This document shows, in pieces, positions 1 through 26,866 of a stretch of DNA of 26,866 bases. Numbering within the stretch: position 1 is the stretch's first letter; each line of letters starts with the position of its first letter. The stretch comes from a virus, in the IMG/VR virus record IMGVR_UViG_3300042475_001789, positions 1 to 26,866 of that record; one strand, 5' to 3'. The notes beneath the pieces are model-generated. The model ran no database searches. It was not told the DNA's origin and was given only the letters and a program-made list of their open reading frames with translations. The position numbers and the translations under genes are program-made.

Positions 1-211
1 TAAAGTGTCGCTTAGGACGAAGACCAGTTCCAAAGCAATTCTCTGCACCGATCACTCGACCGATCGTCATCTTCGGATCATCCATGTGCTGAGTTCCACG
101 AGCAGATACACAGTAGACTTTATGTCCACGGTTCAACGCTTCCTGTGCAAACCAGTTCCATAGAAGTGGATCCTTGGTGTAGGTATCATCGTAATCGATC
201 GAGATGTTCAT
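1..211 (-). CDS. HAD-like phosphatase, C-terminus off the window
   Basis: Only the first 70 codons are in the window; the rest lies beyond base 1. The N-terminus MNISIDYDDTYTKDP carries the DxD-type nucleophile motif of HAD hydrolases (DYDDTYT, residues 5-11), followed by an alternating beta/alpha pattern and a segment HKVYCVSARG that fits HAD motif II (Ser/Thr after a hydrophobic strand). Small HAD proteins of this kind are common in T4-like phages, often annotated as hydrolases, and their substrate is unknown. The ATG at 211 is preceded by AAGGAG at good spacing and by promoter P1, so the start is secure. The catalytic C-terminal Asp motif cannot be checked here. Confidence 0.8.
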   Translation of the reverse strand, partial: MNISIDYDDTYTKDPLLWNWFAQEALNRGHKVYCVSARGTQHMDDPKMTIGRVIGAENCFGTGLRPKRHF

Positions 212-232
212 CTTAGTCTCCTTTGTAGGATC

Positions 233-268
233 ACTATAATCTAAACTTGGCCACATGTAAACCCCTAA
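233..268 (-). promoter_or_regulatory. Promoter P1 (family element + TTTACA-17-TATAGT)
   Basis: On the minus strand TTTAGGGG runs into TTTACA (256-261), then a 17-base spacer, then TATAGT (233-238). The start codon of the HAD-like gene lies about 20 bases beyond the -10. This is one of eight promoters in the window with the same layout. It overlaps the 3' side of the region just before the tRNA-Thr gene. Confidence 0.85.
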
Positions 269-269
269 A

Positions 270-343
270 TGGTGCTGCTAGGAAGAATCGAACTTCCGTT
301 TCACCCGTACCAAGGGCGTGTATTACCATTGTACTATAGCAGC
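270..343 (-). tRNA. tRNA-Thr (GGT)
   Basis: The acceptor stem GCTGCTA/TAGCAGC is perfect and CCA is encoded. The T-arm is GGAAG-TTCGATT-CTTCC. The anticodon loop TTGGTAC gives GGT. This is the last tRNA of the array in the direction of transcription. Confidence 0.93.
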
Positions 344-348
344 GTTGT

Positions 349-423
349 TGGTGCCTCCACTAAGAGTCGAACTTAGACCTTCCCCATGTCACGGGATCGA
401 GCAAACCGTTACACCATGGAGGC
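349..423 (-). tRNA. tRNA-Val (GAC)
   Basis: Acceptor GCCTCCA/TGGAGGC with encoded CCA, and T-arm CTAAG-TTCGACT-CTTAG. The loop GTGACAT, closed by CCC/GGG, gives anticodon GAC. The outer anticodon pair looks like A.A, so the stem is slightly imperfect. The opposite strand would read GTC, but the T-arm fixes the gene on minus. Confidence 0.85.
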
Positions 424-429
424 ATTGAT

Positions 430-506
430 TGGTATCCCCAGCGGGTGTCGATCCCGCTTCTTCGCCTTGAAAGGGCGATGATCTAGCCAACGTAATCTAT
501 GGGGAC
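430..506 (-). tRNA. tRNA-Glu (TTC)
   Basis: Acceptor GTCCCCA/TGGGGAT with encoded CCA, anticodon stem TCGCC/GGCGA, loop CTTTCAA giving TTC. The T-loop is ATCGACA rather than the usual TTCGANN, and its stem GCGGG/CCCGC is intact. Confidence 0.92.
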
Positions 507-513
507 GTTATAT

Positions 514-605
514 TGGTGGGAGTGTGTTGAATCGAACAACTTGCCTCTTCAGGAACGGATTTACAGTCCGCTGCTAGCACCAGCATAGCCTTATTTGACA
601 CTCCC
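514..605 (-). tRNA. tRNA-Tyr (GTA), long variable arm
   Basis: Acceptor GGGAGTG/CACTCCC with encoded CCA. The anticodon stem GCGGA/TCCGT encloses CTGTAAA, giving GTA. The longer variable region and 92-base length fit a bacterial type II tRNA-Tyr. Confidence 0.93.
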
Positions 606-610
606 AATTT

Positions 611-685
611 TGGTTGTAGTGGGTGGGATTGAACCACCGACCTATCCCTTATCAGGGGATTGCTCTACCACTGAGCTACACCACA
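611..685 (-). tRNA. tRNA-Ile (GAT)
   Basis: Acceptor TGTGGTG/CACTACA with one G.T pair and encoded CCA. D-arm GCTC/GAGC, anticodon stem ATCCC/GGGAT, loop CTGATAA giving GAT. T-arm GGTGG-TTCAATC-CCACC. Confidence 0.93.
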
Positions 686-733
686 AAAATTCAGCCGGAA
701 ATTCTTTTAATGTGCAGCCGGATCTGTCACAAT

Positions 734-809
734 TGGTGCGGATGAAGAGAATCGAACTCCTGACACCATGCTCTTCAGGCACGTGCTCTACCAACTGAGC
801 TACATCCGC
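734..809 (-). tRNA. tRNA-Phe (GAA)
   Basis: Acceptor GCGGATG/CATCCGC with encoded CCA, D-arm GCTC/GAGC, anticodon stem CGTGC/GCATG, loop CTGAAGA giving GAA. The 48 bases between this gene and tRNA-Ile show no recognisable gene. Confidence 0.94.
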
Positions 810-813
810 GTAT

Positions 814-891
814 TGGCTGTCCTAAGAGGACTCGAACCTCTCTTCATCCTGGTTAACAGCCAGGTGCCGTCACCTGGACGACTCTAGGACA
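814..891 (-). tRNA. tRNA-Asn (GTT)
   Basis: Acceptor TGTCCTA/TAGGACA, discriminator G and encoded CCA. The anticodon stem CCTGG/CCAGG encloses CTGTTAA, giving GTT. T-arm AGAGG-TTCGAGT-CCTCT. It starts five bases after tRNA-Phe. Confidence 0.93.
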
Positions 892-897
892 AATATT

Positions 898-975
898 TGG
901 TGAACCGGGTGAGACTCGAACTCACGTTGTCGCGGATTAAGAGCCCGCCGCTAAAACCACCTCAGCTACCGGTCC
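898..975 (-). tRNA. tRNA-Lys (CTT)
   Basis: Acceptor GGACCGG/CCGGTTC with encoded CCA, anticodon stem GCGGG/TCCGC, loop CTCTTAA giving CTT. T-arm GTGAG-TTCGAGT-CTCAC. Its first 14 bases also encode the last codons and the TGA stop of the small ORF upstream (962-1147). Confidence 0.92.
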
Positions 976-1147
976 GTATTTCTAACATCAACTTATCCAT
1001 CTCAATACAGTATTTGAGCTTGTACTGTTCCCCTCTCCAGTGCATAAGTATATCCCGTTTCAGATTATATTCAACAGGATTGTTAGCAGGAAGCTTGTTA
1101 GCAGCACGAATCTTTTGGCGAATAAGTTTCAGATCGTCTTTCATCAT
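962..1147 (-). CDS. Small unknown protein ending inside tRNA-Lys
   Basis: I do not recognise this 61-residue protein. It starts MMKDDLKLIRQKIRAANK and is rich in Lys, Arg and hydrophobic residues, probably helical. The two adjacent ATG codons at 1147 and 1144 follow AGAAAGAAGT, a usable ribosome binding site. A longer start at 1183 would lie inside a tRNA-like relic and is less likely. The reading frame ends with the codons for RTGS and a TGA formed by the acceptor and D-arm of tRNA-Lys(CTT), so gene and tRNA overlap by 14 bases. The second tRNA-Lys has the same arrangement, which argues that the ORF is real. Confidence 0.55.
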   Translation of the reverse strand: MMKDDLKLIRQKIRAANKLPANNPVEYNLKRDILMHWRGEQYKLKYCIEMDKLMLEIRTGS

Positions 1148-1161
1148 ACTTCTTTCTATAT

Positions 1162-1226
1162 TGGCCCCGTGTGATGGAATCAAACCACCCCTGCATTGCC
1201 TAGGCTCAATGCTACTCAGTCACGGG
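1162..1226 (-). tRNA. Decayed tRNA-like relic lacking a D-arm
   Basis: A terminal stem CCCGTG/CACGGG, a GCCA end, a T-arm GGTGG-TTTGATT-CCATC and an anticodon-like hairpin GCATTG/CAATGC with an 8-base loop AGCCTAGG are present. There is no room for a D-arm, the whole element is only about 65 bases, and position 33 is not T. It looks like a degenerating or minimal tRNA. No identity is assigned. Confidence 0.5.
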
Positions 1227-1246
1227 ATATTCATTACTTAGAAGAT

Positions 1247-1296
1247 ATACTGATGAGGAATCGAACCCAAATGCTCTCCATTTACAACCCAAGTAT
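1247..1296 (-). tRNA. tRNA relic with ATACT/AGTAT ends
   Basis: The minus strand has a T-arm-like GGG-TTCGATT-CC flanked by a five-base end pair ATACT/AGTAT and a segment TTGTAAA resembling a Tyr anticodon loop, but no proper anticodon stem, no D-arm and no CCA. It is only about 50 bases long. I read it as a deletion-scarred tRNA remnant. Confidence 0.4.
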
Positions 1297-1297
1297 T

Positions 1298-1377
1298 TGG
1301 TGCGCCTGGGAGGATTCGAACCCCCATGTGTCCAGTTAACCTTTCTACACGTTCGTAGCGTGAGGGTATACAGACGC
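1298..1377 (-). tRNA. tRNA-like gene with disrupted anticodon arm
   Basis: The acceptor GCGTCTG/CAGGCGC, encoded CCA and T-arm GGGGG-TTCGAAT-CCTCC are intact, and total length is tRNA-sized. The 45 bases between do not fold into normal D and anticodon arms. The best stem, ACGTGT/ACACAT, encloses 15 bases. It is either a pseudogene or an unusual tRNA, and the anticodon cannot be assigned. Confidence 0.5.
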
Positions 1378-1385
1378 AATATTAC

Positions 1386-1460
1386 TGGTGCAGACTAAAG
1401 GATTTGAACCTTTGACCCTCACCGTGTCGAGGTGACGCTCTACCACTAAGCTAAGTCTGC
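1386..1460 (-). tRNA. tRNA with anticodon GAC and C at position 33
   Basis: All four arms are well formed: acceptor GCAGACT/AGTCTGC, D-arm GCTT/GAGC, anticodon stem TCACC/GGTGA, T-arm AAAGG-TTCAAAT-CCTTT, and CCA is encoded. The loop is TCGACAC, so position 33 is C instead of the near-universal T and the anticodon reads GAC (Val). A second GAC tRNA already lies at 349-423, so the true identity is uncertain. Confidence 0.7.
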
Positions 1461-1462
1461 AT

Positions 1463-1537
1463 TGGTGGTGTGGGTAGTTGTAGAACCTGGTATGGAAGAT
1501 AGTCAAAATCAATTTGACGATCACAACCATTAACACC
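1463..1537 (-). tRNA. Degenerate tRNA-like element, possible Ser (TGA)
   Basis: The ends GGTGT/ACACC with encoded CCA and an anticodon arm GTCAA-ATTGATT-TTGAC (anticodon TGA) are recognisable. The T-loop consensus is lost, the D-arm is too short and only five acceptor pairs form. Probably a decayed tRNA. Its 5' eight bases overlap the end of the small ORF 1530-1691. Confidence 0.4.
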
Positions 1538-1691
1538 AGATTAACGACTTAACATTTTTTGCTGCTCTGGCTATAACAATATCAGGATCCCAATATGTGT
1601 GCCATCCTAGTCTTTTTTGAAAATTGTAATCTTCCATAAGGTAATAGGAAGAACCCAATGCCAGAGCAGCCTGTCTAATAACTTCTTCCAT
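1530..1691 (-). CDS. Small unknown protein (53 aa)
   Basis: This 53-residue frame starts MEEVIRQAALALGSS and ends VKSLIWC. I do not recognise it. The composition (helical start, aromatic-rich centre with WHTYWDP) looks like protein rather than random translation. The upstream signal GAGAAAATACA is a weak ribosome binding site. It ends inside the degenerate tRNA-like element 1463-1537, which fits the local habit of small genes ending in or beside the next tRNA. It could be spurious. Confidence 0.4.
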   Translation of the reverse strand: MEEVIRQAALALGSSYYLMEDYNFQKRLGWHTYWDPDIVIARAAKNVKSLIWC

Positions 1692-1718
1692 TGTATTTTC
1701 TCATAATAGAGTTAAATT

Positions 1719-1760
1719 TGGTGGATTGTGAAGGAATCGAACCTCCGAGCCGCCGTCGCT
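1719..1760 (-). tRNA. 3' half of a tRNA (fragment)
   Basis: The minus strand has T-arm GGAGG-TTCGATT-CCTTC, then ACAATCC and an encoded ACCA end. No matching 5' acceptor strand (GGATTGT) is found upstream. It is an orphan 3' tRNA fragment next to another relic. Confidence 0.45.
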
Positions 1761-1772
1761 TGTTCAAGTACC

Positions 1773-1834
1773 ATACTTAATGGGAATCGAACCCCCCACA
1801 GTCGCGCCCTGTGCCTGGTTTGCCAGGTCAGTAT
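1773..1834 (-). tRNA. Compact tRNA-like relic with ATACT/AGTAT ends
   Basis: End pair ATACT/AGTAT, a strong hairpin CCTGG-CAAA-CCAGG in the D-arm place, an anticodon-like arm CACAG-GGCGCGA-CTGTG, and a T-arm GGG-TTCGATT-CCC. There is no CCA and position 33 is G. It shares its terminal pair with the relic at 1247-1296. Either a pseudo-tRNA or a tRNA-like structure with another use. Confidence 0.45.
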
Positions 1835-1847
1835 ATCATCAAAGTAA

Positions 1848-1923
1848 TGGTGAATCCGGTCAGATTCGAACTGACGTACTGCGATTAAAAGTCGCGTGCT
1901 AAAACCACCTCAGCTACGGATCC
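1848..1923 (-). tRNA. tRNA-Lys (TTT)
   Basis: Acceptor GGATCCG/CGGATTC with encoded CCA, anticodon stem CGCGA/TCGCA, loop CTTTTAA giving TTT. T-arm GTCAG-TTCGAAT-CTGAC. The first 14 bases are shared with the end of the 48-residue gene upstream. Confidence 0.93.
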
Positions 1924-2056
1924 AATCTCGAAGCGCCATTCTCTCATCACGGCGTTCCGCTTTCTTAGTCTTCCCGTGTGCGCCAGAAGGACGTTTGGAA
2001 AGATGAAGGACAAAAGGATTTCGTGCCTTCGGTAGTTCCTTATGTTTTCGTTTCAT
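1910..2056 (-). CDS. Small basic phage protein (48 aa) ending inside tRNA-Lys
   Basis: The 48-residue product starts MKRKHKELPKARNPFV and continues with SGAHGKTKKAERRDERMAL. This is a very basic protein of a type I know as a recurrent hypothetical in many phages (KxxxARNPFV...GxHxKxKKAERRxE). Function is unknown; the charge suggests nucleic-acid contact. The ATG at 2056 follows AAGGAAACAAA, a good binding site. The stop TGA is inside the D-arm of tRNA-Lys(TTT), so the last codons (WIRS) are read from the tRNA's acceptor strand. It is probably cotranscribed from promoter P2 with the 40-residue gene upstream. Confidence 0.8.
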   Translation of the reverse strand: MKRKHKELPKARNPFVLHLSKRPSGAHGKTKKAERRDERMALRDWIRS

Positions 2057-2065
2057 TTTGTTTCC

Positions 2066-2188
2066 TTAGTCAGCATATTGAGCGTTGAAAAGAGCTGCCT
2101 GATAGGTGCCACCGTAAACAACTTTATCATCAGACAGACGACGTCCGAACCATTTGCCGCTTACGTTCCAGAAGGTCCAACCTTGCAT
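2066..2188 (-). CDS. Small unknown protein (40 aa)
   Basis: A 40-residue frame starting MQGWTFWNVSGKWFGRRL and ending ALFNAQYAD. It is rich in aromatic residues in the first half and looks like a small beta-rich domain. I do not recognise a family. The ATG at 2188 has AAAGGAAAGAAC before it, and it is the first gene behind promoter P2, about 30 bases from the -10. The next gene (48 aa) follows after nine bases. Confidence 0.65.
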   Translation of the reverse strand: MQGWTFWNVSGKWFGRRLSDDKVVYGGTYQAALFNAQYAD

Positions 2189-2216
2189 GTTCTTTCCTTT
2201 CGTTCCTTATAGTAGT

Positions 2217-2251
2217 AATATAAGGTATAGGTTATGGTTTGTAAACCCCCT
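2217..2251 (-). promoter_or_regulatory. Promoter P2 (TTTACA-17-TATATT)
   Basis: ATAGGGGG runs into TTTACA (2240-2245), 17-base spacer, TATATT (2217-2222). It reads into the 40- and 48-residue genes and then the tRNAs from Lys(TTT) downward. It lies just after tRNA-Met in transcription direction. Confidence 0.85.
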
Positions 2252-2276
2252 ATTTTCATTTTTTTAGAATTATTTT

Positions 2277-2348
2277 TGGTGGTGCCAGATGGACTCGAAC
2301 CATCTCTTCGGGCTTATGAGACCCAAGTCGGAACCGTTCCGTGTCACC
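2277..2348 (-). tRNA. tRNA with anticodon CAT (Met type)
   Basis: Acceptor GGTGACA/TGGCACC with one A.G mismatch and encoded CCA. D-arm hairpin CGGA/TCCG, anticodon stem TGGGT/GCCCG with two G.T pairs, loop CTCATAA giving CAT. T-arm GATGG-TTCGAGT-CCATC. Elongator Met, initiator and lysidine-modified Ile tRNAs all carry CAT and cannot be separated by eye. Confidence 0.82.
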
Positions 2349-2353
2349 AATAT

Positions 2354-2435
2354 TGGAGGTGTGTGTCAGAATCGAACTGACTACTTTCGTGCTATGGATT
2401 TGCAATCCATCCCCTTACCGGCCGGGCCACACACC
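2354..2435 (-). tRNA. tRNA-Cys (GCA)
   Basis: Acceptor GGTGTGT/ACACACC, discriminator T and encoded CCA. Anticodon stem ATGGA/TCCAT, loop TTGCAAA giving GCA. T-arm GTCAG-TTCGATT-CTGAC. The variable region is longer than usual (82 bases in total). Confidence 0.92.
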
Positions 2436-2441
2436 GTTATT

Positions 2442-2516
2442 TGGCGAAGGTGGTAGGAATCGAACCCACTACGCGCGGTTTTGGAGACCGCCGCTCTACC
2501 ATTGAGCTACACCGAC
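2442..2516 (-). tRNA. tRNA-Trp (CCA)
   Basis: Anticodon stem GCGGT/ACCGC with loop CTCCAAA gives CCA. D-arm GCTC/GAGC is perfect and the discriminator is G, as expected for Trp. The acceptor GTCGGTG/CACCTTC has two mismatched pairs at positions 2 and 3, which could weaken charging or mark early decay. Confidence 0.85.
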
Positions 2517-2522
2517 ATATTT

Positions 2523-2600
2523 TGGTCTGGGTGAGAGGATTTGAACCTCCGACTTCTTGCTTCCAAGGCAAGCACTCTACGCAGACTGAGCTACACCCAG
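2523..2600 (-). tRNA. tRNA-Pro (TGG)
   Basis: Acceptor CTGGGTG/CACCCAG with encoded CCA, anticodon stem CTTGC/GCAAG, loop CTTGGAA giving TGG. T-arm GGAGG-TTCAAAT-CCTCT. Confidence 0.93.
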
Positions 2601-2608
2601 ATGATTAT

Positions 2609-2683
2609 TGGTTGGGAAGGGTGGATTCGAACCACCGGCCTGCTGATTCAAAGTCAGTTATTCTGCCGCTGAACTACTTCCCA
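2609..2683 (-). tRNA. tRNA-Gln (TTG)
   Basis: Acceptor TGGGAAG/CTTCCCA with encoded CCA, anticodon stem ACTGA/TCAGC, loop CTTTGAA giving TTG. T-arm GGTGG-TTCGAAT-CCACC. It is the first tRNA of its group; no family-type promoter lies directly upstream. Confidence 0.93.
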
Positions 2684-2743
2684 ACAGTAGCAGTAATCTG
2701 CTACATATTTTACTTTATCTCTTTTATTCTCATAAATAAAATT

Positions 2744-3241
2744 ATGAAAAAGTTACTCCTATGTTTTTTGTTATGTGGAGGTTGCGCTAGTCAAGATGTT
2801 CAAGACTCTTATTCAGTAGGTACTACATTATCTACTGCCAGTGCAATGGTAGGTCTTCATGAGAAAAGGGACCGAGTTGAACTAACAAGATTGATCGGGG
2901 TTGACCCAGTACGTACTGAATGGTGCGCAGCCTTCGTGAATTCCATTTTAAATCTAAATGGCATACCTGGTTCAGAAGTTGTAAGTAGGCATCCACTTAC
3001 CGCTAAGAGTTTTATCTATTGGGGTAGCTTTGCTATAACTCCTGAGTTCGGTGATGTTGTTGTATTTCCAAGAGGTAATCAAGGTTGGCAAGGACATGTG
3101 GGATTCTACATCACTACAGTAAAGCAGGATGGAATCGACCATTATGTTATCCTTGGTGGTAACCAAGATAACCGTGTTTCATATGATCTTTATCCAGCGT
3201 CCAAAGCGATTGCTATCAGACGCTGGATAATAGATCCATAA
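2744..3241 (+). CDS. Lipoprotein with CHAP/NlpC-like Cys-His-Asn hydrolase fold (TIGR02594-like)
   Basis: The 165-residue product begins MKKLLLCFLLCGGCAS, a short basic start, a hydrophobic core and a Cys at residue 14 fitting a lipoprotein signal, although the lipobox is not ideal. The mature part has TEWCAAFVN (Cys61), GHVGFY (His118) and GGNQDN (Asn140), the catalytic order of CHAP/NlpC-P60 peptidases and close to the TIGR02594 family. It may cut peptidoglycan peptides during lysis or entry, or act in the periplasm on superinfecting phage. It is the only convincing plus-strand gene here, lying inside the tRNA array and convergent with the terminator at 3321-3357. Its frame stays open upstream through tRNA sequence, but the signal peptide fixes ATG 2744. 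The ribosome binding site is weak. Confidence 0.8.
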   Translation: MKKLLLCFLLCGGCASQDVQDSYSVGTTLSTASAMVGLHEKRDRVELTRLIGVDPVRTEWCAAFVNSILNLNGIPGSEVVSRHPLTAKSFIYWGSFAITPEFGDVVVFPRGNQGWQGHVGFYITTVKQDGIDHYVILGGNQDNRVSYDLYPASKAIAIRRWIIDP

Positions 3242-3251
3242 TGGGGTCATC

Positions 3252-3318
3252 GGACGAATCCTATCCCATACAGATAAATTGTCAAAGAGCGTGGGAGATT
3301 GATGTAATCGCTTCGTCC
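3252..3318. repeat. Inverted repeat with a possible minus-strand promoter
   Basis: GGACGAA (3252-3258) and TTCGTCC (3312-3318) are perfect inverted copies, with inner pairing TCCCAT/GTGGGA. Inside, the minus strand reads TTGACA (3280-3285), a 16-base spacer and TAGGAT (3258-3263). The site could act as a 3' end structure for the lipoprotein gene or as a minus-strand promoter for the tRNA-Gln to tRNA-Met group. Confidence 0.35.
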
Positions 3319-3320
3319 CG

Positions 3321-3357
3321 AAATAAAAAAACCCTCCAGATCTTTCGATCGGAGGGT
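3321..3357 (-). terminator. Strong intrinsic terminator
   Basis: On the minus strand ACCCTCCGATC, loop GAAA, GATCTGGAGGGT (one bulged T) is followed by seven T and ATTT. It has no T-run on the plus strand, so it acts only on minus transcripts, ending the short unit that starts at promoter P3. Confidence 0.9.
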
Positions 3358-3381
3358 CTTGGAATTCGATGTTAACTTGCG

Positions 3382-3495
3382 TTAACCGTTTCCGTAACCC
3401 TCCATGTATCCCATAATCCATTCACCACACACATGGAGTCGATTGCATGGGAATGCATTCGAAATCTGGCGTTGATATGTAAACGGTTTATTCAT
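3382..3495 (-). CDS. Possible 37-aa peptide, or small RNA, in its own promoter-terminator unit
   Basis: The only frame between promoter P3 and the terminator encodes 37 residues starting MNKPFTYQRQISN and ending in a Gly/Tyr-rich GYMEGYGNG, with a CNRLHVC pair of cysteines. TAGGA lies 14 bases before the ATG, which is distant for a ribosome binding site. The alternative is that the transcript (about 190 bases) works as a small RNA. A dedicated strong promoter and terminator around so short a stretch suggest a real product either way. I do not recognise the peptide. Confidence 0.45.
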   Translation of the reverse strand: MNKPFTYQRQISNAFPCNRLHVCGEWIMGYMEGYGNG

Positions 3496-3527
3496 GGAAG
3501 TTTGTTATTCCTAGTTGGTGTTCTATT

Positions 3528-3568
3528 AGTATATATCATTCTAGGTTGCTTTGTAAACCCCCAAAATG
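3528..3568 (-). promoter_or_regulatory. Promoter P3
   Basis: TTTGGGGG runs into TTTACA (3552-3557). The -10 lies in 3528-3535: TATACT with an 18-base spacer or TATATA with 16. It belongs to the same family as the other promoters and reads only into the short unit ending at 3321. Confidence 0.75.
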
Positions 3569-3588
3569 AACTTTTTTCAAAAAAGATT

Positions 3589-3664
3589 TGGTGCTCCCAG
3601 TAGGACTCGAACCTACGATCAAGACGTTATGAGCGTCCGGCTTTAGCCGCTAAGCTATAGGAGC
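3589..3664 (-). tRNA. tRNA with anticodon CAT (Met or lysidine Ile)
   Basis: Acceptor GCTCCTA/TGGGAGC with encoded CCA, anticodon stem GGACG/CGTCT, loop CTCATAA giving CAT, T-arm GTAGG-TTCGAGT-CCTAC. This is the second CAT tRNA in the window; one of the two may be the Ile type modified at C34. Confidence 0.88.
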
Positions 3665-3668
3665 AAAT

Positions 3669-3759
3669 TGGTAGAAGTGGGTGGATTCGAACCACCTCAA
3701 AGGCGCTAATCTGGCGCAAAGAGTTTATAAGACTCCTCTGACTACCAAGTCTCACTTCC
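3669..3759 (-). tRNA. Type II tRNA whose anticodon reads TAT
   Basis: Acceptor GGAAGTG/CACTTCT with encoded CCA, T-arm GGTGG-TTCGAAT-CCACC and a long variable arm with GGCGC/GCGCC pairing, so the body is Leu/Ser-like with discriminator A. The anticodon stem GGAGT/ACTCT encloses CTTATAA, giving TAT, nominally Ile for AUA codons. A Leu TAA tRNA would need only a one-base change. Charging identity is therefore unclear. Confidence 0.8.
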
Positions 3760-3760
3760 A

Positions 3761-3913
3761 TTATTTGTTATTCAAGGTTTTGATTCTGTCTTTGATCCAG
3801 TTTACAACCGTTAGCCATTCTTCATCTTGATATGTAATATCTACTGTTTCAAGATTACTTAATGCAATCGTTAATCCCATTTGTTCGGTATAGTCAAGAC
3901 TGGATTTAGCCAT
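3761..3913 (-). CDS. Small unknown acidic protein (50 aa)
   Basis: The 50-residue frame starts MAKSSLDYTEQMGLTIALSN and ends WIKDRIKTLNNK. I do not recognise it. It is mildly acidic, with a likely helical C-terminus. ATG 3913 has AGAGG seven bases upstream. The gene lies between tRNA-Leu(TAA) and the type II tRNA and its TAA stop ends one base before the latter, so it is cotranscribed with them from promoter P4. Confidence 0.6.
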   Translation of the reverse strand: MAKSSLDYTEQMGLTIALSNLETVDITYQDEEWLTVVNWIKDRIKTLNNK

Positions 3914-3929
3914 TGCAACCTCTATATTC

Positions 3930-4006
3930 TGGTGTCCCCGGTCGGACTCGAACCGACACTACGCAGATTTTAAGTCTGCTGACTCTACCTATTGGCCTAC
4001 GAGGAC
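3930..4006 (-). tRNA. tRNA-Leu-like (TAA) with a short variable loop
   Basis: Acceptor GTCCTCG/CGGGGAC with encoded CCA, anticodon stem GCAGA/TCTGC, loop CTTAAAA giving TAA (Leu, UUA codon). T-arm GTCGG-TTCGAGT-CCGAC. The variable loop is only five bases, so the body is type I, unlike bacterial leucine tRNAs. Confidence 0.87.
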
Positions 4007-4012
4007 TTATAT

Positions 4013-4088
4013 TGGCGGTCCCGGAAGGATTCGAACCCTCGACCTACCGCTTAGAAGGCGGATGCTCTATCCACTGAGCTACGGAACC
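4013..4088 (-). tRNA. tRNA-Arg (TCT)
   Basis: Acceptor GGTTCCG/CGGGACC, discriminator G, encoded CCA. D-arm GCTC/GAGC, anticodon stem CCGC/GCGG, loop CTTCTAA giving TCT. It begins nine bases after the stop of the glycine-zipper gene. Confidence 0.94.
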
Positions 4089-4096
4089 ATTATCTC

Positions 4097-4564
4097 TTAT
4101 TTGACAAAATCTACTTTATACTCTTTTCCATCGATTGTAAACATCAAAGTGGAGTGTGAGTAAATTTTTCTTGGTTCATCTATATATGTGACTTTATCGT
4201 AACAGCTTTTTTCTTCACGGTAACCAACGATCACTTGCTCGGTCTTCGGTTTGCTACCTTGATCTGCTCCAATAATACCACCTACAATAGCACCAGCAGC
4301 TGCACCATTATCTTTGTCAGTAATTGCTTTACCAGCTACACCACCGATGATCATACCAAGAAGCGCACCACCAGCAGCATTTCCGGAGCGGGAGCGGGTT
4401 TCATATACAGGTACTTCGATCACTTCACAGTAAAGATCGACTACTTCCTTTGTTACATACTCAGTAACATAGTTGTCTTTTACTTTTGCGTTTACCTTCT
4501 CAGCATTAGCCGGCAAGGAAAAGCTGATCAAGATAGTCGTCGCTATAGTAAGGGTCTTCTTCAT
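4097..4564 (-). CDS. Secreted glycine-zipper protein
   Basis: The 155-residue product has a clear Sec signal (residues 1-21, ending SLPANA) and a central glycine-zipper stretch (about 61-100) with two small-residue-rich hydrophobic segments typical of the glycine zipper 2TM family. Cysteines at 46 and near 118 could form a disulfide in the periplasm. Related proteins occur in bacterial envelopes and in T4-like marine phages; their phage role is unknown, with membrane insertion or superinfection effects as guesses. GGAG lies eight bases before ATG 4564. The start overlaps the preceding gene by 59 bases in another frame. Downstream tRNAs are likely in the same transcript. Confidence 0.8.
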   Translation of the reverse strand: MKKTLTIATTILISFSLPANAEKVNAKVKDNYVTEYVTKEVVDLYCEVIEVPVYETRSRSGNAAGGALLGMIIGGVAGKAITDKDNGAAAGAIVGGIIGADQGSKPKTEQVIVGYREEKSCYDKVTYIDEPRKIYSHSTLMFTIDGKEYKVDFVK

Positions 4565-4745
4565 GGGGCATCTCCAAGCCAGTTTCGGGTGTCTTCATTT
4601 CACATGAATTGAAGTACTCTTCCCAGTACGTATTTACCATTTTTTCTGTGGTGATATCTTCGATCGAACTAAATTTGCCAAAGGCAAACTTCATGATTTC
4701 ACCTGCAACTTCCATCTCGAAGTCAGACATGATAGAGTTGGTCAT
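4506..4745 (-). CDS. Small acidic unknown protein (79 aa)
   Basis: The frame from ATG 4745 gives MTNSIMSDFEMEVAGEIM and ends in an acidic tail (HEEDPYYSDDYLDQLF). The frame is open to 4787, but an ATG there would lie in the promoter, upstream of the likely transcript start. The first 18 bases of leader contain AGGACGGGATA, shared with the leader of the gene at 18161. I recognise no family. It overlaps the glycine-zipper gene by 59 bases, long for a spurious pair, and codon content in the overlap seems compatible with both. Confidence 0.65.
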   Translation of the reverse strand: MTNSIMSDFEMEVAGEIMKFAFGKFSSIEDITTEKMVNTYWEEYFNSCEMKTPETGLEMPHEEDPYYSDDYLDQLFLAG

Positions 4746-4778
4746 AGTATTGTATCCCGTCCTTTGAATCACTCTAAT

Positions 4779-4813
4779 ATTATACACACGAGGTAGCGGG
4801 TTGTAAACCCCCT
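4779..4813 (-). promoter_or_regulatory. Promoter P4 (TTTACA-17-TATAAT)
   Basis: ATAGGGGG, TTTACA (4802-4807), 17-base spacer, consensus TATAAT (4779-4784). The -35 lies five bases past the stop of the aminotransferase gene. The sequence from the -10 through the leader matches that of promoter P6 at 34 of 38 positions. Confidence 0.92.
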
Positions 4814-6017
4814 ATTTCAAAGAATCTAGTAAAAGTTCTTCTAAATACTCGAAATATTCCTCATCGGCATTTAATGGGGCTGTTATTCTAAGTACTGAAA
4901 GGTCACTATATTTTCCACTAGCTCCATATGTTCTTTTTTTAAGATTTGTAAATTCTTCATTATTGATATTTGGATCGATATCATATGCAATATTAAGACC
5001 GAAAGCTCTATAGGATTTAATCAATCCAGTTTTTATAAGCCGATCCCCAATTTCCGATAATTTATTCTCAGTGATTTGAGACTTTTCTAATAAATTTTCT
5101 TCTAAGATAATATCAGTAGTAGTTTTCATAGCAGCAATTCCAGCCATATAAGGTTGAAACGTATGTCCGTAATAAACTCTATTTTTTACAACAGTTTTTA
5201 CTTTGTTATTAACTACAGTTACTGACAATGGGGCATATCCTGCGGTTATAGCTTTGCCTAGACACGATATATCCGGTTTAATCCCGACTGGAAAAATTGT
5301 AGTATGACTATGAAATGCTTTAGACCTTCCCCAGCATGAAGCAATATCATCTGATATTAATAAAAATTTAAATTTTTTTCTTAACTGATCTAATTCTTTT
5401 AAAAAATAATGCGACCAAACATTAACACCATTAAACCAGGGGCTTGGATTAATTAATACTATTCCTACTTTTTTATTTTTATATAGATTGTTTCTAAGAT
5501 CTTTTAAGGTCTGTTTTTCTTTTTCCTCTTGATCTCTATAATCTGTCCATATAGGGGAATCAATTAGAATTGTTCTATTACCAACTTCGCTATTTAAACC
5601 ACTAAGTGTTTTAGTCAATGAACTAGTACCATGCCACCCTTTTCTAAAAGCTATTATATAAGTTTTATTTTCACCTAATAATTTCCAATATTCATCTGCT
5701 ATAGATATGGCAGCTTCTACGGCGCCTGTTCCGGTTATCGACCAGATGAATCCAGACCATCCACCGGATTTACAAATAAAATCCGAAACTTCATCTATTA
5801 AATTGTGTTTATAGCCAAGGGGTGAATGACACCTTGTTACTGAAATCAATGAATCGTATACGGATTTAGCAATTCTTTTATTTCCATAACCAAGAGTAAA
5901 AGTAGATCCGCCAGAGGTAATATCTAGATATTTTTTACCATCTTCATCATAAATCCAATATCCTTCTGTTTTGGATATTTTTATGTTATTTGTAGTTTTA
6001 AGGGTCAGGTCAATCAT
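4812..6017 (-). CDS. Class III PLP-dependent aminotransferase
   Basis: The 401-residue protein has the fold-type I layout. N-terminal YWIYDEDGKKYLDITSG is typical of class III; the phosphate-cup region is SITGTGAVEAA (93-103), followed by GWHG (127-130). SDDIASCWGR (222-231) places Asp223 at the pyridine nitrogen, and CLGKAITAGYAPLS (252-265) places Lys255 as the Schiff-base lysine; GHTF (284-287) follows. All key residues are present, so it should be active. The family includes glutamate-1-semialdehyde mutase and ornithine, diaminobutyrate and amino-sugar aminotransferases; the substrate cannot be read here. It is the last gene of the glycan operon, overlaps the gene before it by four bases (ATGA), and is visibly AT-richer than nrd genes, suggesting recent acquisition. 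Confidence 0.88.
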   Translation of the reverse strand: MIDLTLKTTNNIKISKTEGYWIYDEDGKKYLDITSGGSTFTLGYGNKRIAKSVYDSLISVTRCHSPLGYKHNLIDEVSDFICKSGGWSGFIWSITGTGAVEAAISIADEYWKLLGENKTYIIAFRKGWHGTSSLTKTLSGLNSEVGNRTILIDSPIWTDYRDQEEKEKQTLKDLRNNLYKNKKVGIVLINPSPWFNGVNVWSHYFLKELDQLRKKFKFLLISDDIASCWGRSKAFHSHTTIFPVGIKPDISCLGKAITAGYAPLSVTVVNNKVKTVVKNRVYYGHTFQPYMAGIAAMKTTTDIILEENLLEKSQITENKLSEIGDRLIKTGLIKSYRAFGLNIAYDIDPNINNEEFTNLKKRTYGASGKYSDLSVLRITAPLNADEEYFEYLEELLLDSLK

Positions 6018-6610
6018 TTCGTAACAATCCCTACATTTTCCGGAACCGCAAACTTAATATTATTATGGCGGTGGTGTAGAACGAACTGAGTATTCGGAAA
6101 CTCTTTAAAAAGTTCCTGCCAAACAGGTCTCCAATTATTTGCGAGTCGAAGATTGTTTGTATCACCTCTATCTGACACAAGATAAAAGTCTGTACAACTT
6201 CTTAAATTAAAATCGAACATAGAGTCGAATCCATACATATGGACTTCAGAACCTTTTAGTTTATTTGCTGCATAGTGAACAGCCATATGTCCACAATTAA
6301 AATTCGTATAGTTTTCAGCATAACTTGGTAATGTAAGATATACATCCCTTACATTATGCATCCACTTTATACGAAGATTTGGATTCATCTCAAGATATTT
6401 ACTAGGTCTAAATCCTAAAATCCAATCACCGGGAACAGTTACGCTTCCCTCATGCATTGCTCTCATCATCTTAAAATCTACTATACAAGTGCCATATACC
6501 CCATCAACGGAAAATGGTGGTAAATTACAAGTTAGTTTCATCCCAGGAGAACCCTGCTTGTACATATGAGAATTATCACCATTGCCAATTACATGTATAA
6601 CTTTAGCCAT
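6014..6610 (-). CDS. Putative glycosyltransferase, GT42/DUF115-like Rossmann protein
   Basis: The 198-residue protein starts VIHVIGNGDNS (4-14), a nucleotide-binding-like loop after a beta strand. The stretch NCGHMAVHYAANKLKGSEVH (105-124) leads into MYGFDSMFD, which resembles the conserved core of GT42 sialyltransferases and DUF115 proteins (small residues, helix, G-K-x-hydrophobic strand, G-[FI]-D). A role in transferring an acidic sugar or in related surface decoration is inferred only from this similarity and from the neighbours. The length is short for GT42. It overlaps the GT8-like gene by eight bases and the aminotransferase by four. Confidence 0.55.
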   Translation of the reverse strand: MAKVIHVIGNGDNSHMYKQGSPGMKLTCNLPPFSVDGVYGTCIVDFKMMRAMHEGSVTVPGDWILGFRPSKYLEMNPNLRIKWMHNVRDVYLTLPSYAENYTNFNCGHMAVHYAANKLKGSEVHMYGFDSMFDFNLRSCTDFYLVSDRGDTNNLRLANNWRPVWQELFKEFPNTQFVLHHRHNNIKFAVPENVGIVTK

Positions 6611-7241
6611 TCATAAGTTTCCTAATATGATCTTTACCTTTCTGACCGGTCCAATGATATACGAGTGGATCGGCTGGGACTGTTTTATCTATGTGTTGAA
6701 TACGGAGGACGTTGTACTTGTTTGGTAGATCTTCTATAAACGTCATTCTTTTTAGAGGATTGTCCATCATCATATGCAAAACTTCTTGGTCACCTTGCAC
6801 CGGTTGCGTAGCACAAGATAGTTCCCAGTCAGTTAAAACGCTTGGAACACCGTGGTAAGCAACTACACCAGAGTTATGCCATTTCTCTCCGCGCCTTTGT
6901 GTCCACGGCTTATCTACTGTCATGGACAATTTGTTTGGTTGAATATAATCGAATATCTTAGAGATATTACCCAGTATCTCGCAATCTGTATCTAGCCAGC
7001 ACACATTCTCTGCGTATTCTGCAGCGATCCTCATAGCTTTGGGCTTCTTAAACCACCCGTGCTCGTGCCCGCGTACGCTCTTGAGAATATCGGAAAACTG
7101 ACTGCTTGTCATACCGAAATCCATAATCATAAGAGGTATGTCATTATGCTTCGTCAGATTATCAACGAACCATGGAAGCATCCATTCACTAGATGCATCG
7201 CACCCTGTAATAAACAGTTTAGATAATTTTGTATTTGCCAT
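6603..7241 (-). CDS. GT8-like glycosyltransferase
   Basis: The 212-residue protein shows the GT-A pattern: VCWLDTDCEI with the metal-binding DTD at 84-86, HNSGVV (122-127), GDQEVL (150-155) and a C-terminal YHWTGQKGK, matching the His-x-x-Gly-x-x-Lys end of GT8 enzymes. The family uses UDP-hexoses as retaining transferases, so it probably adds a hexose to the operon's glycan. Shorter than typical bacterial GT8 (about 300), so the N-terminal part is compact. ATG 7241 has only a weak binding site; it overlaps the previous gene's end by 23 bases, favouring coupled translation. Confidence 0.72.
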   Translation of the reverse strand: MANTKLSKLFITGCDASSEWMLPWFVDNLTKHNDIPLMIMDFGMTSSQFSDILKSVRGHEHGWFKKPKAMRIAAEYAENVCWLDTDCEILGNISKIFDYIQPNKLSMTVDKPWTQRRGEKWHNSGVVAYHGVPSVLTDWELSCATQPVQGDQEVLHMMMDNPLKRMTFIEDLPNKYNVLRIQHIDKTVPADPLVYHWTGQKGKDHIRKLMNG

Positions 7242-7863
7242 TATAATTATGCTTCGCTAAGCATCCCTCAGTTTTCTGAATAGTAGTAAAAGAATCATGA
7301 GCTTCTGCAGGCCATGGATAGTATTCTTCCATCCATGGGAAGTTCTTTAAGTTCATGAACACATCTGTAGGTCCAGCAACGGTCTTAGCTTTTTCCATAA
7401 GAGCTTTTGCTCCAGATGGTTTAATCATATAGGCGTGTGCACCTGGCATATAAGGCTTAGAGGTTAATGGATTCACACCGAGTAATACTGGTGTATTAAA
7501 TTTCCCATAACTCGGTTTACCAATATTCATTACATGAGAAAATGAACTAAACATCGGTATATTATCTTTCAATATAGCATCATGCTCGAAGATAGTATAT
7601 GGAACATCGTCGCCTTCGCACAATTTCCATAGTGTATAATGGGACAAGAATGCTGCTACACAATTTTCAAGCCGAGAATACTTCTCTTGAAACCCGTCAA
7701 CTGGTATACCCCAGTCCTTTGCCATTCTCAGTGGATTATCTGCAGGGGTAACAGCAGCAAAAATCTCAACGTCTAAGCCAAACTTTTTACCAGATTCAAT
7801 ACATCTATTTGCAACACGACAAGACTCGTCATTATCCATTATTGTTATTACATAAGCTTTCAT
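7219..7863 (-). CDS. GT25-family glycosyltransferase (first copy)
   Basis: The protein (214 aa) starts MKAYVITIMDNDES, the usual GT25 start (strand, then D/N-rich loop). SHYTLWK (74-80) and FEHDAIL (92-98) are the family's conserved helix and metal-site motif, with EHD in place of EDD, and PGAHAYMIKPSGAKAL fits the C-terminal motif. GT25 enzymes are galactosyl- or glucosyltransferases of LPS/LOS. The ATG at 7863 lies five bases after GGAG; a GTG two codons upstream is less likely. One of three paralogues in this operon. Confidence 0.78.
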   Translation of the reverse strand: MKAYVITIMDNDESCRVANRCIESGKKFGLDVEIFAAVTPADNPLRMAKDWGIPVDGFQEKYSRLENCVAAFLSHYTLWKLCEGDDVPYTIFEHDAILKDNIPMFSSFSHVMNIGKPSYGKFNTPVLLGVNPLTSKPYMPGAHAYMIKPSGAKALMEKAKTVAGPTDVFMNLKNFPWMEEYYPWPAEAHDSFTTIQKTEGCLAKHNYNGKYKII

Positions 7864-7865
7864 AA

Positions 7866-8720
7866 TCACTCCGATGTAGTAGATTTCATTCCAGTAACTT
7901 TAGTATAATAAGGATATGCAACTTGTAATTTTCCGGGCATGAGCTGCTTACACATTATCGCATCATTTGGCCATAAACCATTCTCTGCAGTTAAAGCGAT
8001 CAGCGCTGCAGCACCTTCTGGTTTTAATATGTATGCTGAATTTCCAGCCAGCCCTTGCGGAATCATTTGGTTGTCGATCCACGGGGTTTCCATAACATCC
8101 ACAATAGGATATTTTTTTAACTTGTCCCATCGGTCAGAATATTTTTTCCTTACGACCTCATCGAACTTAGACGATCTTCTAGTCGCCCCCATTGGGTTAT
8201 TTAACCCAATAATATGTCCAGTAAATTTTCCCTGAAGTTTACTGTAATCAAATTCTTTAATAAAGACTGCATCATGTTCTAAGATCATAATCGGTTCATC
8301 TATCTGATAGCAATGTAACCAAAGTGAATAGTGGCTTAGGGTACAAGCAATTCTTTTCCTTATATCCTTCGTGGGATAGAAAGAAAGTTGTAACCCCGTT
8401 CTTAGATCATAACGATTCTCAGATTCTTTTGTAGGATATGTCCAACTGATATTCGGAACCGCCGATTTCCCGAATAGTTGATTATGAGTTTCGTCTAGGG
8501 TGTCGGGAGTGACAGCTGGGAATATGAATGGCTGTATCTTTGACTTCGTTAAGTTAATCGACTGAATGACTTTTCTTGAAGCAACAGTAGAATCGTGATT
8601 GTTTACCATCGATATCACATAGGCTTTCATTCTATATTTCGTCCTTTCAGTCACAGTTTCTAGAGTAGGTGGTTCAGTCTGAAACGGCATCCACTCCTTT
8701 ATAACTTCTAATTTGTTCAT
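7866..8720 (-). CDS. GT25-family glycosyltransferase (second copy)
   Basis: 284 residues. The GT25 domain begins at residue 31 with MKAYVISMVNNHDS, then LSHYSLW (128-134), MILEHDAVF (145-153) and GNSAYILKPEGAAAL. A 30-residue N-terminal extension (MNKLEVIKEWMPFQ...) precedes it. The start at 8720 shares ATGA with the end of the methyltransferase gene, while an internal ATG at 8630 has AAAGGACG upstream, so both may be used. The region between the first strand and SHYSLW is longer than in the neighbouring copy, implying a different acceptor. Confidence 0.75.
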   Translation of the reverse strand: MNKLEVIKEWMPFQTEPPTLETVTERTKYRMKAYVISMVNNHDSTVASRKVIQSINLTKSKIQPFIFPAVTPDTLDETHNQLFGKSAVPNISWTYPTKESENRYDLRTGLQLSFYPTKDIRKRIACTLSHYSLWLHCYQIDEPIMILEHDAVFIKEFDYSKLQGKFTGHIIGLNNPMGATRRSSKFDEVVRKKYSDRWDKLKKYPIVDVMETPWIDNQMIPQGLAGNSAYILKPEGAAALIALTAENGLWPNDAIMCKQLMPGKLQVAYPYYTKVTGMKSTTSE

Positions 8721-9370
8721 TTCTTTATAAGCATAATTGTACTATCAGGGATGTACTCTCTTGAAGTTTTGCTAGGGGTCCAATCGGTTTTCATCCTAAC
8801 ATCATAGAGTTGATGTTTATATGGTGAAATTTCTGCTAAAAATTTATTATAAGCTGTTGGATTTAACTTATCAGCTGCACTAATAACCCATGGATGATTA
8901 TAATCCGAAAAGTCCATAATATTAAATGGCCAAACATCTTCGACAAAATATTTGCCGCCTTCTTTTAGAAACTGAATCAGATGCTTGAATGTTAGTCTAT
9001 TTGCTTCTGGCCAATGTGCACCATCATCAATAATAAGGTCAAATTGAACGCCAGGCCAAGTTTCTTCCACTAGTTTTATAATGGACGGATCTAATGAATC
9101 ACCCTTTAACCATTTCACCCGTTCTTCTTTTAGAATTTCAATCTCTTCGACAGGAACTCGAGAAAAGATATCAATGCCATAAATGGTTGCATTCGGAAAA
9201 TATTCATGAAATGCTGTCGTACTAGCGCCTTTAAAGACACCAATCTCTAAGATATTAATCTTATCATTTCGAATAGGTTCAAAGTGCTGCTCATACACAT
9301 GATGATAAAAATGTTTTTTCGAACCTTTGTCGGTCTTATGCTTATCAAAAATGGCAAGAAGTTCGCTCAT
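8717..9370 (-). CDS. SAM-dependent methyltransferase (class I)
   Basis: 217 residues with ILEIGVFKGAS (40-50, motif I), IYGIDIF acidic strand (motif II) and FDLIIDDGAHW (110-120, motif IV). The start DKHKTDKGSKKHFYHHVYE is the pattern of sugar and macrolide O-methyltransferases of the MycE/TylF-like and cephalosporin hydroxylase-like groups, in which the DDxxH region binds metal. It could methylate a sugar hydroxyl of the operon's glycan. Start and stop each overlap neighbours by four bases. Confidence 0.75.
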   Translation of the reverse strand: MSELLAIFDKHKTDKGSKKHFYHHVYEQHFEPIRNDKINILEIGVFKGASTTAFHEYFPNATIYGIDIFSRVPVEEIEILKEERVKWLKGDSLDPSIIKLVEETWPGVQFDLIIDDGAHWPEANRLTFKHLIQFLKEGGKYFVEDVWPFNIMDFSDYNHPWVISAADKLNPTAYNKFLAEISPYKHQLYDVRMKTDWTPSKTSREYIPDSTIMLIKK

Positions 9371-10056
9371 TTAATAATTCCCCATATGTTTTTCGTCGGG
9401 CCTGTATCAAAGTCATAGCCAAACATATCTATATCAGATTTATACCAGTCGGCTACTATTGCTATTGTGTTGTCGTCGTACAGATCTTTATACGATCCTT
9501 CGTTCATTCCTGTGATGTTTCTTGCTTGTGGTGGTGTATCCAAATCAAAATAATCGCAGATATCCTTATCAAAATTTTCAAATGATAGTATATCACATCT
9601 TAAATTTCCGTCTAGATCAGTCACATGATCTACCGCGGGATACCAACCGCGAATGGCCCGGTGCCACATGTAATCTACATTTCCCCATTTATATCTCTCA
9701 TCCAGGAAAGCCTCAAATGAACTTACATCTGCATAAGTTGGCGGGGATTTATATTCTACTTCAATGATCTTCTTTGCAAAAAGATATCGAGAAACAACTC
9801 TATCCCATGGGTTTCTTACTACCGCGAACGATTTATATTTATTTGTAATGTCAGGATTTAAATCCCTCCACCTTGCATGCTCAAACCCATGATGATCGCC
9901 TAGAAATTCCATTTTCTTTCTTACTGTGTCGGAATACTCTTTCGATTTATGAATCTCTGGACCAGCTGGAATAATTAGATTCTGTAAGATTGGATTCAAT
10001 CGGATCGTAGTTCCAGCATTCTTTGGAATGTGAATAAAGATTTTCTTATCAGACAT
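9367..10056 (-). CDS. PAPS-dependent sulfotransferase (first copy)
   Basis: 229 residues. IHIPKNAGTT (8-17) is the 5'-phosphosulfate binding loop and AVVRNPWDRVVSRY (78-91) the 3'-phosphate motif of the Sulfotransfer_2/carbohydrate sulfotransferase type; both are complete. The C-terminus FDTGPTKNIWG matches the second sulfotransferase of the operon. The substrate is expected to be a carbohydrate hydroxyl. PAPS must come from the host. It sits directly before a methyltransferase gene in transcription order, as does the other copy. Confidence 0.85.
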   Translation of the reverse strand: MSDKKIFIHIPKNAGTTIRLNPILQNLIIPAGPEIHKSKEYSDTVRKKMEFLGDHHGFEHARWRDLNPDITNKYKSFAVVRNPWDRVVSRYLFAKKIIEVEYKSPPTYADVSSFEAFLDERYKWGNVDYMWHRAIRGWYPAVDHVTDLDGNLRCDILSFENFDKDICDYFDLDTPPQARNITGMNEGSYKDLYDDNTIAIVADWYKSDIDMFGYDFDTGPTKNIWGIIK

Positions 10057-10825
10057 TCTTGATTAGTTCCTGAATATTCTCCCCACCCATAGGAAGTTTA
10101 TCTTTTAAGAAGAAATGCACGAAGTGACATTCTTGAATTCTAGTGTTTGCGGTGTAAAGACCGTTCCACTTCCAATCCATATTCTTTATACTCATCTTCT
10201 CTTTCCGAATCCAATAGTTTAACAGAGTCTGATCTGTAGACCATTTCCATGGACCAATACCATCAATGAAAGCTTTAAACTCGGGTCTTCTTAGGAACTG
10301 TAACGGGGTTTCACCTTTCAGATATTTGTACACGGACTTATTCATTACAATAACCCCCATGTTCATAAACTCCCCGCCTTTGTCGTCCCATTTCCAATCG
10401 ACGTCCCTGATAGAACCATATTGCATCTTAGAATAGTTAATGATCTTCTGAACATACTGATCCGAGAGTGGCATTTCTCTTTCTACCACAGCACCAAAAT
10501 CATAATCCCCAGGTAGATCATCAAATATATTAGCAGCATTATCACGAATATAAACATCCGCATCGATAATAGCCACTTGATCATAGCTTTTAAGATACGC
10601 AAACGCATTCTCCTTTTCATAGATCGGCAGGAATCCACCATACTTTTCATAACTTTCTTTACTTCTATTCGTTAGAAAAATGTCTGGTTTTATCATAAGA
10701 ATAGGCGTATCTTGGCGAATATAATCAGCCCCGATAGTTTTCGCATACTGTTTAACACTAGCAGTACAAAGATCATATAACTTAGATCTTTTACCGGTAT
10801 AAACTTGATATATTAATTTTTTCAA
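10049..10825 (-). CDS. GT8-like glycosyltransferase with TTG start
   Basis: 258 residues. VAIIDADVYIRD (84-95) holds the GT-A DxD motif (88-90); FMNMGVIVMN matches the N-x-G region, STDQTLLNYW the D-Q motif, and CHFVHFF the C-terminal His motif. The fold is GT8/glycogenin-like and the donor is probably a UDP- or other nucleotide hexose. The first codon is TTG at 10825, overlapping the previous stop as ATTGA; no ATG with a ribosome binding site lies nearby, so translation likely depends on coupling. Confidence 0.7.
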   Translation of the reverse strand: MKKLIYQVYTGKRSKLYDLCTASVKQYAKTIGADYIRQDTPILMIKPDIFLTNRSKESYEKYGGFLPIYEKENAFAYLKSYDQVAIIDADVYIRDNAANIFDDLPGDYDFGAVVEREMPLSDQYVQKIINYSKMQYGSIRDVDWKWDDKGGEFMNMGVIVMNKSVYKYLKGETPLQFLRRPEFKAFIDGIGPWKWSTDQTLLNYWIRKEKMSIKNMDWKWNGLYTANTRIQECHFVHFFLKDKLPMGGENIQELIKNV

Positions 10826-11439
10826 TTTCTTTCACCAATTCTTTCTTTATTGGTACCAACTTGGCTATGAATAAAATGTCTTGCAAAGATATTATTCTTA
10901 ATCCAGTCTTTTTCCAATACACCGTAAGGATACCAGGGTTCTTTCGAATGAATAAAACCGTCTACGGGAACAATTACCTCTTGCGTTAAAATATCATTTA
11001 ACATACTATTTGCGCGTTCCGGTTTTATATAATATCCTACGGCGGCTAAAGAATGATTTCTTGTGGAGCACGCAAAACTAAAAAGAGGAAATTTAGTTAT
11101 AGATTTAGATATCTTTTTAGTTAATATACAATCATGCTCTATAATAATACTTGGCTGACCACTTTCAATAATTCTTTTCCACGCCTCAGTATGGGAATAC
11201 CAAATAGCCTTTTCAGTAGCATTCCAACCGCGTTTTCTTTTACTACTATAGATTCTATTCTCTGCAAAATTTAAATAATTAGATTCTGGTATGGTATCTG
11301 GTAATGTTGCTTCGTGGTGGATAAGATTACTATAACCTCTTTTTAAAAAAGACTCATCAGCAATTTTTCTATAAAATTGCGAAATTTCGTTGTTTGATAT
11401 AGAAATAACATAGATGGGTATATTCTTATCGATAGTCAT
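10822..11439 (-). CDS. GT25-family glycosyltransferase (third copy)
   Basis: 205 residues. IPIYVISISNNE opens the domain, YSHTEAWKRI (81-90) is the conserved helix, SIIIEHDCIL (97-106) the metal-site motif with EHD, and GYYIKPERA the C-terminal motif. Same EHD variant as the other two copies, so the three probably share an ancestor while their acceptor regions differ. AT-rich. Coupled to the gene before by a 14-base overlap; GGAG sits ten bases before ATG 11439. Confidence 0.72.
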   Translation of the reverse strand: MTIDKNIPIYVISISNNEISQFYRKIADESFLKRGYSNLIHHEATLPDTIPESNYLNFAENRIYSSKRKRGWNATEKAIWYSHTEAWKRIIESGQPSIIIEHDCILTKKISKSITKFPLFSFACSTRNHSLAAVGYYIKPERANSMLNDILTQEVIVPVDGFIHSKEPWYPYGVLEKDWIKNNIFARHFIHSQVGTNKERIGERN

Positions 11440-12385
11440 TTAAACTAAACTCCGTACCATGCATTTTATAATTCTCTCTACCGTGGTTAGAGTAAACTAG
11501 AACTTCAGGATCGTCAATTAAGAAATCGCATCCCTTACAGAAATCTGGATAGTCGCCGGTTTCATGTTGTTTACGAAGGGTATTGTAAGCTTCCCCATAC
11601 CAGATTTCTTCCAGTCTCTGATCACTCATGTGACCTAGAACAGCTTCATCATCCCTACCCAATACTTGACAGCATGGGTGGACAGCTCCTCTGCTATCGC
11701 CGAGACCACCTGCGCGAATAACAACATCAGGGCTAAAAGGACGACCACAAGTCTTAATGGCACCATCACGGCCATAGTCAGGCTTATAAACACCAGACCA
11801 ATTATGCATCTTCCAAATCTCAGTTTTAACACCAGCTGAATTAACGATTTTAAGATACTCATCTCTTTCGTAATCGACTCGATTATTATCAAGAATGAGG
11901 TGATAGGTTGCAACAGTGCACGACGAATTCGTTTTGGTAACATATTCTTGCATCTCATGTAGATTTTTTACAACAGGGTTAAAGAATGGGCTGTTCATCC
12001 ATTCTCTATAGGTTTCTTCGTTATAACCAACAATGCTAAATCTGAAGAAGTCACAACCAGCGTCAACGACTTCTTTCATGAAGTCGCCTTTCATTCTTTG
12101 ACCATTTGAGAACATAAAGGCCTTTGCACCATACTTCTTTACAATAGAAACGTATTCAGCAAGGTTGCGATTCAAAGTTACTTCACCAGAACCATCCAGA
12201 TTTACCACACGTAATCCAGCCTCAGCACACTGGGCAACATAATCTTCGAATTCATCAAGTGGCATTTTTTTCAGCCAGTTTTTTCCACGAGCGCCGTGCG
12301 TACCATCTGGAAAAGTTTGTGGACACATTTTGCATGTGTAATTGCATCCACCATTAATCTCAATAACCGCTCGATCAATCTTCAC
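11426..12385 (-). CDS. Radical SAM protein with SPASM/Twitch-type auxiliary cluster
   Basis: 319 residues. CNYTCKMC (Cys14, 18, 21) is the radical SAM cluster motif, DGSGEVTL (64-71) stands for the GGE motif. Cys213, the Cys238-Cys239 pair, Cys283 and Cys286, with the usual LGHMSDQRLEEIW between, form a C-terminal auxiliary Fe-S region of the SPASM/Twitch kind. Relatives include dehydrogenases such as BtrN and many unassigned enzymes in surface-glycan loci, which oxidise or rearrange a sugar or peptide. The start is GTG 12385 with AGAGGA upstream, overlapping the previous stop (GTGA). Its presence beside a class III aminotransferase suggests oxidation followed by amination of a sugar. That pairing is an inference. 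Confidence 0.82.
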   Translation of the reverse strand: MKIDRAVIEINGGCNYTCKMCPQTFPDGTHGARGKNWLKKMPLDEFEDYVAQCAEAGLRVVNLDGSGEVTLNRNLAEYVSIVKKYGAKAFMFSNGQRMKGDFMKEVVDAGCDFFRFSIVGYNEETYREWMNSPFFNPVVKNLHEMQEYVTKTNSSCTVATYHLILDNNRVDYERDEYLKIVNSAGVKTEIWKMHNWSGVYKPDYGRDGAIKTCGRPFSPDVVIRAGGLGDSRGAVHPCCQVLGRDDEAVLGHMSDQRLEEIWYGEAYNTLRKQHETGDYPDFCKGCDFLIDDPEVLVYSNHGRENYKMHGTEFSLNDYR

Positions 12386-13239
12386 TTATGAATTCCTCTT
12401 AATCTTTTCTTCTGTAGATTAGCAAACTCTGTAGCTCTTTCAATTCTTCTTTCAAAGTTATGGAAATAATTTAGGGAGTGTGTATCTGCTTTTCTTACTT
12501 TATATATTAAGGCGTCTGGGGTATGATAATTGGTAATTAAGTCTTTAGTAAGAACTATAGTAGGCTTACCCATATTCTTAGCAACATAGTGCCACATCCC
12601 TTCATAACATAGACAAGCTTCGGCGGTTTTGATATGATAAAACACTTCTGAGATAGGCGTTCTATAATCTATTTCTGTTACACTATAACCTTGCATCTCT
12701 ATAATATCAATTACTTTATTCCATTGATTACGATCAAAGGGTCTTTTAAATGGTCTCGGTTCTTGAGCGTTATTTACTTGTGTCCAGATTACTACTTTTT
12801 TCTTTATAGGATTGGCATCCATCTTTCGAAAATACCAATCATTATATCTCATCCTAGATCTTTTCTGGATATGGCCGTCTAGTTTAAGCATCCTACTATA
12901 TCCAAAAAATCGATTATGATGGAGAGCAAGATTATCTGAATTAAAAACGTGTTGTATATTAACGTCTGTATCTTTCTTAGCATAAAAGTTGTTTATATAA
13001 TGGAATCGTTCTAAAATAGTTTCCGGATCCTCAAAATGATATAAGAAATCTTCATCATGGTACCAATGTAAAACTAGATTTATTTTTTTCTGCGCATAAA
13101 AAGATCTATAATAAGCTACATTTAAAATGCACATTAGATCACCGATTCCCGGCGTCATTTTAGCTTCTATTACAGAAGAAAAATTTATACGAGGAACAAA
13201 TGGAAGATACTTTTTAAAATATTCTTCATTAATAGGCAT
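12382..13239 (-). CDS. GT-B glycosyltransferase-like protein (GT9/heptosyltransferase type)
   Basis: 285 residues. TPGIGDLMCILNVAYYRSF (29-47) matches the N-terminal G-x-G-D-hydrophobic loop of GT9 enzymes, and TAEACLCYEGMWHYVAKN (205-222) followed by MGKPTIVL matches the C-terminal acceptor/donor-domain motif (helix, Gly, His, A-K-x-x-GKP). The centre IWTQVNNAQEPRPFKRPF would be the interdomain region that binds phosphate. Assignment is by pattern only; a fucosyltransferase-like GT-B is an alternative. Coupled by 11 and 4 base overlaps. Confidence 0.6.
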   Translation of the reverse strand: MPINEEYFKKYLPFVPRINFSSVIEAKMTPGIGDLMCILNVAYYRSFYAQKKINLVLHWYHDEDFLYHFEDPETILERFHYINNFYAKKDTDVNIQHVFNSDNLALHHNRFFGYSRMLKLDGHIQKRSRMRYNDWYFRKMDANPIKKKVVIWTQVNNAQEPRPFKRPFDRNQWNKVIDIIEMQGYSVTEIDYRTPISEVFYHIKTAEACLCYEGMWHYVAKNMGKPTIVLTKDLITNYHTPDALIYKVRKADTHSLNYFHNFERRIERATEFANLQKKRLRGIHK

Positions 13240-13828
13240 ACGTTTCCATATCTAAAAACATTATAATACCAGGTGTGGTATTTTCTTTATGGGTAATCAC
13301 ATAAAACCAATACTTAGGAAAGAGAGATTTATTAAACAAATCATATTCTTTTATGGCTTGCCTTACCCCTGGTAGTTCTACATTATCAAATAATATGTAT
13401 CTTGGTTTTATTTCGAAAGTTTTTTTAATATCTTTTACTACAGATTCATAGGAATGGTTACCATCAATAAAGACCAGGTCGGGGGTTTCTACTTCGGTTT
13501 TAGGTAAAGTACTAGGAATAAAAGTAAATCTATCCCCGTATCTTTCTTTAATAGGAATATGGGAAATCTCTGAGAATTTTCCTGGGTCTAGACTAGTAAC
13601 CTTAGCTTCTGGAAAATGCTCAAGTAAACAGACTGTAGAGTGTCCAGCGAACATCCCCACCTCTATAATATTCGTAACATTCTTTGTAAGAGAACTTACT
13701 TCTTCCCACATGGTTCGAACATCTAAAAGGCTAGGATCTAGATATCCCCATCCTTGCCCGTTAAACTTTTCACCTTTCTTTTCTGGTTCTGGTCTTACAA
13801 GGAAAGATGTATCAATTTGTTTTAGCAT
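13229..13828 (-). CDS. SAM-dependent methyltransferase (Methyltransf_24 type)
   Basis: 199 residues from ATG 13828, which follows GGGGTG at five bases; an upstream GTG (13834) is less likely. IIEVGMFAGHS (54-64) is motif I, KVTSLDPG motif II, and DLVFIDGNHSYESV (117-130) the Methyltransf_24 hallmark. It shares the arrangement but not the close sequence of the methyltransferase at 8717. Probably an O-methyltransferase on the same glycan. It follows a sulfotransferase gene, as the other one does. Confidence 0.75.
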   Translation of the reverse strand: MLKQIDTSFLVRPEPEKKGEKFNGQGWGYLDPSLLDVRTMWEEVSSLTKNVTNIIEVGMFAGHSTVCLLEHFPEAKVTSLDPGKFSEISHIPIKERYGDRFTFIPSTLPKTEVETPDLVFIDGNHSYESVVKDIKKTFEIKPRYILFDNVELPGVRQAIKEYDLFNKSLFPKYWFYVITHKENTTPGIIMFLDMETYAY

Positions 13829-14486
13829 TTTCACCCCAATAATTTTTAGTAGCTGATGTATCGAAAGAAAAACCCCAGCGGTCTATGTCTTTCTGAAACC
13901 ACTTTTTTACTCTGTCTCTTTGTTCATTCGTATAGTAAGATTTATAATCTACTTTTTTGGTGGTATTGACCATCTCCAATCGGATACTCTTACCCAAATA
14001 TCTATTTAAATCATAATTAAGATATTCGTACCTTAAAACATCAACTTTTAATCCTAGCCACTTTTCCTGACACGCCCATTGGTCATATGGATGATTACAG
14101 AAGAAATTTAAATCCTCTATATAACTATCCATACGATCTAGGAATTCATCCCAGAATAGGAAGTCTTGGAAATAGCTTGTTCCTATAGAAGACTTCATCC
14201 TTTCAGAGAAAGTGTAATTATATAATGAAACCAATCTTGACCAAGGATTTCTTACTACAGAGAAAATCTTATCATAAGACTGTATTATATTACTATCCAT
14301 ATAACTATATGGTATGTGCTTAGCGAAGCTATTATACCAAGGGAATTTAACATATTGGGATTTGTTAAATTCCTTTAGAATGATTTTATCCATATGATCC
14401 CAAGTTGCTTTCGCCATAGGTAAAGACCGGAGGATGCTAGTCCCTCCGGTCTTAGGTATATGAATAAACAATATATTGTTAGACAT
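13812..14486 (-). CDS. PAPS-dependent sulfotransferase (second copy)
   Basis: 224 residues. FIHIPKTGGTS (7-17) and FSVVRNPWSRLVSLY (75-89) are the two PAPS motifs. The end FDTSATKNYWG parallels FDTGPTKNIWG of the copy at 9367, so the two are paralogues, though the acceptor regions differ clearly. The acceptor is presumably a second position on the glycan. It overlaps the small gene before it by eight bases and the methyltransferase by 17-23 bases. Confidence 0.85.
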   Translation of the reverse strand: MSNNILFIHIPKTGGTSILRSLPMAKATWDHMDKIILKEFNKSQYVKFPWYNSFAKHIPYSYMDSNIIQSYDKIFSVVRNPWSRLVSLYNYTFSERMKSSIGTSYFQDFLFWDEFLDRMDSYIEDLNFFCNHPYDQWACQEKWLGLKVDVLRYEYLNYDLNRYLGKSIRLEMVNTTKKVDYKSYYTNEQRDRVKKWFQKDIDRWGFSFDTSATKNYWGENAKTN

Positions 14487-14697
14487 TCGCTAGGATGGAT
14501 CTCGCAAGATCCTGTGACTCTTCATAGCCCGAGCGAAAACGATTACCAGTAGCACCATTGTCGATATACCACTGAAGGTTATCTACAATTCCGGCCTTAC
14601 GCTTATCGTCCATTTTATAGTCTCGAACAATCTCTTCCCACTGAAAGCGAAGGTCAAGAAGTTCAAAGACGTTTACTTTAGCCTGTGACATATTCAT
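14479..14697 (-). CDS. Small unknown protein (72 aa)
   Basis: Begins MNMSQAKVNVFELLDLRFQW and looks fully helical, with alternating charged and hydrophobic residues. No family recognised. AAGGACG precedes ATG 14697 at normal spacing and it overlaps the HAD gene by 20 bases, so it is translated as part of the operon. Whether it belongs to the glycan pathway or merely shares the promoter is unknown. Confidence 0.65.
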   Translation of the reverse strand: MNMSQAKVNVFELLDLRFQWEEIVRDYKMDDKRKAGIVDNLQWYIDNGATGNRFRSGYEESQDLARSILANV

Positions 14698-15250
14698 AAA
14701 CGTCCTTCCAGTTTCTCATCATAGGAAAAGTATTAGGGGTATTCATATTGAAGCCGTGTTCAATTAGAATAGAATTCAATCCAAGATCACGACCAAGTAC
14801 GGCATTCTCTACCTTATCTTCGATCCAGATATCACCAGAGTTCTCGTAAGGAAGCAATGCTTCATCCTTATCTGCACCAGTATCAAGGAAGACGAACTTC
14901 TCGAATACGGTAGAACCAAACAGCTTATTCAGGTTCTGAATACGCAGTTGTTGAGCAGTAGGCTCGAGCGAGAGCGAAGTAATGACGTGGAACACTACGC
15001 CATGTTTGCGGTGGAGCTTATCCACATAGTGCATAGCATCACGGAGGGGAGGAAGGAAACCAATCGCAGAGCTCTCGTTGAAGTGTTTCACGAGACGCTG
15101 TTTCTCTTCTTTGCTGATGCCATATCGATCACCTACATCGTAGTATTCCCACGAGTCTGGTTTTTCTACATACCCATGACGTTGCATCCAGACATTAAAG
15201 GCATATTCCCAGTTCAGTAGAACCCCATCACAGTCGGTTAGAATTCTCAT
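14678..15250 (-). CDS. HAD-like hydrolase, 5'-nucleotidase-like
   Basis: 190 residues. MRILTDCDGVLLNWEYAF holds the DxD nucleophile motif (Asp6/Asp8), FHVITSLS fits motif II, and GDIWIEDKVENAV fits the acidic C-terminal motif of HAD phosphatases. Phage relatives resemble 5'(3')-deoxyribonucleotidases. It could recycle nucleotides or dephosphorylate a sugar phosphate for the operon. It is the first gene behind promoter P5, with AAAGGA before ATG 15250. Confidence 0.8.
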   Translation of the reverse strand: MRILTDCDGVLLNWEYAFNVWMQRHGYVEKPDSWEYYDVGDRYGISKEEKQRLVKHFNESSAIGFLPPLRDAMHYVDKLHRKHGVVFHVITSLSLEPTAQQLRIQNLNKLFGSTVFEKFVFLDTGADKDEALLPYENSGDIWIEDKVENAVLGRDLGLNSILIEHGFNMNTPNTFPMMRNWKDVYEYVTG

Positions 15251-15278
15251 AACGATTCCTTTCGTTGGTTACATTAGC

Positions 15279-15314
15279 ACTATAACCCATTCACTTTCAA
15301 ATGTAAATCCCCTA
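15279..15314 (-). promoter_or_regulatory. Promoter P5 (TTTACA-17-TATAGT), glycan operon
   Basis: ATAGGGGA, TTTACA (15302-15307), 17-base spacer, TATAGT (15279-15284). It is the only recognisable promoter for the 15 genes from 15250 down to 4812, because their overlaps leave no intergenic space. Confidence 0.88.
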
Positions 15315-15315
15315 T

Positions 15316-15504
15316 TTAAGAAACAGAGTTATCTTCCTCAACGTCATCTGGCAAAATCCAGTTGATTTTCGTCCCCTTGTAACGGTGTACATCCTTATGT
15401 TCTTCTGTCATTCGGATCTTCTTCTTGAAATCACTCCCGAGAGTCTTCGATTTGTTACGACCGTTCTTTTTGTTACGCGGGTCGAAGCGAGTATACTTAG
15501 CCAT
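15316..15504 (-). CDS. Small basic unknown protein (62 aa)
   Basis: Starts MAKYTRFDPRNKKNGRNKSK, strongly basic in its first half and acidic at the end (DDVEEDNSVS). No family recognised; the basic stretch would suit nucleic-acid binding. AAAGG precedes ATG 15504. It is the last gene of the unit starting at promoter P6, and promoter P5 begins right after its stop. Confidence 0.7.
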   Translation of the reverse strand: MAKYTRFDPRNKKNGRNKSKTLGSDFKKKIRMTEEHKDVHRYKGTKINWILPDDVEEDNSVS

Positions 15505-15505
15505 T

Positions 15506-16069
15506 TTACCTTTCCATTTTTGTTTTAGTGCAAACGAAGACCAGTCTATGGCCTTTTTCTATTTTCGAAACCCCATGAACTGTTTTTTCATTCCAGACAA
15601 TAGAGTCCCCAGGATTTTTTAGAAATTTAGTAATTAATCGTTCCCGAATATTTTCTTTCTTATTGGGATTTTTGTAATCAGGTTCTATAGAATCCCCAGC
15701 AATTACAATAATACCCCCAATTATATCCTCAGATTGATCAATCAATATAACATTAGTATATTGATTTTTCCCTACACTAATATCGACATTTTCAGTATGT
15801 AATCCCGAAAATGATCCGAGAGGATAATATTTCATCCAAGATTTATCTAGGATATATTCCGGATCTTGGGGGTAAGTTTTTTCATTTAGATAATAAAAAA
15901 GTTCTTTATGATTCTCCCAAAAAGATCCTTTTTTTATCGTTCCAAGATATTTTTCGTAATTCTGTTTACCTCTATTAGGATGAAAATCTTTTTTATGATC
16001 ATAGAATTCTTTTTTCAAGATTTCTATTAATTCAATATTTTCCACCTTATATGTAAAACCAGGTTCCAT
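15506..16069 (-). CDS. 2-oxoglutarate/Fe(II)-dependent oxygenase (prolyl 4-hydroxylase-like)
   Basis: 187 residues. YYPLGSFSGLHTENVD (81-96) gives the first metal ligands His91 and Glu93 (HxE rather than the more frequent HxD), and VHGVSKIEKGHRLVF (164-178) gives the distal His165 and Arg175 that binds 2-oxoglutarate. Such enzymes are frequent in T4-like marine phages and hydroxylate proteins, sugars or nucleic-acid bases; substrate unknown. The gene starts at ATG 16069, overlapping the PhoH stop region, and AAGGG precedes it. AT-rich compared with its neighbours. Confidence 0.82.
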   Translation of the reverse strand: MEPGFTYKVENIELIEILKKEFYDHKKDFHPNRGKQNYEKYLGTIKKGSFWENHKELFYYLNEKTYPQDPEYILDKSWMKYYPLGSFSGLHTENVDISVGKNQYTNVILIDQSEDIIGGIIVIAGDSIEPDYKNPNKKENIRERLITKFLKNPGDSIVWNEKTVHGVSKIEKGHRLVFVCTKTKMER

Positions 16070-16071
16070 AA

Positions 16072-16764
16072 TTATCCCTTAATACCCAACATCTCTTTTG
16101 TCATAATATAGTCACGAACGAAGTCGGATCTTACGATATCTTTCCAAGTAAACTCAATAGTCTCGAATTGGTTCAATTGTGTCACAATGTTCATGAATTG
16201 TAAAATCCCTTTTTTATCATTCTCTTTTGTAAAGTCAGACTGATAATAATCACCACACATAATGAACTTACATTGGTGACCAACACGGGTAATGACAGAA
16301 TCAAGTTCGTGGAAACTTAGGTTCTGCATTTCATCTACAACGATGATGGCATTGTTCCATGTATTACCCCGGATGAATGAGGTAGACTCGAATCTGGCCT
16401 TGTTCTGATTCTTTAATTTAGACCAGGCTTCGCCATCACCAAAGATTTCAGTGCATAGACCAATATATGGAGATTCATAGGCAAGTTTCTTTTCTGCTTC
16501 ATCCCCAGGAAGAAATCCAATGTCGCGCGTGGGCACGATCGAGCGAATGACAATGAGTTCGTCAAACTCTGTTTCTTTATCCAGTACTTTTTCAAGAGCA
16601 AGACGTAGTCCAAGATAGGTCTTACCCGTACCAGCAGAACCATTCAATACAAGATTGTAGCCGTCTTTCCAGGCTTCTCTTGCGTTCATTTGGTTTTGGG
16701 TTTTAGGTTCGAAAGAGCGGAGATTTTCAAGTTTAATCGTATTAGAGGTATAAGACCTAGACAT
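16072..16764 (-). CDS. phoH: PhoH-like ATPase
   Basis: 230 residues, the short phage form. Walker A GSAGTGKT (42-49), Walker B IIVVDEMQN (140-148), and the segment GDYYQSDFTK match the PhoH P-loop NTPase family, which is widespread in marine phages regardless of phosphate regulation. The role is probably RNA or nucleotide-related ATPase activity rather than phosphate uptake. Genes on both sides are small phage proteins and an oxygenase; no phosphate box is apparent. Confidence 0.92.
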   Translation of the reverse strand: MSRSYTSNTIKLENLRSFEPKTQNQMNAREAWKDGYNLVLNGSAGTGKTYLGLRLALEKVLDKETEFDELIVIRSIVPTRDIGFLPGDEAEKKLAYESPYIGLCTEIFGDGEAWSKLKNQNKARFESTSFIRGNTWNNAIIVVDEMQNLSFHELDSVITRVGHQCKFIMCGDYYQSDFTKENDKKGILQFMNIVTQLNQFETIEFTWKDIVRSDFVRDYIMTKEMLGIKG

Positions 16765-16996
16765 TAATGGTATTGCCCTTTCCTGAGCCTTTTTTAATTT
16801 TATTTTTTAGAAGATCTTTAAATCCATCGGGAACTTTCATATCAGAATTTCCCATCCGACCGCTGATGATCTTAAGCGGCTTAAGTACTTGTTGGAGATT
16901 TGAATCCTCTTCTAGTGTGGACTTCAATTCATCCCAACTGCAAACTACATCCCATTCCTCTTCGGTCTGTAGATTTTTCAAAGTGTATACTGGCAT
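16757..16996 (-). CDS. Conserved small phage protein with MPVYT start (79 aa)
   Basis: From ATG 16996 the protein starts MPVYTLKNLQTEEEWDVVCS and ends in a basic, glycine-rich tail (KIKKGSGKGNTINV). AGGA lies seven bases upstream, so I prefer this start to one nine codons further up. The opening recalls FmdB-like and other T4-like proteins (MPxYxxxNxxTxEE), but the zinc-ribbon cysteines are missing; only one Cys is present. Function unknown. It overlaps the PhoH gene by eight bases. Confidence 0.75.
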   Translation of the reverse strand: MPVYTLKNLQTEEEWDVVCSWDELKSTLEEDSNLQQVLKPLKIISGRMGNSDMKVPDGFKDLLKNKIKKGSGKGNTINV

Positions 16997-17010
16997 GTAT
17001 TTCCTACGTG

Positions 17011-17607
17011 TTATTTTACCCAAGCACCAATCCGGCCGTGTATCTCCGGATCATGAATATATCTATATCCATCTTTCGAAAGGTCTGGACTGTTTAAACT
17101 AAACACTGGGATGTATTCTTTTATATCCGCTTGGAAATCTGGATTCCATCTCAGATGAACTTCGATTAACTTGTCACCAATATATTCACAGTTAATTTCT
17201 TTGTAGTTAACTGCAATGCCAGAGAGTCTATATGGTAGTGGAATCTTATCGTCCACCTTCACCCACTTATCCCAGCGAGTGAAGGTGTCGTTACTTTTAA
17301 ACCCTTCAACAGCTAATACCTGACTTCCACAATAGTAGTCTACAGAGAGATGACGTCCTTCGAAGAACTCGCACCAGAAATAGCCATGAGGAAGATGATC
17401 TGTGTTACCATCTAACCATTTCTTTTCTGCTCCAAGACCAAGACCTTTCATATTGACGCACGGCCGGACCATATACCAACCTGGTTTAGGAACATCCATT
17501 CCTACCGGTCCACATACGTACCCTCTCATCTTCGATAGAATAAGTTTATCTAAAACCCACATATCATAAGGTGATACGATGTTCCATGCGTCTTCTTCTG
17601 TTCTCAT
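17011..17607 (-). CDS. Unknown conserved phage protein, ATP-grasp-like features
   Basis: 198 residues. FWCEFFEGRHLSVDYYCG near residue 80 and IGDKLIEVHLRWNPDF near 143 resemble the metal/ATP-binding strands of ATP-grasp ligases (E-F-x-G-x-x-x-S-V-D; E-V-x-x-R-x-N), but a full ATP-grasp fold is not shown. I believe homologues occur in cyanophage-like T4 relatives without assigned function. A ligase adding an amino acid or sugar acid is possible. It overlaps the neighbouring gene by four bases. Confidence 0.6.
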   Translation of the reverse strand: MRTEEDAWNIVSPYDMWVLDKLILSKMRGYVCGPVGMDVPKPGWYMVRPCVNMKGLGLGAEKKWLDGNTDHLPHGYFWCEFFEGRHLSVDYYCGSQVLAVEGFKSNDTFTRWDKWVKVDDKIPLPYRLSGIAVNYKEINCEYIGDKLIEVHLRWNPDFQADIKEYIPVFSLNSPDLSKDGYRYIHDPEIHGRIGAWVK

Positions 17608-18161
17608 GCTGCTACTTTAAACCATTCTGGAATACTACGTTTCGTCCAATCCATGGAGAAACGTTCTTGTTTTGTTTGATAGAATGCACGATACGAACCG
17701 ACTGGATCGTGCGGATTAATACACTCTGGTGCTGCACCCATAGCAAGCTTGAACGGGGTAAGCGGTTCCATAGGAATGTTCCTAGGAGGAATAGACAGAG
17801 CTTCTTCCAGATCTACCCAAGACTTATGCTTTTTCTCATAACGATACTCAAACTCAGTTGCAAGAGCTTGGAAGTGATCGTAGTGCCATATATAATTCTG
17901 TACAGATTCCATAGTCCAGACAGTGCAAGGATGACCGACGTGAACTGCTTTATATAGTACTGCATCGCGTTTGTCAGGAAGGATCCAGCCCTTTACGCTA
18001 GTCTTACCAGACTTAGATGGAATCTTCGTAAGCTTACCATCTAGCACACGGTGTGCAGTAGATAGCATCTGTGCTGACTCTAGAACCATTTTTACTACAT
18101 GTTTATCGCACTGAAGTTGTGCAGCTTTGATTGGGTTCTTATCCAAGATGAAGATATTCAT
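17604..18161 (-). CDS. Conserved phage protein of the CDKHVVKM family
   Basis: 185 residues. The start MNIFILDKNPIKAAQLQCDK followed by HVVKMVLESAQMLSTAHR is a signature I recognise from many phage and bacterial proteins, sometimes annotated as pyrimidine-dimer DNA glycosylase, although the resemblance to T4 DenV is not obvious. Several conserved His and Trp residues (HPCTVWTMES, YIWHYDHF) suggest an enzyme site. It is the first gene behind promoter P6, with a leader nearly identical to that of the gene at 4745. DNA repair is a guess from family labels. Confidence 0.7.
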   Translation of the reverse strand: MNIFILDKNPIKAAQLQCDKHVVKMVLESAQMLSTAHRVLDGKLTKIPSKSGKTSVKGWILPDKRDAVLYKAVHVGHPCTVWTMESVQNYIWHYDHFQALATEFEYRYEKKHKSWVDLEEALSIPPRNIPMEPLTPFKLAMGAAPECINPHDPVGSYRAFYQTKQERFSMDWTKRSIPEWFKVAA

Positions 18162-18198
18162 GGTGTGTATTCTATCCCGTCCTATTAATCACTTTAAT

Positions 18199-18234
18199 AT
18201 TATATCAGCGGACTATGGATCTGTAAACCCCTAA
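18199..18234 (-). promoter_or_regulatory. Promoter P6 (TTTACA-17-TATAAT)
   Basis: TTTAGGGG, TTTACA (18222-18227), 17-base spacer, TATAAT (18199-18204). It overlaps the last bases of the preceding gene, whose stop is at 18231-18233. The leader contains AGGACGGGATA, shared with P4. Confidence 0.92.
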
Positions 18235-18557
18235 AATTGCAAACCAACAACAACCCCGTATCTTTTTTCATTATTATCCGTTTCTTGTACCGGAGCTATG
18301 AAGAAGTAGTTTTTCCTCAGTCTTACCATAGGTAACACCTCTGCATCCGAATATCCTGTTACTGCACCCATTTCTAGCTCATATCCATTACCCAATCCAA
18401 ATGTCTTGGAAAGATAACCTGATACTTTTGTTTCACTATTTATGTAAGCTCCAATTGCCCATTTGCTTTCTTCTAGCTCGACGTATGGATGTATCGCGTT
18501 ATAATTCCCTTCTAGAAACAGGTGCAGGGTCAATGCTAACCCTGCACCTAAATCCAT
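18231..18557 (-). CDS. Unknown protein with beta-barrel-like alternation (108 aa)
   Basis: Starts MDLGAGLALTLHLFLEGNYN. The sequence alternates aromatic/aliphatic with polar residues and contains repeated short strands (YVELEESKWAIGAY, GYELEMGAVTGY, YFFIAPVQE), ending VVVGLQF with a terminal Phe, as outer-membrane beta-barrel proteins do. There is no signal peptide, so it may be a strand-rich virion or cytosolic protein or a fragment of one. No family recognised. AGGG precedes ATG 18557. Confidence 0.6.
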   Translation of the reverse strand: MDLGAGLALTLHLFLEGNYNAIHPYVELEESKWAIGAYINSETKVSGYLSKTFGLGNGYELEMGAVTGYSDAEVLPMVRLRKNYFFIAPVQETDNNEKRYGVVVGLQF

Positions 18558-18558
18558 A

Positions 18559-18732
18559 TTACCCTGCCTTTACTATTGATTCTTCGATTTCAGCTATGTG
18601 GTCGTCTAGATATGCTTTTTTAGTTAATACTTTGTGCATTCGATCCGTTCTCCCTTGTTTTAAGTATCTATCTGCATACCAGCCCAATTGTCTTGAATCT
18701 TTTTTTAAACGCTCGATAGTTGCTGAAACCAT
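18559..18732 (-). CDS. Small basic helical protein (57 aa)
   Basis: Starts MVSATIERLKKDSRQLGWYA, then RYLKQGRTDRMHKVLTKKAY and an acidic helical end (AEIEESIVKAG). ATG 18732 has AGGAGAAC upstream; longer starts would lie in the terminator hairpin. The terminator just before it means the gene depends on read-through or on an unseen promoter. No family recognised. Confidence 0.65.
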   Translation of the reverse strand: MVSATIERLKKDSRQLGWYADRYLKQGRTDRMHKVLTKKAYLDDHIAEIEESIVKAG

Positions 18733-18749
18733 GTGTAGTTCTCCTAAAG

Positions 18750-18784
18750 AAAAAGGTGCATCGTCCAAAGACGTGCACCTTTTT
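18750..18784 (-). terminator. Intrinsic terminator
   Basis: AAAGGTGCACGTC, loop TTTG, GACGATGCACCTTT with one bulged A, followed by a T-rich run (TTTTTCTTT). It ends the unit containing the SWIM, RNase H and DUF6433-like genes. The same hairpin has a T-run on the plus strand, but no plus-strand gene uses it. Confidence 0.8.
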
Positions 18785-18812
18785 GATTACTGTTATGTTT
18801 TTCTATCTAACA

Positions 18813-19232
18813 TCATAATAGACCTGGAAATGCTTCCCTCACTATTTCTGGTGTTAGGTCTTTTACTGGTAGGTGCTTGTTAATCATTGCACATACCAAT
18901 TCCGCATCCTTTGGATGAATCGATTCAACAATTCCAAGGAATACCTTTTCGCGTTTAAAGCCCTGCATCTGACTGCCAGGTCCACCTTTTACGCAATATT
19001 TGAAATCTACATTCTTTCTAAGAAGAGTCGATGGAGCACTATGTGCTTCGCATGCAGTATATGGAACTTCACCTTTTGGAAGTAGCCATTCAATCCTAGG
19101 ATCAAGTGCACCTTTTAGTAGATCCTTTAATGCCCATGACTCATTTTGTTTTAGTACTTTAATTTTTTCTTCGTGGGTACTTGCTTTTTCAAATTTATCA
19201 AATACTTCATGAATGTCTAATTGTCTTACCAT
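18813..19232 (-). CDS. DUF6433-like phage protein
   Basis: 139 residues. The start has HEEKIKVLKQNESWALKDLL, followed by KGALDPRIEWLLPKGEVPY, then a Lys/Gly-rich centre and a C-terminal DAELVCAMINK and EAFPGLL. This order fits the DUF6433 family that I recall from T4-like phages, function unknown. It sits two bases after the RNase H stop, as expected for a replication-region accessory protein. AGGAATT precedes ATG 19232. Confidence 0.72.
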   Translation of the reverse strand: MVRQLDIHEVFDKFEKASTHEEKIKVLKQNESWALKDLLKGALDPRIEWLLPKGEVPYTACEAHSAPSTLLRKNVDFKYCVKGGPGSQMQGFKREKVFLGIVESIHPKDAELVCAMINKHLPVKDLTPEIVREAFPGLL

Positions 19233-19233
19233 A

Positions 19234-20085
19234 TTAAAAAAATTCCTCTACTACTTCAACCAGGAGGCGGCATTGCTTGGAAATAAGATAGGGTAGAACC
19301 TTATTACGGGCAGGAACCTTCTGCGTTACGAATTTATTTATGATTTCTTGCTTTACAGAATCAGGACATTCTGACTCTTCTGTAAGAACAATCATCTTTT
19401 TGTTACGGATATAGTTCCGATACACTTGTTCGCCAAGTGCTTTCGGATCTTCGAGCAAAGCCGCTTTCTTCTTAGCAGACAGTGTATTCTGACGCTTACC
19501 TTCCACGAGGAACGTATCATCGTCAGAAAGAACGTTTGGCACACCGTCACCAGAACAACCACCAAGGATCTGTTCTGCTTGATACAAGCGGGGGTTTGGG
19601 TCCTTGACGAACTTCTTAGTGACTGGGGAGAACTGCTGTACGTTATCATACTTCTGCAGTTGGATAAAGTCATGATCTGACGAGACGATCATAACCTTTT
19701 CATAGTTACCAAACTCTTGAGTCCACTTAGCAATCTCTGCAATAGAATCATCCGCCTCGCATCCCCATTGGTGAATAACCTTCCAAGGCATATTCTCTTT
19801 AATCTCATCGAGAACAGTAGTGATGTTCTTAAATGCCAGATCCCAATCGATCTTAGACTCATCACGATTTTGTTTACGTTTACCTTTGTACTCAGGATAA
19901 ACTTCTTTACGCCAATTACCACCAGCATCGGCGACAATAACCATTTCACCATAGTCTTTAAACTTCTGGCGATACATTCGTACAGAGTTTAGGATAATGT
20001 GACGGATAAGGTTCACATCATCATATTTGGCTTGACCCATTACGATTGGTGCAATGGCAATGCCGGAGAAGTCAAGTAAAATCAT
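19234..20085 (-). CDS. rnh: T4-type RNase H (5'-3' exonuclease/flap nuclease)
   Basis: 283 residues, close to the 305 of T4 RNase H. MILLDFSGIAIAP holds the first metal Asp (residue 5), VADAGGNWRKEVYPEYKGKR (51-70) the second site, GCEADDSIAEI (108-118) the three acidic residues Glu110, Asp112, Asp113, and SSDHDFIQL (135-143) Asp137 and Asp139. The residues match the FEN-1/T4 Rnh family, which removes RNA primers during lagging-strand synthesis. The gene overlaps the SWIM gene by one base (TGATG). Confidence 0.93.
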   Translation of the reverse strand: MILLDFSGIAIAPIVMGQAKYDDVNLIRHIILNSVRMYRQKFKDYGEMVIVADAGGNWRKEVYPEYKGKRKQNRDESKIDWDLAFKNITTVLDEIKENMPWKVIHQWGCEADDSIAEIAKWTQEFGNYEKVMIVSSDHDFIQLQKYDNVQQFSPVTKKFVKDPNPRLYQAEQILGGCSGDGVPNVLSDDDTFLVEGKRQNTLSAKKKAALLEDPKALGEQVYRNYIRNKKMIVLTEESECPDSVKQEIINKFVTQKVPARNKVLPYLISKQCRLLVEVVEEFF

Positions 20086-20297
20086 CAGTTAATCCATTTC
20101 TCAGCTATAGTGTATGTATGTTTACATTTGCCATGCATCTTCATGCCCCAGCAATCGCAGCTTAGCCCTTTGTCGGTAAATTCAATGGTATAGACATTTC
20201 CCTTACTGCCAGGGATTTCCCACCGGCTACCGTTGGCCCAGTGGCGAATGAAGTTAATTTCTTCGGGTTTGTAGAAACGGGGGCTAAACTTGCGCAT
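20085..20297 (-). CDS. SWIM zinc-finger protein (70 aa)
   Basis: The 70-residue protein ends GLSCDCWGMKMHGKCKHTYT: Cys47-x-Cys49-x8-Cys58-x-His60, the SWIM zinc-finger pattern. SWIM domains bind DNA or proteins. The rest (FYKPEEINFIRHWANGSRWE) is unassigned. It is the first gene behind promoter P7, GGAG precedes ATG 20297, and it is directly coupled to the RNase H gene, so a replication or recombination role is plausible. Confidence 0.83.
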   Translation of the reverse strand: MRKFSPRFYKPEEINFIRHWANGSRWEIPGSKGNVYTIEFTDKGLSCDCWGMKMHGKCKHTYTIAEKWIN

Positions 20298-20320
20298 GGC
20301 TATCTCCTATTCGTAATATG

Positions 20321-20357
20321 AATATATGCTATCCAGCGCTGTTTGTAAATCCCCTAT
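20321..20357 (-). promoter_or_regulatory. Promoter P7 (TTTACA-17-TATATT)
   Basis: ATAGGGGA, TTTACA (20344-20349), 17-base spacer, TATATT (20321-20326). It lies between the stop of the 71-residue gene at 20360 and the SWIM gene. Confidence 0.88.
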
Positions 20358-20359
20358 TT

Positions 20360-20575
20360 CTATTTTTTAGAATTGTTTATTCGGTTTGCCTGTCGAGTTG
20401 CCCAAGCTGCTTCGAAGCCAATATCGTGAACGCCAGCTTCATGGTTTCCCCACAGGCGTTCCATATAAGAATGATAAGTCTTCTCCACGTCCTTCTCAGA
20501 CCAAGATTCTGGTATGAGCATCCCCTTTACAATCCAGTAAAATCTATTTGCTTCTTTTATCTGGTAGTCTGTCAT
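20360..20575 (-). CDS. Small unknown protein (71 aa)
   Basis: Starts MTDYQIKEANRFYWIVKGML and is rich in aromatic residues (SYMERLWGNHE), with a helical end (FEAAWATRQANRI). No family recognised. It overlaps the GIY-YIG gene by four bases (ATGA) and is the last gene of the ribonucleotide reductase unit. Confidence 0.65.
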   Translation of the reverse strand: MTDYQIKEANRFYWIVKGMLIPESWSEKDVEKTYHSYMERLWGNHEAGVHDIGFEAAWATRQANRINNSKK

Positions 20576-20988
20576 TTTAGACTTTGGACATGGCTTCTAT
20601 GAACTCTACAGTTGATGATGCCATTATAGTAACGATCATCTAACAGAACGTTTCTAGCGAACTGTTCTTTTGCCTCGAGGAATCCCATCTCGCCCTTTGA
20701 TCGACAGAAGTATAATATCTCGCGATGGAAGTTCTGTTCCCCGTGTTCGACAAGTAGCTGTTTAACAAGATCACTGGATCCGTAATAGCTTCTCCAATCG
20801 GACTCGACAACACTTCTGCGCTTTCTGGTCTTACCTTTAAGCGGGGGTAATGTCTTTCTTGACCAAAACATCTTCTTTCCAACGTACATCTTGTCGTTGG
20901 ATTTATCGGTAATAACATAGACGAAACCAACCCACTGCTTTAATTCTTCTTCACTGGGCTCGTAAGCCTCGCCTTTATAATACCACAT
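20572..20988 (-). CDS. GIY-YIG nuclease-like protein
   Basis: 138 residues. GFVYVITDKSNDKMYVGKK (21-39) is the GIY-YIG signature in the FVY/YVG form, with KMFWSRKTLPPLKGKTRKRR before VESDWRSYYGSS (61-72) and a C-terminal EAKEQFARNVL containing the acidic residue. This is the T4-like Seg/endonuclease-related type often seen as free-standing phage genes; it may be a homing nuclease or an inactive relative used in DNA processing. It begins directly after the zinc-ribbon stop (TAATG). Confidence 0.78.
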   Translation of the reverse strand: MWYYKGEAYEPSEEELKQWVGFVYVITDKSNDKMYVGKKMFWSRKTLPPLKGKTRKRRSVVESDWRSYYGSSDLVKQLLVEHGEQNFHREILYFCRSKGEMGFLEAKEQFARNVLLDDRYYNGIINCRVHRSHVQSLK

Positions 20989-21143
20989 TAATCATCACTG
21001 TCTTCTTCTTCGTCCATCAAAGAGGTGTATGATTCGTAACCACACATCGGGCAATGATAGGGTTCTTTTCTACTATTGATCACTGTGACTCGGGTTTCCA
21101 AGCCACAGTGATCGCACTCTAACAAGTACTCAGCTAATCTCAA
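20988..21143 (-). CDS. Zinc-ribbon protein with TTG start (51 aa)
   Basis: The frame starts at TTG 21143 immediately after the nrdA stop, with GAGG six bases upstream. It encodes LECDHCGLETRVTVIN and YHCPMCGYESYTS, two C-x2-C knuckles of a zinc ribbon, and an acidic tail (MDEEEDSDD). No ATG start gives the first knuckle, so TTG is needed. It is too short for standard ORF cut-offs but is well supported by the cysteines and by coupling (stop/start in the same frame, TAA TTG). Possible partner of the reductase or a transcription-related ribbon. Confidence 0.7.
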   Translation of the reverse strand: MRLAEYLLECDHCGLETRVTVINSRKEPYHCPMCGYESYTSLMDEEEDSDD

Positions 21144-22787
21144 TTAAGCCTCGCAGGACACGCATGTCATGATATCACGAACAAGCTCTTGTGCTGGGTT
21201 TGAGGAACGTTGGTAATAGAATGTTTTCACTCCGAGTCTCCATCCTTCGATAATTAATGCGTTAACATCTTTTGCCGGAGCATCTGGTGGAATCATGAGA
21301 TTTAAGCTCTGGCTCTGATCTATATATGATTGTCGAGCAGCAGCTTGTTGGACAACGTTCAACGGAGAGATTTCAGAGAAGGTCTTGAATACATCTCTTT
21401 CCTTCTGTGTAAGGAAATTAAGATGCTGTACTGAACCTTTGCGCATAAGGATAGAATCCCATGTCTCGTCATCGTTCTTACCATGTGCTTCAAGTACTTC
21501 TACAAGGTAAGGATTCTTGTAGGTAAATACGCCCTTAGCAAGATCTTTTACGAAGTAATTCGATGCAAGAGGTTCAATAGACGGCGAGACCTGACCAAGA
21601 ATAAAACTGCTACTAGTTGTAGGAGCGATAGCACAACGAGTGAGATTACGAATTCCATATCCGAGTAGTCCTTCTGGTTCACCATAGATTTCTGCCATTT
21701 CTTTCGATGCAGCAAGTGACCGTTCATCGATGAACTTGCTAATCTCTTCAGTAAGTTCAAGCGCTTCAAATGATTCGAATGGAATCATCTTGAGCTGTAG
21801 CAACGAATGCCAACCGAGCTGGCCAATACCAAGTGCCCGCCAATGTTTAGCAAATTTGTATGCAGTTTCCATGAACTTGATGTTCTTGGTCTTACGGATA
21901 TACTCCTCCATAACTGCATCAAGGAAGTAAGTCATAATCTCAACTGCATCAGTCTCTTTCCACTCGTCCCAGGTAACTAGGTTCATAGAGGAAAGGTTAC
22001 AGACAAACGTCCAGTCTTTGCTTGATGGTAGTGCAATCTCAGAGCAAAGATTCGACGCATAGATTGGATAGTTATGATCCTTTAGCACCTTCGGCTTATT
22101 GTTGTTCACCGTGTCGGTAAAGAACAGGTAAGGATAACCAGTTTCTTTACGCTTACGAAGAACCTTAGCCCAGACTTCGCGCTTTGCTTTATCTCCGGTA
22201 ATCATACTCTCCATCCACTCATCGCTGATAGTAACACCAATAGAGATGTTCTGGATAGTAGCTCCTGGTTCACGAATCTCTAGGAATTCATTAATATCAG
22301 GATGATCGATATTGAGATAAGCAGCAAATGCGCCTCGTCGTACTGATCCCTGACTAATAACATCAGTGCCAGTATCATAGAGCCGAAGATAATGAATAGG
22401 TCCATCTGCTTTGCCGCCTCCTCGAATAGAGCTCCCGCGCGGGCGAAGGTCACCGAAGTAACCAGAAGTCCCAGCACCAAGCTTCGTTTGCATACCAACT
22501 TCAGCAGTCTTTTGCAGGATCTGCTCAATAGAATCTTCTACATATACACCATTACAGGAGATAGGTAGACCACGATCTACACCAAAGTTCGACCAGACTG
22601 GTGACGACAGACTATAGTAACCTGCAATCATGTACTTGTAAAACTTCTTAGCAAAGCCTGGTTTATTTAAAATCTTTTCTGCAGCCTGGGCAATCTCTTC
22701 GATACGATCTTCAGCAGACATACCCTCTTGTAAATAACCACGAGACAAGAATAGTCTCGAATCTTCGTTTAGCCAATCAAATGCCAT
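21144..22787 (-). CDS. nrdA: Class I ribonucleotide reductase large subunit
   Basis: 547 residues, shorter than E. coli NrdA (761) and lacking the N-terminal ATP-cone. Catalytic residues are in place: Cys78 (ISCNGV), Asn246, Cys248 and Glu250 (NLCSEI), Cys263 (VCNLSSMNL), Tyr524-Tyr525 (FYYQRSS) and the C-terminal redox pair Cys542/Cys545 (CVSC). The reaction is NDP to dNDP for phage DNA synthesis. Absence of the ATP-cone means dATP overall-activity inhibition through that domain is not possible. It follows nrdB after 12 bases; AGGAG precedes ATG 22787. Confidence 0.96.
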   Translation of the reverse strand: MAFDWLNEDSRLFLSRGYLQEGMSAEDRIEEIAQAAEKILNKPGFAKKFYKYMIAGYYSLSSPVWSNFGVDRGLPISCNGVYVEDSIEQILQKTAEVGMQTKLGAGTSGYFGDLRPRGSSIRGGGKADGPIHYLRLYDTGTDVISQGSVRRGAFAAYLNIDHPDINEFLEIREPGATIQNISIGVTISDEWMESMITGDKAKREVWAKVLRKRKETGYPYLFFTDTVNNNKPKVLKDHNYPIYASNLCSEIALPSSKDWTFVCNLSSMNLVTWDEWKETDAVEIMTYFLDAVMEEYIRKTKNIKFMETAYKFAKHWRALGIGQLGWHSLLQLKMIPFESFEALELTEEISKFIDERSLAASKEMAEIYGEPEGLLGYGIRNLTRCAIAPTTSSSFILGQVSPSIEPLASNYFVKDLAKGVFTYKNPYLVEVLEAHGKNDDETWDSILMRKGSVQHLNFLTQKERDVFKTFSEISPLNVVQQAAARQSYIDQSQSLNLMIPPDAPAKDVNALIIEGWRLGVKTFYYQRSSNPAQELVRDIMTCVSCEA

Positions 22788-22799
22788 TATATACTCCTA

Positions 22800-23768
22800 T
22801 TAAAATAAATCATCTGCTGAAATTCCTTGACCACGGGCGTAATCTACCGGACGGCCATGGAAAAAGTCAACCATATTTGAACCATAAAGTCCTTCATCAA
22901 ACCATTTTGTTAGCTTAATTAATTCTTTATCATAAGTTACATTGTGTGCAAATCCAATTTGCTCTAGACTATCTACCATACGCTTTTTAATGAATTCAAT
23001 AAGAATCTCACTGGAAAGACCCAGCTCTTCATAGTCACCCATGATCCAACGGATAACATCTGATTCGTATCCGATAGCTGCTTCAATCTCTTCTGCAATA
23101 CGTGCTTCAAGTTCTGCATCAAACAGTTCAGGATATTCCTGACGCATTGTGTTAATCAGTTTAATACCACACTGTGCATGAAGCATCTCTTCGTTGCGAG
23201 TGTACTTCACTTGCTGTGCAGTGTCTTTTAGAATAGCTTTATTCTTATTCATATGTAAAATAATATAGAATTGGGAGAAGAGTGAAACATTCTCCACGAA
23301 CAAAGTAAACAGAGTAATAGCGTAAATATACTGCTTTCTGTCGTCTTTGTAAACCTTCTTGCTGTACTTACGAAGATATTCTACACGGCCAGCAATAATA
23401 GGATTTTCTAGATTGCGTTCAAAGATATCGGTTAGACCAAGAACATCAAGAAGCTTTTCATATGCCATGTTGTGAATAACTTCAGAGTTACCCATTGCAT
23501 AGCCAAGATCACGAATAGATGGATGCGGTAGATTATCCCCAAGATTTGCCCAAAAGGTTTTAACGGCTACCTCGATCTGACCAATAGCCGAAAGCGCGCG
23601 CACGAGCACTTCGCGCTCGAGAGGGGTCATTTCGCTTTTAAACTGGGAGTAGTCAGAGGTAAAGTTAAATTCTTCAGGCGTCCAAAATCCGCTCCAGATA
23701 GCATCGATGAATTCTTTGGTCCAGGGATAAAGATCTGGTTTTCTTGATATTTGTTCTTGAAATAACAT
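22800..23768 (-). CDS. nrdB: Class I ribonucleotide reductase small subunit
   Basis: 322 residues. Metal ligands fit the NrdB/NrdF fold: Glu66 (QIEVAV), Glu96 and His99 (SEVIHNMAY), Glu159 (FVENVS), Glu194 and His197 (EEMLH). Tyr103 is at the radical position (E-x2-H-x3-Y). The first ligand is Glu rather than Asp, as in some phage and class Ic proteins. It generates the radical for NrdA. GGAG precedes ATG 23768, and the leader to promoter P8 contains a stable hairpin (23794-23820). Confidence 0.95.
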   Translation of the reverse strand: MLFQEQISRKPDLYPWTKEFIDAIWSGFWTPEEFNFTSDYSQFKSEMTPLEREVLVRALSAIGQIEVAVKTFWANLGDNLPHPSIRDLGYAMGNSEVIHNMAYEKLLDVLGLTDIFERNLENPIIAGRVEYLRKYSKKVYKDDRKQYIYAITLFTLFVENVSLFSQFYIILHMNKNKAILKDTAQQVKYTRNEEMLHAQCGIKLINTMRQEYPELFDAELEARIAEEIEAAIGYESDVIRWIMGDYEELGLSSEILIEFIKKRMVDSLEQIGFAHNVTYDKELIKLTKWFDEGLYGSNMVDFFHGRPVDYARGQGISADDLF

Positions 23769-23793
23769 TTAACTCTCCGCATGCGAACAACAC

Positions 23794-23820
23794 AAGCCTA
23801 CTGTCCCGTGGACCAGGCTT
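23794..23820 (-). promoter_or_regulatory. Hairpin in the nrdB leader
   Basis: The minus strand reads AAGCCT, then GTCC-ACG-GGAC inside, then AGGCTT, with additional ACAA/TTGT pairing outside. There is no T-run, so it is not a simple terminator. It lies between promoter P8 and the nrdB start, where an RNA control or protein-binding element for the reductase operon would sit. Confidence 0.5.
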
Positions 23821-23859
23821 TATTGTTCTAGGTTATTGTGATGGTTTCTTAGTAATGAT

Positions 23860-23896
23860 ATTATATATGAAATACCGAAGCTTGTAAACCACTATA
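23860..23896 (-). promoter_or_regulatory. Promoter P8 (TTTACA-17-TATAAT), nrd operon
   Basis: TTTACA (23883-23888) preceded by TATAGTGG instead of the TAGGGG form, 17-base spacer, consensus TATAAT (23860-23865). It drives nrdB, nrdA, the zinc ribbon, GIY-YIG and the 71-residue gene. The about 85-base leader contains the hairpin above. Confidence 0.88.
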
Positions 23897-23937
23897 TGTA
23901 GTATTATCGTAATAATTTTTTACTACATATGTAAAAT

Positions 23938-24321
23938 TTACTGGGTATTTTCTACGGGCTCTGGTTCGCCCTGTATCGCCTTTTCATAATAGGCAATGAT
24001 CTGCTTTTGTTGGAGAACGTATCTTCTTAGCTCAGCCATGCCTACTGAAAGGTTCTCATATCCCTTTGGGGTAATAGCCATGAAGGCAACTGATCCACCA
24101 GCTGCTTCAATCTTCTTCAGAGACTCTTCCAGATTGTCCCGGTTTACCACGAACCATTCCACTGCAGGAAAGTCTACAGGGCTAGGTGCTTGCTGAAGCA
24201 TGATGTTCTGCTTCACATATTCTTTTTGTACAACGACTTCTTTGTCTGGGATTTTAAATTGGCCGCAACTACTCAGTAACAGGAGCGACAGGAATAGGAT
24301 CGACAGGTGCAGTAGTTTCAT
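23938..24321 (-). CDS. Lipoprotein, probable outer-membrane spanin
   Basis: 127 residues. MKLLHLSILFLSLLLLSSCG is a lipoprotein signal with Cys19 in LSSC. The mature part contains Lys/Gln-rich stretches (QKEYVKQNIMLQQAP) and a predicted helix (MAELRRYVLQQKQIIAYYEK). Its gene starts inside the end of the inner-membrane coiled-coil gene (24269-24682), overlapping by 53 bases in another frame, as in Rz/Rz1 spanin pairs. It is longer than classical Rz1, so other envelope roles remain possible. Confidence 0.65.
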   Translation of the reverse strand: MKLLHLSILFLSLLLLSSCGQFKIPDKEVVVQKEYVKQNIMLQQAPSPVDFPAVEWFVVNRDNLEESLKKIEAAGGSVAFMAITPKGYENLSVGMAELRRYVLQQKQIIAYYEKAIQGEPEPVENTQ

Positions 24322-24682
24322 TCTTTAATTCCTCTCTGAGTCTATTAACAGCTCGATTGATACGTGCTTCTAGGTCAGCCGCATTTATCATTGCTTCCTT
24401 ATTCAGGTCAATCTCACTGAATCTTTTTCTCAGTCTATTTAGGTTGCTTTCAGCCTGTTGTAGGGCAACAGTAAGCTCTTTATTTAATTTTGCTGTTCTT
24501 GTAGCATCAGCTTCCATGGAGTTAATAGTATTTTCCATAGTCTCTGCGGCTATCTGTAGCTTTGTATTGTTCTCACGGAGTAATGCAATTGTAGCTTGGG
24601 TGCTATTATAATAGGCATAAGCACTGTACACTACTGTACCGAATGTAGCTACAATAAACAGTAAAAGATATACTCTAATCAT
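24269..24682 (-). CDS. Membrane-anchored coiled-coil protein, probable inner-membrane spanin
   Basis: 137 residues. A single N-terminal transmembrane segment (about 3-24, VYLLLFIVATFGTVVYS) is followed by a long heptad-patterned region (LRENNTKLQIAAETMENTIN through LNRLRKRFSE) and a Pro-rich end (APVDPIPVAPVTE). That is the Rz layout, bridging the periplasm to the lipoprotein partner. It overlaps the next gene by 53 bases and the previous by eight. Confidence 0.65.
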   Translation of the reverse strand: MIRVYLLLFIVATFGTVVYSAYAYYNSTQATIALLRENNTKLQIAAETMENTINSMEADATRTAKLNKELTVALQQAESNLNRLRKRFSEIDLNKEAMINAADLEARINRAVNRLREELKNETTAPVDPIPVAPVTE

Positions 24683-24875
24683 TTTCTTCCATATACTTTC
24701 TAAATCGTTTTAGAAGAATTGGTTGTTTCTTTTTTCTTTTGTCAACAGCAACACGAGGACCCATATTCTTTGTGTCCTGTGGAATACCTGCATCGGCTGT
24801 TGTCATCATCTCATCAACTTGATTGCATTCACCGCAGCAATCTGGGGTTCCGCAGTTAGTATGTTTTTCTTTCAT
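24675..24875 (-). CDS. Small Cys-rich conserved phage protein (66 aa)
   Basis: MKEKHTNCGTPDCCGECNQV has Cys8, Cys13, Cys14 and Cys17, a possible metal site. TTADAGIPQDTKNMGPR and the C-terminal LLKRFRKYMEE are features I recall from T4-like marine phages, no function known. It overlaps the flanking genes by 4-8 bases. Confidence 0.68.
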   Translation of the reverse strand: MKEKHTNCGTPDCCGECNQVDEMMTTADAGIPQDTKNMGPRVAVDKRKKKQPILLKRFRKYMEEND

Positions 24876-25462
24876 CTGAGTAACTCCAGAGAGGTAACGT
24901 AAATCTTCTGTCTCGATCTTATATGAATCGCTTCGTAAATATTTATACCAAACATCTGTCCAACTGGCATCGCATCGTCTTCAATACGAATCTTATCATG
25001 TGGAATCATATCCACAGCTTCTGACACTTTTTCATATCTTAATTTATATACGCCAGGACTAAGCTGACCATTCGATAGAACAAACCAGTTACTTTCCTCG
25101 ACCAAGAAATCTGTGGAATCAATCCCTATTTGGGATAATCCTTTTAAAATTCTCTTCTCGGAGACTGAGTATTTTTCTTTGATGAGATATAATGCAGCTG
25201 CATAAGAGGCTAATGTGCTACCACCCCCAGGAACCTTTGCCATGAGTCTTTTTATATTAAAAACTAAACGGTGGAACGGTGTATAGTAGTCTCTGTAGTT
25301 GTCACGCGCCTCAATCGTATTCATGGAATAGTCTCTATTGCGCTTTCCGTCTTTGTCGATAATACCGACTTCATATGCTTTTGTCTTGTCGAATGGGGTG
25401 ACAAGTAAAGTGAGGAATCTGAATGTATAGACTAAATCGCCTGCTTGTTTGATTAATCCCAT
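24872..25462 (-). CDS. Conserved T4-like phage protein of unknown function (196 aa)
   Basis: Starts MGLIKQAGDLVYTFRFLTLL, then VTPFDKTKAYEVGIIDKDGK. The start and the segment KVPGGGSTLASYAAALYLIK are familiar from T4-like structural-region proteins, but I cannot assign a role; no catalytic motif is visible. The position next to the repeat protein and two conserved small genes suggests a virion or assembly-related job. Overlaps its neighbours by one to four bases. Confidence 0.7.
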   Translation of the reverse strand: MGLIKQAGDLVYTFRFLTLLVTPFDKTKAYEVGIIDKDGKRNRDYSMNTIEARDNYRDYYTPFHRLVFNIKRLMAKVPGGGSTLASYAAALYLIKEKYSVSEKRILKGLSQIGIDSTDFLVEESNWFVLSNGQLSPGVYKLRYEKVSEAVDMIPHDKIRIEDDAMPVGQMFGINIYEAIHIRSRQKIYVTSLELLR

Positions 25463-25827
25463 TATATCCTCTTTAATTTCTCAATAACTTCCGGATCAGA
25501 TTCTATTTCTTTTAGCTGATTCGGGCGAACATGATTTAAATATTCTAAGAAAGGCTTTATTACCTTCCAGTGTTTAGGTTCTAATCTTAAGCCTAATAGA
25601 CGTAAGGCTGCATAGTTACCAAATACATTAAAAATTACAATTGTATGATTCAGTATCAAGCGTTCGGATAGAATACCTGTTTCGATATATCTATTCACCA
25701 AACGCTTGATATATTTAAACCGCTTTAGATCATCATAAAATTCTTCAGGATCAATTTTACCCTTTGGAGAGTAATAGTGCTTCGCTGCAAATTTTACTAG
25801 ATCTTCTTCTAGTAAATCATCATCCAT
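25462..25827 (-). CDS. Conserved T4-like phage protein of unknown function (121 aa)
   Basis: Starts MDDDLLEEDLVKFAAKHYYS. The centre FYDDLKRFKYIKRLVNRYIE and LILNHTIVIFNVFGNYAALR gives a helical protein with an acidic N-terminus and one hydrophobic helix. I recall the same sequence type in cyanophage and other T4-like genomes without function. It lies eight bases after the repeat protein's stop. Confidence 0.75.
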   Translation of the reverse strand: MDDDLLEEDLVKFAAKHYYSPKGKIDPEEFYDDLKRFKYIKRLVNRYIETGILSERLILNHTIVIFNVFGNYAALRLLGLRLEPKHWKVIKPFLEYLNHVRPNQLKEIESDPEVIEKLKRI

Positions 25828-25835
25828 GAATTATC

Positions 25836-26866
25836 TTATGCGTCCTTGAAGCCGTCGTCTTCTTTCTTTGAAGCTCTTGCGGTAATGTCAAGTGGTTTAT
25901 TAATGATATTCTTATCGCCAGGGGCTTTGTATGGAGCAGTTGGACCAGACTTACGCATTGCATCATAAGACTTTTTATCGATCTTTGGCTCGTTTACGAA
26001 ATCAGGCATAGGAGTCGTGCGAGCAAGCTCTTTCTTTGCACTCGGAGAAAGACCTTCACCGCGTGGAGAAGCTACACCTGGACGACCGCTAATTGATGCA
26101 GTTGCTGCTTCAGTTTGTACTGATTCTTTCTTCATATCCCAAGGAGCTTTTGCTAGGCTGACTTTATCCTTAGGCTTAGCCTTAGCAGAACCAAGAGCAG
26201 CTTTAATCTCTTTTGGGGTTAGCTTCTTTTCATCAAGATCTGCTTCTTCTTTTGTAAGTCTATCGGTAGCTTTAGCAATACCCGACATACGATTACCCAT
26301 TCTTTTTCTAGCACGATCGGTTTCAGAATCGTTCTTATTCGCTAATACTGCTGCAGTATTTCCGATTTGGTTAGTAGAAGCTTTCTTCACGTATGAACCA
26401 AGAGTTGATTTCTTGAGTTCGTCAATATTTTCTACAGACTCAGTAGCAGGAACTTTGGCTTTTAGAGGAGAGTTTTTATATTGGTTTGGATACAATTTTG
26501 CAGATGCCATATTTGCATACTTCAAGTGCTTAGCTGCTTTTGGGTCATCTGAAAGACCTTTACGTAGCATTTGGCCTCCCACTTTACGTAAAGTAGCTTT
26601 TGAAATTTCATCGATCTGTTCAACTTCTTCCTTAGTTAGTTTATCAACTGCTTTAGCGATGCCCATATCTCTTTTATAGGATTTTTGGAGATTTGACATG
26701 CTTGCATCTTTTTCCGCACCACGCTTATACTCTCTACCCGCTAGATTGCGTGAGGCTTTCTTAACATATGAACCAAGGGTCTTCTTTGAAAGTTCGTCGA
26801 TCTGTTCGAATTCTTCTTTAGCTAGTTTATTTGAAGCGAGGGATACTCCCTTGCTACGCTTGTCCA
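25836..26866 (-). CDS. Repeat-containing phage protein, N-terminus off the window
   Basis: The frame is open to the window edge, so the ATG at 26699 is probably internal and at least 342 residues are visible. It carries repeats of the type KEEFEQIDELSKKTLGSY followed by VKKAS: one near the window edge, one around 26600 (KEEVEQIDEISKATL), one near 26400 (VENIDELKKSTLGSYVKKAS) and a partial one near 26240 (KEEADLDEKKLTPKEI). The C-terminal part is Pro/Ala/Lys-rich and low complexity. Such repeats are common in structural or prohead-core-like proteins of marine T4-like phages; the exact role is unknown. Confidence 0.75.
   Translation of the reverse strand, partial: DKRSKGVSLASNKLAKEEFEQIDELSKKTLGSYVKKASRNLAGREYKRGAEKDASMSNLQKSYKRDMGIAKAVDKLTKEEVEQIDEISKATLRKVGGQMLRKGLSDDPKAAKHLKYANMASAKLYPNQYKNSPLKAKVPATESVENIDELKKSTLGSYVKKASTNQIGNTAAVLANKNDSETDRARKRMGNRMSGIAKATDRLTKEEADLDEKKLTPKEIKAALGSAKAKPKDKVSLAKAPWDMKKESVQTEAATASISGRPGVASPRGEGLSPSAKKELARTTPMPDFVNEPKIDKKSYDAMRKSGPTAPYKAPGDKNIINKPLDITARASKKEDDGFKDA

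Follow-up and report, generated by a model that had tools for sequence, protein, structure and literature searches.

What an operon of glycosyltransferases and decorating enzymes makes for a virus, and on which acceptor, is the question raised by a 26,866-nucleotide stretch of viral DNA (IMG/VR record IMGVR_UViG_3300042475_001789, positions 1 to 26,866; hereafter the window), whose source is a marine T4-like virus of bacteria. An earlier note had interpreted the operon as a phage-borne pathway for a sulfated, methylated and amino-substituted glycan. Our analysis confirmed the observation of the operon itself and partly supported that interpretation.

All 15 open reading frames (4812–15250, Table 1) lie on the minus strand and, as had been described, overlap their neighbours, by 4–23 nt at 14 of 14 junctions. 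The operon has a G+C content of 36.6%, compared to 41.3% in the rest of the window, and its neighbours are phoH and tRNA genes rather than genes for structural proteins; hydropathy analysis indicated transmembrane segments in 0 of its 15 proteins. The claim that one promoter drives these genes fared less well. A sigma-70-like sequence, a consensus match only, sits in the 65-nt gap upstream of the operon; because 60 such matches were observed between positions 3500 and 17500 versus 50.7 (sd 7.4) expected, which is no clear enrichment, and because four equal-scoring matches on that strand fall within the operon itself, transcription from one promoter cannot be taken as established. The TATAAATA motif does not occur within the operon. 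It is enriched in phage C48C1 (22 versus 3) and two further records (25 versus 10 and 14 versus 6), whereas the closest record to the window shows no enrichment (7 versus 8). The promoter match, the phoH neighbour and the operon's freedom from TATAAATA were counted for an acceptor on the host surface, the last being a weak argument given the nearest record.

Table 1. Operon genes in order of transcription and the upstream promoter match, in window coordinates. Match values are E-values; fractions are sequences keeping a motif or, where stated, loci among 73 relatives.
Feature	Position	Strand	Evidence
Sigma-70-like promoter match	15279..15307	-	TTTACA-17-TATAGT, consensus match 10/12
HAD/NT5C-like (5'-deoxyribonucleotidase type) phosphatase, 190 aa, first gene	14678..15250	-	DxDG 35/35
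72-aa protein, left-hand border marker	14479..14697	-
Sulfotransferase b (PAPS type)	13812..14486	-	Sulfotransfer_2 6.3e-7; phrog_3347 'Galactose-3-O-sulfotransferase' 2.5e-13
Methyltransferase b (Methyltransf_24)	13229..13834	-	Pfam 1.9e-9; ExG motif E and G 18/18
GT9-like (heptosyltransferase fold) glycosyltransferase, radical SAM partner	12382..13239	-	AlphaFold model pLDDT 88.5
Radical SAM/SPASM enzyme, one auxiliary cluster motif	11426..12385	-	Pfam 1.9e-15, 2.9e-9; BtrN 6.8e-9
GT25 c	10822..11439	-	Pfam 3.5e-8; EHD 43/45
GT8-like b (putative), constant core	10049..10825	-	Glyco_transf_8 0.02; DxD 116/116; 70/73 loci
Sulfotransferase a (PAPS type)	9367..10056	-	Sulfotransfer_2 4.3e-10; phrog_3347 1.9e-11; RNPW 23/23
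Methyltransferase a (Methyltransf_24)	8717..9370	-	Pfam 1.1e-6; phrog_21658 4e-20; 34/73 loci
GT25 b, constant core	7866..8720	-	Pfam 7.4e-14; EHD: E 92, H 87, D 92 of 93; 72/73 loci
GT25 a, constant core	7219..7869	-	Pfam 3.8e-11; EHD 88/88; 72/73 loci
GT8-like a (putative; GT-A type with DxD), constant core	6603..7241	-	DxD 79/79; 66/73 loci
GT42/DUF115-like putative CMP-sugar glycosyltransferase, constant core, comparison seed	6014..6610	-	Model pLDDT 89.8
Class III aminotransferase, last gene, exchangeable	4812..6017	-	Aminotran_3 7e-44; PLP lysine 18/18

Enzyme families of the operon

Scored against the curated gathering cut-offs of Pfam, the earlier family assignments held for three GT25 proteins, two sulfotransferases, two methyltransferases, the radical SAM/SPASM enzyme and the aminotransferase, but those to GT8, GT9, DUF115 and HAD were not obtained by profile alone. 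The GT25 proteins (Glyco_transf_25) reached 43.7, 52.5 and 34.0 bits against a cut-off of 24 and carry EHD, the conserved acidic motif of this family. Both sulfotransferases (Sulfotransfer_2, 40.6 and 30.2 bits versus 22) retain the 5' and 3' motifs with which such enzymes bind PAPS, the RNP of the 3' phosphate motif being kept in 13 of 13 sequences for sulfotransferase b. The methyltransferases (Methyltransf_24) scored 29.9 and 38.8 bits versus 26.3, and one of them also resembled, in a partial match of 22 residues, a family of phage DNA methyltransferases (0.00039). The aminotransferase (Aminotran_3) scored 150.6 bits versus 30.5. Its best named families are BioA, ArgD and ornithine aminotransferase, whose substrates are amino acids and related amines; the enzyme class proposed earlier is supported, but these families give less backing to an amino-substituted glycan.

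The two GT8-like proteins are putative members of their family, given weak profile matches together with an invariant DxD motif: GT8-like b scored 14.9 bits, below the Glyco_transf_8 cut-off of 24.3, and GT8-like a had no Pfam match; it gave phrog_1962 ('glycosyltransferase') at 0.087 and, in a profile comparison, glycogenin at E 0.66 only. For the GT9-like and GT42/DUF115-like calls, where profiles were likewise insufficient, predicted structures provided support. The DUF115-like protein scored 11.8 bits with the DUF115/MptE-like profile (cut-off 34.6). In VIA, its model matched Maf (Z 11.5 over 160 residues, 3.5 Å), Cst-I and Cst-II (both 10.4), with thiamin pyrophosphokinase lower at 7.9; Foldseek returned weak matches (E 0.04 only). 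The predicted model thus supports a sialyltransferase/Maf fold. The protein has at least 568 viral relatives, and in one relative the same gene run holds a gene for a KdsB-like CMP-Kdo synthetase (PDB 1gq9, 1.9e-32) whose product falls below all NCBIfam cut-offs; CMP-sugar synthesis was found in one of ten records searched.

The GT9-like protein has no GT9 Pfam match, and its profile found no PDB match up to E 1. With its predicted model, Foldseek placed TibC on top (4.5e-5), with WaaF at 8e-4, and VIA gave WaaC at Z 11.6 (207 residues, 4.4 Å). Since other GT-B enzymes, along with partial matches, lie within 1 Z of WaaC, the comparison decides the GT-B fold but not the GT9 family. TibC and Maf are protein glycosyltransferases, and the fact that proteins, too, are glycosylated by members of several of these families was counted against a host-surface acceptor.

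The adjoining radical SAM enzyme scored 57.9 bits versus 29.5 for Radical_SAM and 37.5 versus 21.5 for SPASM. Across an alignment of 25 sequences, mean column identity is 74%, and the cysteines C14, C18, C21, C213, C238, C239, C283 and C286 are invariant. Its best relative of solved structure (PDB), BtrN, aligns in two pieces that take in CxxxCxxC, the C238/C239 region and CxxC, C213 falling outside the alignment. No NCBIfam cut-off was reached by this protein: the best model, that of a tungsten-cofactor maturase, gave 67.6 bits (1e-18) against a cut-off of 380, and further families below their cut-offs include viperin. With 322 viral relatives in one scan, this very conserved family poses an open problem in enzymology.

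At the upstream end, the HAD protein scored 23.1 bits with NT5C, below the cut-off of 24.8, and matched phrog_420 (function unassigned, 1.5e-33) and phrog_2643 (5'-3' deoxyribonucleotidase, 0.0023). Its gene lies upstream of the core in 20 of the 73 relative loci described below; the protein is more likely a conserved neighbour than an enzyme of glycan synthesis and, contrary to the earlier proposal, probably not a member of the pathway. The 72-aa protein that follows has a mean column identity of 38% in a 21-sequence alignment. Within 9.5 kb upstream of the core, its gene was found in 45 of the 73 loci and phoH in 32.

Constant and exchangeable genes among relatives

We compared 73 non-redundant relative loci, seeded on the DUF115-like gene. 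Linkage in relatives, on which the earlier note had staked its reading, was borne out for the core: all five core glycosyltransferase genes (GT8b, GT25b, GT25a, GT8a and GT42/DUF115-like) are linked in 64 of the 73 loci, and in six more a substitute glycosyltransferase, c21 (phrog_1962 glycosyltransferase, 2.8e-20), replaces GT8-like a, bringing the count to 70; part of the core is missing in three (L148, L206 and L225). The remaining genes come and go, namely the GT9–radical SAM(–GT25c) cassette, the sulfotransferases, the methyltransferases and the aminotransferase, joined in relatives by epimerases, carbamoyltransferases and nucleotidyltransferases. A constant core of five transferases with decorating genes that vary around it therefore describes a stable stem with exchangeable decoration, and the glycan is accordingly probably a variable sugar coat, made on the host or on the virus itself.

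Sulfation and the radical SAM step, both part of the pathway as first proposed, retain their enzymes but emerge as accessory: sulfotransferases occur in 21 of the 73 loci and the radical SAM gene in 13. The GT9–radical SAM pair is present in nine of these loci, and among 49 nr loci, 39 have a GT9-like gene directly beside the one for the radical SAM enzyme. The aminotransferase gene occurs in 11 of the 73 loci; in a relative that is 98% identical, it alone has been replaced by a 40%-identical allele, between flanks of 98.7% and 97.4% identity. A reaction order in which the radical SAM enzyme acts and the aminotransferase follows was considered and is unsupported, because the aminotransferase is also found in loci lacking the radical SAM gene. 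In a single-pair comparison with one relative, dN/dS was 0.005–0.111 for every operon gene except the aminotransferase (14 genes), which shows them to be under purifying selection; catalytic motifs are kept. The conserved core, purifying selection, kept motifs and swapping of a decorating gene together favour a surface glycan that is variable and under selection, and the five-gene core offers a defined set of genes for expression and assay.

Acceptor of the glycan

GT8, GT9, GT25 and GT42 are the families that, taken together, make up the outer-core pathways of lipooligosaccharide. We give an even chance to the reading that the operon specifies a glycan assembly line in the cytoplasm, its stem constant and its decoration exchangeable, for which the outer core of host lipooligosaccharide is the likeliest acceptor. 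With nucleotide sugars supplied by the host, the core transferases would build a short oligosaccharide, to which the DUF115-like enzyme would add a CMP-activated sugar; the GT9 cassette would add a branch, the sugar of which the radical SAM enzyme may oxidise or epimerise, comparable to the oxidation of its aminocyclitol by BtrN, and sulfate, methyl and amino groups would then be attached in phage-specific patterns. Remodelled early in infection, the outer core would no longer allow other phages to adsorb, and an acceptor on the host surface would make the locus a candidate system by which marine phages exclude superinfection. Profiles for the Wzx flippase (PF01943) and for initiating phosphoglycosyltransferases (PF02397, PF00953), positive in 13, 9 and 12 of 14 control genomes, matched in none of ten records searched, comprising C48C1 and nine linear virus records that are probably incomplete. 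The lack of flippase, initiating transferase and transmembrane segments fits the extension of an acceptor already present in the cytoplasm or at the membrane; a Wzx/Wzy-type O-antigen or capsule locus was rejected on the absence of the first two from these records. Modification of the host O-chain has been proposed for glycosyltransferases of related phages, as the available text of PMC7029224 describes.

The main rival to the host lipooligosaccharide core is a virion protein. Somewhat less probably, the stem and its decoration would be placed on the phage's own capsid decoration, tail or fibre protein, where swaps would alter adsorption, binding or stability, and the locus would then be a tailed-phage parallel to the glycan coats of giant viruses. 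Such glycosylation is consistent with 15 enzymes that all look soluble, with ten records free of lipid-carrier enzymes, and with nearest solved folds that include TibC (Foldseek) and Maf (VIA). Mimivirus glycogene clusters, which supply the fibrils of the virion through a mixture of glycosyltransferases, amino-sugar pathways, methyltransferases and enzymes of sulfate (available text of PMC9614988), and the mycobacteriophage capsid and tail-tube glycans cited in the text available from PMC12619734 point the same way. Against it, the island in the window lies beside phoH and tRNA genes and not beside structural genes, phoH and the 72-aa gene recur upstream in the relatives counted above, and an unsystematic look noticed no acceptor candidate next to the core. 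More doubtfully, the locus may be serotype-like: recombination would swap the sulfate, methyl, carbamoyl and amino groups on a stem made by five constant transferases, so that virions or infected cells would bear a polymorphic glycan, with a recurrent cassette of GT9 and an apparently virus-restricted radical SAM enzyme that would perform glycan-bound sugar chemistry new to phages.

Glycosylation of phage DNA is well known, and the transferases and decorating enzymes could conceivably act on a modified base, as the earlier note had allowed. Although the first gene encodes a deoxyribonucleotidase-like HAD protein and DNA glycosylation in phages is mentioned in the available text of PMC9614988, the 18 window proteins profiled in each library gave no match to a DNA-base glycosyltransferase, a thymidylate-synthase-like protein or a base hydroxymethylase, the 22-residue methyltransferase match aside, and the HAD gene accompanies only 20 of the 73 core loci. 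We consider DNA hypermodification very improbable and DNA the least supported of the three acceptors proposed. Even less credible is that the genes are filler DNA or are carried without selection for function, as the available text of PMC3037559 suggests may be the case for LPS clusters of cyanophages: the wide variation of the decorating genes and the AT-richness of the operon would suit it, but the dN/dS of the one pair, the kept motifs, the open overlapping frames and the linked core contradict it.

Comparison with described systems

Bacterial O-antigen and capsule loci have fixed ends and exchangeable middle genes, a layout similar to that of the phage loci, which in the ten records differ by having neither flippase nor initiating transferase. 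This operon architecture was not found in the literature searched. The earlier statement that no described phage system with this exact combination was known calls for qualification: phage glycan clusters are in print, with other gene sets or, in the passages available, a different architecture. Those of marine T4-like phages had been noted by 2010, with function unassigned, according to the available text of PMC3037559. The LPS clusters of P-SSM2, S-SSM7 and S-SM2 described there are likewise marine T4-like and lie near hli03 or near phoH and tRNA genes. Pelagimyophages form a related, GT8-rich group whose radical SAM cassettes vary even from one genome to a close relative; PMC7029224 places 63 of 162 LPS-related proteins in a host recognition cluster among structural genes and the others in groups of 2–3 genes, its available passages mention no five-gene core, and the word sulfotransferase is absent from its main text. 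Mimivirus clusters are also virus-borne and clade-specific, with glycosyltransferases and amino-sugar, methyl and sulfate enzymes, but belong to eukaryotic giant viruses whose product coats the virion, and 'GT25' and 'sulfotransferase' are absent from the available main text of PMC9614988.

The P-SSM2 clusters are annotated with GT2, GT1, GT11, GT6, GT25, epimerases, carbamoyltransferase and phosphoheptose isomerase. Across 120,000 of the 252,401 bases of P-SSM2, HMMs of the five core transferases, the radical SAM enzyme and the sulfotransferases had no match, whereas models for epimerase, carbamoyltransferase, 2OG-oxygenase and FkbM did, and tblastn of the GT8b, DUF115 and GT25a proteins against a phage collection found no cyanophage. 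In phage C48C1 (OQ984149, Kyanoviridae), GT25 is absent from the whole record, and no sulfotransferase or aminotransferase homologue was recognised in the 41 kb examined, where genes are mostly annotated as hypothetical; its radical SAM gene is nevertheless 62% identical to that of the window, with a GT9-like gene adjoining and homologues of the DUF115-like, HAD and Methyltransf_24 b proteins nearby.

An overlapping gene operon and the families of its products

The earlier note had described fifteen overlapping genes that together could build a sulfated, methylated, amino-substituted glycan, and its observation of the operon is correct: all of them lie on the minus strand, the first starting at 15250 and the last ending at 4812, and successive frames overlap by 4–23 nt at all 14 junctions. 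Hydropathy analysis predicted no transmembrane segment in any of the fifteen proteins. The late motif TATAAATA has a single match in the window, which lies outside the operon; 3.29 matches were expected. Among the families that had been proposed from motifs, GT25 (three proteins), PAPS sulfotransferase (two), methyltransferase (two, Methyltransf_24), radical SAM/SPASM (one) and class III aminotransferase (one) exceeded their Pfam cut-offs, whereas profile search did not establish the GT8, GT9 or DUF115 assignments. The HAD protein, a member of phrog_420, is NT5C-like slightly below the Pfam cut-off. PDB sequence profiles yielded little for the GT8-like, GT9-like and DUF115-like proteins; both GT8-like proteins carry an invariant DxD, with marginal matches only to GT8 enzymes.

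Structure models built on alignments of relatives support the assignment of the GT9-like and DUF115-like proteins. In Foldseek, the GT9-like model (285 residues, pLDDT 88.5) matched the heptosyltransferase TibC at 4.5e-5 and WaaF at 8e-4; VIA-align placed it near WaaC (Z 11.6), WaaF (11.3) and TibC (10.8), with other GT-B enzymes at most one Z unit away; a fold-search family missing from the VIA-align list was not counted as excluded. Its Asp34, conserved in 44 of 51 sequences, falls within one residue, counted from the alignment starts, of the catalytic Asp13 of WaaC. Compared with solved structures, the DUF115-like model (198 residues, pLDDT 89.8) scored highest with Maf (Z 11.5), followed by the GT42 sialyltransferases Cst-I/Cst-II (10.4) and thiamin pyrophosphokinases (7.9); Foldseek alone gave a weak match.

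Positions of features in the window
Position	Feature	Remarks
1–897	Matched by the L002/L082 contig (relative loci)	85% match only
2520–22385	Matched by the L002/L082 contig	99.97% identical; abrupt divergence at 2520
2523–2600	tRNA-Pro, inside tRNA array	Break at 2520 lies just before it
4097–4564	Small protein with glycine-rich stretch, downstream of operon	Similar proteins by eye (cluster c28) near island in 13 loci
4812–6017	Aminotransferase	
6014–6610	DUF115-like protein	Comparison seed
14479–14697	Small conserved protein (72 aa), left border of island	45 of 73 loci
15316–15504	Small conserved protein (62 aa), left border of island	27 of 73 loci
15506–16069	2OG-Fe(II) oxygenase-like gene upstream of island, weak phrog_81 match	Different 2OG-Fe(II) oxygenase-like gene (cluster c17, weak Pfam match) in similar place in about 28 loci
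21144–23768	Ribonucleotide reductase large and small subunits	Adjoin replication genes
23938–24682	Two overlapping genes with N-terminal hydrophobic stretches	One lipoprotein-like signal

A conserved core with exchangeable decorating genes

Gene neighbourhoods were compared at loci found with the DUF115-like protein (best 80 of at least 568 relatives kept) and with a second, more distant seed (76 loci, partly overlapping the first set). The pooled 135 loci became 134 on removal of L229, which has a 34-residue match and no recognised DUF115 gene; shared 5-mers reduced these to 85 non-redundant loci, 73 of them with at least 5 kb upstream. Counting neighbours on the same strand up to 9.5 kb upstream, with the caveat that related loci are not independent events, we found that GT8b, GT25b, GT25a and GT8a all precede DUF115 in 64 of the 73 loci, that a phrog_1962 glycosyltransferase (cluster c21) replaces GT8a in a further six, and that part of the core is missing in three. 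When recognised genes only are taken into the gene order, those immediately before DUF115 are GT25b–GT25a–GT8a in 66/85 loci; another six have c21 where GT8a would stand.

The decorating families, named by Pfam, include methyltransferases in 50 of the 73 loci (four types above the cut-off), or in 67 if types c26, below the cut-off, and c42, without a hit and called by eye, are added. Sulfotransferases occur in 21/73 loci, an epimerase in 18, a HAD-nucleotidyltransferase fusion in 15, the radical SAM gene in 13 (as a GT9–radical SAM pair in nine), the aminotransferase in 11 and a carbamoyltransferase in three. The general reading of a glycan pathway in the earlier note holds, but 'sulfated' and 'amino-substituted' describe phage-specific decorations and not its essence.

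Gene exchange can be seen between close relatives. L093, on the same contig as L006, is 98.7% identical to the window over 6021–16611 and 97.4% over 1773–4818, with no nucleotide match within the limits of the aminotransferase gene, where the proteins are 40–41% identical; L004/L094 show the same replacement between flanks that are 92% and 90% identical. That the operon is filler DNA is unlikely, because dN/dS is 0.005–0.111 for the 14 operon genes other than the aminotransferase, as measured in one pair, with L004, in which dS of the first sulfotransferase is 1.86 and near saturation. The comparison with L009, mostly saturated, was set aside.

The radical SAM protein and its partners

A search of the viral collection yielded 322 relatives of the radical SAM protein (80 kept), against only four in bacterial and archaeal genomes, as scanned with two short patterns that may miss cellular homologues. 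Two of these four (65% identity) are encoded alongside phoH and island genes, so that their contigs resemble phage sequence binned into MAGs. Conservation in the family is very high, with a mean column identity of 74% in 25 sequences and invariant cluster cysteines. The closest solved structure is that of BtrN (6.8e-9), a radical SAM dehydrogenase from the biosynthesis of an aminocyclitol antibiotic, with corresponding cysteine motifs. The best NCBIfam model, a tungsten-cofactor maturase (1e-18), stays far under its cut-off; viperin was rejected, as the PADLOC match (7.6e-11) goes no further than the radical SAM superfamily.

In 39 of 49 non-redundant loci, the radical SAM gene has a GT9-like neighbour no more than 200 nt away. 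At L077, plus-strand GT9–GT9–radical SAM genes and one 208-aa gene are surrounded by minus-strand genes that look structural by eye. The same conserved protein occurs without a GT9 partner, alongside cluster c20 proteins, at L055, L061, L062, L064 and L070; a B12-type radical SAM protein is also adjacent at the first four, and absent beside that of L070. A main mechanism in which the radical SAM enzyme supplies the aminotransferase with a ketone was rejected because L098–L101 have the aminotransferase immediately after DUF115 and no radical SAM gene. At four distant loci (L083–L086), an aminotransferase abuts another radical SAM/SPASM gene.

Acceptor, phage identity and known systems

We searched for lipid-carrier enzymes in ten records, nine of them linear and probably incomplete (90–154 kb) and one the complete phage C48C1 (OQ984149, Kyanoviridae). 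Neither a Wzx flippase nor an initiating phosphoglycosyltransferase of two families was found in any of the ten, control genomes being positive for both. A weak APS kinase match (30.5 bits) occurs in one record, about 49 kb from its DUF115 gene. Because transmembrane segments, flippase and initiating transferase were not found, the acceptor would likely already be in the cytoplasm or at its membrane, as nascent lipid A-core, protein or DNA. The DUF115-like enzyme may use a CMP-sugar donor, which would fit its neighbours in the L050 record (L233, 3854–6255, record G007): there, DUF115 is followed, in overlapping frames, by a B12-type radical SAM gene, its B12-binding domain slightly below the cut-off, and a KdsB-like CMP-Kdo synthetase.

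GT8, GT9, GT25 and GT42 are the family set of lipooligosaccharide pathways, and on the strength of this set and of phoH beside the genes in the window, the lipooligosaccharide outer core is a somewhat more likely acceptor than a virion protein. Maf and TibC, however, which are among the nearest folds, glycosylate proteins, and a virion protein is the main rival acceptor. The nearest functional parallel to a virion acceptor lies in giant-virus glycogene clusters (PMC9614988).

The window, a linear IMG/VR record of 26,866 bases, is probably a fragment. Its genes include phoH, both ribonucleotide reductase subunits, a T4 RNase H-type gene and 18 tRNA genes. PhoH is closest to cyanophage and Methylophilales-phage proteins (47–49% identity), and the major capsid protein of L103, a relative with the same core (record G005), is closest to that of C48C1 (66%), then to Methylophilales Melnitz phages (63%), Pelagibacter phage HTVC008M (61.5%) and cyanophages (about 60%). 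The source is therefore most likely a marine-type T4-like phage. By megablast, no named phage matched the window at the nucleotide level. Among named isolates, the radical SAM and GT9 proteins matched C48C1 only, DUF115 matched C48C1 and, at 28%, DSL-LC06 (annotated sialyltransferase), GT25a matched solely a single-cell marine virus (26%), and GT8b had no match.

According to Sullivan and co-workers (PMC3037559), P-SSM2, S-SSM7 and S-SM2 carry large LPS clusters close to tRNAs near hli03 or phoH, with function given as unknown. Unlike the window, the P-SSM2 clusters encode mainly other glycosyltransferase families, with one annotated GT25, and no homologues of the window's core or radical SAM protein were found in the 120,000 of 252,401 P-SSM2 bases covered, LPS clusters included. 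For pelagimyophages, PMC7029224 places glycosyltransferases in the host recognition cluster and elsewhere; it also describes two close genomes with different radical SAM cassettes, and it proposes that the O-chain of the host is modified. In the literature covered, mostly without subscription papers and without bioRxiv preprints, neither the five-gene core nor the enzyme combination was found described; the kind of system is already known, and its architecture and enzyme combination appear new.

The divergence of the L002/L082 contig stems either from recombination inside the tRNA array or from a join made during assembly. By eye, the overlapping pair with hydrophobic N-termini resembles spanins of the Rz/Rz1 type; no Pfam match supports this. 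In 22 related loci (L011–L071), a 742-aa protein occupies the same neighbourhood as the window's ribonucleotide reductase genes, and one member matches B12-dependent ribonucleotide reductase domains.
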